Assembly (NCBI RefSeq): GCF_030463535.1
Contig: NC_132878.1
Span: forward strand, 27,299,261 to 27,363,260
Length of the DNA: 64,000 nucleotides
Reading direction: 5' to 3'
DNA from: Salminus brasiliensis
Lineage: Eukaryota > Chordata > Actinopteri > Characiformes > Bryconidae
Below, piece after piece: positions 1 to 64,000 of the stretch; within the stretch, counting starts at the first letter, position 1, and the number at the start of each line of letters is the position of its first letter. Below the pieces are notes generated by a model. It was given only the letters and a program-made list of their open reading frames with translations, was not told the origin of the DNA and searched no databases. Made by a program: the position numbers and the translations under genes.

Positions 1-130
1 ATAATGACTTCCAGTTTAGCCCAACACTAACTGGTGCTCCCGAACAACTCCAAAATGAATGGGTTGGAGTTCTTGACACAGAACAACACATCTTAACATA
101 CCCAACATTCAATAAGTATTCGCTCAGGAG

Positions 131-146
131 TGCCCTCTAGCGTTTC
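131..146 (-). promoter_or_regulatory. CTCF-like motif
   Basis: Read on the minus strand the site contains CGCTAGAGGGCAC, close to the CTCF core (CCASYAGRKGGCRS). This is a motif match only. Such motifs are also spread by repeats, so occupancy is unknown. Confidence 0.3.
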
Positions 147-169
147 TTTAGTTTTTGGGTAAATGGGAG

Positions 170-1062
170 AAAGGGCTGACCCAGACATGAGTACCAAATA
201 CAAGTGCTCTATCAAAAAAGTGACTTGAGTAGAAGTAGAAGCGTTCTTTAAGCGCCATACTTACATTACATACACACAACATTTTTGTACAGTATTGCAA
301 GTAGTTTATTCCCAAATGTACTACTTAAGTACTGAAAGTAAAAGTACAAGTACTGTGTTCTGTAGTTATTACAGAAAGCAGTCAAACGTCTGAATATCAT
401 TGTTTATATTATTTCAAATGCTCAGACTTAAGGACTGTCACAATTCTTTTGGCTGTAGTACAAGGACAGGGATGCACAAAACAGAGTACATGGAGCCTTC
501 AATTAACTCTCTAAACAAACTCAGCCAAAGAAAAGGCTAAACGGAATTGACTCAACCTGCCACATACAAGTGTTTCGTATGTAAAAACAAGTAAGGAGAG
601 CAGCTTAAAACACTGAGCTTCACTCTCTGTGAACAAAACTTGAAGGTGGTGACGATGGTGTTGCTTCTGCTGGTTCTTCCATCTCGGACTAAAGTAACAG
701 AGCTCTAGCGTTAGTTCTCACTGTAGCAGTGGAGTGAAAGGAAGAAGAGCAGCGTGCACAGTCACTCGATCGCTTGTTCTGCTCAATGTTGTTGTTGAGG
801 CGGCCTCATCAAACCCAGTGACAGTGCCCAGTGCTATCTACCACTCTGACGTGATAATGTGGGTCTAAAATCATTTATTTCGATTGAATAAGGAGTAACG
901 ATGCAGCACATAAAAAATGTAAAGGAGTAAAAATATTAAACTCATCCAAAAATGTGAGTGAAGTTAATGTGGAAGTAGAAGAAAAAAATAACACTCCAGT
1001 AGAGAACAGATACAGCATTTTAGTACTTAGGTAGCTCTACTTCCCTAATACACATCTCTGGT
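170..1062. mobile_element. Non-autonomous hAT-like element (probable)
   Basis: Both ends carry text typical of a common teleost hAT family: degenerate runs of 'aagtacttaagtac', 'gtagaagtag' and 'ggagtaaaa', closing with 'acacatctctgg'. No transposase reading frame survives. The left boundary is approximate. Family assignment rests on recalled sequence style, not on a search. Confidence 0.45.
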
Positions 1063-2470
1063 TCTCGTAGTTCTTAAATGATAACATATAATATTAGAGA
1101 GAACCTAATTTAAATATCAGAAATCTTGATTTATTACTTGATTCTTTAAACTATATGAACTTTTTGACTCATCCCGTACGCAAACACACACCTGAGCTGC
1201 TCATCATCAGCCATCAGCTCTGAAATCTCACATTTGTGCTTAAAAAGCTCTGTAGTTGAGGCCTAGTGGACACTTCCAAAGCATCAGTGTGTCTGTGAGT
1301 GTGAGAGATCTGTCCCCTTTCACGATTTGCTAAACACAGGAAATAAACCGACTGAGAGGAATCAGATTTTATACAGAAGTCAAACACAGGACTAATGGAG
1401 ATTTCAAGTGCAGTTTAGTGAACTGCAGTTTTAGCCTGCAGGCCGCTCCCATCTGTGGGATTGTTGAACACTTTAAAATGTTTGCTGATGCAGGTGATGG
1501 AAACAGCAGGCATTGGGAATATAAATGAAATACATCATTTGAATTCAGCGAATTTAGCAACACACACATTTAATAGTTTTACAATTACTTAAGTAACTTT
1601 CATTGTTTAACTTTTAGTCTAGAATTTCTGCCAGCATATGAAATGTAAAAACTTCAGTGCAAATATTGTAAATTGGACATAAAAAATAATTACTTTTGCA
1701 TAATATTTTATGTTTATCAATAGTTAAACTAACAGGGTCACAATAATAAGGATACAAATCAGAGAGGTTTTAAATCTAGGTTTTATTTGCAGTCGAGCTG
1801 TGTTGCAACACTGGATTAACAAAACTACAATTAAACCTGAATCTGTACATAAAACCTTGACTTATGATTCATTATGATTGTTGAACAAAACTATTCATTA
1901 CCGAACACTCAAGGGTAGTAAAAACTAGCATTAAGCTACTGTAAAACCAGCTCTTACACGCAAAGTATGAACTGTTTAAACTGTCTACCATTATTAGAGC
2001 CAGGCTCAACTGGCATTCTAGTAAACAGATTGTATAGATGGCCTCTGTGTAATGGCCTCTGTTGTACCCACGCAGCTCCAGCCTCAGGTTTGTCAGTTAA
2101 TTTTTAGGCTCCCGGCATCTTTAAATGAAGTCACATTGTAAGCACTGAAGATGGTCTAATAAGGCCAGTTTCAGTGTTGGGTTTGTTCATTCTGGAATTA
2201 GGTAGCTTTTTGCCTTTTGAATTAAATAAGGATCTCACAATTTTTCCCCCACATCTAAAAATCCCACGGATGCTGATAAATTTCTTAAAGCAGTTATCAG
2301 CCGATATGGACATTATTCCAATATCACTGTATGTCCCTACAGTCAGGTATGTTGAGCCTTAGAGGCCTTAGATTTGCAACCATTTTTTGTATGAATGAAT
2401 AGTGGCAGGTCTAGAAGGAAAGCAAAGAAATCCTCATTTCTAAGCAGCTGTGCTCTCAATAACAGCTGAA
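1063..2470. other. AT-rich intergenic or intronic DNA, nothing recognised
   Basis: No credible open frame, splice-bounded codon-like segment or repeat family was recognised. The short frames here are chance. Confidence 0.5.
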
Positions 2471-2476
2471 ATTGAG

Positions 2477-2640
2477 AAATGCACACACACACACATACAC
2501 ACACACAGGCCCGAGAGGGTGTAAATGTGTTTGTGATAACACAGTGGTGGAGATAAGAGTCTATCAGCTTCCTCATCACTGTTTCTCTTATCAGCATTAA
2601 AGATCCTACAACAGTCTGTGTATGTGTGTGTGTGAATGAG

Positions 2641-2681
<41 letters not shown>

Positions 2682-2783
2682 AAGAGAGAGAGTGAATGCA
2701 ATAACAATGTGTACAGGCAATGTACATGGTAGATTCAGCAGAAAAAGAGAGAAGGGGAGAGGGGGAGGCAGAAAGAGAGAGAC

Positions 2784-2844
<61 letters not shown>

Positions 2845-2850
2845 AGAGAG
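2477..2850. repeat. Compound microsatellite (AC)n, (GT)n, (GA)n
   Basis: An interrupted (AC)n near 2480-2508 and a short (GT)n near 2617-2634 are followed by (GA)n tracts near 2645-2694 and a long near-pure (GA)n at about 2787-2839. Frames of 92-166 residues across it are Arg/Glu or Ser/Leu translations of the repeat and are not genes. Confidence 0.9.
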
Positions 2851-3000
2851 ACACTGGAGCTGCACAGTATATTGTTTGTTATTTGTTACAGCAATACTGG
2901 TCTTTGCAATGTGGTTAACGCAAGAGGCAGCAATATGCAAACAGCAGTCTAACCAATCACAGCGTGACTATCATCTCACTCACGTTTTCATCTTTTAAGG

Positions 3001-3240
3001 CTTTTTTGTATTTTTGTTTATTATTATTATTTTATTATTATTATTATTTAGAGTTATTATATAATTATTATATTATTATTATTGTTATTATCAGGTGTCG
3101 ACCTGAGGATGATGGGTTCCCCTTTTGAGCCTTCTTCCTGATCCGAGGGAGTTTTTCCTTGCCACTGTTGCTACCGGCTGCTTTGGAAAAACATTTGTTG
3201 TGAAAAGCCTATATAAATAAATTTGAATTGAGTTGAATTG
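3001..3240 (+). mobile_element. (TTA)n stretch and 3' tail of a dispersed fish retroposon
   Basis: A TTATTATT-rich stretch (3015-3090) leads into 'gagtttttccttgccactgt' and 'cctatataaataaatttgaattgag'. This is a familiar teleost repeat tail with a short A/T-rich terminal repeat. A reverse-oriented relative lies at 59030-59200. The class (SINE or LINE 3' end) is not certain. Confidence 0.55.
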
Positions 3241-5400
3241 TTTTGCATTGTGAGCATCTTAACCTATCTGTTAAGACAGCGTAAAAACACTGGCAAATAT
3301 GGTGCTACCAAACAGTCTAGAACCAGAGAAAGAATTCACAGCAACGTGACAGCTGAAAACTGACCATGAGTTGTTAGACAATTCTAGAAAGGTCTAGAAC
3401 CTAGAAACTAGACAGTCATGGAGGTACCAAACAATCTAGAACCTGAATGGCAGTTCCAGAATGTTAAAACAGTGCAGAACTAAACTGACAGCCAATAAGC
3501 CAGAACAGTTAGAAGAAGGTTTGGCTGTTCTTCTCTGTGAACTCCAGACACTGTATGTACTGGTTCAGTGCCACCAGTAGCTCTCCAGATTAATAAAGGA
3601 CTGATTTGATAAACAAGGTGTTGGATGGATGCTGGGAATACTGGCCTTTGTCCAGGAGAGCACTGGGAACACATCTAGGACTTTGTGCAGTACTTTCTAA
3701 TCACAACATGATTTATCTCCACTGTGTGGCTCTAACTGACATTCAAGAAATGTCAAGAAAGGCCATCAAGAAACTTGCATTAGTGCCTCAGGAACTGGCC
3801 ACTGAGCATGATCGCTTATGCCAACCTGCACTTCCCACCACATCTACTGTCGACTAGATTCCATTCAGCCTTCCATCTCCACTGACAGACCACCAGTATA
3901 TGTGTGAGTGTGTTTTTGTGTGAAGCTCTGTATAAATAGTTAAAAGTCAGAACAGTTTATAGCTTTCTGGGCATTACTGTAGAAACCATGAGACAATTTT
4001 GGAACGTCTCCAAGCCTCAACAGTCTACAACCTGCCACAGAGTTTCTGAACATCCAAGAGCCCAACTGCCAGCTCTGGACTGTCTGAACAGTCTCAGATT
4101 ACCATGGATCTACTAAACAATCTGACTCATGATTGCAGGAGGCCTTAACCAAACTAATGATGGAGCTGTAGAATGCTCAATAGATCATTGTGAAATGTCC
4201 AACACCCTAGAACCCAGCAGATAGTCTGAACAGTGTAGAAACATGGACAGACATCTGGAATGTCTACCCACCAAGCACCAGATGTCACATGCACATTGTT
4301 TTTTGGGCTAAATCTGGTCGGTCCGTTATGGCCTTTATAAAGCCCCAAAATAGACATTGAAAGTGTTTCAACAGTGTGATTTGGTCCAAATTTAGCCCAG
4401 GACGTCTGGACATCTGTTTTAGACCATTTTCAGCTCTAATACAACCATGACAGTAAGTAACTAATGCAAATGTTATGTTCAAACCAAAAATATTTTATAT
4501 ACTCATTTTATATACTCAATACTCACTGCTATTAAGGAGACACTGTTAATTAATATAAATATTAATAAATGAATATGGTTTTATCTGTACATTTAGAGCA
4601 ATTATGAATATAATATGAAATAATGAATATTTGACCTGAAAAATATGGCTTTTTTTTTTTTACCTTTTTTTCAACCAAACATCAGCCTTATTGAGACGTC
4701 TGACAAATTTGCCCTTTTCAGCTTTTTTTATGTGTTTTTGCATTGTGAGTAGGACCAAGCTGACAACCAGGGTTATTAGAATGATACTAGCATAGGTATC
4801 CCAAGAAACAATAAACAGCTTAGAGACTGGTCTTACTTTTGAGGTTAAATTTTGCTTAATGACAGCATTTCCAGTGGGGAAACTGTGGGTAACTTTTTAA
4901 AATGTACTTTTTAAACGTTTTAATGTTTCTTTAATGCTTTTCTTTATTTAAAGCACTTTGAATTGTCAGTGTGTATGAAAGGTGCTATACAAATAAGCTT
5001 CCCTTACCCTGCCTACCTATTGAGCTACCAAACAGTCAAGAGCCTGATGGGCAGTTCCAGAATGTCAAAACAGTGTCGAACCAAACTGACAGCCATTAAA
5101 GTCCTGAATGTTCTATCAGAAATTGTGGAGTATCTGAACAGAATGGAACCAATTAGACAAGCCTGGACATACCAAACCATCGAGAGGCAGACAGTCTGCA
5201 ACAAAACTTATAACCAGTTGAGTTTTAGGGAATGTTTAAGTATCATACCAGCAATTCCAGACTGGATAATCCAATCTCACAAGCTTTAGAGCCTTACTGA
5301 TGACATCTGGCAACGTTGGAGCCCGTGAACATTCTACGTACAACAAAACCGATACCCAAGAACTACCAAACGTCTAAGAAATTCAACAGACCAGTCTGCA
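3241..5400. repeat. Degenerate dispersed repeat rich in 'caatctagaacc'/'cagttccagaatg' phrases
   Basis: Phrases such as 'taccaaacaatctagaacc', 'gcagttccagaatgt' and 'accaaactgacagcca' recur at 3300-3500, 4010-4230 and 5030-5110. They suggest an old, eroded tandem or segmentally duplicated sequence related to the one at 7480-8100. A LINE-like tail ('gtatgaaaggtgctatacaaata') sits at about 4970-4995. No gene was recognised. Confidence 0.4.
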
Positions 5401-6184
5401 ATGTTCATGAAATCTCACTTTTGTATGTTTAAATGATTATGTTCATAATTATTAAAATGGTTGGAGACAGCACTAGTTTGAACTCAGTAGTCTTTTGTTC
5501 TCATAACACTTTCAGTCCAAAATAATCTCAAACAGGGTCTTACTTTTAAACAGCTATGTTTATCTGCCCCCTCTCTCTGATCACAACTGAAATGTTTGAG
5601 GTAAAAGAGACAAAAATAGTAATTCACTGCACGTTTGAACTACAGTCTGTACCGGCGACCAAAATAAACAAATCATCAGCAGTCTGCTGGTGTGATCACT
5701 GCTCACTGAAATGAATCATTATGAAGTATCAGACTGCCTGTTTGTTGTTTTTTACCTGGATTTAGGTATAAAATGTGTTTTCTCCAGAAAATTCCTTTTT
5801 TTTTGAAAATCGGTTCTTCAAGGGTTCTTTAGTAAAGACAATGGCTCTATATAGAACTAACTAAAAGAATCATTTGGATGCTTAAATGGTTTGTTGCCTG
5901 GTTAGCATGTTCCTATCAGTATATAGCACATTACATTTAAAAAAATGATGTAGTCCCAAAAAGAGTACTATACAAAGTAAAGAACCTCTTTACGGTGCTC
6001 TGAAATGAGGTGGACTGTGTCAAAACGTGCTGTAATTTCAACATGGTAAAACTGTACACAAATCGGATTAGTTATTACTTATCTGATTGGTATGATTTGA
6101 AATATAAAGGGGCATATTAAGGAAAAATGTGTCTTTGTCCCAAACATTAAGGATAACACTGTACATAGAACCCTTTGTTTACAG
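5401..6184. other. Non-genic DNA with a fragment of a 'ggttctt' MITE
   Basis: Around 5810-6000 the text 'ttcttcaagggttctttag' and 'atggctctatatagaac' matches the palindromic MITE style also seen at 28835-28985. Nothing else was recognised. Confidence 0.35.
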
Positions 6185-6189
6185 TCTAC

Positions 6190-6545
6190 AGTTGTTGCAG
6201 TAAATTAAATGCCATTTATGGTGGTTGCTAGGGTGTTGCTAGGTGGTTTATATGCTTTTCACTGTGGTTGCTATATTTTCTGAAGTGGTTGCTAGGATGT
6301 TGCTAGGTGTTTGCTTTGCTATAGCAGTTGTTATGGTAGCTGCAATAATATTGCTAGGAAGTTGCTATGCCAAGTGGTTGTAAAGATGTTGCTTCGTGGC
6401 TATTTGATGGTTTGTACTGTGCTGCTAGCTAGTTGCTAAGCCATTTATGATGGTTGCCAGGATGTTGCCAGGTGGTTGCTATGTGGTTACTATGGTATCC
6501 CAGGTGCTTGCTAGGATGTTGCTAGGTGTTTGCTTTGATATCTTG
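6190..6545 (+). repeat. Imperfect 'tggttgctaggatgttgctagg' repeat
   Basis: About 330 bp is built from 20-25 bp imperfect units of ttgctagg, gttgctatgg and ggtggttgct. The same family appears in the opposite orientation at 28130-28590. Confidence 0.75.
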
Positions 6546-6868
6546 TATGCACAAAATTCTGCCATTCTTTCCTATGGGAATTAAATAGGGCCCAAAACAT
6601 GGTTGCCACATGGAGCTGTAAAGGCTGTATGCAAGCACACGATTCCTGATCAGAGCACAATCAGTGATGGCGCTTTGCTAGGCGCAACCACTAATCACAG
6701 AGTTAGCTTCATTTGAAATGCTGTTCCTCCACAGAATTCCTGTAGTGTCTCTAAAGAACCGATTCCAGCTCAGCATGTTCAGTAAAGAAGCCTGGAAAAA
6801 GTGCACCTGTTCATGCTCACTGTTTACAATGGAGACGTCTAAGAAAAAGCCTGCAGTTTAAAGGGTAT

Positions 6869-6902
<34 letters not shown>

Positions 6903-7479
6903 CTCCGGAGCTAAAGCGGTAAAATCGCGCCTCTCTCTGGGGTAAACAGTACGATTATGTAACTCCGTCAGAAAGAACTCTATAGAGACACAGCTGTGAG
7001 TCTGCCTAAACAGGTACCATCATCACGCAAGCACACACATGCACACACATACATACAGTGAAGACAAACAGACAGTGAGACAGATAGACAGATGTAGAAA
7101 AAAAAAGAAACGGCAGATGGGAGTCATATAGAGTGAATATGTGTGTACATAAACCTTAAGTTCACGCTTTTCTCCTGAATCTGATTTGATGCTAATTAAC
7201 CAATGATAAATCTGTTCCGGAATCCATCCAAAACGTAACAGAGATGACGTTCAGTAAAAGCAGGCGAGGCTTCTAGTTATGAATGATGAAAAGGGTATAT
7301 TTATAAACACAGAGATTAACAGTATATTTTATCACTTATTTTATTCTAGAACGCAAGGGAATGTTTCATTTTCTCAGTTACTTCAATTAAATAAGAAAAA
7401 TAATCCCTTTTAGCGAAAGCAAAAGCTGAGAACCCAAAGAATAACTCTAACATCTCAATAAATCTAACAAATCAAAGTC
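6546..7479. other. Non-genic DNA with a (GT)n microsatellite
   Basis: (GT)n lies at 6870-6901. The remaining sequence shows no exon, tRNA or recognised repeat. Confidence 0.5.
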
Positions 7480-8102
7480 TGGAACCAAACTCACAACTAT
7501 GGAATTACAGTTTCAAAATTTCCAAAATAACGTGGAACCAAACTGTGAGCCATGGACTTTCAAAAGTTTAAATGGAAATTCTGAAATGTCTAAACAGATC
7601 TGACCAGATCAGAAGCCAACTCACAATCACAGAGTTACTGAACAGCTTAAAACTCTAGATCAGACAATTCTGAAATGCCTGAACAGATCAGAAGCAAACT
7701 CACAATCACAGAGTTTCTGAACAGTCTGGAACTCTAGATCAGACCGTTCTGAAATGTCAGATTAGAAGCCAACTCAAAACAGTAGAGCTACTGAACTTGA
7801 ATCTCTAGAACAGACAAGATCAGACAATTTCCAAATGTCTAAACACCCGTAGCAAGCTCACAACCACAGAGCTACTGAATAGTTTGTAACTAGATTAGAC
7901 AACTCTAGAATGTCTAAACAGACTAGAAGCAAGATCACAACAACAGAGCTACTGAATGGTCTAGAACCATCTATCAGACAAGTCTCAACAGACGTGAACA
8001 GCAGACTGCTTCTAGTCTGTAGTCTGTCCAGAGTTGTCTTGTCTGTGGTTCTAGCCTGTTCAGTAGCTCTATGGTTGTGAGCTTGCTTTTGGTCTGTTTA
8101 AG
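7480..8102. repeat. Degenerate ~80-bp tandem repeat ending in an inverted unit
   Basis: Units with 'cacaatcacagagttactgaacag', 'ctctagatcagacaattctg' and 'gaaatgtctaaacaga' recur about every 80 bp from 7560 to 7975. The last unit (8010-8102) is inverted: its reverse complement aligns with 7918-7975. The 60-70 residue frame here is not a gene. Confidence 0.65.
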
Positions 8103-8690
8103 CTGAATTTTGAAATAGTTATTCCACACAAGCGTCCCACAAACAGCAGAAATTAGAGTGCGTAACACTGTACACATATCACACAAAAAGTGACTTGACT
8201 GCAGTGTTTTAAAGGAACTGGGGGCTGAATGATCAGGGATGTCAGTCAGACTGTATTAGAAGATATTAAACACATTGTGTTCATTTTAAAAATGTACACA
8301 AAAAATCTGTCCAAAATGTCAGATTATATATATCCATTGATTTTACTTCAGTAGTATTACTTGGCAGCATGTCTTACCTAAACTACAACGCTGTATTACT
8401 TTTGAAAACACATATATCAGATTAGTATTGACTGACATTCATCATTCAGATACTCAGATCAAACTGAGGGGGGGGATAAAAATTGGACCGGGACATCATT
8501 GACTTTTACTTTTACTGTAGTCATTATTTCATTGCGGCAAGAATACAATTAACTGGAGTGTGGGATTACATAACTCTATATGAGTGGGATACCAGCCTTA
8601 TAGGCATTCAGACAAGGTCTAATAATTTCTAGGAATTAACAAAATATGTCTAGAATACGTTTTATTTAGTAGAATGATGCTGGGATGTAC
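8103..8690. other. Non-genic DNA, nothing recognised
   Basis: No supported feature was found by reading both strands. Confidence 0.45.
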
Positions 8691-8696
8691 AGTGTC

Positions 8697-8835
8697 TATA
8701 AAACGTATTCACCCCCTTGGATGTTGTTCCACTTTTATTGCTTTTATAAACAGAATCATGGTCAATATAATTTGACCATGATTCCAGTGGTCAAATTATA
8801 CCAATGGAATGACCAAGATTTGACCAAAAAAGGTG
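8697..8835. mobile_element. Tc1-like terminal fragment
   Basis: 'acagtgtctataaaacgtat' followed by 'tcacccccttggatgttgtt' and 'ccacttttattgctttt' is the usual beginning of a Tc1/mariner terminal repeat in fishes. The matching far end and transposase were not found. Confidence 0.5.
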
Positions 8836-9522
8836 ATGTGATTTAAATAAAAAAATATAAAATGTAAAATAAGTTATTGCATAAATATACCTCTTTTACT
8901 GTGACTGTAAGTGACCTAATTCAGCAGATGTGCAAAGAATTGGTACTAGTAGTCTCACAATTAGTGAAATGAAGATCACAGTGCAGTGTACGATTGTAGT
9001 ATAAAGACACCTTTCTGGAAGGTCCAGTCATTGGCTTGGCTGGGACTTCAATGGTAGAACAGGAGACCTGTTATTATGCAAATTAACCAACTCAATTAGG
9101 CACAGACACAGTAATCAACCATTCACATTCTCTGGCTGGACCAGCTTTGTCCAAGAAAATGTCAATCTAAAGGTAAAGGTGCAGGTGCAGGTCTAGGTCT
9201 AGATCTAGGTCTTCTGGAGGAATGCGAGCAGTAGTGGGAACAAAGGCACTGCTGATATCTTAGCGCTAACAAACTACTAGAATCCCATAGGTGAGCTGGC
9301 AAATTAGCATTATCTTTGCAGCCCCCCCCCTCTCTGTTTTTAACCAAGTGTTGACATTTACAGTCTGAACTGAAGGCCTAGGTCTAATAGTCTCAGTTCG
9401 CCACTGCTCTACACACATGCTTGCTTATGTTATAGCTGCTTATAAAGCCCTGATCATGAGGCTACAGCAGCCCCAGGCCAGACTCAGATTATCCTGACAG
9501 GAATCACAACAACGTCACATAC
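8836..9522. other. Non-genic DNA, nothing recognised
   Basis: No gene-like segment was found. A run of nine C residues occurs near 9320. Confidence 0.45.
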
Positions 9523-9658
9523 TGTAAATCATTTCAGCGGGGGTCATTACTCCGTTGTTGTAGGGCTGTACGCTGGCGTGCGAGTCTCTGCAGTTCCTGA
9601 CCGCTCCGTCTAAAGCTAAACTCATCTCCACTCCTTTACCCTGCAGCCATCGCTCCAT
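9523..9658 (-). CDS. Candidate coding exon of an unidentified minus-strand gene
   Basis: Read on the minus strand the segment begins with a possible ATG at 9658 (context GGAATGG) and a second in-frame ATG at 9625. It stays open to 9523, where a good splice donor (ACA|GTATGT) follows. From the second ATG it encodes 34 residues plus one base (phase 1), starting MSLALDGAVRNCRD and ending TPAEMIY. Codon usage is varied, CpG codons are frequent, and the composition differs from the AT-rich surroundings; a TATAAA lies about 15 bp upstream of the first ATG. I do not recognise the product. In mammals ARHGEF9 lies on this side of AMER1 on the same strand, so an alternative 5' exon of that gene is possible, but this is inference. 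A chance frame cannot be excluded. Confidence 0.4.
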
Positions 9659-9722
9659 TCCTCCCTGCTTTATACGTCTACTCCCGCATGAACAAACTGC
9701 GCTCAGGACACTGCTATTTCTA

Positions 9723-9725
<3 letters not shown>

Positions 9726-9759
<34 letters not shown>
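9726..9759. repeat. (GT)n microsatellite
   Basis: Seventeen or so uninterrupted GT units immediately upstream (minus-strand sense) of the candidate exon. Confidence 0.9.
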
Positions 9760-9764
<5 letters not shown>

Positions 9765-10125
9765 TTTTCTGCACATCTCCACAAACCTACACACAAGTTA
9801 GTAAGAACCTTCATGAACTAAAGTCATGCTGCAACAAATCCTGTTGTTAAGGCCTGACCAATAGTGGACCTTCAGTCATCATTTTTATATAGGATTAGAC
9901 AGACCACACAGGTTTTAGTGAAACGATGCTTTACTGACTGCCAAAAGTCTTCAATAGGCTGTGAACTCGACTGCAAATATCAAAATTGATCCTAAATATT
10001 ACTGTATAGTCATTCAAATTGACAGAGTCAGAAAAAAAATAGCATTTCAGACCACAAGCTAGTTGATGTAGATTGGGTTGGTGACTACTGATCATATTAG
10101 TAATCACAATGAACCCCTCACATAA
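9760..10125. other. Non-genic DNA, nothing recognised
   Basis: Low-complexity-free spacer before the minisatellite. No feature was seen. Confidence 0.4.
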
Positions 10126-10129
10126 ATAC

Positions 10130-11135
10130 TGTGACAGTAGTGTTTATTATACAGCAGTGTTTACTACAGAGCAGTATTTACTGCTGCTCTATATCAGTAT
10201 ACAGCAGTGATTATTGTAGAGCAGTGTTTAGTGCAGCTCTATATCTCAGTAAACAGCAGTGTTTATTATAGAGCAGTGTTTACTGCAGCTCTCTATATAT
10301 CAGTATACAGTGTGATCTGTAGATATAGATCAGTGTACAGCAGTGTGTACTACAGCAGGATATCACTATACAGCAGTGTTTACTGCAGCTGTATATCAGT
10401 ATATAGCAGTGTTTATTATACAGTAGTGTTTACTGCAGCTACATATCAGTATACAACAGTGTTTATTCTACAGCAGTGTTTACTACAGCAGCATATTACT
10501 ATACAGCAGTGTTTACTGCAGCTGTATATCAGTATACAGCAGTGTTCAGTGCAGCTATATATCAGTATACAGCAGTGTTTACTGTTTTTTTATACAGCAG
10601 TGTTTACTGTAGCTATACATCAGTATACAGCAGTGTTTACTGCAGCTATATATCAGTATACAGCAGTGTTTTCTTATACAGCAGTGTTTACTGCAGCTCT
10701 GTATATCAGTATACAGCAGTGTTTATTATACAGCAGTGTTTACTGCAGCTCTGTATATCAGTATACAGCAGTGTTTATTATACAGCAGCGTTTACTGTTT
10801 TTTTATACAGCAGTGTTTACTGTAGCTATACATCAGTATACAGCAGTGTTTACTGCAGCTATATATCAGTATACAGCAGTGTTTATTATACAGCAGTGTT
10901 TTCTGCAGCTATATATCAGTATACAGCAGTGTTTATTATACAGCAGTGTTTTCTGCAGCTCTGTATATCAGTATACAGCAGTGTTTATTATACAGCAGTG
11001 TTTACTGCAGCTATATATCAGTATACAGCAGTGTTTACTGCAGCTCTATATATCAGTAAACAGCAGCGTTTACTGCAGCTCTATCAGGATACTGCAGTGT
11101 TAATTATACAGCAGTGTTCACTGCAGCTATATATA
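10130..11135. repeat. Minisatellite 'cagcagtgtttactgcagctatatatcagtata', left part
   Basis: About 1 kb of imperfect units of roughly 20-38 bp built from 'cagcagtgttta', 'ctgcagct' and 'atatatcagtata'. Open frames of 255 and 298 residues cross it and read as YQYTAVF-type repeats. They are by-products of the repeat. Confidence 0.9.
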
Positions 11136-11853
11136 CAGTGGCAAGAAAAAGTATGTGAACACTTTGGAATTTTATGTTTTTCTGCATTTATGTGTCATGT
11201 GAATCTGATCCTCATCCACATCCAAGCTTTTTGGCAAATATAATGTGCCCAAAATAGCAATACAAAACAACAATAATTGAGAACAATCATAAAAAACGCA
11301 TAGTTAATGATCTCTTGGAGTCAGGTGTTAGCATACCTGGAGTCTTCTTAAGAAAATGAGGTGTGGATTAGAGCTACTTTGACTGATAAAAAACACAATT
11401 CTCAAGAAAAATACGCATATGTGAACCATGCCTCCCCAAAAAGAGCTTTCAGAGGATCTACGATCAAAAATTGTTGATTTACATAAAGCTGGAAAGGGTT
11501 ACAAAGTAATTTCAAAGAAATTCACCAGTCTATAGCGAGGCAAACAATCTACAAATGGAGACAATTTGGGACTGTGGCTACTCTGCCAAGAAGTTGATGC
11601 CCAGTCAAAATGACCCCAAGAGCACAACAGAGACTCACAACCCTGAGTGACAGCCAAAGATTTGAAGGCATCATTGGCACAGGCTAACATCTGTGTTCAT
11701 GAGTCTACATGAGTCTATGCCGCTGGATTCCATAGGATAATATGAGTGTCTGTATGTCGCTTGACTTGGATGAGGATCAGATCATATTTTATAACAAATT
11801 AATGTAGAACCCCAGAAAATTCCAAAGGGTTCACATACTTTTTCTTGCCACTG
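11136..11853 (+). mobile_element. Internally deleted Tc1-like transposon, complete ends
   Basis: Terminal inverted repeats begin CAGTGGCAAGAAAAAGTATG at 11136 and match the reverse complement at 11815-11853 for about 38 bp with two mismatches seen. TA target duplications flank it (11134-11135 and 11854-11855). The interior keeps the start of a Tc1 transposase: 'cctccccaaaaagagctttc' and 'ggatctacgatcaaaaattg', then a helix-turn-helix-like stretch. The catalytic part is gone. It interrupts the minisatellite, so it inserted after the array formed. Confidence 0.9.
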
Positions 11854-11990
11854 TATCAGGATACTGCAATGTTTAATATACAGTAGTGTTTACTGCAGCA
11901 GTATATCAATGTACAGCAGAGTCCATTATACAGCAGTTTACTGCAGATATGTGTCAGTATACAGCAGTGTTTATCATACTGTTATGCCCT
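11854..11990. repeat. Minisatellite, right part beyond the Tc1 insertion
   Basis: The same units resume directly after the TA duplication ('tatcaggatactgcaatgtt', 'acagtagtgtttactgcagc') but are more diverged. Confidence 0.8.
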
Positions 11991-12069
11991 TCACTGTAGT
12001 AGAAAACACATTCACTTTTATCTCAGGTATGCACAATTCACATTCGTGTTAGTGACTGTACATTTCATT

Positions 12070-13150
12070 TAGGGTTGCAAAGGGGTGGACAATTTCTGAT
12101 AAATTTCCAGTAAATTATCGGCATCTTTCCATGGGAAATTTACTCTGGGAACATTGGAAATATTCCAAAATGTAAACTTTCCATGGAAAATTTGGGAACC
12201 TATGGGAAATTATGGGAAATTTATTGTCATTAATAGAAAATATTGGATAATTTAAAAGAACTATTTTGTACACTATCATCAATGTCCCGTATAACAATAC
12301 AAATACTTTTACTGAGGGGATAAATGAGTAATTATGGGAATTAACTGGAATTAATGTGAATAAAATGGAAATATTCAAAGCTAAGGGTGAGAAACTTACA
12401 TACAGTTGGTACAAATATACTGAAGCAAAAACTTGGCTAAAATAATTAGATATGATACAGTTGAATAGTAAAACTGCTCCTCAATCCCAGGCACATGGCA
12501 CATTATACACTGAGGAGCTATTGAGAACACAGCCCCTGCATGTACTGTTCGTACCTCCATCACATGTACAGCTTAAGTCAAGATGATTTTTAGAGAGTCG
12601 ACACTCACCAGTACTGAAAGCACACATTTGGACCAGTGGACCAAAGTTTTAACGAGGTTTATATTTTTATTGACAGTAAAAGCACTGAAACATTTAAGCA
12701 AGTATTAAATCATGGTACAATCTCACAGTTGCTCGCTATCTGCTGAATCAGAAAAGCTTAATGAGCAATTTCATTTCAGACTAGTTTACCAAGGCTAGTA
12801 TGATAGCAAGAGGCTAAGTTACCAAGGCTGGCATAGGCTAGCTACCTATATTTTCTGCCTCAACTGGTTTCTGTAACCAATAATTAATACTTTAATTAAA
12901 TATTAATTATTAACATCAAATCAAATAAAGGTATTTTCCCACAAGCTAGTGGTGAGTGTCAGCTTTCTAGAAATCATCTGGACATATGCTGTACATGTGA
13001 TGGAGAAATGAACAGTGCACGCAGGGGCTGTGGTCTCAATAGCCCTTCAGTGTGTAATGTGCTATGTGCCTGGGATTGAGGAGCAGCTTTGCTATTCAAC
13101 TGTTTTGGTATTATATCTAATTATTTTAGCCAAGATTTTGCTTCAGGAAT
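12070..13150. mobile_element. hAT-like element with a long internal inverted repeat
   Basis: The left 340 bp is a familiar teleost hAT terminus: 'agggttgcaaaggggtggac' and repeated 'ccatgggaaatttactctgg' and 'tatgggaaattatgggaaat'. From 12419-12571 and 12985-13148 the sequence forms an inverted repeat of about 150 bp with high identity ('gctcctcaatcccaggcaca' against 'tgtgcctgggattgaggagc'), separated by about 415 bp. No transposase survives. The 99-residue frame inside is not credible. Confidence 0.6.
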
Positions 13151-14080
13151 TTCTCCCGTTAATAACCCTAATTTCATTTGACCTGTAGTGTAGTTTATCT
13201 CCCTGAATTCCTTTCCTGTTCACTAAATGGATTATGTCTCAGAGTTCATTGATTCAACTGGACTCTACTGGACGTTTGACCCACATTGTATGCTGTTGCT
13301 ATAATGCTGCCACAAACTGAAATTGTAAATTTTGAAGAAATTCTTTGAGGTGAAATCAGTCCTGTAGGACGCTTAATGTGTTGTTGCTTCCTGAAAGCTA
13401 ATTTAGTGCCTTTGGGAAAGTTGTGACAACCATACGAGTGAGCAAAGCTGATGGATGACCTGTATCACCTCCTAGATTACCTTATAGGTCTCAAGTAAAT
13501 CTGTTTGATTTATATTTTCGTGTTATGAATATAGGTTAGTTTTGAATATAGAGTTTGCTATAGTAAGTCTCAAAATGTACCATTAAGTCCCCAGTCCACA
13601 TAGTCCATATACAGAAACAAAGATATTATATTTATTAAGAAAAGATTTCTTTCTTTAAACCCATTTACGCAGTTTTAACGAAGATTCTGGCATTAATCTG
13701 AGCATAAACAATTCTGCTGTCTAAAAAACACATCATGAATCTGACGTAGAACTTTGTTATAACAAATCCAAGACAAATAGGAAAACATTGGTGAATGAGG
13801 CCCAATGTTCTTTAGGGAACCAAAGTGGTTCTTCTTTGGCCTCACTCAAAGAACCATTTGTAGCACACAAACTGTGGCATTATTAGCGTGCTGATATGGG
13901 ATCACAGTGTGAATCCAGTCACACAGAAGATCTCCGACCAGCACTTTCACTCAGAAAAGCTCCTGAGAAGCTCCTCATCTGTGGAGTCAGCAGGAAAAAG
14001 CGTTAGTCATACACACTGCAAAGATTTGCTTCAGAGGCGTGTGTTTCTTCATTCCACGAGATGTCTATGCAATACACAGG
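13151..14080. other. Non-genic DNA with a small MITE fragment
   Basis: 'gttctttagggaaccaaagt' and 'ggttcttctttggc' at 13805-13870 form a short hairpin of the 'ggttctt' MITE type. Nothing else was recognised. Confidence 0.4.
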
Positions 14081-14084
14081 ATTA

Positions 14085-14255
14085 GAATACACACACACAC
14101 ACACACTCATACACATATACACTCCTACTCCTGACCAGAGAGAAGGATTATGTAACCACTGTACATCAGGAGTCTATGAGGGAGAACAAGCAAACACGTG
14201 GACAGAGAGAAAAGACAGAGAGAGAGAGTGAGAGAGCGAAAGAGAGAGTGAATGA
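14085..14255. repeat. (AC)n and (GA)n microsatellites
   Basis: A short (AC)n lies at about 14087-14106 and an interrupted (GA)n at about 14205-14250. Confidence 0.75.
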
Positions 14256-14618
14256 TATCATTTCAGTCATGAAAATAAGAAAATGACACTATTTTGAATT
14301 TAAAACTGCAACAATTATAAGATATGCCTTCTGAATTTGGACATAAGGCAGCTTTAACATTACTGTACCAAGAGAGAAGGCAAACACTAGACCTGAACCA
14401 AATGAAATATGATAATAATCAAAGTCAAACACTGAAAAAGGTATTATTGATTAAGTGATTAAGCCGTTCGCTGTGGAATTCTTTTATTCTCAAAACAAGA
14501 AGGAAGGTGACACTGTTCACTAAAACCTGCACACACCCGCTAGACAGTTAGTAGTAGAGTTAGCTATATTCAGGGCTAGCTAATTGTTAGCTAGTGTTAA
14601 AAAAATTATGACTGCAGT
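14256..14618. other. Non-genic DNA, nothing recognised
   Basis: No supported feature. Confidence 0.4.
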
Positions 14619-14619
14619 G

Positions 14620-14835
14620 GGCTCCTGAATGGTGCAGCCATTTAGGCATTGGTTCTGTCATCAGGAGGTCACAGTTTCAATCCCCCGGTGCTGCCACAGT
14701 CATCCATAGCTAGGAGTGCCAAAGAGCATAAGTGGGAGTAGCCCTCCCTCTCCTCAGCTGACAAAACAGGACCAACTGTGTTGCATAAGCAACGGTTTGA
14801 AAAGATGATGTCCAGCAATTATCTCCAATAATTGT
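14620..14835 (+). mobile_element. tRNA-derived SINE (probable)
   Basis: 'gctcctgaatggtgcagcca' resembles an A-box region and 'ggtcacagtttcaatccccc' a B-box region, as in a known fish SINE with a tRNA-like head. The body continues to about 14835. It is diverged. Confidence 0.5.
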
Positions 14836-14926
14836 AGTTCAAGTTAAGTATCGTCTTAAGTCTACCAGTTATCCAATCTACGTTTGCTTGCTGCACTGCT
14901 CCACAGACTCATAGAACATGTACACT

Positions 14927-15033
14927 GTTAAAAGGATAAGATCCTTGAGGAACAAGGTTCCTTGAAAAGCACCATTAGAGGTTCCTCCACAGTTTCAAAC
15001 TGAAGACCCTCCAAAAGTACCTCATGCATCCCG
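14927..15033. mobile_element. Palindromic MITE, family shared with 29346-29523
   Basis: 'aaaggataagatccttgagg', 'aggttcctccacagtttcaa' and 'aaaagtacctcatgcatcc' match the order of motifs in the better preserved copy at 29.4 kb. Confidence 0.6.
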
Positions 15034-15284
15034 TGTAGGTTAGATTTTGGAGGCCTGGGCATTGTGGCCTCTGCAAGCAACACCACATTACCCACAAATA
15101 TGTATACTGTTCTATGACATAGACATATTTACCTACAGCTTCTTAGAAATACATCTCAGTCTTCAGAAGCAAGTTCCTCATCTCTCCAACAAAGCATGTA
15201 ATGAACCAAAACTCCCAACCTGCACTGAGTCAGGCCAATATGTGTATAAGGAAAGAAAAAGAAGTCTGGCCAGCTTAAGCCAGT

Positions 15285-15485
15285 GAAGCTGGACCAACGC
15301 TGGTCCACTACATGATCAATCTGACTGAATCAGCTTTGACAGTGTAACAACCAGCTTGGTCAGGATGATAAACCAGCTAGTCCATCAAACTCAAACGAAC
15401 ACATAAGCTATGCTGGTCAAGAGCGAAGCTGGTTAACTAGCCTGGATGTTTTTGTTTGGATGACCAGCTTTTTGACCCTCTTCAC
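15285..15485. mobile_element. 'ccagcttggtca' palindromic MITE
   Basis: Repeated and inverted ccagctt/aagctgg phrases ('cagcttggtcaggatgataa', 'gctatgctggtcaagagcga', 'tggatgaccagctttttgac'). A related copy lies at 41520-41660. Confidence 0.55.
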
Positions 15486-16525
15486 CATGAAAGACCTACA
15501 CTATATTATACCATCTACCAGAAAGCTTTCACTTTAACACATTTAAATAACGTATCACTGATTGTTTACTAGTTAGTTAGGTAGCTTAAGCTCATGTCTT
15601 TGGAACGTATGCTTGCAAAACATAAGGACTTACTTATATTTACCATACAACCCAGAGAAAAGCATAAGATTTCCTTGACGCTACACAGAATTCTGTTTAA
15701 CTGTAGATATTTATATTTATTATAATTCATCATTCAATCAAAATATAATACTATTTTATAGGGTTTTTTTGGAAATTGGCAACAACAACTACAATAAAAA
15801 GAATATTAGAATATATATACATCCTCACTTTTCCATAACTACCCGTCAGACACACATGAACATGCTTTCAGCCAATCAGAATAGAGTTAATGGAATCCTG
15901 ATATCTGTGGCAGGTACCTTAGACATTACGGCTGCGTCCGAAACCATACAATGTTGTACTAAATAATTGGTGTAACCACCAATAGTAGCACATTCATCAG
16001 TATGATTAGTATAATAGTGTTGGCTTACTGTCACGGCGCACGCTTAGCTGTGAAAGCACTTCACAGATTTACATGTTTAGTGCAAAAATAATGCAGTGAC
16101 TGGGCAAAATTGCGAGCCCTGGCAAATGCTGCGAGGATTGGTTGAATGTGCGTGAATTCTCGCGATCGCAAGATCACAAATTCCTGGAGGGACTGGCTAA
16201 TATTGGCACGTCTACCTTCAACAAACTGATACATTGAAAAACGTGAGGGGATAAAAAAAAACACACACACACAATGCAAGCTAGCAAAAGCCGTAGTGCT
16301 GCGAGCTTTCTACACAGGAAATTTCAGCAAGCTTGAGCATTAGCGGTGAAAATTAGCAGAGCCGTTCTCTCAGCTTCAGAAAAAGATCCCTAGATTATTG
16401 TTCCAGTCTGAGTCGGAAACACGGAGGCCAAGCACAGCATGGCAGCTCCACAGTTTCTGTAAGAAAACAACAAATATTTCACACATGCCAGACATGCTGT
16501 TAAAAGACATTGCTCATATGAAGTT
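15486..16525. other. Non-genic DNA, nothing recognised
   Basis: Several 60-90 residue frames exist but none shows domain-like or conserved-looking sequence. Confidence 0.45.
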
Positions 16526-16529
16526 AGCA

Positions 16530-16576
16530 TGTGTGTGTGTGTGTATGTGTGTGTGTGTGTGTGTGTGTTTGTGTGG
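16530..16576. repeat. (GT)n microsatellite
   Basis: Interrupted (GT)n of about 45 bp. Confidence 0.85.
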
Positions 16577-16859
16577 AGGTTTCTAAATCCGGCAGCTCTC
16601 TCGGTTTTTCTACTCGGCGCCTCACACACAAGCTGGTGTATTTTTAGCCCCACATGCGGCTCCATGTGAACACACCCCAGCTAGGACTAATGCTACTGTA
16701 TGAGCACCCCACCGTTTCAATCCATGCAAAATACACCCCCATACACACAACACACACTGCTGGAACACACCTACATACACAACACACACCACCTTAACAC
16801 ACTGCAGTGCGTAGTGCAGTGTAATTAACATATGACGCTATCATAAATGCATATACATA

Positions 16860-17640
16860 GGCATGTCCACAAGTATTTGGACAGCGACAGCGTTTTGTCA
16901 TTTTGCCACAGTGACTTCGAAATAAAGCAACCAAAATGACTTGATTCCAGATTGAATGGGTTTAACTAAACCATTGCATTAACCATTTAGGAAATACAGC
17001 CATTTTTTCTCCGGCACAAAAGTAATTAGACAAACTAATATAATTATAAATATAAGGATTATTTTTAATACTTGGATGCAAATCCTTTGCAGTGGATGAC
17101 TGCCTGAAGTCTAGACAACATGGACATTACCAAATTCTAAGTCTCGTCCCTTGAGATACTTTACTAGGCCTGCAGCCACCTTCAGTTGCTGCTTCTTTTG
17201 CAGTTCTTTCTGCCTTTAGTTTTGTCTTCAGTTAGTAAAAAGCTGCTCAATTGGGTTGAGGCCAGCTGACTAACTCAAAATCATTTAAGAACAGTCCATT
17301 TCTATGCCTAAAGAAACTCTTGGGTTTCTTTCACTGTGTGTTTTTGGTCATTAACCATCTGTACTTTGAAGCACAACCCTGCACATTTAGCAGCATTTGT
17401 CTGAATCTGAGCAGAACGTATTACTTTCTACACTTCAGAATTCTTCCTGCTACTTCTATTAGCAGTCATATCATTAATAAATGACAGTGATCCACTTCCA
17501 CTGACATCCATACATGATCATGCAATAACAGTGCCTCCACCATGTTTGACAGATGATGTTTTGGATGCTTCGGATCACGAAGCATTCCTAATCTAATCTA
17601 AGACTTTTTTGTCATATCAGTGTGGTGACCACACAAAAAA
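16860..17640 (-). mobile_element. Decayed Tc1-like transposon
   Basis: The left terminus 'aggcatgtccacaagtattt' followed by 'ggacagcgacag' is a Tc1-type end. Minus-strand transposase traces follow: 'ctcaattgggttgaggccag', 'ttggtcattaaccatctgta' and 'cagtgcctccaccatgtttg' are the reverse of conserved Tc1 coding blocks. Many frameshifts and stops are present. The right terminus was not identified. Confidence 0.7.
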
Positions 17641-18339
17641 TACTTTATTAGTTATACATAATAAGGATTATCCAGTTTTGTCTGTGTGATATTTGTGTAA
17701 CAAATCATGTGAGTGATGTCAGCCAATAAATCAGAATTTATGACAGATGATAAGAGACCACGGACACCACGCCGGTATAAAGGTTATGACAAAGTGACTC
17801 ATACTTTAGGAATCATTTCTACCCTATACACACATCACACTTGCAGAAGCACACTCCAAAAGATCATCTTAAATGGTGGGGGGATGTGTGTTTAATGTGA
17901 TGTTCGCTCTACCGTTTAACACTCGATCCTTGTACTAAGAGGTTGTTGGCGAACTCAGCCCTCACTGACAACACAGATCTAAATAAAACATGTCTAAATA
18001 TTACTGAAGTGTATTAAGTGTGTTCATACTGGAGGTAAGAGCTGAATACACAATCATTCATGCGTTACTTTTCGATTCTACAGTCTCACTAAGCGTGGAA
18101 CAGTGTAGACCCTGCAAAGGTGTTTGGTGTGTTCTCCCCATGTCTGCGAGCCTTTTTTTTTTACTACACCTAAAGAATACTTAAAGTATGCTTTCATAAT
18201 GTAAAATGTGGGATAGAGGTATATAACTAGCACATATAAGTTCTCTTACAGCGCAGTTCACAGTATAGTTGCAGTACAAAACAACAATTGTCTGTACACT
18301 AGTTGTGTACTCCTTACACCTAAGGAATACTTAAAAGCA
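17641..18339. other. Non-genic DNA, nothing recognised
   Basis: No supported feature. Confidence 0.4.
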
Positions 18340-18515
18340 GAGCTGGGCAATATGAAGTCATTTTATCGTATCGTGATCAATTTTATTATTGTGATACACA
18401 ATATGCTTTTGTTAGTGCTCAAAGAAAACAGCAGATGTTGAATAAAAATAACTATTCTGTGATTACATGTATTGTGCTAAATATTGTGTATCATGAAAAT
18501 GTTTTCAAATATTGT
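18340..18515. mobile_element. Fragment of a 'gagctgggcaatat' MITE (probable)
   Basis: 'agagctgggcaatatgaagt' and 'tatcgtatcgtgatcaattt' with 'gtgatacacaatat' is a phrase common to a widespread fish MITE. The ends are not defined. Confidence 0.4.
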
Positions 18516-18525
18516 TATATAGTAT

Positions 18526-18735
18526 TATTACGTCTAGGATTTTACACACACTATAGAATACCTCTAGATTCAGCATACGTCTAGGATTTTACACACGCTA
18601 TAGAATACCTCTAGATTCAGCATACGTCTAGGATTTTACACACGCTATAGAATACCTCTAGATTCAGCATACGTCTAGGATTTTACACACGCTATAGAAT
18701 ACCTCTAGATTCAGCATACGTCTAGGATTTTACAG
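18526..18735. repeat. 47-bp tandem repeat, about 4 copies
   Basis: Each unit reads acgtctaggattttacacac, gctatagaatacctctagat, tcagcat. The copies are nearly identical, with one cacactat/cacgctat difference in the first. Confidence 0.9.
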
Positions 18736-21170
18736 ACACAACTCTAAAATGCCTCAGTACGTAGCTTGAGTGTAGAATGTTTACACAGTTTAAGCATAAA
18801 TCTGGATCTCATGATAGATCTAGACTTTTACAGTAGAATACCTCCAGCATCTAGAACACAGCAGAGTTTTAGTAATCTCAACATAATCTACAGTAGATCA
18901 CATTTACAATCGTCTAGGTTATGGAACTGTTGAGTTGTTTGATTATGGAAGATATCAGCTGGACTGGCTTCCGCAGTTTGGCTCTGTACTAATGTTTTTT
19001 ATACTTTTGTCCTGCAGCTCTGCTGGGAATCCTGAGAGTGGCTGTGAGTAGCCTGGCTGCACATCCCAGGCTCCATTCATTTGCATTTGAAGCCATCTGG
19101 AAGAGTTTAAAGCAATCGTTTGTGATAGTGATATGTAATAGTTCATTTTCCCCTAACTCCAATTGTATTCCATCAGTAAAGACATGCTTGGTGTTTGAAT
19201 GTTTGCTCCTTTATCTCTAAATTGCAGCTATAGCACTAACATGGTAAGCATGTAATGGAAGCCTAAAGCACCAGGTTACACTTTTTGACACTGCATGACT
19301 CACTGTCATCGATAAACATGCTAACATACAGTAGCATGCAAAAAACGATGTGTCCTCAGTTACTATTATAAATTAAAAAGACAGTAGTCTATGCCATGGT
19401 AAGGTACACATCCTTACATGTACATGTTGTCCTAAAGAGTCTCAAGACTAATGCTTTGACATTAGCTCAAAAACAGACGCTAAATTGGCCCAAATTCGAT
19501 GACAGTCGAAAAGCAGCATTTTTCTTAGTATCAGAAAGCAAATTGTTAAGCATATGGGCATAGAAATTTAGTGTCAAAGAATTACATCTGAAAATGCCTG
19601 TCAGAATCCTTGTGGCAAATTGCTACATTCAAAATGCTTTGCCAAGATAGGAAGCAAAAGAAGATTGGATTTTACATGGGAATTCCATTGATTGTTCAAA
19701 CCTTCTGCATAAGATGCAAGCTAAGACTTTCAGAGGCCAGTTCTCCAGAGGCTCACAGAAAGTTATTACACCAAACATTCAGCCCAAATATGTAATCGGC
19801 CAATATTTCACTGATCCTAAGAGCTGATTGGATCATATAAGCCATATTTTGCAAGCTAAGGATTACAGCAGCCCTGCACAAAGCCGCTCGATCACAAGGC
19901 GCTGCAGTTCCTTGTTTAACTGCTAGACGGAAATGCAGACCTCACACACAGCTCCAGAAACACCATTTTGAAACATGTCATCAGTCTACAAGTTTTTTAC
20001 AGTATTTGACTCAAACTAATGAACAAATGTGCCTTGTTCAGGTAACAGACCCTTTTTAACGCCACTGAATACTTTTTAACACCACTAACCAGATATGACA
20101 GATATGAGAGTTTATTACTCAGCCCATTACAGTGAGTATCAGAGGACAGCCGAAATAGCAAAGACAGCTAACAATACAAAAAAGTCTGCGAATTGTGCAG
20201 ACCCTGTATAATCAATCCCAAAAATACATCAGAAACGGTAGAAAGGTTACTGTGGCATACAGCCTCGCCCTCAATCAGTATCGGCCTTCCGTTCTGGCCA
20301 CAAAAACACTGATCAGTCCAGTCTCTCTACCTGACTAAGATGAGTTTCACCACAGTTTAAAGAAGGCTGTGAGTCTAAAACATGTTTTTAAAGTTACATA
20401 TCATTACAATTGTGGATGGATACATGCAGGGTATTGTGTACAAAAGTCTCCAGTCCCCAAAATGAAATGATTTCAAGGAAGTGAAAGATTTGCCACTACT
20501 TCACCATTGTTAACATTCCATATAAAACACATACAGGTTCATTGGTCATTTTGAATAGTAAATAAAATGGCTATATTTGTGTTGTAGTCATGGAGACCCT
20601 TGGTTATCAGAAATCAGAGCCGGTACATCTCTATTACAATAAACCCCTCCACACCAAGTAGCATTTGGGTTCACAGATGGCTAAAAAAACAGAAAAGCAA
20701 AAAAGCATGCCATCCTCTGGCAATCTGGTAAACGACTGGGAAAAATGATGGGAGAAAACTGGTGTACGCTGGCTTAGCGAAGCCTTGTGTGGTTTGTTTG
20801 GTTTTCCGCTTTCATTAAGAACAATTAGAAAACCACCATGGAAAAACAGTTCAGATTCCCCTGCTCTAATCATATCGATATGGGGGGCTTCTGGGAAATG
20901 GACCTGGAACCTGCTGGATGAAATAACATGCTTCTCGCTGCACGCTGAATCAGATGATGTTAAGGGAACGATTACATCGAGCCGCTTCAGTCATCGCAAC
21001 TCGTTCATCTTCCTTCAATTAGAACAAGTTAGCCTGTGCAAATCTGTTACATTACAGCTAATCACAAAACTCATGTTCTGTAAAAGCATCTGACACACAT
21101 ATACACATACACACACACACAGAAGAACCTAAAAGAGAAATACTGTACTCCGGCCTATCATATGCTACAG
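18736..21170. other. Non-genic DNA, nothing firm recognised
   Basis: A fragment 'cacagaaagttattacacca' near 19750-19775 belongs to the dispersed repeat also seen at 45.6 and 56.8 kb. Open frames up to 102 residues (20785-21093) have no recognisable domain. Confidence 0.4.
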
Positions 21171-21171
21171 T

Positions 21172-21306
21172 CCATGTGCAAAAGTTAGGGCATCCTTGTT
21201 GCCAATGTCATATTTCAGTTGGTTTCCGGTAGAGGATTGGTTCACTTATATAGACCCACACAATAAGCATGCCATTTCAGCAGGGGTGCCTTAACCTTTG
21301 CATATT
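21172..21306. mobile_element. Short Tc1-type MITE
   Basis: Left end 'catgtgcaaaagttagggca' and right end 'ggggtgccttaacctttgca' are imperfect inverted repeats about 135 bp apart. Confidence 0.65.
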
Positions 21307-21357
21307 AATGTATATGTATTCTTAATATACTAGAATACTGTAAATGAAATATGTGTA

Positions 21358-22240
21358 CACTAATCTGCCATAACATAAAATACATAACACCTGACTAATA
21401 TTATGATGTTTCCCACACACATCAATGAACTTTAGATGAACTTTAGAGTCCATGATTCTGATGCCCGTTCACTGATTGTTAGTGTTCATATTGGTACTGG
21501 CACCGATACTGGCACTTACATGCAGAATTGAACATTTTTGTTTGCAGATTTTGTTATGAAACCTGAAAAATGTTTAAACAACCAATAAAAGTCAGTCTTA
21601 AATAGAAACTTTGCATTTTTTGTGTTTTTGTGGTTCTCAGAGTTTCCGCATCTTGTTTAAAGACCACACATTTACATTTAGTAGCTTTTTACACAGAGTT
21701 GTGTACTAGAATGTGAAATTGCTGAATAAGCACTTTTTTTTCTAAACTGGCTTTTTTTTCACTGCTCTGAAATGTAAATTTTAAACACCAATTAAAAGCC
21801 ACTTGGTGAAGCTTAGCAAGATTATGCTTCCCTACTTGCACGTGTTTTAATTTTTTTATATAGCTCTGAGCTTATTAGATCTTATTTGGGATATAAAAAA
21901 TACAGCCTATAAAAGTGGGACACTATAAATATCAGGATTTATAGCCGTTTATCAAGTATTTAACTGTGTTAATACTCGGCAGATACTGGTATAAATATAA
22001 TATAATATAAAATCTGGTATCTGTATCGGAAAGAAAAAAAGAGGTACTGGTGCAGTGGAGCACTTTTGGTAGGTACTAACCACTAAATAATGGAAACTCC
22101 CCCAAAAGACCTGACATTCTGGAGATGCTCTAATCCAGTCTTCACAATTTGGCTCTCGTCAACATCACTGAAAGATTCTTTCGCTTGCTTCCTGTTTCCC
22201 GCTTCCGACACATCACCTTTAAGAACTGTTAATTTAACAC
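21358..22240. mobile_element. Tc1-like element in pieces (left end and right-end fragment)
   Basis: 'aatctgccataacataaaat' at 21362 and 'ggagcacttttggtaggtac' at 22058 belong to opposite parts of the same Tc1 family seen at 27.5, 37.4, 40.9 and 62.3 kb. They may be one element expanded by later insertion or two fragments. No coding capacity remains. Confidence 0.45.
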
Positions 22241-22846
22241 TCATTCAATTTCACAGCATTAAATGCCTCTACTCAACACCAAAGGTTAGCTTTCACAGGT
22301 TACAGAGCAGACATAGAAGTTTAATACTGAGTTAACTGTTAAAGAAGGCATGTTTTACGTCCTTTTAAATAACAGCTGTGAATATTATAAAACCTACAGC
22401 ACTTTAATGGAGGATTTATACGATGTGCATTACTCAGTCATTCACTCCTCTGCCAAAAACAGCTCATATTAATGTTGTTTGTTAATAATAAATGCTCTCA
22501 TCAGTAGAGGGTGTGGCGCTGTACGGCATTCAGAGGAAAAGGCAACAATGGCTGCCGCTCAATACACTGTACATGTTCAGCTTTTTAAGCTTGTTTGCGC
22601 TAAAAGTCCCAATACAGTCACTAAATCATGAGCACAGGCCAGACAAGCACGTCATTGCATAGCGATGCTTAACAGAAACCTGACAGATTTCTTTAACACT
22701 ATCTTTTATTCGCGTGTCAGCCCTGCTAAAAGCATTTCGGTTAGCCTGGTTACGGGGATTTGCCTGTTATGCTAGCATAAAGCTAACAGGTATGAATTTA
22801 GGATGTTGACTTCAAATTTAAAAACTTACTGAAGAATTACATCTCA

Positions 22847-22890
<44 letters not shown>

Positions 22891-23495
22891 TTACCTCAGT
22901 TAGCGTTAGTGTGCGCTAATGGCCAAAGAAACACATAGCTAGCATATTTACTTGTTGAAACTAGCCGTGTAAGCAACTGTAATTAACCCCCCTTTAGAAA
23001 AAAGAAATCGCTGCCAGTCCTGTGTTATACTGAGCCAAGTTGGAAAAGCAGACACAAAGGTGATGTTGTGATTTGTGGTGGCGTGTGCGGCCTACGACAT
23101 AATGCTAACGAATCTGGGTGAAAATGCATATATAAATGCATATTTCACACATATAGTACTCAGGCAGGGGGGGGCATAGATCTAATGTGTCCCCCTGTGA
23201 GGTAGGTAGGGGAGCCAAATCTGAACAGCACGTAGATTGTCCTGTTTTCTCACCTAAGCAGCTCACAAAAAAGTGACAGGTTTGTTGGGCTTGGTAAACA
23301 CTTCAGACACCCAAATGTAGAATTAGCACAGTCACAAGTTTTCAATAAACCAGGTTTCAATGACCCTTGGTGTTGCAGTTTAGCCCAAGACTGGGTTTAA
23401 TCCTCATCCTCAACAATAATTTGTTTCCAGCTGAGCACAAATGAACAGTGAAGGCTGACTCTTTAGCCTGTCGGATGAGCAGTTACAGTGATACA
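22241..23495. other. Non-genic DNA with a (TA)n microsatellite
   Basis: (TA)n lies at about 22846-22890. The rest shows no recognised gene or repeat. Confidence 0.45.
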
Positions 23496-23497
23496 GT

Positions 23498-23720
23498 GTT
23501 GGGGTAGTGGTGGCTCAGTGGTTAGAGCATCCACCTTGACGGCAGGGTTGTGGGTTCAGTACCCGGGCTCTGCAAGCTGCCACTGTTGGGCCCTTGAGCA
23601 AGGCTTCTCACCTTCCCTGCTTCCCGGGTAATTGTGTGTGTGTTTGCTCAGTAGTGTGTATGTGTGTGTTCACTGCACGGATGTTTTGAAGGTGGAGGCT
23701 AAATTCCGTCTTTGTCCAAC
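23498..23720 (+). mobile_element. tRNA-derived SINE
   Basis: 'ggtggctcagtggttagagc' is a pol III A-box and 'gggttcagtacccgggctct' a B-box, followed by 'aagctgccactgttgggccc' and 'ttgagcaaggcttctcacct'. This is the body of a SINE family common in otophysan fishes. A reverse copy lies at 34350-34500. It is a retroposon and not a functional tRNA gene. Confidence 0.8.
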
Positions 23721-23879
23721 ACAAATGGTGAATATGGTTGTCTGGTCTTATCTAGACTTAATCCTCACCCAGTGGAACCGGCTCTATATGTTCAGTGACG
23801 TGGGTTAATGTTTAGTGTGGCATTTAAGGGCCCTAGGACCCTTGCTCTCATGTGGACTCGGCCTACATTTATCCTTGCC

Positions 23880-25150
23880 TTTATTTGACTATGCTATCAT
23901 TTAGATTTGGTCGATCTTGTCTGGACTTGGTCTAAATTCGGTCTCACTCTCATTTGTGCTCAGTCTAGACTCGTTCTTGCTCACATTTGTGCTCAGTCTA
24001 GACTTGTCCTCACTCTCATTTGGGCTTAGTCTAGACACACTCTTGCTCTCGTCTGGGCTCGGTCTAGACTTGTCTTCTCTCTCATTTTGGCTTAGTCTAG
24101 ATTTGGACTCATTTGGACTTTGCCTTGCTCTTAATTGGACTCAGTCTTGACTCTTGACTCTGCCTCGCTCTCAATTGGACTCGCTCTCGACTCTGCCTTG
24201 CTCTCAGTTGGACTCGGTCTTGATTCTGCCTCGTTCTCAATTGGACTCGGTCTTGACTCTTGACTCTGCCTCGCTCTCAATTGGACTTGGTCTTGACTCT
24301 GCCTTGCTCTCAATTGGACTCTGCCTCGCTCACAATTGGACTCGGCCTTGACTCTGACTTGCTCTCAATTGGACTCTGCCTTGCTCTCAATTGGACTCTG
24401 CTTCGCTCTCAATTGGACTCGGTCTTGACTCTGCCTTGCTCTCAATTGGACTCTGCCTCGCTCTCAATTGGACTTTGCCTTGCTCTCATTTGGACTCGGT
24501 CTTGACTCTGCCTCGCTCTCAATTGGACTTTGCCTTGCTCTCATTTGGACTCTGTCTTGACTCTGCCTTGCTCTCAATTGGACTCGGTCTTGACTCTTGA
24601 CTCTGCCTCGCTCTCAATTGGACTCACTCTCGACTCTGCTTTGCTCTCAACTGGACTCGGCCTTGACTCTGCCTTGCTTTCATTTGGACTCTGCCTTGCT
24701 CTCAATTGGACTCTGCCTCGCTCTCAATTGGACTCGGTCTTGACTCTGCCTTGCTCTCATTTGGACTCGGTCTTGACTCTTGACTCTGCCTCGCTCTCAA
24801 TTGGACTCGCTCTCGACTCTGCCTTGCTCTCATTTGGACTCGGTCTTGACTCTGCCTTGCTCTCATTTGGACTCGCTCTCGACTCTGCTTTGCTCTCAAC
24901 TGGACTCGGTCTCGACTCTGCTTTGCTCTCAACTGGACTCGCTCTCGACTCTGCTTTGCTCTCATTTGGACTCGGTCTTGACTCTGTCTTGCTCTCATTT
25001 GGACTCGGTCTTGACTCTGCCTTGCTCTCATTTGGACTCGGTCTTGACTCTGCCTTGCTCTCATTTGGACTCGGTCTTGACTCTGCCTTGCTCTCATTTC
25101 AACCCAGCATTTACTCTGCCCTGCTCTCGTTTGGACTAGGCCTTGTCTTG
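23880..25150. repeat. 33-bp minisatellite 'ttggactcggtcttgactctgccttgctctca'
   Basis: About 1 kb (24130-25130) of well-conserved 33-bp units, with a more degenerate leading part from 23880. The unit is three times eleven, so all frames can stay open: 222-residue and 131-residue frames encode SFGLGLDSALL-like or SRDRVQMRARQ-like repeats. I treat these as repeat translations and not as proteins. Confidence 0.9.
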
Positions 25151-25289
25151 GACTCAGCAGAGGTGGTCTTGACTACAGCCGTAGTTCCCAGTGCTTAATG
25201 AACACCGTTAGGCTGTAGATTCTGCTGTGCCGCTTCACCATCACCAGCAGCATTACTGACTAAAAGGTTTGAGCTCTAGTGTACACGGG

Positions 25290-25598
25290 CAGCAATGCTC
25301 CCAGCATCCGCGGCGCTCAAGCCCACGGTACGAGCTGCACCACACACACACGCGCGCGCGCGCAAAGAGAAAGTGGGCTAGCTTATGTAAGCTACCCTAG
25401 GTGAGATTCTACCGAGAGCTAGGAGCTTCCGGTGTTTCTCCCCCTGTCTTGCTCCCTTGCTGTCGCGCGCGAGATCGATTTCCGGTCAATGATCGATAAT
25501 CTCGAGCTGATCGGGAGCGGATGCGCGAGACGTAGAGCTACGGAGGCGAGGCGGAGCTGCGCAGCAACAACGCGCGCGTTACCGCAGTTACCTCACCA

Positions 25599-25637
<39 letters not shown>

Positions 25638-25738
25638 TACGCGCGCGCGCACACATACATGCACACACATACGCGCAGCAGTGGCGCAGGTTAAAACAGA
25701 AACACCAACCGGGATAATCGCGCAATAACGTTTCAGTG

Positions 25739-25790
<52 letters not shown>

Positions 25791-26283
25791 ACACACACAC
25801 ACACAACTCCCCCTCCCCCCGTCATCTCTGTTCTCTGGTTTCCATAGCGCTGGAATGGAACTGTGTGACACGCGGCGCACGCGGACAAACACACACACGC
25901 ACACAGACACACAGCGCACACACGTATACACGTATACGCACACGCGCGCCCGCGCACACAAACACATATGCAAGAATCGTCCATACAGCCAAGGTCACGA
26001 TGCATCATCGCGGCACCACAAAAACGATCACCATCACCATCACTATAGCAACCAGCACCAGCACCACCATCATCATCATCAACATCATCATCATCATCAT
26101 TATCCTCATCCTCTCGCTCACCATCATCTTCATCATGATGGGCTCCGTGTCCCGCGCGCGCCGTGTCTCCGCTCCGCTCGCGCCGCTCCGCCCACAGCAG
26201 CGCACGCGCACCACGCACGTCCGGTCAGGCGCGCGGAGAGCAGGGAGACTGCGCGAGCCTCAGTCCCTCAGCATCCCTCCCTG

Positions 26284-26321
<38 letters not shown>

Positions 26322-26350
26322 ATAGAGATGAGGGCGGGGCTTATTGAGGA
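25290..26350. promoter_or_regulatory. CpG island with simple repeats, probable promoter
   Basis: CpG is dense (cgcgcgcg runs, 'gcgcgagacgtagagctacg', 'gcgcgcgccgtgtctccgct') in an otherwise CpG-poor region, and a GC box (gggcggggc) lies at about 26330. Microsatellites (AC)n 25602-25633, (CT)n 25743-25788 and (CT)n 26286-26318 are embedded. This is what a vertebrate CpG-island promoter looks like. The transcript direction is not proven; a minus-strand donor at 26120 suggests minus. Frames of 126-203 residues are repeat artefacts. Confidence 0.6.
26122..26340 (-). other. Candidate first exon on the minus strand
   Basis: In minus-strand sense a CG-rich leader ends in ATGATGAAGATGATG followed by a consensus donor GTGAGC (26121-26116). 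If real, exon 1 would end at 26122 and carry a 5' UTR, perhaps with a few codons. No partner exon was identified. The candidate exon at 9.5 kb lies downstream on the same strand. Confidence 0.25.
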
Positions 26351-26404
26351 CTCAATCTCTATCTATCTATGGTTCTCTCTTTCTTAGGTGTATAGATGTT
26401 TCTT

Positions 26405-26406
<2 letters not shown>

Positions 26407-26449
<43 letters not shown>
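26407..26449. repeat. (GT)n microsatellite
   Basis: About 21 uninterrupted GT units just outside the CpG island. Confidence 0.9.
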
Positions 26450-26450
<1 letters not shown>

Positions 26451-27490
26451 AGGGCTGCCAACTTTTACAGTTTTTCTTGGAGTGAGATTCAGGTTGGTCC
26501 AGACTGAGTGACTGGGGTATGGGGTAGTGGGTTTGCCAAGAATTTTTACACTATTACTATTACTCATATATGTGCACTGATCTGTGGGGTCCTAGTGCTG
26601 TGATTTTCTGTTGCTAGCTGTGAGCATAATTACACCGCCATGTTTCACATAGATGAGTCCAATTAGATTCGATTTTTAGGAATACAGACACTTTTATGTA
26701 TCTGTAAAAACAAGAAGGAGAATATTGTCTCTATCATTGCTACGCCAGAATCGGCACTCTGCCCACCGCACTATGTAACTCTGGTGAAGTGGGCAGGACA
26801 GTGCTTGCAAGAGCTGCATAACACATGCTTCTTCCACTTGCTGAAAGTGAAAGTGATGGTTCTGCATCTCTCAGCTTGTCCAAAAACACACGTGTACAGT
26901 GTGTCCTTCAGTGGCGGCTCAAAGTGCAAATTACACTTCCCAACTGTAGGTGGAGCCCAGGAGCAAGAAATACCCATTCTCACACAATACGGCTTAAACA
27001 CTACATATATCAATGTGCTATAATCACATTTATTGCAAGTAAAAATGTCACAGATGTGGGACGGTTAAATCGGGCGGCCGTTCTTTACATCGTAGCAAGA
27101 TATTTCTGAAAAATGGACCATTAGAAAATTTCCAATAAACTTCACATTTTGGAGTTACAAGATTTTTGTTTGACAACAATGACATATAAATATATATGTG
27201 ACTGTGTTTGTAGCTTTTGTCTGTGTAGAGCTCTGTAGGATTATCACCTTTTTAACACAAGTACCAAAAGTCAGGTTGAATCCCAACCTCACGTTTGAGT
27301 TGTAATATGTTGGAGTTAACAGGATTTCTGTTCTGTGCATGGAAAGCAAACAGCTTCTGATTGGGATTAGAAAAACAAATATCCAGAGGTTTGTGTCATG
27401 CAACTATGTGTGTGAATGCAATTCTGAACTCCACAACTTGTTCAGCTATTTGCACTACAGAGACCCTTCTGTGGGACCAGACCAGGCAGC
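26450..27490. other. Non-genic DNA, nothing recognised
   Basis: Overlapping 80-94 residue frames at 26771-27109 show no recognisable domain. Confidence 0.4.
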
Positions 27491-27495
27491 CTAGC

Positions 27496-27757
27496 CTTCA
27501 GCACCCATGACCCTGTCGTCAGTTCACCGGTTGTCCTTCCTTGGAGCACTTTTGGTAGGTACTGACCACTGCATACCTCTGCATACCACTGTCACAGTGG
27601 CTCAGATTCCTACACTAACCCCCATTTTTCCTGCTTTTAACATATCAGCATCAAGAACTGACTGTTCACCCTCTGGCTATTATATCCCAGCCATTGACAT
27701 GCGCCACTCTAACCAGATCATTAATGTTATTCACTTTGTGTTTTAATGTTATGGCAA
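27496..27757. mobile_element. Tc1-like 3' fragment
   Basis: 'cacccatgaccctgtcgtca', 'gttcaccggttgtccttcct', 'tggtaggtactgaccactgc' and 'cccccatttttcctgctttt' are the conserved right-hand segment of the abundant fish Tc1 family whose coding strand is minus here. Confidence 0.75.
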
Positions 27758-28125
27758 ATTAGTTGAATTTCAAATTCAGCATTTCCTCAGATGCAGCAGG
27801 AATCTGAATTAAATTCAGGAAGTGCTGAAACAGCACCGCGGTCGCCCCAGGACTCAGAGCACACCAGCGGAAAATACAGGAAACATCCCTACTCCATGTT
27901 TCACTACAGGCTTTGCTCTTAGATGACTAAAATCTGTCCGGTAAGCTCCACCAATCCCTGACCAGCCTTTAAAAGGTCGGTCTGCAGTTCTATGCTTTAA
28001 TGCAGAAGGGGCGAGTAAGTAGCCTTAAAGCTAAAGAATCTGCATAACTCGCCCGGCAGTTTTTGTTCAGTCAGATTGTGTGATGTGGGCTTGTATACAG
28101 TATGATCCGACGCATGGTTTCCATG
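27758..28125. other. Non-genic DNA, nothing recognised
   Basis: No supported feature. Confidence 0.4.
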
Positions 28126-28595
28126 TAGCAACAATTTTTTGCAACCGCTTAGGATACCATAGCAACCGACTAGCTACAACAGCAACAACCTGGAAACCGC
28201 TTGGCAGCAGCATTTCAACCACCTGAAATACCATAGCAACCACTTAGCAACCACTGAGTAAAACCATAGCAACCACCTCACAACACCATTGCAACCATAT
28301 GGCAACAGCCTAGCAATGACTAGGGATATTATAGTAACTCCTCAGCCACCACCTTAGCAAGACTATAGTAACCACCTAGCAACCACTTAACAGCAGCATA
28401 GCAACCATAACAAACACTTAAAATCATAGTAACCACCTAGGATATCATAGCGACCACTAAGTAACAGCATAGTAACCACCTTACAACCACTTAGCAACAT
28501 CATTGCACCTGGGATACCATAGCAAATACTTAGCAACCACCTAGCAACACCATAGCAACTACATGGGATACTATGGCAACCACAGAGCAGCCATT
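28126..28595 (-). repeat. Imperfect 'ccatagcaaccacctagcaac' repeat
   Basis: Roughly 20 imperfect units of agcaacca, cctagcaac and accatagcaa. It is the reverse complement of the family at 6190-6545. Confidence 0.8.
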
Positions 28596-28834
28596 TCTAA
28601 ACCATTTAGAGACCCATGTACAAAGCAGAGATACCAGACACTGAACATAACATTTAGTTTTGGGGTGGTCAAAATGAGGAATATCGATGCTGATGGTCAA
28701 TAAAGAATTAATGAAGAAATGCTTCAGCCAACCTGTCTGATCTGCACTGAAACAGTTGCTATGAAGAAAGAACATCAGGCTATCAACCACATCTGCTGTC
28801 TCGCGAAATACCAACACTATTTTCTACACTCTTT

Positions 28835-28985
28835 CCAAATGAAAGTTATTCATGGGTTCTTTAGTAAAGGCAGTGGTTCAACATAGATGAGGGCATGACA
28901 ACTCGAAGCCATCTGAATGCATAAAGGGTTCTTTACATACAAGGAACATCTCTTGTGAATGGTTCTTGATTCTTCTGGTGGCGGA
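28835..28985. mobile_element. 'ggttctt' MITE fragment
   Basis: 'catgggttctttagtaaagg' and 'aaagggttctttacatacaa' with 'gaatggttcttgattcttct' are the internal motifs of the MITE type seen at 5.8 kb. Confidence 0.5.
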
Positions 28986-29267
28986 ACACAGCTGAGTGCT
29001 TTATTCTTTTAATAGATCCACATCATTTCATTAGAACTGGAAGAAAGGTGTGGAGGACGGGATGAGGCCGGGGCAAAACGCTCATAGATCCGAGCCACGT
29101 CCTGCTGTCTAATGCTCCCAGCTCTAAAGACCCCAAACAATCACCCAGGAGACTGGAACTGGACCAGTCAGCGTTCAGAGTAAGGTCAGCGACCAAAACA
29201 ACCGAGGACTGAGCTTTCACTGCATATACACTTCACTACTTCATAAAAAAGAGCAGTGATGTAATAA

Positions 29268-29298
<31 letters not shown>

Positions 29299-29345
29299 CT
29301 ATCTCCATCTCTCTATATGTTTTTTTCTCTTCATCTTTCTCATGG
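28986..29345. other. Non-genic DNA with a (TCTA)n microsatellite
   Basis: (CT)n and (CTAT)n lie at 29270-29303. A minus-strand 65-residue frame (29023-29220) is unrecognised. Confidence 0.4.
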
Positions 29346-29523
29346 TTAGAAGGACAAGATCCTTGAGAAACTTTTGGAGGTTCTTCATTTTGAAACTGTG
29401 GAGGAACCTTCAAGAAACGTTTTTCAGGGTTCCTCAAAGCACCTTAAGAGTGCCCTCCACAGTTTCAAATCGAAGAACCAAATCGAAGAACCAAAAGTTC
29501 CTCAAGCATCTTGTCCTTTTAAT
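29346..29523. mobile_element. Palindromic MITE with long inverted repeats
   Basis: The left arm 'aaggacaagatccttgagaa', 'cttttggaggttcttc' and 'tttgaaactgtggagg' is mirrored by the right arm 'cctccacagtttcaaatcga', 'gaagaaccaaaagttcctca' and 'agcatcttgtcctttt'. A 12-bp internal duplication (aatcgaagaacc) is present in the right arm. Confidence 0.8.
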
Positions 29524-29529
29524 AGTGCC

Positions 29530-29724
29530 ACCCCACCCCGTTTTTTCCTCTTTACCCTCTTTTTTCCTCTTTCCCTCTCTCTGTGTTCTCTTTTCCTTAT
29601 AATCACGCTCTATCCCCCACCTCTGTCTACTCCTCTTATCCTCTCTCCCACCATTTTTCCTTACTCTCTTTCTCTCTCTCTATTTCTCATTGTTTCTTCT
29701 CTGTCTTTTTCTGTATCTCTATTT

Positions 29725-29786
<62 letters not shown>

Positions 29787-29859
29787 TTTCTGCCCTCATC
29801 ACCTTTTCTGTACTATTTCTATGACCTGTGCCTATCCCCCTGCCTTCTCTCTCTCTCTT

Positions 29860-29914
<55 letters not shown>

Positions 29915-30360
29915 CTCTCTCTCTCTATCTATCTCTTTCTCTCTCACTGTCTCATCTTTTTTTCTCTTTCTCTTTCTTTATCTCTTTCTTTTCCCCATAC
30001 CTCTGTCTGTCTCTCCTCCATTCCTTTTCCTTCTCTCTCTCCCTCTCTCTCTCTTTTGTTTCCCCTTGTCTTCTTATTTCTCTTTCCCCCACTCTTAATC
30101 TATCTTTTACCCCATTCCTCTCATTTTTGTTTCCTTTCCTCTTTCTCTATTTCTCTCTCTCTCCCTCTCTCTCCCCTTTTCGTTGGCTATAGCTTTCTCT
30201 CTGTCTTTCTCTCTATTTCCCCTACACTCTCTCTGTCTGTCTCCCCTCCACTCCGTTTCCTTCCTTCCCTCTCTCTCTCTCTCTCTTTCTTTCTCTCTCT
30301 CATCCCCATGTCTCCTTATCTCTGTCTTTTCCCCATTCTTTATCTTTCTTTTTCCTCACT

Positions 30361-30424
<64 letters not shown>

Positions 30425-30530
30425 CTTTCCATTCTCTCCCCTTTCCCTGATCTTTATCTCACTTCTATTCTGTTCTGTAGTTTTTTATTCTCTCTCCCTC
30501 TCGTTTTCTCTCTGTCTTTTTCTCTCCTGG
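29530..30530. repeat. One-kilobase polypyrimidine tract with (CT)n cores
   Basis: Nearly all bases on this strand are C or T. Pure (CT)n cores lie at about 29731-29779, 29862-29910 and 30368-30417. Overlapping frames of 128-272 residues are Ser/Leu/Phe translations of the tract and are not genes. Confidence 0.9.
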
Positions 30531-31165
30531 TCTGGTGGAGTCGATGCCTTGACTCGTCAGGGCTGTTGAGGCGAAACACACACATATTTACGTATATATA
30601 TATGACTTGGGAAAAGAACATCAGTTAGAGGGGTTAATTAATGTGGGGAGTAAATTTGTAAACAGTGGCTGTGAACAGACTGAATGATGATCAGTGGCAC
30701 TGAAGTCTGCTCTACTCTGAGAGATCACCCATCAGACAGCGAGGACGCTAATTCGCAATGGCGTAAAATTATGTTCAGTGGTTATAAATGATGTACAGGA
30801 ATACATGGGAATAGTGTTCAGTAGCCTCAGGAGTCAAGTGTTACACATAGCATTTAATATTATACATGCCTTTATCCTATGTGTATGTGTTTCTGTGTGT
30901 ACGTGTGTGTGATATGAAGGAAAAGAAAGAGTGTGACTAATCAGCATAGATTGGAAAGATAAGCATCAGTCATGCTTACACAGCCTGTAAGGGAAGGGGG
31001 GGGGTGTTGTGGCAAAGAGAAAAAGAAAGGTGTGCAGAGAAAGAAACAAAACAGAAGAGGAAAGAGAGAGGGGAGAGCGAGCAAGAGAGTGAATAAAGAA
31101 AGAAAAGAGAGAGAGAAGAAAACTAAGATGAAAGAAGAGAGAGCGAGGACAAGAAAAATTACAAA
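30531..31165. other. Non-genic DNA with a purine-rich stretch
   Basis: 31010-31155 is rich in A and G on this strand, the opposite bias to the preceding tract. No gene was recognised. Confidence 0.45.
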
Positions 31166-33592
31166 GATTTTCACAATTAAACCTTTACACACAGCTGCTT
31201 TATCATCATTAAATCTTTACACACAGCTGCTTTATCATCATTAAATCTTTACACACAGCTGCTTTATCATCATTAAATCTTTACACACAGCTGCTTTATT
31301 ATAACTAAACCTTTACACACAGCTGCTTTATCACCATTAAACCTTTACGCACAGCTGCTTTATCATCACTAAACCTTTACACACAGCTGCTTTATCACCA
31401 CAAAAACTTTACACACAGCTGCTTTATCATCTGTAAACCTTTACACACAGCTGCTTTATCACCACTAAACATTTACACACAGCTGCTTTATTACCATTAA
31501 ACCTTTACACACAGCTGCTGTATCACCACAAAAACTTTACACACAGCTGCTTTATCATCTGTAAACCTTTACACACAGCTGCTTTATCACCACTAAACAT
31601 TTACACACAGCTGCTTTATCATCACTAAACCTTTACACACAGCTGCTTTATTACCATTAAACCTTTACACACAGCTGCTTTATTATAACTAAACCTTTAC
31701 ATACAGCTGCTGTATCACCACTAAACCTTTACACACAGCTGCTTTATCATCACAAAACCTTTACAGAAACATTACACACAGCTGCTTTATCGCCACAAAA
31801 ACTTCACATGCAGCTGCTTTATCACCACAAAACTTTACACACAGCTGCTTTATTATAACTAAACCTTTACATACAGCTGCTGTATCACCACTAAACCTTT
31901 ACACACAGCTGCTTTATCATCACTAAACCTTTACACACAGCTGCTTTATCATCATTAAATCTTTACACACAGCTGCTTTATCATCATTAAATCTTTACAC
32001 ACAGCTGCTTTATCATCATTAAATCTTTACACACAGCTGCTTTATTATAACTAAACCTTTACACACAGCTGCTTTATCACCATTAAACCTTTACGCACAG
32101 CTGCTTTATCATCACTAAACCTTTACACACAGCTGCTTTATCACCACAAAAACTTTACACACAGCTGCTTTATCATCTGTAAACCTTTACACACAGCTGC
32201 TTTATCACCACTAAACATTTACACACAGCTGCTTTATTACCATTAAACCTTTATACACAGCTGCTTTATTATAACTAAACCTTTACATACAGCTGCTGTA
32301 TCACCACAAAAACTTTACACACAGCTGCTTTATCATCTGTAAACCTTTACACACAGCTGCTTTATCACCACTAAACATTTACACACAGCTGCTTTATCAT
32401 CACTAAACCTTTACACACAGCTGCTTTATTACCATTAAACCTTTACACACAGCTGCTTTATTATAACTAAACCTTTACATACAGCTGCTGTATCACCACT
32501 AAACCTTTACACACAGCTGCTTTATCATCACAAAACCTTTACAGAAACATTACACACAGCTGCTTTATCACCACAAAAACTTTACATGCAACTGCTTTAT
32601 CGCCACAAAAACTTCACATGCAGCTGCTTTATCACCACAAAACTTTACACACAGCTGCTTTATTATAATTAAACCTTTACATACAGCTGCTGTATCACCA
32701 CTAAACCTTTACACACAGCTGCTTTATCATCACTAAACCTTTACACACAGCTGCTTTATTACCATTAAACCTTTACACACAGCTGCTTTATCATCACTAA
32801 ACCTTTACACACAGCTGCTTTATCATCACTAAAACTTTACACACAGCTGCTTTATCATCACTAAACCTTTACACACAGCTGCTTTATCATCACTAAACCT
32901 TTACACACAGCTGCTTTATTACCATTAAACCTTTACACACAGCTGCTTTATCATCACTAAACCTTTACACACAGCTGCTTTATCATCACTAAACCTTTAC
33001 ACACAGCTGCTGTATCACCACTAAACCTTTACACACAGCTGCTTTATCATCACAAAACCTTTACAGAAACATTACACACAGCTGCTTTATCACCACAAAA
33101 ACTTTACATGCAGCTGCTTTATCACCACAAAAACTTTACACACAGCTGCTTTATCGCCACAAAAACTTTACATGCAGCTGCTTTATCACCACAAAACTTT
33201 ACACACAGCTGCTTTATTATCACTAAACCTTTACACACAGCTGCTTTAACATCTCTAAACCTTTACACACGGCTGCTTTATCACCACTAAACATTTACAC
33301 ACAGCTGCTTTATCGCCACAAAAACCTTACATGTAGCTGCTTTATCACCACAAAACTTTACACACAGCTGCTTTATCACCACTAAACATTTACACACAGC
33401 TGCTTTATCATCATTAAACCTTTACACACAGCTGCTTTATTATAACTAAACCTTTACACACAGCTGCTTTATCACCACTAAACATTTACACACAGCTGCT
33501 TTATCACCACAAAGACTTTACACACAGCTGCTTTATCATCACTAAACCTTTACACACTGCTGATTTATCATGACTAAACCTTTACACACCAT
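31166..33592. repeat. Large 31-32 bp minisatellite 'taaacctttacacacagctgctttatcatcac'
   Basis: About 75 units with a conserved core 'tttacacacagctgctttat' and a variable 8-10 bp linker (catcact, caccact, ttataact, catctgt). Variant linkers recur in the same order in two neighbouring blocks of about 0.75 kb (31200-31955 and 31955-32715), which shows higher-order duplication. A rare unit containing 'ttacagaaacattacac' appears at 31761, 32539 and 33061. Confidence 0.95.
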
Positions 33593-34345
33593 CTCTTTTT
33601 TTAGTCACTGAAGTTAATGGAAAACAATGACAATCAAAAATTTCAAAAGAAAGGCGGAGAGAAGAAAGGGAGTTTGTGTGTGTGTATGCGTGTGTGTGTG
33701 TATGTACTGTATGTGTGTGTGACAAGGAAACATAATAAACCATGGTTGCCAAGGGAGCAAAGGCTGAGTAGGCATTGTTATTTAAATGAAAGTGAAGATG
33801 AAATACATTCTCCATTCTACCACCCAGATAGAGATAAACAAGAGAGAGAGGGGGAGGGGGGTGTGAGAAGGGGAGGGGGGGTTCTCTATTATTGTCTCTG
33901 TTTTTTTTTTCTTATCTCTCCTGTTTTCCTCTGCACTTCCATCTACACACACATCACTGCATACCTGCACCTTAATTCTTACACTCTTTATTTCAAAGCT
34001 ACTCTGATACACTTCTACTCAATCTGCCACACAGTTTACAACTGCGCTAAGCTCTTTGTGCCTTATTCACCAAGCATTGGTAAGAAAAATGTATTCTTAA
34101 AACTCACTTATGCAATTTTCACACAGGCTCTGACTAATTGACTAATGTTTAATTATTTGGCCACTGGAATCCGTTATTATAAAAGCAGAGCTGTGAACAG
34201 TGAATCCGATGTAGGCAGATATATGTGAATGAAGCCCATTCTTTTCATGTGCTGCTTTCACATCAATCCATACATACATCCCAGCTGGACACCAATGTTG
34301 ATAGATGTTAGGCAAGACAACCATATTTACCCTTCCAGGAACACA
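33593..34345. other. Non-genic DNA with small (GT)n and (GA)n stretches
   Basis: (GT)n occurs at about 33675-33722 and purine-rich sequence at 33840-33885. The 174-residue frame spanning them is not convincing. Confidence 0.4.
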
Positions 34346-34349
34346 CCAG

Positions 34350-34505
34350 TAAAACACACATAGTGGACAGTGGGCACACGTTCCATGCGGCGCCCGGGGA
34401 GCAGAGAGGGTGAATGGCCTTGCTCAAGGGCCTAACAGTGGCAGTTTGTATCAAACCCACAACCCTGTCATCAATAGCCCAAAGCTCTAACTGCCCTGGG
34501 TATTA
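34350..34505 (-). mobile_element. tRNA-derived SINE, reverse copy
   Basis: 'cccggggagcagagagggtg', 'gccttgctcaagggcctaac', 'agtggcagtttgtatcaaac' and 'ccacaaccctgtcatcaata' are the reverse complement of the SINE body at 23.5 kb. Confidence 0.75.
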
Positions 34506-34619
34506 TCTGGTTGCATGTAGGTTGTGACATCTGGTTACCAAAAACAGTTGTGAGGTGTATGGTGACCAAAACCTAGCGTCTGCTAAACTTCATAATGTTA
34601 AAAGTCCCATGCAATGTGA

Positions 34620-34665
34620 AATTCTAATGTTGACAAAAGTATTGGGACACATGCGGATTCTCATG
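34620..34665. mobile_element. Tc1-like terminal fragment
   Basis: 'gacaaaagtattgggacaca' is the terminal repeat of the Tc1 family whose other end occurs at 42.2 and 56.6 kb. Confidence 0.55.
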
Positions 34666-35572
34666 TCCAGGGAATGCTTTCTACGGAAGGATTTGATTGC
34701 ATTGAGCAACAAGAGAGTTGGTGAGGTCAGGATGTTTTGATTATCACCACCCCACCCCATATATATATATATATGTCATGTGTGTTTATAGTCCTGTATG
34801 TACACAGTTGTGTTGTGTATCTGAACTGTGTGTAGTCCTGTGTAATGTGCTGCTGTTGTGTGTTGTGTGTGAAGGACAACGTCCGATGTATATCCCGTTC
34901 CACAAGTCCCCAACTTCCCAACTGGCATTCAGCGTGGTGCCAAAAGATTTATGTGTGCTTCTCCAGAGAGTCCTACTGTATTACCAATAGTTCTTTGCAG
35001 TAGAGCTGTGTGTGTGTGCATTTGTACACCTGTGTGAGCAACAACATTTCATAAGTCGTGGTGTTAAGGAACCAAAACTGGCAAGCCTTGGAGGTTTGGA
35101 GCTTGATGTCAACCCAATGTTGTTTTTTGGCAGAAAATGAGACTTTGATTTTTATACCAAAATTCCAACGTCTTACCGTCTTACGTTTGTTGTCATACTG
35201 TCCATGTTGTCCTGCTTCGATAATGTCTTTATTTATTATAATGCAATGTATTTGTTGCATTGATTGTTCTCCATCTATCATGTATCAGGGCTGTGTTGTG
35301 TATCTGCACAGTCTGCAATGTGCTGCTGTTGTGTGTTGCACCATGAGCCTGAAGGTCCACATCCCGTTCCAATGTACAGAGGTTATAATGAAGAGTGACA
35401 ACAAAGTGACACACATGAGTAGACTTGGCTTGTTGGAGCTTTCAGAAACGTTAGAAGCACAGCTCATTGCAGCACTGTTAACAAAATACCAGAGAAGGTA
35501 GGATATGAGCTCTTTAAAGTTATCCGGTAAAGCTGCTTTCAACTGAGTTTAGCTATAAAAGGATATAACTAG

Positions 35573-35604
<32 letters not shown>

Positions 35605-35666
35605 ATTATATAATAGCACTCTCACGCACAGGAACAACTCAGCGCTCTGAGCCAGGGGAGCAAACA

Positions 35667-35699
<33 letters not shown>

Positions 35700-35838
35700 T
35701 AAAAACACACACTGTTTTGACTCTCTTTAGTGGCGTGTGCTCTTGTCTGCCCTCAGCATCTCTTCTCCTCTAACCTTTTCACTCCTGATTATACACACAC
35801 AGCTCTCATGCAGGGCCTCTCTCACTCTCTCTCGCTCA

Positions 35839-35874
<36 letters not shown>

Positions 35875-36435
35875 TGCTGAGATGCATACTTCTATACACA
35901 CACACTTGCTTAAACTGATATCCTTCCTAATTTTCTTGTTTTCACCATGATCCGAATGTCAGTGTTCTATTATAGCCATAATCCAGTGACATCCTCCTTT
36001 TTGAAAGAAAGGTCACTCTCTCTCAGTATGCAGCAAACCTGCTGGTATCGGCTAATATGAGTGAGTGTCATCCAGCAAGCTCAGAGCATGGAGCGCATCA
36101 TCATTATCATCGCCAACACTAAAACTTTTTGTCATATGTGACAATATAACATAGTGCACTTTATATGTTAGATACCCTGTGTGTGGACATTTGACCACAT
36201 AATCATGTGTATATTTGACCTTCCCTTGATCAATATTGGGATATGGAGGTAAAATAACTAAACACATTAAGTTGAAGCAATGTGTTTGTAAATTATTTGT
36301 AAAATATAATAATAATAAAATAATAATAAAAAAAGGAATAAAAGCACTATTTCCTCACATTTATTACTACTTCAAATGTCTAAAATTAGAAGCAGGTGCT
36401 CCACATTAGCTGTAGATGATTTGAACATCATAAGA
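34666..36435. other. Non-genic DNA with microsatellites and a local duplication
   Basis: (GT)n lies at 35576-35604 and (AC)n at 35842-35871. Segments 34790-34900 and 35282-35385 are diverged copies of each other, sharing 'gttgtgttgtgtatctg', 'aatgtgctgctgttgtgtgt' and 'atcccgttcca'. The 147-residue frame at 35058-35501 has no recognisable domain. Confidence 0.45.
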
Positions 36436-36439
36436 GAGG

Positions 36440-37345
36440 ATTTTGGAGGGGCCTGTCTTACTTAACCGTCAGACATTTAGTTTTGGTTTGGTCTTGGTTG
36501 GTAAAGTGAGTGTTATTACAATGGTGACATGCAAGGAGCTCTCTGAGTTCTTTAGAAAGAAGGTTGTAGATGCAGATGAGTCAGGCAAAGAAAAAAGATC
36601 TCAGAATAATTAGAAATCAGCTGTTCCGCTGTCCACCAAATAATTTACAAGTGCAGCAAATACCAACATGGCCAAATCAGGCTGCCCCAGCAAGTTTAGT
36701 CCAACAGCAGACCACAAAATGCATCAATATCAATGTCTCCAACTATCACAGTATCTACAGGTAGTTCTTGCTACAGCTGAAGTCCAAGTACAGCATCTAC
36801 CATCAGAAAGAGACCCCACAAATTTGACTTTCATGGGAGGTGTGCAAGAAGGAGCAAGACTAAAGTTTTACATCAAGACTAAAGTTTTTCAGAGAACACC
36901 TAGACCGAGACCAGGACATCTGGAGCAATGTGCTTTGGATAGATGAATCCAAAGTTAAATTATTTGGACACAGTAACAGAGGACACAATTGGTCTAAAGC
37001 AGACACAGAACACAAACAAGAAGCCAGCTCAACTGTGAAGCAAGGTGGTGGAAGTGTCATGGTTTGGAGCTGCTTTTCTGCAGTAGAGCCTGAAGAACTC
37101 TCCAACTTAAAATCCACAAGGAGCTTGAGGACAATGTGAGACCATTTGTCTAAAACCTTGAGCAGAAATGTCACACAGCTGAAAGAATTCTGCATGGAGG
37201 AGTGGGAAAACCTTTCTCCCAGTTGATGTCAGAGACTGGTAGATCATTATAAGAAACGTCTTAGAAGACGTTATTTCAGACAGGGGGGGAAATACCAGCA
37301 ATTAGGGTGGTGTATAGGGTGTCCTAACTTTTTTACATGGCTGTA
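36440..37345 (+). pseudogene. Tc1-like transposase pseudogene
   Basis: Plus-strand sequence carries broken Tc1 transposase: 'tgtgctttggatagatgaat' gives the LWIDESK block around the second catalytic aspartate, and 'gtgaagcaaggtggtggaag' followed by 'tgtcatggtttggagctgct' gives the VKQGGGSVMVWSCFS block. Upstream blocks are in other frames and separated by stops. The right end reads 'gtgtcctaacttttttacat'. The longest intact piece is about 90 residues, so it cannot make an active enzyme. Confidence 0.8.
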
Positions 37346-37360
37346 TACACACACACACAC

Positions 37361-37745
37361 ATAATAATGATCATCCATAACATTAACTGAGTAGGTCCCC
37401 CTTGTGCTGCTACAAAAGATCTGACCATTTGAGGCATGGACTCCACAAGACCTTTGAAGGTGTCCTGTGGAATCTGGCACGTTAGGAGCAGATCCTTTAG
37501 GTCCTGTATGTCGTGAGGTGGGGACCCCCATGAGCATCACTGAGCCTGTTGCCAGTTCACTGGTTGTCCCTCTTGGGGGCAATTTTGGTAGGTACTGACC
37601 ACTGCGTATCAGGAACACCCCACAAGACCTGCCTGACGTTTAGAAGACTCTGACCCAGTCATTTAACTGTTGTTGCCTAATATATACACCCTCTTGACCA
37701 ATGCTCAGTTATTCACATGTGAATCTGTTTGTATCTAGTACCTGT
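37361..37745. mobile_element. Internally deleted Tc1-like element
   Basis: Left portion 'gaggcatggactccacaaga' and 'cctttgaaggtgtcctgtgg', then a jump to right portion 'gttcactggttgtccctctt' and 'tggtaggtactgaccactgc'. This is the family present at 27.5 and 40.9 kb, abutting the previous transposase relic. Confidence 0.75.
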
Positions 37746-39665
37746 TCCAAAATGACTTGCAATTAAATATTATTACAGTTATTTCCATTGAAAGATAGGA
37801 AGGTCTCTTCCTTCTGCTTTAAATTTGCCATTTTAAAGATACACAGGTAAAATAAACAATCTGTAGATGTTTTATCTGGATATTTTGTAAATACTGTATT
37901 ATTTTTATGAGCGGGGAAAAGAGGGGGTAGGAAAAACTGTAAATTCCTTCCTTAATTATTGTCTTGATGCCATCAAATTCATTGTATTTAAAAGTAGGAA
38001 CCCAGTTCCGAGATTGAGAACTGACGAGAGAGTGAGAGAGTAAGAAAGAGAGAGAGAGAGAGACTCTGTACTGTACTGCTAGGCATCACACACTCCTCTC
38101 AAACTGTGCTGTTCAGCTGTTCAGTAATCTCTAATAGAATGGCTCTCAAAGTGATGTCCAGGGAACCCCAGGGGCTCAGAATGTATAGCCAGGTGGTCTG
38201 CAGTTCTGTACCGATATAGTCTTTGCAATGAGGCAAAAGACACATGGAAGGAAATATGCCAAAATCTGATTCATAATTTATGTTATTCATTTTTTTTCAC
38301 CCCACCAAACTGCTTCTTTAACCTTTCAGCTACCTTAAACTCTTTGATGGGCTGCTGCTTCAGGTCCTCCTTGGAAGCTCCTGCTTGCAAAGTCGGAGTA
38401 CATGATTTCTGTTATAGTGGTTTTGGCTTTACTACAACACAACAAGAGAGTGCAGTATGAGCATTAGGTGAGCGATGTTTTTATTATTTTTATTATTATT
38501 ATTATTATTATCCAGTAAGAAGCATCACTGGCATCCACTCATAGCTGTTTTTATCTCTTCGTGGACGAGAACAAGCCATTAAAATAGGACGACCATATTT
38601 TGGTGTTCAAAACAAATGGCCACAGGGAACAGGAGGTCAGGAAAGCAAAGTCAACAAAGGAATAAAATCAATATCCCAGACGCATTAGACAAATCGGAAA
38701 TTCGCCCTTTTTATTCTTAGGTCCCTAAAAGAGGGAATCCAGCCTACAGTGTGTATGTGTTACTGCTAAAGCACTAAAATACAACCAGGTTTTTAGTAAA
38801 ATTAGGCATTTTTTTTTTATTTAGAATAGTTCACCCAGTGGTAACCAGGTTGATACAGCTAAACAAGCTCTCTCATTGGTTGGTGGGACATTACTGATAG
38901 TACTAAAGGCCTAACCACCAACTCAAGTTAACCACCAACACAATTAGGACCTGAATCAACCGATCATGTTCTTATTTCCGGATGGTGGGACCATCAGACC
39001 AGTTCTGTCTGAAAACCCCTCACTGTAGTCCTACTGGATGTTCTAGATATGTCATTGTCTGTCACTGTAAGCAGGTTTTAGGCAGTTGTTGGAAATGTCT
39101 CATACAAGCTCCAGGTCAAGCTCTGATGTTCGTATTTAGTCTAGAACAAACGAGGAACACATGTTCAAGTGCACTGCTGGTAGCTTATCCCTCTGGCCGC
39201 TGTTGTGAGAAGTAATTTATTGATTTAATAATTTTTTTGGGGGGTTTGGAGAGATTCTACTGTAAGCCTTAAAGCTTGTCAGACGTCTGGTTCAGTCAGT
39301 TTGTCTACAGTGGAGCATTTTCCACCACTACTCTGAGCAACCTTGTTTTACCGTAAACATTTACAAATTAAATATAGAATTCCCTTTTCAATTAAAAGCA
39401 ATAAGAGCCTGATTACCAGACCAAGGTTAAGCCTAAGTCTAAGTCTATTCCAGACTACTGAACACCTCCACACTGTTTGAGGCATGTCTCTGATCATTTT
39501 GGCATGCTGCTAATTGGTGGGCTATAAGCATTCGTTATGCTCTATTACGCTCCATTATCTCCTTTGTAGTGAAGCTGATTTTTAAGCGAACTGATGCTTA
39601 AAAATGATTCTATGACATACATATAGCAAAAGGATGATTCCACAGGCATGGACAGTGTGTTACTG
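37746..39665. other. Non-genic DNA, nothing recognised
   Basis: A short (GA)n occurs near 38045-38062 and (ATT)n near 38480-38512. No exon was recognised. Confidence 0.4.
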
Positions 39666-39670
39666 TGCGT

Positions 39671-39688
39671 GGACGGCAGAGGGCGCCT
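39671..39688 (+). promoter_or_regulatory. CTCF-like motif
   Basis: GGACGGCAGAGGGCGCC fits the CTCF core with mismatches outside AGRKGGC. Motif match only. Confidence 0.3.
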
Positions 39689-39955
39689 TCACCCTCCTTA
39701 CTGAAGTGCAGTTGAACAGGCTGGTGAGTGAAACCCAGAGAAAATTCAATCAGCTATTCAGCAGTTCATTAAAGCCATCAGTCAGAGCACTGCTGCTCAT
39801 GTGTACTGTCTGGACTGGTTTTGAATCACTGTTTTCTATAAACATGGATCAAATGTACAGATATGATTCAGGCTCCACTACTGGTTTTAGCTCTGCTTAG
39901 TACTTCAGTCCCTGTTTATAGATCACAATGTGTCATACAGTGTCAGGAACCACAT
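39689..39955. other. Spacer before the 70-bp array, nothing recognised
   Basis: An 88-residue frame (39634-39900) is present but unrecognised. 'aaccacatcagcaagtctat' at 39948 resembles a segment near 59395. Confidence 0.35.
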
Positions 39956-39974
39956 CAGCAAGTCTATCAGAGAA

Positions 39975-40870
39975 ATAAGTTTACTGTAAAACTCTATATA
40001 ACATTAGAATAAACCCTAATAAACATAAAGTCAGTGTTCAGTGAGTGTGTTTAGTGTAAAACTCTATATAACATTAGAATAAACCCTAATAAACATAAAG
40101 TCAGTGGTCAGTGAGTGTGTTTAGTGTAAAACTCTATATAACATTAGAATAAACCCTAATAAACATAAAGTCAGTGGTCAGTGAGTGTGTTTACTGTAAA
40201 ACTCTATATAACATTAGAATAAACCCTAATAAACATAAAGTCAGCGGTCAGTGAGTGTGTTTACTGTAAAACTCTATATAACATTAGAATAAACCCTAAT
40301 AAACATAAAGTCAGCGGTCAGTGAGTGTGTTTACTGTAAAACTCTATATAACATTAGAATAAACCCTAATAAACATAAAGTCAGTGGTCAGTGAGTGTGT
40401 TTAGTGTAAAACTCTATATAACATTAGAATAAACTCTAATAAACATAAAGTCAGTGGTCAGTGAGTGTGTTTAGCGTTAAACTATATAACATTAGAATAA
40501 ACCCTAATAAACATAAAGTCAGTGGTCAGTGAGTGTGTTTAGTGTAAAACTCTATATAACATTAGAATAAACCCTAATAAACATAAAGTCAGTGGTCAGT
40601 GAGTGTGTTTAGTGTAAAACTCTATATAACATTAGAATAAACCCTAATAAACATAAAGTCAGTGGTCAGTGAGTGTGTTTACTGTAAAACTCTATATAAC
40701 ATTAGAATAAACCCTAATAAACATAAAGTCAGTGGTCAGTGAGTGTGTTTAGTGTAAAACTCTATATAACATTAGAATAAACCCTAATAACCATAAAGTC
40801 AGTGGTCAGTGAGTGTGTTTAGTGTAAAACTCTATATAACATTAGAATAAACCCTAATAAACATAAAGTC
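39975..40870 (+). repeat. 70-bp minisatellite, forward array (about 12-13 units)
   Basis: Unit: taaaactctatataacatta, gaataaaccctaataaacat, aaagtcagtggtcagtgagt, gtgtttagtg. Units are nearly identical, with recurring two-state positions (tttagtg/tttactg, tcagtgg/tcagcgg). The same unit in reverse complement forms the larger array at 51960-53768. Confidence 0.95.
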
Positions 40871-40943
40871 TAGTAAACAGTTAGAGTAAACAGTCTAGTA
40901 AACCCTAATAAACAGTTATAGGAAAACTACATGATTGGAACAC

Positions 40944-41170
40944 ACAGATCAGCCACTGCATTAAAACCTAATTGCTAATATTGTGTAGGTTGCAGGTCTC
41001 CTTCTTGCAGCCAAAAGGCCTCTGACCCATCAAGGCATGGGCTCCACAAGACCTCTAAAGGTGTCCTGCAGTATATGGCACCAAGATGTTTGCAGCTGGT
41101 CCTACAGCAGTCCTGTAATTTGTGAGGTTTGGCCTCCATGGATCTCATCAATGATGTCAACAGGACTTGC
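40944..41170 (-). mobile_element. Tc1-like 5' fragment
   Basis: 'atcagccactgcattaaaac', 'ctaatattgtgtaggttgca', 'gcatgggctccacaagacct' and 'ctaaaggtgtcctgcagtat' follow the conserved end of the Tc1 family. The minus strand encodes the remnant of the transposase C-terminus. Confidence 0.75.
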
Positions 41171-41515
41171 AAAGAGAAAGCATTCTAGCAGTCTGACACG
41201 CCGCTGTCCCAGGCTAGCGCAGCAGCTGATCTCAAACAAGGGGGAACTTGTGCCAAGGGAATAGACCTTGCAAGCAAAACACAGCTTGGGATATTAGTGA
41301 TGGATGACACACAGCAGTGTGTGAGAGCTGTACATCAGAAGGTCAGAATTCCAGGTGCTGATGGCATGGAGACCAGTTGATCATGTGCAGTTTGCCTGCA
41401 TTATATATCACTATATGTCTTCCTGACATTAATTATGGCATATTTTAATGTAATTAATGCGTTTTTGTATGTTTTTTCAATGGTACTCTACAGTAACGCT
41501 CTCAGTCATTAAATA
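41171..41515. other. Non-genic DNA, nothing recognised
   Basis: No supported feature. Confidence 0.4.
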
Positions 41516-41519
41516 AGCA

Positions 41520-41660
41520 TGCATAGTTGCCAGCTTGATGGCCAGCTTGGTCAAGCTGGTCATGCTCAAATGAAAACATACCTGGACGACCAGCTTTTCA
41601 ACTACCTTGACCTTTCAAGACCAGCTCAAGTTCGGTCTTGAGCTGCATTTTGTAGCACGG
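41520..41660. mobile_element. 'ccagcttggtca' palindromic MITE
   Basis: 'cagcttgatggccagcttgg', 'tcaagctggtcatgctcaaa' and 'gaccagcttttcaactacct' match the family at 15.3 kb. Confidence 0.55.
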
Positions 41661-41690
41661 TAGTGAGGACTACTTACTTTCTGGATTGCT

Positions 41691-41710
41691 CAGACACTAG
41701 AGGGCGCTCC
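41691..41710 (+). promoter_or_regulatory. CTCF-like motif (strong core match)
   Basis: CACTAGAGGGCGCTCC matches the CTCF core almost perfectly. It lies between the forward 70-bp array and amer1. Binding is not shown by sequence. Confidence 0.4.
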
Positions 41711-41919
41711 TGAGTGAGTCCAAATTGTCTGCCCTTGTCTTCTTCAAACAGAAGAGCATAAAAAAGTTTTCAACATTCATTAAATATTACAGACACGTTT
41801 TGTTTCCATAGCTACGTCGACAGACTTTTTGACAGGTTAAAATGTTTGTTGTTAAACATCCTTTGGGTGAAAACTATTGGAGGACCAGCTGTTCATGAAT
41901 GAATGAATGCATTCAGATA

Positions 41920-42213
41920 CACAGCTTGTCTAGTTCCTGTAGAGAAGTATGGGCAGTAGAATTGGACACTCTGGAGCAGCTAAACATGAACCTATGGGCA
42001 CCATGCCTAATGCCAGGTGTGGATCTGTGGAGCAGTGGAACTGGGTTCTCTGGAATGATGGTGCTCCATCCTGTACTTTTGGGATGAGGTGGGGAGTTGG
42101 GGATGAGGTTGGGTGGTGATCATCCAAAAGCAGGATAAGCTCTTTTTTTCGTTATCATGGATTTCAGAAGAAACAATCAATGAGCAGGTGTCCCAATACT
42201 TTTGTCCATATAG
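41920..42213 (+). mobile_element. Tc1-like 3' remnant
   Basis: 'actctggagcagctaaacat' and 'ggatctgtggagcagtggaa' are eroded transposase blocks. The terminus 'gtgtcccaatacttttgtcc' with 'atatagtg' closes the element at 42213. Confidence 0.65.
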
Positions 42214-42550
42214 TGCATCATTGAAGAACTACCATGTTAGCAATAGCTTGCCAAGAAAGCTATCAGTGTTTCTAACAGAACAGTTTTGACATCAGCAGCT
42301 AGAATCTGAGAGAGCACAATAGGCCTTGCTGTCTGAGGGTTGGGTTGATGGCAGTTCCCCTTGTCATCACTCCTAGTGTGATGCTGGTCAGCACAGGTGT
42401 CTGTTAGCTGTTGTATCGGAGTTAGGGAACCGCGCTTCCCTCCGAGTATGCTGGCTACGTAGTGGGCTGGCAAATTAGGTAGAAAATAGGGTAAAATTAG
42501 AAGTAAATTACTAGAAACTTTAGAAAGCCAGTGATTGCTTGACTACTAGG
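42214..42550. other. Spacer, nothing recognised
   Basis: No supported feature between two Tc1 relics. Confidence 0.35.
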
Positions 42551-42554
42551 ACCA

Positions 42555-42965
42555 CTAGCGGCCAACAGCTTGAGTCCATTGACCCAACCTGCCTTGTGTC
42601 AATAGTCCAGGCTGCTAGAAGTGGCTATTTGAGTTTTGTTGCTGACCATGTGCATCCCTTCCTGACTCTTCTAATGGCTGCATCCAGCATGATGATGCAC
42701 CATGTCTCAAAGTCCTTTAAACTCATTTCATGAACTGGACAGGAGTTCTTCTGTGTTCTTTCTAGTCACAAATTCAATAGAACACCTTTGAGATGTGGTA
42801 GAACAGGTGCTTTCACAGGATGAAAGTGCTTCTGAAAGATCTACAGAATTGCGTGACACAATCATGTCAACATGAACCAGGTTCTTAAAGGAATTTATCC
42901 AGCAGACTCTAAGATCAAAATAAGACCCTACCCACAATTTGTGCTTGGTGAGTGTATATAATAGG
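42555..42965 (+). pseudogene. Tc1-like transposase C-terminal pseudogene
   Basis: 'gaccatgtgcatcccttcct', 'gatgatgcaccatgtctcaa', 'aatagaacacctttgagatg' and 'cagaattgcgtgacacaatc' are in the order of the C-terminal third of a Tc1 transposase, including the NPIEHLWD-type block ('atagaacacctttgagatgt'). The end 'ggtgagtgtata' is the terminal repeat. It is frameshifted throughout. Confidence 0.7.
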
Positions 42966-43142
42966 CCTCTACCCCCTTTCTTCAATGATAAGGTACTACC
43001 ACAGGAGCAGCGTTGACCGTGGACCAGCACTGCAGTGACGCTCACTGTTTACTCACAGAAACTCACTGTTTACTGTTGATTGCGTTATTTAGACGTTATC
43101 TCTGATGGTGGCAGGATTTTAGATGACTGGCAGCCGCTGGAG

Positions 43143-43143
<1 letters not shown>

Positions 43144-43192
<49 letters not shown>
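43144..43192. repeat. (AC)n microsatellite
   Basis: About 24 uninterrupted AC units. Confidence 0.95.
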
Positions 43193-43194
<2 letters not shown>

Positions 43195-44115
43195 AGAGTT
43201 GGTGGTTGTCAAGGAAACAGGCTTAAAAAACTGCATGGCAATGTCTGACCATTTTGTGTATCACTTGCAGAAGGTAGATATTCATCACCAAAATGGGGAG
43301 TGGGATTTCTAACCCGTGACTGAGGCAGAGTGATCCAGCAGTGTTCTCCAGGGCATCCCTGACACTTTAACGCAGTATCATCCAATCAGCTGTGGCGGGG
43401 AGTTCTCATCTACAGGGACAGTCATGACACAGACAAACCAGCTTTGGTTTCCGTACGAACTCTTCAGAAGCTCTATAGAGTTGAAAAACAATCTAAATAC
43501 AATTTACAGGGTCTTTACCAGTGGACCAACAACTATGTCCAAATGTTATTCACTAAAGGGCCTGTATCCTTCATATCCAACATTTGACTTCACCCCACCC
43601 TGTTCATGTGAACTCTCCCCGTCACTAGCACAAGCCCCTGGGTTTGCTACAGCACATGCCACCTCGTCTTTTCAAACAGCCCGATGCAGCAGGGCTAGGT
43701 AGCCAGCACGCCACACCAATACAACACCAATACAACAGCTAGCAGATGTTTGTGTTTACCAACATCCCACTACAACTGCCATCAACCCATCCCTGAGAGC
43801 GCAAAGCCAACTGTGCTCTATCAGACTCTGGCTGCTGATGGCAAACAGCAAGATCTGGGATTTAAACTAGCGATGCTCAGATCAATGTAGCAAAGCTTTA
43901 GTCCACCAGACCACCTTTTATTTTTGTTACCATGCTTTTGAGACTAATGTATGTAAATGAGCTCTATTCTGGTTGGCTGTTTAGAGGTGTACTGTGCCAT
44001 TTTTTTAACTTTGGTGTAAGCAGCGCTGGCTGAACTGCAGTACGCTGAAGAGGTGGATATTTGGAAATGTGACCTTACAAACATACATACATAATATATA
44101 TATACACATACATAC

Positions 44116-44154
<39 letters not shown>

Positions 44155-44184
44155 AACTACAGAAATGACAAATAGACTTTTTCA
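43193..44184. other. Intergenic DNA 3' of amer1 with a (TA)n microsatellite
   Basis: (TA)n lies at 44118-44152. The 92-residue frame at 43424-43702 was not recognised. A possible minus-strand AATAAA is at 43917-43922. Confidence 0.45.
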
Positions 44185-47135
44185 GTTTGAGATGGGAGTT
44201 TATTTCCAGTTGAAAAGTATGCAATTATCCTGTGTTTTTGAGTGTCAAAAGCACTGGGATGTGTCCAGTACTGTCTGGGGGGCAGTATTTGTGAGGAGAG
44301 TGTTCTGGACAGTGGGTGGATAAATCCCACTCTTTGTGTCAAAAACATTCATTGTCTGTGTATATACATCCATATGTATAAAAAGAAGAGAAGAAAAAAA
44401 AAAAGTATAATTTTCTTGTGATGGTTTGCGCCAGCTTATACGTGCCAGCAAATAGAGTGAACATTCAATCACTGATCACAAAAAGGACTGTACCAAATGC
44501 CAAAACATACAAAATGAAAACACTACAAACGATTTAAAAACTTGTCACGAGCTCAGAGACAGCATTGAATTTGTTAGAGAAAACGTGTGTTGCACGAATA
44601 TTGTAAGTGCAGGACATTGGCCTTGGCATCGTTTGAAAAACGTACGCCATCCTGTGGTATTGAGATAGTCTAGACATTCTCTCACGGCTACGTCATTTTA
44701 CTGAGCTGAAGAACGCCTACGTCGCAAGTATCTACAACACTTCAAAAAGGTGCCACAGAATGCATGTATTCAATATTTTCAATTGTTCTCTGACGGCTAC
44801 ATAGATGTATGCGAGTATCCGACTCACGAATAATTTAATTAGCTCTGCTCTGACTGGCTGGCTGGCTTACAGCGAGGCACTGTGATGGCTCACACAGAAT
44901 CAGCACGTCTAGCATAGTCATAATTAGTTAAGTTTGGTCATTTTTTTCCTGTAATCATTCCTATTAACAGGTAGCCCGGCTAGCTGAATAGCCAGCATGG
45001 AATGCTGCTAGGCTGGGTTAGCTTTTAGCCTAGCATGGGTACTGGCTTCCTTCCCACTGCTTTCAACATCCCTGCCCGAACAGAGGCATCAGGCAAAGCC
45101 GCGGTCACGAGGCCTGCTTTGAGTAGCAACCAGAGAATGAGTATTTTCCAGCATCCAGCAGAGTCTGGAGGCGATATGCATGTTCACCAGTATTACTGAT
45201 ACACACCGTGGGAATGATTTGTTGTCAGTTTTCTGAGACAAAGCACCATATGCTCTGAAACTGGCTGCTGTCTGTTACCAGCCTGCCATCCTAAACTAGG
45301 GCAAGAACGCTGGTTTATGTAAATATTGGGGCTGTAAATATTAAGAAGTCAAGCCTGTTATTTAACTGTGTCCTTACTCAACTTTGTCATGGTCAATGAA
45401 AGATTTTCATTCTAGGGCACCTTTAAAAGGAGAATTCCACCAATTTCTCAGAATTTCAGCATACTTCAATGGTTAAGATGCAAAGTTGTTCAGAGTGGTT
45501 TGCTTCCGCTCTGTTCTACAGATACTTGCAGAGTCTGTGCACAGTGGTGGTGAATGGCGTCTGTCTCTAAAAGCTTCATCACACACAGTTATTACACCAC
45601 ATGGTTATGAGTACATTGCCTGATGCCGGAGACCCTGTTTTACCATACATTTTTGGCCTAAAATGTGATTTAGAGGACGAAAGCTGATGAAGCTGTTTTT
45701 GTTTCCCCCAGACTTGCTACAGTTTCACCATAAACCTTACATACAGACACATTTAGGTTCACTGGTGGTTTCGGATAATAAAACGTATGGCTACCAATGT
45801 GAATGTGTCCCTACAATAAACAATTTGCCACCAAACCCACTCCGAAACATGATAATCTCAACCACTGAACTATTCAGAAATTTGGAAATTGGCAGATTTT
45901 CAGTGGAAAATGTAACTTGTGTAGCTAATTCAGTGTTTTCTGGAATGACTAGACACAAAGCTAGCATAGCTAGTTTCTCCTGCTTTAAAACTGTCGAAGC
46001 TTTAAAGCTAATTTGTTAAGCCGCCCATCTTTTTCGACTGAATGGAAAACCGTGATGTGTTCACGTATACTATATATATAATGTTATTATACATTCACTA
46101 GCAAGACAACAGTGTCTTTTTCCATCTGACGACCTTTTGATAAATGAACTAATGAAGCTTGATGGCCAAGCTTTTTATATATTTTAAAAACAAAAGGTTT
46201 CTGCCCTTGTGCTACGAGCTGGGCAAACCTCTACAGACCTCTGAAGACACATTGTCATTTTGTAGAACTGAAGAAGAAAAAGTAGTCATCCCTGGCCAAA
46301 AACTTGGCCATTTTTCTTAGTGGGGGAAAAATGAAGAGCATTTTTGAGACCCTCCAGTATCTCACCCTGTGGTAAACAAACCAGTTCCAAACCCCATATG
46401 GTTTGTCTACATTACTGAACTTGGCCGTGTACCCCCACGCTTTTCTTTGTGTGCGCTCGCAGTTCCTTACTAATGTAGTGCAGAAATGTGTAAACTAAAA
46501 TGCTAATTGCAAAATAAACAAATGACTGAACAGTTTAAAAAATGTAAACATGAAACAGCGTAACAGCATCTTCGAAAGGGTAAGAGAACCCACAAGTTCC
46601 AACTCACATTCATTGTCCATTTGCTCTTTAAAGGAAAATGTCTGATAATCCATATCATTGCCCAATGAAGTGGTATTCCAACAGGGGTGAAATCTTTAAT
46701 ATGCCAACACTGCCTCTCTGCTCTGCTAGCACATAGGCTATATGGAGGGAGGGGATACTCAAAGGGATACTTATTATCAAGTCAAATAACTTTCAAAACA
46801 GAAAAAAGCTCCATATCTGGTCCACAATGATCATAAACACACCTGCTACATGTAGGCAAAACAAAACAATATTGCTAATCATAAAAAACAGCATGGCAGC
46901 TAAAGTGAGAAATAAAAAAATAATGGTGGAAAGGAAAATCAAAATCTACACCTTCACTAAAATATATTAGCTTATCTGGAGATAACAACAAAGGGGTGTG
47001 GGAGGATAGGTGTGTACAAATAAGAATGGTCAGTAAACATCCAGCTGTGTCTTTGGTGATGAGACCTATCTACCTTTTTTTTTTTCTTTCTTTCTTTCTT
47101 TCTTTCGTTTAGCATGAAGGAAAACTGATGATTGT
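44185..47135 (-). other. amer1: Probable amer1 3' UTR
   Basis: About 3 kb follows the amer1 stop codon in minus-strand sense without another gene. A minus-strand AATAAA at 44199-44204 is a plausible poly(A) signal; ATTAAA near 46697 and 44828 are alternatives. Mammalian AMER1 also has a long 3' UTR (from memory). A (CTTT)n stretch lies at 47086-47105. The end is inferred and earlier termination is possible. Confidence 0.35.
45415..45860. mobile_element. Dispersed MITE-like repeat
   Basis: 'aaaaggagaattccaccaat', 'cacagttattacaccacatg' and 'ggagaccctgttttaccata' recur in related form at 56700-56890 ('aaagttattacaccaaatgg', 'tgtgttttaacatagttttg') and 19750. It would lie within the proposed amer1 3' UTR. 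Confidence 0.5.
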
Positions 47136-50132
47136 TTACATGGTACGTTTAGGCGTTGCTGTGGAGAACCCCCCCTCCATTTCTGCCCTCCTAGTCTTGG
47201 CTGTTAGCTCTCTTGGGTTCTCGGATAGGTCAGAGCGAAGGTGGGGTATACCCTGGGTAATCCCAACTGGTCGACTCTTCCACTGTGTTCCGGATGGTGG
47301 GTTACTGCAGGGGTAAAGGGCATCACCTCCACCACCCATTATGTCCCCTTCAGCAGTTACTCTGGCTATACGTGCCGAGCTGCCACTGGGACAGGAGGCC
47401 TTTAGGGGGAGGTGTGAGGGTCTGACTGTTGATTGGCAGTTAGAAGTACAGCTCGACATCGTTTCCATCCATGGACTGCCTTGGGTGAACGTTTGCTGCT
47501 GCTGAGGAGAGAGGGCGGCTTTGTGAGAAGAGTCAAATACACAACCATACCCCTGCCTCCAACCATCTACACGATCCTTTCCTGGATGCCGCGGTAATGC
47601 CATGTCACAACTGTTTCCTGTTTCAGGGTTATTTTTCTTGCGGTGGAAGGAAGGAGCCATCTTCGAACCATGGGAAGCTACCGAAGCATAAAGCTCGCTT
47701 GTCTGGAACTCCAGACTGTCTGTGTCCAGAGAGCGGCTACGTCGGTTAAGTGCTAGCGGAGCGGGAGCAGGAGGGCCTGGTCGGCCCAGGCTAAGGTGCC
47801 GAGGAAGGCTCGTAATGCCCCAAGCATTGCTGAACAACAAGCTTTGCTCATAGACATCAAAGGTTCTCTGATCACACTCAGCAAAGGCGTCCTGCTGTAG
47901 ATAGCAGCCATCTTCCTCGAATGGCTCGTAAGGAGAAGTTAACTCCTCCTCCTCCTCTGCAAGCTCTGTCTGCTGTTCGCATTCGCCCTCGTTCTCCATG
48001 TCAACCACATCAAAGGTGACAATGGCAGGAAGAGCGCTCAGGCTTGGGCCAAAAGGTGAGCTGGACTCTGAACCATCCAGGCTCTCTGTAGAGTTGCGGT
48101 ACAGTCTGGTGTTTTTGGTGAAGTCTACTAATGCTTGCGAGAAACAAACCATTAGCTCCTCTTGTGACTGGCTGCAGCCTCTGGTCGGCGGTAAGGAGCT
48201 TCCATCTAGAGCTTCACAGCGTTCTTGCTCAGGATACAAGACTGTGTCTTGAGGAGGACTAGGTGTCTTCGAGACCTGTGGACTGAACCTCGAATCAGCC
48301 TTAGATCCATATAGGGGTTTGTGCTTGAGCTGAGGCCCACTGTGGGACAAAGCCTCCTTTATGACCTGGGATCCTTGCACTGGTCTGGCGCCATGCTGAT
48401 GGAGGTCATCCTCAGCTGGGCTTTTGCAGTTATCCTCAAGGTTTGTGTCACTATAGAAACAATCACCACAATACAGGACCTGATCTTTGGATGGGCTTCT
48501 CAGGTTCTGCAACTCACAGCACAGCAAGGCATGCTGAATCTTACTGAGACGTTCCTCCTCTGTCTCCATGGCACCGGTTTCCAAGGCATACAACAGGTCT
48601 CCTTTACCTTTGCTGCCCTGCACAGGGGCTCCCAGGAAACTGTGACTGTCTTTTGAGGGAATAGGTGGACTAAGCAGTCTGTCATCAGGCTCAAAAAGTT
48701 CATAAAGGGCATCACCACTATAGCTGTCCCGGGGAAGTCTTTCTTGCTGTGGACACTCCCTGGTCTCCTCGTCAGCTCCCGGAGTAGTGGAATCATAGTA
48801 ACCTTCGTCACTGTTGGGCACAGATTCCTGTCGGTCACTCTGTGGGGTTAGAAGATCGGTGGGTGTGAGGGCTGTTTCCGTGCCTCCCAAAGGGCTAGTG
48901 CTGGTGTTGCCGCTACTGCTGGTCGTGGCAGTATGAAAGGTGCTGATTGGCTGATCAGGAGTGATTGACAAACTGTCGGTCTGCTCTGATGGGAGGCAGC
49001 AGGCCTCGTTGCCAGCATCTGACTCCCAGAGACTATGCAGGTACTCACTGTCCACCTCATCTGGTGTTGCCATCTCCTCTCCGCCACCCTGATAAGTAAT
49101 GAGGCAAGAGCTGCGTTTGCCGGCGTTGCGACTTCCCCTTTCACCCGACACTGAACTCTCTGCAACACTGACGTCATCCTGGTCAGCAATTATGTCCCCA
49201 CAACCAGTAAGAGAATCAAAGCTCTTCAGGGAAGACACATCGCCAAAGATCATATTCACATTGTCCGAGGAGGCGGACATCGAAGGTAACTCACCCTCAG
49301 GCACGTCAGTATTTAGTTCAGCCAGGCGAGCCATCTCAGAGTCCGCAGATAACGGCTGCCGATATGTAGACAGTCTGCCCTTTCTCTTTTTTTCCTCCTC
49401 CCCATCATCTTTTCTTTCATCTCCCCTTTTTTCACCTTCCTCTACCTCACCCACCTTTCCCTTGCTCCTTCGTTTCTCAGGCACTAGCATTTCGTCCTTC
49501 GTACATTCGTCAGCTGCAGAAGCAGGCGGCTTTTCGGAATCACCGCTATTAGCTGCAATAGGCACAACTGGCTCCAAGACCTTGTCCAGGCGACGGTCAC
49601 TGGCATCGCTGTGATGACCAGCATTCGACTGACCAGGCACTGTTTCACCCGAGGACATTTCAAGCATCTCAGTTTTTTCCAGTTCAACATTTTTGTTCTT
49701 TCTGTGTCTCCTAATGCTGCTAAAAAGACCTCTGAGGCCTCTTCTTTGTCGTGGGAGGGATTGTGACTTCGCAAGAACTTCCTGCGTTTTTTGGGAGTCA
49801 CTTGAGCCGTTCGGGTTGTGGAACTCAAAGTCCGCCGAACTCATATCACCACCGCCCCTGATGCTTTCCTCCCAGCATCCCCTGCTAACACCATCATACG
49901 TCTGGCTCTTGGTTACACCTGTTTTGGATGACCCCCTTCCTTGGCCCTTTCCCCGGCCTCCAAAAAAACTTGGGAGCATACAGATGCTCTTCCGACCTCC
50001 AAAAAACTTAAACGCTGTCTTCTTTAGCTTCCCCGTGGGTGGCGTCTGGGGCTGCTGGGGATCCTGGGATATGGGGTCTGATGGTAGCCCACCAGCCGCA
50101 CCAACTAGCTCACTTTCTGCTACGGTCTCCAT
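47136..50132 (-). CDS. amer1: APC membrane recruitment protein 1 (AMER1/WTX), complete coding exon
   Basis: The single uninterrupted frame encodes 998 residues (human AMER1 is 1135). AMER1 binds phosphatidylinositol 4,5-bisphosphate and brings APC to the plasma membrane. It scaffolds the beta-catenin destruction complex and also influences LRP6 phosphorylation. Family blocks seen in order: Lys-rich GKLKKTAFKFFGGRKSIC (34-51) with PSFFGGR (54-60); GLRGLFSSIRRHRKNK (132-147); FGDVSSLKSFDSLTGCGDII (296-315), KRSSCLITYQGGGEEM (339-354), LLTPQSDRQESVPNSDEGYY (427-446) and LPRDSYSGDALYE (466-478) in the APC-binding part; FSQALVDFT (664-672); NRRSRSLDT (796-804); C-terminal RPVGITQGIPHL (954-965). 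Acidic runs lie at 228-247 and 725-731. The Arg-Glu-Ala repeat I remember from the middle of human AMER1 is absent (here residues 530-545). The start ATG has G at -3 and +4. AMER2/AMER3 share some blocks, but the whole block order and the neighbouring asb12 favour AMER1. Confidence 0.96.
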   Translation of the reverse strand: METVAESELVGAAGGLPSDPISQDPQQPQTPPTGKLKKTAFKFFGGRKSICMLPSFFGGRGKGQGRGSSKTGVTKSQTYDGVSRGCWEESIRGGGDMSSADFEFHNPNGSSDSQKTQEVLAKSQSLPRQRRGLRGLFSSIRRHRKNKNVELEKTEMLEMSSGETVPGQSNAGHHSDASDRRLDKVLEPVVPIAANSGDSEKPPASAADECTKDEMLVPEKRRSKGKVGEVEEGEKRGDERKDDGEEEKKRKGRLSTYRQPLSADSEMARLAELNTDVPEGELPSMSASSDNVNMIFGDVSSLKSFDSLTGCGDIIADQDDVSVAESSVSGERGSRNAGKRSSCLITYQGGGEEMATPDEVDSEYLHSLWESDAGNEACCLPSEQTDSLSITPDQPISTFHTATTSSSGNTSTSPLGGTETALTPTDLLTPQSDRQESVPNSDEGYYDSTTPGADEETRECPQQERLPRDSYSGDALYELFEPDDRLLSPPIPSKDSHSFLGAPVQGSKGKGDLLYALETGAMETEEERLSKIQHALLCCELQNLRSPSKDQVLYCGDCFYSDTNLEDNCKSPAEDDLHQHGARPVQGSQVIKEALSHSGPQLKHKPLYGSKADSRFSPQVSKTPSPPQDTVLYPEQERCEALDGSSLPPTRGCSQSQEELMVCFSQALVDFTKNTRLYRNSTESLDGSESSSPFGPSLSALPAIVTFDVVDMENEGECEQQTELAEEEEELTSPYEPFEEDGCYLQQDAFAECDQRTFDVYEQSLLFSNAWGITSLPRHLSLGRPGPPAPAPLALNRRSRSLDTDSLEFQTSELYASVASHGSKMAPSFHRKKNNPETGNSCDMALPRHPGKDRVDGWRQGYGCVFDSSHKAALSPQQQQTFTQGSPWMETMSSCTSNCQSTVRPSHLPLKASCPSGSSARIARVTAEGDIMGGGGDALYPCSNPPSGTQWKSRPVGITQGIPHLRSDLSENPRELTAKTRRAEMEGGFSTATPKRTM

Positions 50133-50249
50133 GACGACTTTTTGCTTTGCTGCTAGAGTTGTGTACTCATGACAAGAACTCTGCTCCCAGGTGCAGATGA
50201 AAGCTTCCTGGCGAAGTCTGCATTAAACACACCCGTTGCCATGTCACAC
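50133..50249 (-). other. amer1: amer1 5' UTR part of exon 2, with an upstream ORF
   Basis: A splice acceptor (minus strand cttgttttttag|gtgtgac) places the exon start at 50249. A 29-codon upstream frame starts at the ATG 50242-50240 and stops with TAG at 50155-50153, 20 bases before the amer1 ATG and in another frame. It may lower or regulate translation of amer1. The acceptor has a long T-rich tract. Confidence 0.65.
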
Positions 50250-53200
50250 CTAAAAAACAAGCGAATACACAATTAGAATGATTGAAACAAACCAAACGAG
50301 ATAAGAGATAACAAGATAACAAACCATAAGAGACCATAACTTGGAGAAACAGTAACCGCATGTCTTCATGACCACAAAGCTTCCGTTCACACTTAAAAAT
50401 AGTTAACTGGGAAAATACAAGAAGCTGAAAACGTCCACAGTGCCTGGTGCACGCTTAAAGAGCATTGCCCCAAAACAAGAGCAGTACAGAGACTGCGTTC
50501 GCACACAAAGTTCAATTTTAATACATTTAAAAAGCAGTCAGTCCCAATTTGGTACCGCCAATTAACCCACCCCTCGTAACTCCCCCTCACACTAGCACTA
50601 TCCACTCTAGGAGCTTTAGGAAATGACTCCTTCAATACATTTCCTGACCTAGAGCTGGTTAGAAGGAAGTTGTTGATCACAGAATGCATGCAATCCATTT
50701 TTGTTAAAAATGGCTCACAGGTGGATGCAGCATTGGCATGTACATCCTTTACAACACTACACAAGGCAGCAGTGTGAAGTTAGCCAATGAATGAATGACA
50801 TTACATTTTGAGTGGTACATGCTCTCATGTACGGCGTCTGTGCCTGGCCGTTTCATATGCAATTGTCTCATCTTGGCCACTCACCCTGTGGTGCGTCCAC
50901 AGTAGGTTTGAACCAGCCTTTATAACTTCAGCATAAATGGGCAGAACACTCGGGACTACTAAACTGTTGTAGGCAGAATAGGTGGATACGTAAAACGTCA
51001 TTCAGAGCTGTTTTTAGCCCTGTAATTGCCCACTTCTCCAAGTTGCTAAAGGGCTAGATCACAAATTTTGTACATTATTCCATCCTGTTGACGTGTATGA
51101 CTCATTTTTTTATCCAGTGACTGATAGCATAGTAAAAAGCAGCACACCCACACTACTCAGTTAAAGTGCTGGCTGATAAAAATAAATAAATAAATAAAAG
51201 AAAAAAGCCCCCACATCTGATCTGTGAGCTAACAACGCACATTTAAACACTAACTGGATTTAGAAAGCACTGGTCAATGGACATTCACATTATTGAAAGT
51301 GGACGAAAGAACAAATGGTCTACACAGCAGGCACAGCAGCACAATGAGTTGACAGATGTCACTTAGACAAAGACTGGCCCTGTGGCGTAAGATTAACTCG
51401 CTAAGAGAGAAGCATCAGTCCCAGTCAAGGACAACTGAAACAGTACGCACAGTAATACAAGGTAAGGGAAGACAATATATTCATAGGCAGATGTATTACA
51501 TACACTGAAAATCTGAACTGGGCTTTTCACGTTTTGCATTACGATCTAGATTTTGAAACCACTACCACATGTAGGATCATAATGCTTGACAGAAAACAAT
51601 GTCTTTTTGACTCAGTCAGATGATTTTAGGCACATAATTGTGATTAATCTTGTATTTCCAAAAAGGCAACTTGACAGGAAAGGTGGAAAAATAATGTTCT
51701 TAACGTTAAATGAAAAACAATGTAAAACCATTTTATTCCAAGTAATTTTGGAGCATATCTATTGGTCCACTCATTACTTTCTGACTATTCATCATGACAT
51801 CAATCTATAATAAGATAAATCAGGTGTGCTGCTGAAGGAACTCCATGTACAGCTCCATTCAGTACCGGGAGTTCACAGAGAACAACCACCTGTGTCCTTC
51901 TAACAGAGTTCTTCTAGCCAACAGATCAATAGCTTTACTGACCAACAGCACATTCTGACCGCTGACTTTATTAGGGTTTATTCTAATGTTATATAGAGTT
52001 TTACAGTAAACACACTCACTGACTTTATGTTTATTAGGGTTTATTCTAATGTTATATAGAGTTTTACAGTAAACACACTCACTGACCACTGACTTTATGT
52101 TTATTAGGGTTTATTCTAATGTTATATAGAGTTTTACAGTAAACACACTCACTGACCACTGACTTTATGTTTATTAGGGTTTATTCTAATGTTATATAGA
52201 GTTTTACACTAAACACACTCACTGACCACTGACTTTATGTTTATTAGGGTTTATTCTAATGTTATATAGAGTTTTACACTAAACACACTCACTGACCACT
52301 GACTTTATGTTTATTAGGGTTTATTCTAATGTTATATAGAGTTTTACACTAAACACACTCACTGACCACTGACTGTTTATTAGGGTTTATTCTAATGTTA
52401 TATAGAGTTTTACACTAAACACACTCACTGACCACTGACTTTATGTTTATTAGGGTTTATACTAATGTTATATAGAGTTTTACACTAAACACACTCACTG
52501 ACCACTGACTTTATGTTTATTAGGGTTTATTCTAATGTTATATAGAGTTTTACACTAAACACACTCACTGACCACTGACTTTATGTTTATTAGGGTTTAT
52601 TCTAATGTTATATAGAGTTTTACACTAAACACACTCACTGACCACTGACTTTATGTTTATTAGGGTTTATTCTAATGTTATATAGAGTTTTACACTAAAC
52701 ACACTCACTGACCACTGACTTTATGTTTATTAGGGTTTATTCTAATGTTATATAGAGTTTTACAGTAAACACACTCACTGACCACTGACTTTATGTTTAT
52801 TAGGGTTTATTCTAATGTTATATAGAGTTTTACACTAAACACACTCACTGACCACTGACTTTATGTTTATTAGGGTTTATTCTAATGTTATATAGAGTTT
52901 TACAGTAAACACACTCACTGACCACTGACTTTATGTTTATTAGGGTTTATTCTAATGTTATATAGAGTTTTACACTAAACACACTCACTGACCACTGACT
53001 TTATGTTTATTAGGGTTTATTCTAATGTTATATAGAGTTTTACACTAAACACACTCACTGACCACTGACTTTATGTTTATTAGGGTTTATTCTAATGTTA
53101 TATAGAGTTTTACACTAAACACACTCACTGACCACTGACTATGTTTATTAGGGTTTATTCTAATGTTATATAGAGTTTTACAGTAAACACACTCACTGAC

Positions 53201-54572
53201 CACTGACTTTATGTTTATTAGGGTTTATTCTAATGTTATATAGAGTTTTACACTAAACACACTCACTGACCACTGACTTTATGTTTATTAGGGTTTATTC
53301 TAATGTTATATAGAGTTTTACACTAAACACACTCACTGACCACTGACTTTATGTTTATTAGGGTTTATACTAATGTTATATAGAGTTTTACACTAAACAC
53401 ACTCACTGACCACTGACTTTATGTTTATTAGGGTTTATTCTAATGTTATATAGAGTTTTACACTAAACACACTCACTGACCACTGACTTTATGTTTATTA
53501 GGGTTTATTCTAATGTTATATAGAGTTTTACACTAAACACACTCACTGACCACTGACTTTATGTTTATTAGGGTTTATTCTAATGTTATATAGAGTTTTA
53601 CAGTAAACACACTCACTGACCACTGACTTTATGTTTATTAGGGTTTATTCTAATGTTATATAGAGTTTTACACTAAACACACTCACTGACCACTGACTTT
53701 ATGTTTATTAGGGTTTATTCTAATGTTATATAGAGTTTTACACTAAACACACTCACTGACCACTGACCATGTTTACAGAAGATTCACAGAAGGGGGAGGG
53801 GTCGGATTGATAATGAAACTAAGGATTAGGCTGGGAAGGGAGGAGGGGTGGGGGGGTGTTAGATATCTTAATCCTTAATAGATTATCCAGAACCAGACGT
53901 TTAGTCAAAACCAGAAATCACAGAGGAATTAAATAATTCCCAAAAACTTGCATATAATGAAACGCGCTTGAATACAATAAGGCAAATCGTGTGCATTAGT
54001 CTGTATTACTGGCGCTGGTGGGGTATTGTCTTCCAGGCAACAGGCAACAGATTGTGGCTACAGCTCCAAACAGGCGGCTGCTAACCTTTGCAATGGGTAT
54101 ACAACCTAAACCTGAAATTACACACACGTGTTAGCTACTTATATAAAAGAGAGAGAAACCATATGCTGCCGCCACAGACGCAATTACACACATATACAAA
54201 GGGTTTGTCTCCCACAACATGAAGTTCGTAGTGAAAGTAGCTAGAGGTAGCACAGGCTAGCTAGCTAATCAGGTCAACATAAACCCAAAACAGAGACATA
54301 TCTATCAGGAAAAAAATGAATTCGCTTAAAGTCAAAATTGTTACACTAGACACGTAAACGCGGGGAAACTGTGTCTTCATGACAGCGCAGGTCTGCTCAG
54401 AAAACCTTCACAGCCCCTCTTCAAACGCTAGCAGGCTAACCGCTAGTCACGTTAGCCACGACTGGTAGTAATGGTGCTGGGAGCCGTTGTCGGTTCTCCG
54501 TCTAAATTAAACGCAAGTAAGGCTCGCGAATTATGAACCGGCATAAATGAAAATAACGCAAAACACGCTTAC
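50250..54572 (-). other. amer1: amer1 intron 1 (predicted)
   Basis: Bounded by the donor GAA|GTAAGC at 54572 and the acceptor at 50250-50251. It holds the reverse 70-bp minisatellite (51960-53768). The rest, 50250-51959 and 53769-54572, shows no gene; an A-rich stretch lies at 51178-51205. The predicted structure, a non-coding exon 1 and one coding exon, is the one I recall for mammalian AMER1. Confidence 0.55.
51960..53768 (-). repeat. 70-bp minisatellite, reverse array (about 26 units)
   Basis: Units read gactttatgtttattagggt, ttattctaatgttatataga, gttttacactaaacacactc, actgaccact. This is the exact reverse complement of the array at 39975-40870. The same two-state site (cactaaac/cagtaaac) varies in both arrays. 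Short units missing a few bases occur near 52370 and 53140. It occupies the middle of amer1 intron 1. Confidence 0.97.
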
Positions 54573-54660
54573 TTCAATGTCCCATTCCGCGTTTGCATGA
54601 AGGCGGTTAGCCAGTTAGCATCAATCTGTGCAGCAGTGAGAGGAAAAAAAGCTTTACCGT
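54573..54660 (-). other. amer1: amer1 non-coding exon 1 (predicted)
   Basis: In minus-strand sense a leader beginning near 54660 ends at 54573 with a consensus donor (GACATTGAA|GTAAGCG). It is CpG-bearing and lies just downstream of a ZNF143-type promoter element. The exact transcription start is unknown. Confidence 0.5.
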
Positions 54661-54695
54661 CTGGATGCCACTTTGTTCGGGTGGACTGGCCGAAC

Positions 54696-54715
54696 TGCAC
54701 CTTGGGAAATGTAGT
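54696..54715 (-). promoter_or_regulatory. amer1: ZNF143-type promoter element of amer1
   Basis: ACTACATTTCCCAAGGTGCA on the minus strand closely follows the ZNF143/SBS consensus ACTACAATTCCCAGAATGC. These motifs sit within about 100 bp upstream of transcription starts at CpG promoters, which fits the predicted exon 1 just downstream. Confidence 0.6.
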
Positions 54716-54834
54716 TGTAAACACCTGCATGGGTCGTTAGTCCAGACTACAGCACTGCTTCATCTTCGACTATGAATAAGTTCCCCTTTTTGCATCACCA
54801 TTGGCTGAGAGACTGCAGCTCCAAAAACAAGCTG

Positions 54835-55862
54835 ATGAGAGACTGTAACACAATATCACAATACCTACATTTAGAGTGTTATTAATATTCAACCCTAATG
54901 AGAGACTGTAACACACACCTCAGTTTATATCACAATACCTACATTTAGAGTGTTATTAATATTCAACCCTAATGAGAGACTGTAACACACACCTCAGTTT
55001 ATATCACAATACCTACATTTAGAGTGTTATTAATATTCAACCCTAATGAGAGACTGTAACACACACCTCAGTTTATATCACAATACCTACATTTAGAGTG
55101 TTATTAATATTCAACCCTAATGAGAGACTGTAACACACACCTCAGTTTATATCACAATAACTACATTTAGAGTGTTATTAATATTCAACCCTAATGAGAG
55201 ACTGTAACACACACCTCAGTTTATATCACAATACCTACATTTAGAGTGCTATTAATATTCAACCCTAATGAGAGACTGTAACACACACCTCAGTTTATAT
55301 CACAATACCTACATTTAGAGTGTTATTAATATTCAACCCTAATGAGAGACTGTAACACACACCTCAGTTTATATCACAATTCCTACATTTAGAGTGTTAT
55401 TAATATTCAACCCTAATGAGAGACTGTAACACACACCTCAGTTTATATCACAATACCTACATTTAGAGTGTTATTAATATTCAACCCTAATGAGAGACTG
55501 TAACACACACCTCAGTTTATATCACAATTCCTACATTTAGAGTGTTATTAATATTCAACCCTAATGAGAGACTGTAACACACACCTCAGTTTATATCACA
55601 ATACTTACATTTAGAGTGTTATTAATATTCAACCCTAATGAGAGACCATAACACACACCTCAGTTTATATCACAATACCTACATTTAGAGTGTTATTAAT
55701 ATTCAACCTTAATGAGAGACCGTAACACACACCTCAGTTTATATCACAATACCTACATTTAGAGTGTTATTAATATTCAACCCTAATGAGAGACTGTAAC
55801 ACACACCTCAATTTATATCACAATACCTACATTTAGAGTGTTATTAATATTCAACACTAATG
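54835..55862 (+). repeat. 74-bp minisatellite, forward array (about 14 units)
   Basis: Unit: tgagagactgtaacacacac, ctcagtttatatcacaatac, ctacatttagagtgttatta, atattcaaccctaa. The first unit lacks 'acacctcagttt'. Units are nearly identical. The reverse complement reappears at the right window edge (63883-64000). The array begins about 120 bp upstream of the amer1 promoter element. Confidence 0.97.
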
Positions 55863-56295
55863 AGATATTTATTTCTGATTTGTCTTTAGGATTTTGATTG
55901 CTTGATGTCAAAAATAACATTTTCAGTGCTGTGTTTGCTGCCTGATTGAATTTCTGAATTTGTGCACATTTATCACATATTTCACATTATCCAGTGGTTT
56001 TTAAGCAGTTATGCAAGGAAAGAAATGTGATATTTTGGAACTTACTCATATAAGTCATGAAAACTAGCTCCTACATACATAAATGTCTATTATTTATTTT
56101 TTAATAACATTTTTGTTCTTTCATTTTAAGCATTATTAGGTTGATTTAGATTTAGATTTTAGATTTAGATTTGATTTAGGATGTCATTCAGTGACAAATT
56201 GTGCACACATTCAAGAATTCAGACAGGGTCTTTTTTTTCACTGGACTGTATATTTTCATACTGAAAAAAAAATCATTTAAGCATTTAAGTTTTAA
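55863..56295. other. AT-rich intergenic DNA, nothing recognised
   Basis: A small 'gatttagattt' internal repeat occurs near 56140-56180. No gene. Confidence 0.45.
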
Positions 56296-56592
56296 CATAC
56301 CATAACATAGCACCTAGCCATGCAGTCTGTCTATAAACATTTGTGAAAGCATGGGTCATTCTAAATTTCTTACCTCCAAGATACTGAGTGGTATTATTGA
56401 GAACTTAGCCACTAAGGCAAAGTTCCAGAGCAGTCACCACATACTGAGGAGCATAGTGCATAAAAGTCTCCTACTGCTGACTCAGTAACTGCAGAGCTCC
56501 AAAACTGCAGTTAGAGCTACAAAGGGGGATGCCTATGAAGCTTGGATGGAGTGTAGGTGCAGATGTCCCAATACTTTTGTCCATATAGTGTT
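56296..56592 (+). mobile_element. Internally deleted Tc1-like element
   Basis: 'gcacctagccatgcagtctg' and 'aacatttgtgaaagcatggg' are the 5' part, 'gagtggtattattgagaact' and 'agcatagtgcataaaagtct' are eroded transposase, and 'gatgtcccaatacttttgtc' with 'catatagtg' is the 3' terminal repeat. It belongs to the family of 34.6 and 42.2 kb. Confidence 0.75.
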
Positions 56593-56699
56593 TCTGTTGG
56601 AGATCAATTCTCTGGGAGATAAAATTGCACTCCCGTTAAATTCTGCCTTATTAAACAGTTAAAATCAAACAAACTCAGAGTGGTTTAGTGTGAAACACG

Positions 56700-56890
56700 C
56701 CGTTCTAAAGAAACCTACAGAATGAGAATTGTTCATAGGGACTCTGAATTGAACCAGATCTCTAAAATGTCTCTAAAGGCTCCCTTACAGAAAGTTATTA
56801 CACCAAATGGTGATGAATTCACTGAATGACTCCTGTGTTTTAACATAGTTTTGAGAAGGGTTTGGGTCTAAAATTATATCTTTTATATTT
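56700..56890. mobile_element. Dispersed MITE-like repeat
   Basis: 'aaagttattacaccaaatgg' and 'tgaattcactgaatgactcc' match the repeat at 45.6 kb. Confidence 0.45.
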
Positions 56891-57304
56891 TTTACCCATC
56901 CACAGTGTACCGTCAGGAAAAAAGAACAGAACAAGTACATGTTTGTTAACCATGCCCCTTTAGGGTTAACTGTGTCCCTTACAAGTAGAGCAACAAAAAT
57001 ATATATATTTGTATACATTATATATATACCACCCAGTAACAGTTTTGTATCATTTGTGTGTGTGTGTGTGTGGTACATACAGGGCGCTGTAAAATAATCC
57101 TAAAGTTTTTCCATATAAAAGTCACATATAAAAGTTGGTAAGTTTCTGTACAATTTACCACTTCACATCAAACCCCATTTTGGGTGTTTCTCTAAACCAT
57201 TTAATTATACAGAGAATTTGGATAATTGGTGTTGTTCACCTTTAATGATCAGTCCAGTCACATTCCATCTTATTACACACATAATAAGGAGTCAATCAGC
57301 AGAG
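56891..57304. other. Intergenic DNA between amer1 and asb12
   Basis: A short (GT)n occurs at 57053-57072. No gene was recognised. Confidence 0.4.
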
Positions 57305-57409
57305 ATTATTCCAGTCAGTACCATTTATTTACAATGCTTTCACTGTATGTGCGTGTAGGTGTGTGTGTATGTAGCAGATTCTGAAGGCACAGCCGAGTGT
57401 GTAAAGTGG
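57305..57409 (-). other. asb12: asb12 3' UTR (predicted)
   Basis: A minus-strand AATAAA at 57324-57329 lies about 81 bases after the asb12 stop codon, giving a short 3' UTR ending near 57305. A (GT)n-like stretch is near 57350-57372. Confidence 0.5.
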
Positions 57410-57564
57410 TCACTGCGAGATGTTGCAGTTCATAGGTTTGTGTTTTAGATAGTTTAAGAGTCTTGGAGGCACATCCAGAGAGTCTATAGCCTGAATCCTG
57501 TTCACCTGCTTAAGGTGTCTGCGGATAACCAGCCTACACTGAGACACAAGTGATCGGGGGCAAC
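57410..57564 (-). CDS. asb12: asb12 last coding exon (SOCS box)
   Basis: The acceptor at 57565-57566 follows a (GA)n-derived pyrimidine tract. The exon reads 51 residues and ends with TGA at 57412-57410. It contains the BC-box-like SLVSQCRLVIRRHL and a Cul5-box-like LDVPPRLLNYL. Too short for standard ORF listings; found by extending from the ankyrin exon. Confidence 0.9.
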
Positions 57565-57601
<37 letters not shown>

Positions 57602-58682
57602 AAGACAGTGTAGGCAGTTAACATACCAGTCAGAATTTTATAAATAATGTATCAGAATCAAAATTATTGTTGTTATTATATAGAATCCTGAAAATGAAAA
57701 GCCTTCACAAGTCTCAGTGTCTCCATTCTGCCTGCATGTCTGGTCCTCTCCTTTGTCCCCCTCTTACTTAATCCCACTCTACTTCTCTTTTTCTTTCCTT
57801 TTCCTCATCATCTCTCTCTCCTCACCTTTTCTTCCCTACCCATTCACACCTTGCTGTAACTTTCCCCCTCTCCTCTCTCCTCTCCTCTTTTCTCTTCTCT
57901 CTCTGTATGCACTCCCCCTCTGTGTGTGGTTACCTCTCTCTCTCAGCAGCAGTTCCAGGGCCTCGTTCTGTTTGGTGCTCTTCTCTATAATCAGCGTGGG
58001 CAGGTAGACATTAGCACCGAACTCGATCAGCAGTCTGACGAACTCAACGCTGCAGCCGTGTCTCAGGCACATCTCCAACACTGTCTTCCTGGCCGGTGCT
58101 GCCCTGTTGGACGACTTGTCCTCTGGCCAGTTGTAGTTGGGGTCGGCCCCATACAGCAGGAGGATCCTGAAGCAGTCCAGGTGGCCATAGACGGCCGCCA
58201 GGTAAAGCGGCCCGCTGCACACGGCCACGCCCGACGTCCACAGTGTGACCTTGGACCTGGCGTTGACCTCTGCGCCATGCTGGAGGAGATGGCGCAGGAT
58301 TTCGGCGTCCCCCTCGCGGGCGGCGGTCAGCACAGGAGAGCCGACGTTGCGGAGGTTCCCATTCGGGTCAGCACCGGCACGGAGCAGAGCCAGAACACAG
58401 CCCAGATAGCGTCCACAAACAGCTGAGAACAGCGGCGTCTGAGCCTTCACATCTACGCTGTCCACCTCCGCACCGTGGGCCAGCAGCAGCTGCAGGCACC
58501 GCAGGTGACCTAAAGACACAAACACACACTTTAATTGGTTTAATTGGAGACTTTAATGGATTTACAGTGAATGCTGGTTTAAGACTCGCTTTATCCCTTA
58601 AGAATTAAACAGGCTGTTTTTCGTTCTGTGCTTTTAAAGGGCCTATAGCTCACTCTCTCTCTCTCTCTCTCTCTCTCTTCCC

Positions 58683-58722
<40 letters not shown>

Positions 58723-59866
58723 TTTTTACATTATTTATTTACACACTAATTTTGCCTCTTTTAGTGTGAAAGAAAAAGTTAATATTTTTTTTTCCGCATG
58801 ATACATCCCCTTTATGACCAGCATATGTAAATGAAATCTATTCGAACTGGCTGCTCACTGAGATCACTTCAACACACATAAAACAAGTAACAATAATACT
58901 ACTACTCCTACTAATAATAATAATATAAAGCATCTTCATGGTTGTGACATTATAACCATGACATATTCAAAATGGTCAGCTTAGTAACCATGTACACACT
59001 GGTGAGTGAACAGTGTGTCAAGATTATTTATGTGGTGCTTTTAACAGCAGGCATGCTTACAAAGCAGCTTTACAGAGATCACTTGGTCCAAGAGCCAAGT
59101 GATCAAGCCAGAAGAAAAGCTCCCTCACAGCAAGCAGAAGAACCACTGAGAGGAACCATGACTCAAAAGGAACCAGACCTCCTCTAGTTGACACCAGATT
59201 GTGAAACAAATAACACAAAAAAAGCATGAAGAAGTCTTGACAGGAGGATGAGTGGGTATAAAGTTTTCTGACCGTAGTTCTGCACTGGAGCAATGAGGCT
59301 AATGTAGCGAACAGATAATGTCTAACACTTCACACACTTGCCTCAAGCCAGGCTGTTTCGTTCATGTTTACAGATAATGAGCTAAGCAGCATCAGAAACC
59401 ACATAAGCAAGTCTATTCGATGTAGAGTGAAGTCTGTGTTGACTTAGGTATGTAGTTTGCACCATGCTAACCTTAAGGGGTATTACCTTTCATTACTTGT
59501 TAGCTACATCAGCTATGTTACAGTTTAGCAAACGTTAAACATGTCTCGGCTGATAACCTACATTCGTGGTAAAGGTGGAGGGGGGCTGTGTATGTGAAAT
59601 GTAATTTTTCACTTTTTTTGTGAGTTTTATGAAATTCTGATCTCTCGCTGTGCATTCCAGCGTGTACCTTTGGAGGCGGCCATGCGTAAAGGTGTGCCGG
59701 GAACGCCCCAGCCGCTGCGCTGGTTGATGCACTTCCTGTAGCGCTCCTGTGACAGCAGCTCCTCCAGCAGGAAGTGGTCATCGTTGGCCGCAGCACGGTT
59801 CAGTTCCAAACTCTCAGCTGCGCAGGCGTCCTCCTCCGCTGGACGCAGCTGCAGCATGGACCAAAC
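57410..59866 (-). CDS. asb12: Ankyrin repeat and SOCS box protein 12, spliced gene (three recognised exons)
   Basis: Join on the minus strand: 59866/59857-59668, 58509-57934, 57564-57410. Both junctions are phase 1 and use GT/AG (AAAG|GTACAC to ttag|GTCACC; GAGAG|GTAACC to ctcag|GTTGCC). From the first in-frame ATG (59857) this gives about 306 residues (human ASB12 is near 310). Ankyrin repeats cover most of the protein: GTPLRMAASKGHLRCLQLLL, TPLFSAV, SPVLTAAREGDAEILRHLL, GPLYLAAVYGHLDCFRILLL and a less regular fifth ending in EFGANVYLP. The C-terminal SOCS box reads RSLVSQCRLVIRRHL then LDVPPRLLNYLKHKP. ASB proteins recruit Elongin B/C and Cullin-5 through this box to ubiquitinate substrates; ASB12's own substrate is not established as far as I know. 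Synteny with AMER1 supports ASB12. Confidence 0.9.
57565..57933 (-). other. asb12: asb12 intron with (GA)n and pyrimidine-rich stretches
   Basis: (GA)n at 57567-57598 forms the acceptor tract on the minus strand. A C/T-rich stretch covers 57710-57910. The 96-residue plus-strand frame there is not a gene. Confidence 0.8.
57934..58509 (-). CDS. asb12: asb12 central exon (ankyrin repeats)
   Basis: 576 bases (2+573+1), GC-rich and codon-like. It encodes from HLRCLQLLLAHGAEVDS to ALELLLRE. It includes GPLYLAAVYGHLDCFR, which I recall as nearly identical in human ASB12. Reading through the donor adds a false tail rich in Arg and Glu. Confidence 0.93.
58510..59667 (-). other. asb12: asb12 intron with microsatellites and a retroposon fragment
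   Basis: (CT)n lies at 58650-58678 and (AT)n at 58684-58715. A reverse copy of the retroposon tail family seen at 3.1 kb spans about 59030-59200 ('gatcacttggtccaagagcc', 'agaggaaccatgactcaaaa'). Confidence 0.75.
59668..59866 (-). CDS. asb12: asb12 first recognised coding exon
   Basis: A pyrimidine-rich acceptor (cctcctcgtcctcatgcag|GTTTGG) opens the exon at 59866. The frame reads VWSMLQLRPAEED, then LLSQERYRKCINQRSGWGVP and TPLRMAASK, matching the human order QERYKRFINSRSGWGVPGTP. The human protein has a further N-terminal stretch (MDITKIF-like), so a short upstream coding exon ending in phase 0 may exist. I did not find it, and Met at 59857 is the fallback start. Confidence 0.85.
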
Positions 59867-61440
59867 CTGCATGAGGACGAGGAGGTAAAAGGAAACAGGA
59901 AGATAAAATGACGCTCATTTTAAAAGCAAAATGTAAACGACTCACATCTGCAGCAGGAATACACTCCATTACTTAAGTTTAAGCCGTTACTCACTGGCAG
60001 CCCACAACTCGGGTGTGTTTCTGATCAAGGAGCTTCTATGAAAATGGATCAAATCTGACTTACAAAGATCACTCAAATTCAACAAGCTCAACACGCTTGG
60101 AGGAGGACACTAACTTCTTCTAATTCTCTGGGACTGTAGATGACGGACCCTACATTTAGACAGTTGTGCCACTTGAAATCCCCAACCGAACATCTACAAT
60201 ACACTAAGAAAAACATATCTTGATAGGATAAATATCAAGATAACTATAATCCTGCCATGCTCTGCTTCACTCATTTCTTCCATTTTTATACTTCAAAAGA
60301 ATCAGATCTTACAGATGGGGATCTTCACACAGGTTCTGGATGTGTAACAGATGTTAAATGACAGGTAAACACAGGAATTAACACAATACATAGTATCTGG
60401 ATTGTATAATAAAGTATAGTGACTGGTTTCATTTAACTCAGCTCCATATACCCAAGTACGTTTCTGAGTGTTACTCCGTCTACTATTGAGGAAAGAAATT
60501 CTCCTCAGTTCCATGATTTTGGTCATTAACGTTTCGCTCCAGATTCCTTTTCTGGGTGTTAGTTTCAATCTGTTGAGTTGGTTCAGGTCCTACTCTAGCT
60601 CATATCTCTCTCACTTTAGCTGCAGTGTTTTATTTACCAGCAGAAAGAGAGGAAGATCCTGTGATGAGAGATGCTGGATGGACTAAGAAGCTTCACTGCA
60701 GCTCTAGAGGTTTTTCAGTACTTAGCTAGGTTGCTACTTTTCTTTCTTTCTTACTTCTACTTTTGTTGTTTGGAAAAAAGGTCCTTTTTACTGATGTTAT
60801 TACTTCACAGCAGGGTTTACACATTTACGGGAAGATGTGTTTAGGAGACTCTACACTCCTCTGCAGCTGATTTTAGGCTTATGTTCTAGCTATTATCCTT
60901 AAGCTGCTTCCCCCTTTAAAAAAGGGATCTTAAAACGTGAAAATAGTAATTTTGTAAGTTAATAAATGCCTCTTTACTCTATAGCTAGCTACACGTAGTG
61001 CTACTGTAGCGAACTGTTGGTTTGATATAGCTAGATAGCTAAAACCCACCCAACCTATTAGCCAGCCGTTAGCAGGAGCAGGAGACCAGGCTGAATACTG
61101 CCGGATTTTAGACGAAAATGTAATTAAAAAGTCAGTTAATCTATTTAAATCTGTAACGTTATCGCCAGCTTTAAAATAATAGTAGTAACAATTCAGTAAA
61201 GCTTCTGGCTAGCTATGAGATAGCTAGCTAAAACTGTTTAGTCATCTGATGTAAACAACAAGCATAAACACGACAAGCTAGGCTAGTACAGACTTTTATG
61301 TGCTCATATTTTATTGTAAGAGAGATAGACACAAAGCTAAGAGGTAAAAGGCAGTACGTATGTTCCAAAAATGTCAGAAATCAGAGTTATTAATGTTATT
61401 TTTTTGCTATTCGTGTATATTTTTCGTTCGCCTGTCTCAA
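59867..61440. other. asb12 5' region, first exon not located
   Basis: Several minus-strand donor-like sites exist (CCA|GTGAGT near 59992, CATCT|GTAAGA near 60310) but none follows an asb12-like coding segment. Plus-strand frames up to 72 residues are unrecognised. Confidence 0.4.
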
Positions 61441-61515
61441 GGACACTCACCGGCTAGTCGCAGCTGGAACGATTCTGATTGGTCTGAGTTCATCACGTGG
61501 TCAAGCGGGAGCGCG
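61441..61515 (-). promoter_or_regulatory. Possible asb12 promoter or first exon
   Basis: Minus-strand sequence holds a CACGTG E-box, a CCAAT box (GACCAATCAG) and 30 bases later a consensus donor (GCCG|GTGAGTG). The nearby ATG (61491) would give phase 1 at this donor, which does not fit the phase-0 acceptor at 59866, so it is unlikely to be the coding start. Confidence 0.3.
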
Positions 61516-62315
61516 ATAAACAACTTTTATTTTGTTTAATAAAAAAAACAAATACACACGTTTTTATGTGTCTTTTTAACGGTGGATTTATTGAATGAAA
61601 AAAGTTATAAAAACATCTACATAAAAAAAATAATAAAAAAATAATTATATATATATATAAGCCATAAACGAAGTGCAACACAAAAACTAAACAGTAAATA
61701 ATAACTCATGTAAATACATGAAAGAAATTTGTATATTTGCACAAACAAGACAATGATCAACAGACAAATTTTAGAGCAAAGAGAAGACTTTTTTAAACAG
61801 GACGCACCTACAGTATATCAAACGTTGATTTAAAATATCAATAGGAATAAACTGTAAAAAAAAAAAAAAAGTGCATAACAACAAAATAAAATCACCGGAC
61901 AATGAATTACTCCAGCAACAAATGCACACTGCTATAGTAAAAAAAATACATTCTCCCTCCTAGCCATTGCTTTAAAAACATCAATTAATCAAATCGGTAT
62001 TAAAAAAAAAAAAAAAAAACTTTCCCCCCTCATTTACAAAACATACAAAGAAACCTGCAGCCGATGACATTCTGAACACCATGAATCATTTGGTCATTTT
62101 TTGTTTGCTTGTTTTTGTTTAGATAAACAACTAAACTGAGTGTATTTTTAAAACACTCAATAAGTACAAAACATCAAAACTACATAAGCAACATCCACAG
62201 GTCAACAGGAGTACATATAATTTATACAGGCCACTTTGACATGGTATTCTATTGTATGGACCGCTTGCTAATGTTACACTGGATACCACAATGTTTGTTG
62301 TAATCCATTTTAAAT
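61516..62315 (-). other. AT-rich DNA, possible 3' UTR end of the next gene
   Basis: Minus-strand AATAAA occurs at about 61587-61592, and AATAAAAG near 61530, after about 700 bp of AT-rich, low-CpG sequence. In mammals MTMR8 lies next on the same strand, so this may be the 3' UTR of its fish counterpart. No coding segment supports this. Confidence 0.25.
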
Positions 62316-62482
62316 ATACACCAAGCAGCCACAGCATTAAAACCACTGACAAGTGAAGTAAATAACATTGCTGGCTAGGTTTTGTGAAGTCCATGCCTCA
62401 ATGAGCAAAAGCCGTTTTTGCCCCAAGTGGGGGACCTACACAAGATTAGGCAGGTGGCCTTAAATGTTATGGTTGACAGGTT
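62316..62482. mobile_element. Tc1-derived MITE
   Basis: The left end 'tacaccaagcagccacagca', 'ttaaaaccactgacaagtga' and the right end 'ggggacctacacaagattag', 'gcaggtggccttaaatgtta' are the two termini of the Tc1 family at 27.5/37.4/40.9 kb joined with almost nothing between. Confidence 0.75.
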
Positions 62483-62950
62483 TACAAAAGCATCCTGTAT
62501 CACAAGCTTTGTGCAGAATCCTCTGTATGTATTAGGAGTGGTAATCCACAGCTGAGTTTCGCTCCAGCATTTGCATTTCCCAATCCACCTTAAATGGTGC
62601 AGCTGTTACTCTGCGGCACCTGAAGATCCAGAATGTTCACCTTTACAGTATTTGGCTGAGGCTCTTATGTAAGACCAGAGTAACTTGCATTTGAATTATG
62701 TTACAAAAGGTATATAAACGTAGTGTTAGGGGTCTTGCTCAATTAATCTTATTGCTGTGTGCCTGCCCAGACAAAATAACCCAAACTCCGTTCTGGTGAT
62801 GTTGCTACCCACTACATGTTACAGATGGATCATTTAAGGTGTACTGGAAAAGTAAACAGGAAGCTGGCGAATATGAATCTGCATAGAAACTGACGTGGGT
62901 TAAGACTTTCTTCTCTTTTTGGCGAAAAAGAAAACACTGCAGCTCTAACG
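62483..62950. other. Non-genic DNA, nothing recognised
   Basis: No supported feature. Confidence 0.4.
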
Positions 62951-62954
62951 TGAG

Positions 62955-63215
62955 AGGTGTGAGGGTTTCTCAACCCTGGTCCTGGAGGCACCCTGCCCTG
63001 CACATTTTAGTGTATTCCTCGAATCAACTCACCCGTTGAAACTCTGATAGGGTTTGTTAATGAGCTGATTTGTCAAATCAAGTGTGTTGGGGGCAGGGAG
63101 AGCACTAAAATGTGGTAGTGGCAGGGTGTCTCCAGGACCAGGGCTGAATAACACAACAGTACATCTACAGTAAAGCAGTCCAGGAACTGAACCAACACAA
63201 CAGGATGAAACTAAA
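62955..63215. mobile_element. Palindromic MITE 'ctcaaccctggtcctggagg'
   Basis: Left 'aaccctggtcctggaggcac' and 'cctgccctgcacattttagt' are mirrored by right 'actaaaatgtggtagtggca', 'gggtgtctccaggaccaggg'. This is a common fish MITE with long imperfect inverted repeats. Confidence 0.75.
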
Positions 63216-63800
63216 CCCGGACCCAAATGCTAATGACTGAAATGAAACTGAAGAGAACACAGATTCCTTTGATTCCTTTTCTCACCGATAGGCTGCAGAA
63301 GAAGTGAAACTACTAACATAAAAAAGAACCCACTCAGTAAAACACAAATTCATCAGAAATTGTACCATAGTACTTGAAACTGGAGTTATTTGGTCACTTC
63401 AGATCTTATTTATCTTGACTTTTGATTTACCTAATATCATTTTTCTCTTGTTGCGTTGTCATCATCTGAAAGCTTGATAAATACATTATAATTACTATAA
63501 TGATTTTATAGCATGTATTTATTGACATTAATGCCTGCATAAAGCCTGTGTGAAAGCCTGATAACACTGCTTTGTGTAATGCAAAAGAGAGCATCCTGGA
63601 ACAGCTATGAATCAGATATTTTCCCACCATTAATATACAGGGCTTGTTTTTACAGTGTATCACAGTCCCAAACACGTAAAGAAATATCAGACAATAGGAC
63701 CAGACGCTCTCAGTCCAGTCCTTACATATCTCCAAGCTAGACCACTTTTATTCAGGCTTTGCCAATGGGGTTGAACAAGCTTAACAGAATGCTGGTAAAA
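63216..63800. other. Non-genic DNA, nothing recognised
   Basis: A 102-residue minus-strand frame (63427-63735) has hydrophobic stretches but no recognisable identity. Confidence 0.35.
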
Positions 63801-63802
63801 CT

Positions 63803-64000
63803 TCCATTTCAACCCTAATGAAAGACTAACACACACTCCCTTTACATCACAATACCTACACACCTACACCTACACACAATTAATGTAGGTATTGTGATAT
63901 AAACTGAGGTGTGTGTTACAGTCTCTCATTAGGGTTGAATATTAATAACACTCTAAATGTAGGTATTGTGATATAAACTGAGGTGTGTGTTAATCTCTCT
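63803..64000 (-). repeat. 74-bp minisatellite, reverse array entering from the right edge
   Basis: A degenerate forward unit (63808-63860: 'tcaaccctaatgaaagacta') is followed by reverse units (from 63883: 'aatgtaggtattgtgatata', 'aactgaggtgtgtgttacag', 'tctctcattagggttgaata'). The reverse units match the array at 54835-55862. The array continues beyond the window. Confidence 0.93.

Follow-up and report, generated by a model that had tools for sequence, protein, structure and literature searches.

Inverted 70-bp minisatellite arrays around amer1 in Salminus brasiliensis are members of a dispersed family with region-specific variants

The window (the whole stretch of 64,000 nucleotides analysed here, C1:27.30-27.36 Mb of a 1.07-Gb genome) contains two arrays of one 70-bp minisatellite in opposite orientation on the two sides of the amer1 coding exon. 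Do these arrays form an inverted pair that belongs to amer1, or are they placed there by something larger than the locus?

The two arrays and the amer1 locus

39979..40870, plus strand: array 1, 70-bp minisatellite, 13 units, last one truncated (TRF and unit cutting)
51960..53768, minus strand: array 2, 70-bp minisatellite in opposite orientation, 26 units, last one truncated (TRF and unit cutting)
47136..50222, minus strand: amer1 coding exon (open frame), flanked by array 1 and array 2 (Pfam AMER, E 2.2e-89)
54301..54600, no strand: CpG-rich block, candidate amer1 promoter (CpG observed/expected 1.28)

The first-pass annotation described two arrays of reverse-complementary 70-bp units, with about 12-13 and about 26 copies, that bracket the amer1 coding exon and have a two-state variant in common. 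All of this was borne out. The AMER open frame lies between the arrays, and unit alignment gave identical 70-bp consensus sequences once array 2 was read on the minus strand. TRF placed array 1 at 39979-40870 (period 70, 12.8 copies, 97% matches) and array 2 at 52017-53767 (period 70, 25.1 copies, 98% matches); unit cutting put the edge of array 2 near 51960 and gave 13 and 26 units. In array 1 the repeat begins at 39979 and not at 39975. Site 6 of the unit is G or C in both arrays; 5 of the 13 units in array 1 carry C, as do 7 of the 26 in array 2. A second variant common to both, 57 T>C together with 6C, was found in units 4 and 5 of array 1 and unit 26 of array 2. The 33-base core of the unit had 745 exact matches genome-wide and the same letters read backwards had none, so the likeness of the arrays is beyond chance.

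Among 37 units (the two truncated units were left out), divergence was 2.4% inside array 1, 0.8% inside array 2 and 1.6% between them, and 72 of 300 unit pairs between the arrays were identical. The two arrays were slightly but detectably distinct (between minus within divergence; reached in 23 of 5000 permutations). Their longest exact tract in common was 309 bp, and the best local alignment had 878 identities in 890 aligned bases. No collinear unit order was detected between them (longest tract reached in 433 of 3000 order shuffles, local score in 166 of 300); there is thus no sign of a block copied from array 1 to array 2 or back. Mobile-element flanks common to both arrays were rejected: comparison of the 2.5-kb flanks gave one notable match, of 105 bp and 68.6%, at unlike positions.

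If the CpG-rich block is the promoter, array 2 would sit between the promoter and the coding exon of amer1. No donor site scoring at least 7/9 was found around this candidate, in 54201-54850. The predicted RNA structure of the 70-bp unit was weaker than that of shuffled sequences (z 1.30), and scanning the whole window with Rfam (at the gathering threshold) and for tRNAs gave no match. Nor were matches obtained in an exact search of viral and GTDB contigs with a 28-base unit core, in a blastn comparison of array 1 with plasmids and phages, or in a literature search with six 19-20-base strings of the unit.

A dispersed family around the window

At least 313 matches to the family were counted genome-wide; 522 of the 745 exact core 33-mers fall outside the loci counted here. 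Another 20 loci, selected for their match to the family, each had a uniform unit orientation. Within 2.06 Mb around the window (the left domain) there are at least 21 arrays of the 70-bp unit, 11 on the plus and 10 on the minus strand. Given this local density, an opposite-orientation pair as close as arrays 1 and 2 is expected by chance (P 0.72), and two additional opposite-orientation neighbour pairs lie within 20 kb in the left domain. Arrays 1 and 2 are not mutual closest relatives either, as 43 of 231 array pairs have a smaller net divergence. A view of the pair as a unit built around amer1 is not supported by these results. Both arrays are ordinary members of a dispersed family, the pair is not special, and the density of arrays in the region is probably what gave amer1 inverted arrays on its two sides. 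Arrays of opposite orientation showed no clear extra difference compared with arrays of the same orientation (559 of 5000 permutations).

These results bear directly on whether the pair affects amer1, be it through pairing within a strand, through inversion or through gene conversion between the two arrays. Its arms measure 0.9 kb and 1.8 kb and contain the exact tract given above, and they resemble the near-identical inverted arms around genes that mediate human inversions, as described in PMC3961182; for one of those, according to that source, the breakpoints probably fall within 782 bp of 99.9% identity. Unlike the human repeats, the arms here belong to a family with many dispersed arrays and have no known inversion, and the amer1 region is known from one assembly. 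Array density accounts for the pair, the arms have closer relatives than each other, and collinear blocks are absent between them. Intrastrand pairing or inversion of amer1 is possible in principle, but we regard an action of the pair on the gene as very improbable. A genome search should precede the assignment of function to an inverted repeat pair.

51799..51913, minus strand: diverged tail located 3' of array 2 (in unit sense), common to some other family arrays (HMM from five other loci, E 1.2e-13)
3515..3669, plus strand: further copy of the tail sequence, with no 70-bp units found adjoining (E 1.3e-39)

The same tandem unit occurs at many separate loci and no flank is common to all of them, as in a dispersed minisatellite. 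Among 33 arrays, flank likeness was found for 28 pairs on the 3' side and 2 pairs on the 5' side. A transposable element with internal tandem repeats was considered and rejected, the strong tail being one-sided and adjoining 6 of the 33 arrays, with the 5' side unshared except in the two pairs. No convincing terminal repeats or target duplications were found at the arrays of the window. Beside the tail copy at 3515..3669 the best match to the unit in 2801-4200 had an E of only 0.66. Long tandem arrays are error-prone in assembly, but these arrays differ in flanks, lengths and unit variants, which makes an assembly artefact hardly credible.

Variation among arrays and probable exchange within the region

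In the left domain, units from different arrays differ by about 3.4%. Of the variation among interior units, 87% was found within arrays (PhiST 0.133, 20 arrays); the PhiST among arrays was small yet clearly above zero (0 of 500 permutations). Forty-four variants were seen at least twice, and 35 of these were present in at least two arrays. At site 6, C occurred in 21 of 21 local arrays and G in 20 of 21. No majority allele was private to one left array; outside site 6 there were two majority departures, both found elsewhere. For the commoner variable sites, the fourth combination was lacking in 4 of 10 site pairs, and all four were present in 6 of 10. The presence of all four speaks for recombination within units, but recurrent mutation can also produce it.

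We consider it probable that the arrays are old and dispersed and that exchange inside a chromosomal region keeps them alike, so that they behave nearly as one population. This reading is drawn from the sequences of one assembly, from one individual of one species. Repeated short exchanges, with a reach of about 2 Mb, would keep the units alike, either by non-allelic gene conversion or by circle-mediated copying. The first-pass annotation had suggested, as one of two alternatives, that arrays 1 and 2 exchange sequence; exchange comes near to the reading favoured here, but its restriction to this pair does not hold, with site 6 in two states across 2 Mb. Variants at some 20 scattered arrays would then move nearly as a single pool within the region, giving a sequence-level handle on the reach and chromosomal geometry of non-allelic exchange.

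The age of the arrays is suggested by the tails. At six loci the mean distance was 0.198 for tails and 0.034 for units, in local alignments of 37-259 bases with gaps excluded, and the tails were more diverged in 15 of 15 pairs. However, the arrays may instead have joined tails that were already old, because the tail occurs at few of the arrays and one tail copy has no units. Edge units were more diverged than interior ones in 18 of 21 left arrays and 9 of 12 right arrays (the latter from the second domain described below), a divergence inflated by partial units at array junctions.

A recent local burst of insertion, for instance through circular DNA or a locally hopping mobile element, from one source array that already had both variants and with no continuing exchange, also fits the left domain, because similarity did not clearly fall with distance inside it (rho 0.114; 753 of 5000 permutations). 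Such a fall often accompanies regional concerted evolution but is no necessary part of it. The near-identity of the units and the mostly unshared 5' flanks agree with such a burst. The approximately 20% divergence of the six tails and the more diverged edge units disagree with it, as do the separate variants that the two domains hold besides the common ones. We judge the burst to be rather unlikely.

Two domains on C1

Three variants of the unit were searched as exact 70-mers. All 163 copies were on C1, 111 in the left domain and 52 in a second (right) domain at 67-74 Mb. The G-state had 68 copies, 67 at 26.61-28.60 Mb and one at 68.36 Mb. The C-state had 74 copies, 44 at 26.54-27.79 Mb and 30 at 67.08-74.00 Mb, and the 21 copies of the C-state with 39A were all at 67.08-72.42 Mb. 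Among fetched units, 6C was found in 124 of 260 of the left domain and 127 of 141 of the right, and 39A in 0 of 265 and 37 of 142, respectively; G at site 6 was rare yet present in right-domain arrays (9 of 141 units). The composition of the two domains differed (33 arrays; reached in 1 of 5000 permutations). In the right domain, the majority allele of one array was absent elsewhere there and that of another was seen once elsewhere. Each C1 domain thus carries a variant largely its own, and the arrays are alike by region, as in regional concerted evolution. A mirrored false duplication of the C1 arms is unlikely: among 11 right-domain loci, one of them wholly masked, flanks matched left ones at 3, as short diverged pieces.

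54853..55866, plus strand: 74-bp minisatellite (exact units found in the same two C1 regions as 70-bp units)
63902..63973, minus strand: single 74-bp unit, reversed orientation, near the window end (unit match)

All 97 exact units of the 74-bp minisatellite lie in the same two C1 domains. Its unit and the 70-bp unit aligned with a score that was reached by 382 of 1000 shuffles; the two are not detectably related. Not every minisatellite here is regional, because the 3 exact copies of a 47-bp minisatellite, the sole control of this kind, are all within the window.

The pattern departs, as far as the sources cited describe them, from two known systems, in its region-wise pool and in the two unrelated minisatellites in the same two regions. 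Drosophila 1.688 likewise forms short arrays scattered in euchromatin near genes, with strong enrichment on one chromosome, the X (PMC7642928, PMC7919458). Unlike the units of the left domain, its euchromatic copies are 14-43% divergent within species and more divergent than heterochromatic ones; they do not cluster by chromosome in the species tested, whereas variants here follow chromosomal region. Tribolium TCAST units are scattered among genes too, but cluster neither by array nor by chromosome (PMC3411249). Human MSR1, also a minisatellite with short units, reaches its highest density on a single chromosome arm (19q) and is found in promoters and introns; it differs in its unit of 36-38 bp and in being widespread elsewhere in the genome, and region-private variants such as those found here are not described in the available text of PMC4725990.

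Two explanations of the paired domains were weighed. In the first, the type of unit found at a site depends on how far that site lies from the chromosome end, and tandem repeats are exchanged between equidistant sites of the two arms. Clustering of chromosome ends in meiosis would let such sites exchange, each distance class keeping its own subfamilies. Schweizer and Loidl reportedly proposed equilocal exchange for heterochromatin blocks in 1987; if the explanation is true, C1 would show that process base by base. Measured from the two C1 ends, the 74-bp units occupy 26.06-31.28 Mb and 26.38-32.27 Mb, and their centres match with a post hoc P of 0.03. Among the matches listed, 73-bp relatives have their inner edges 3.681 and 3.665 Mb from the C1 ends. 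On C2 (60.5 Mb), some sites lie 26-30 Mb from the ends, but not one of the 163 exact 70-bp units or of the 97 exact 74-bp units was found there. Equal-distance exchange between the arms is doubtful.

The second explanation concerns the two domains only: one ancestral block was split by a large inversion or chromosome fusion and then drifted, its mirror placement being accidental. It is compatible with exchange inside each domain, and we give it a substantial chance, although somewhat short of even. The presence of two unrelated families in the same two places could be held against it, but is also predicted by a split and so is not decisive; the 73-bp relatives listed near both C1 ends would be unexpected from one split. 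In its favour, the C-state is common to both domains, with G mainly in the left and 39A in the right, and the length of C1, 99.4 Mb vs 60.5 Mb for the next of 21 contigs measured, suits a fusion.

Two inverted arrays around amer1

Unit comparison shows that the two minisatellite arrays flanking the amer1 coding exon (47136-50222, minus strand) have one 70-bp consensus on opposite strands, as the first-pass annotation had claimed. Window coordinates are as follows.

39979-40870, plus strand, 70-bp minisatellite, 13 units (array 1)
51960-53768, minus strand, same 70-bp consensus as array 1, 26 units (array 2)

The two-state G/C position of the unit (site 6) was found in both arrays, with C in 5/13 units of array 1 and 7/26 of array 2, and amer1 is an open frame between them. 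The observation on the arrays is thus confirmed, except that array 1 starts at 39979, not at 39975.

A CpG-rich block at 54301-54600 may be the amer1 promoter, in which case array 2 would sit between promoter and coding exon. Exon 1 of amer1 was not located; passages of PMC2949870 place the 5′ untranslated part of the mouse and human gene in further exons. Array 1 lies ∼6.3 kb beyond the amer1 stop, within the span of 11 polyadenylation-like signals 436 to 8651 bases downstream of it, and so may fall either inside the transcript or beyond its end. An ankyrin-repeat open frame is found at 57836-58552 on the same strand as amer1; from human synteny we take it to be perhaps an asb gene.

Array density and shared variants on C1

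Genome search of the 1,066,335,885-base assembly placed the window at C1:27299261-27363260 (C1, NC_132878.1). Of twenty further arrays, retrieved because the search matched there, 19 fall at 26.54-28.60 Mb and the remaining one at 68.36 Mb; none of them mixes unit orientations. With both window arrays, the left domain (C1 ∼26.5-28.6 Mb) holds 21 arrays (11 on the plus strand, 10 on the minus strand) over 2.06 Mb, a density that is a lower bound since arrays were found via high-scoring units. When the 21 arrays were placed and oriented at random, at least one opposite neighbour pair this close arose in 72% of trials, and two more opposite pairs exist at 17.6 and 18.5 kb spacing. In net divergence, 43/231 pairs (22 arrays) are closer than arrays 1 and 2, each of which has other arrays closer to it than its partner. 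The pair is ordinary for the region; the finding worth keeping is the regional sharing of variants.

The G/C variant shared by arrays 1 and 2 is present in both, as annotated, but belongs to the whole region, with C in 21/21 and G in 20/21 left arrays. Units covering at least 60/70 positions were kept (275/290, plus 132/137 from 11 loci of the right domain, C1 ∼67-74 Mb), giving 265 left and 142 right. Of 68 exact G-state 70-bp units genome-wide, 67 lie at C1 26.61-28.60 Mb and the other at 68.36 Mb; the 74 exact C-state units are divided between left (44) and right (30), while exact C-state units with 39A, a variant at unit position 39, are all in the right domain (21/21). None of these 163 exact units (three variants) was on any contig but C1. 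G at site 6 is rare but not wholly absent among retrieved right-domain units (9/141). The shared site-6 variants are a property of the region, not of arrays 1 and 2 in particular.

Dispersal of satellite DNA as short arrays is a familiar phenomenon (PMC10048060). In the portions of the literature covered, euchromatic copies of Drosophila 1.688 and Tribolium TCAST are without chromosome-specific likeness. The closest parallel identified among minisatellites enriched in one region is human MSR1, whose density peaks on 19q.

Exchange or burst

Arrays may be kept alike by sequence exchange or may stem from a recent burst of insertion from one source array; we favour exchange, with a probability of about two thirds. 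Unit variation is mostly within arrays (PhiST 0.133 left, 0.134 right), no left array has a private majority allele, and array edges are more diverged than interiors. When the flanks of 33 arrays were compared, 3′ flanks were alike in 28 pairs (some being leftover units) and 5′ flanks in 2, revealing a diverged 3′ tail; beside six arrays (4 left, 2 right) tails have a mean distance of 0.198 versus 0.034 for units (15/15 pairs). Low PhiST, the lack of private left majority alleles, tails diverged beyond their units and diverged edges together argue for exchange.

Since five of the six tail loci went into the tail HMM, independent matches are limited to the array 2 tail (E 1.4e-13), L015 (6e-07), L016 and L018 (both weaker than L015), L021 (far from its array) and window 3515-3669 (1.3e-39). 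The last copy, which has no 70-bp units, speaks against exchange, as do strong tails at only 6/33 arrays, similarity not clearly tied to distance in the left domain, differences among arrays above zero (0/500) and one right array with its own majority allele.

Two domains and other minisatellites

A second minisatellite of the window shows no detectable relation to the 70-bp unit in sequence comparison.

54853-55866, 74-bp minisatellite, 97 exact copies in the genome

Its exact copies fall at C1 26.06-31.28 Mb (76/97) and 67.11-73.01 Mb (21/97); by contrast, a 47-bp window minisatellite has 3 exact copies, all in the window. Distances from the C1 ends are 26.06-31.28 Mb (left) and 26.38-32.27 Mb (right) for the 74-bp family, and 26.54-27.79 Mb and 25.39-32.31 Mb for the 70-bp C-state. 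For the 74-bp centres, a match this good has a probability of 0.03 by chance, a value figured after the match was seen. The wider 70-bp family extends beyond the two domains, with 745 exact copies of a 33-base core and 1339 of a 73-bp relative genome-wide. Among the 100 of 1339 matches listed for the latter, all are on C1, 92 at 1.03-3.68 Mb and 8 from 95.72 Mb on, with inner edges 3.681 Mb from the left end and 3.665 Mb from the right.

Equal-distance exchange between the C1 arms is the bolder account of the two domains; one block split by inversion or fusion is plainer. C1 is 99.4 Mb, C2-C20 range from 60.5 down to 34.0 Mb and C21 is 0.4 Mb (the other 82 contigs sum to ∼164 Mb), so among C1-C21 only C2, and barely C3, are long enough to offer other sites at such a distance from an end. 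Neither carries an exact copy of the searched units, which argues against a simple equal-distance rule.

In the window, the 74-bp minisatellite likewise has units in opposite orientations within 9 kb of each other (54853-55866; 63902-63973). Among the matches listed, exact copies of the 73-bp relative are dense over ∼20 kb near the left end (C1:3.2366-3.2564 Mb), with recurring spacings. The window is rich in minisatellites: eight blocks (unit at least 20 bp, length at least 150 bp) at 7600-55865 cover 8626/64000 bases. At 31178-33589, a 32-bp unit (also called at periods 64 and 96) forms a 2.4-kb array. An inverted repeat at 12420-13146, with ∼200-bp arms 86% identical and ∼330 bp apart, resembles a hairpin-type mobile element.
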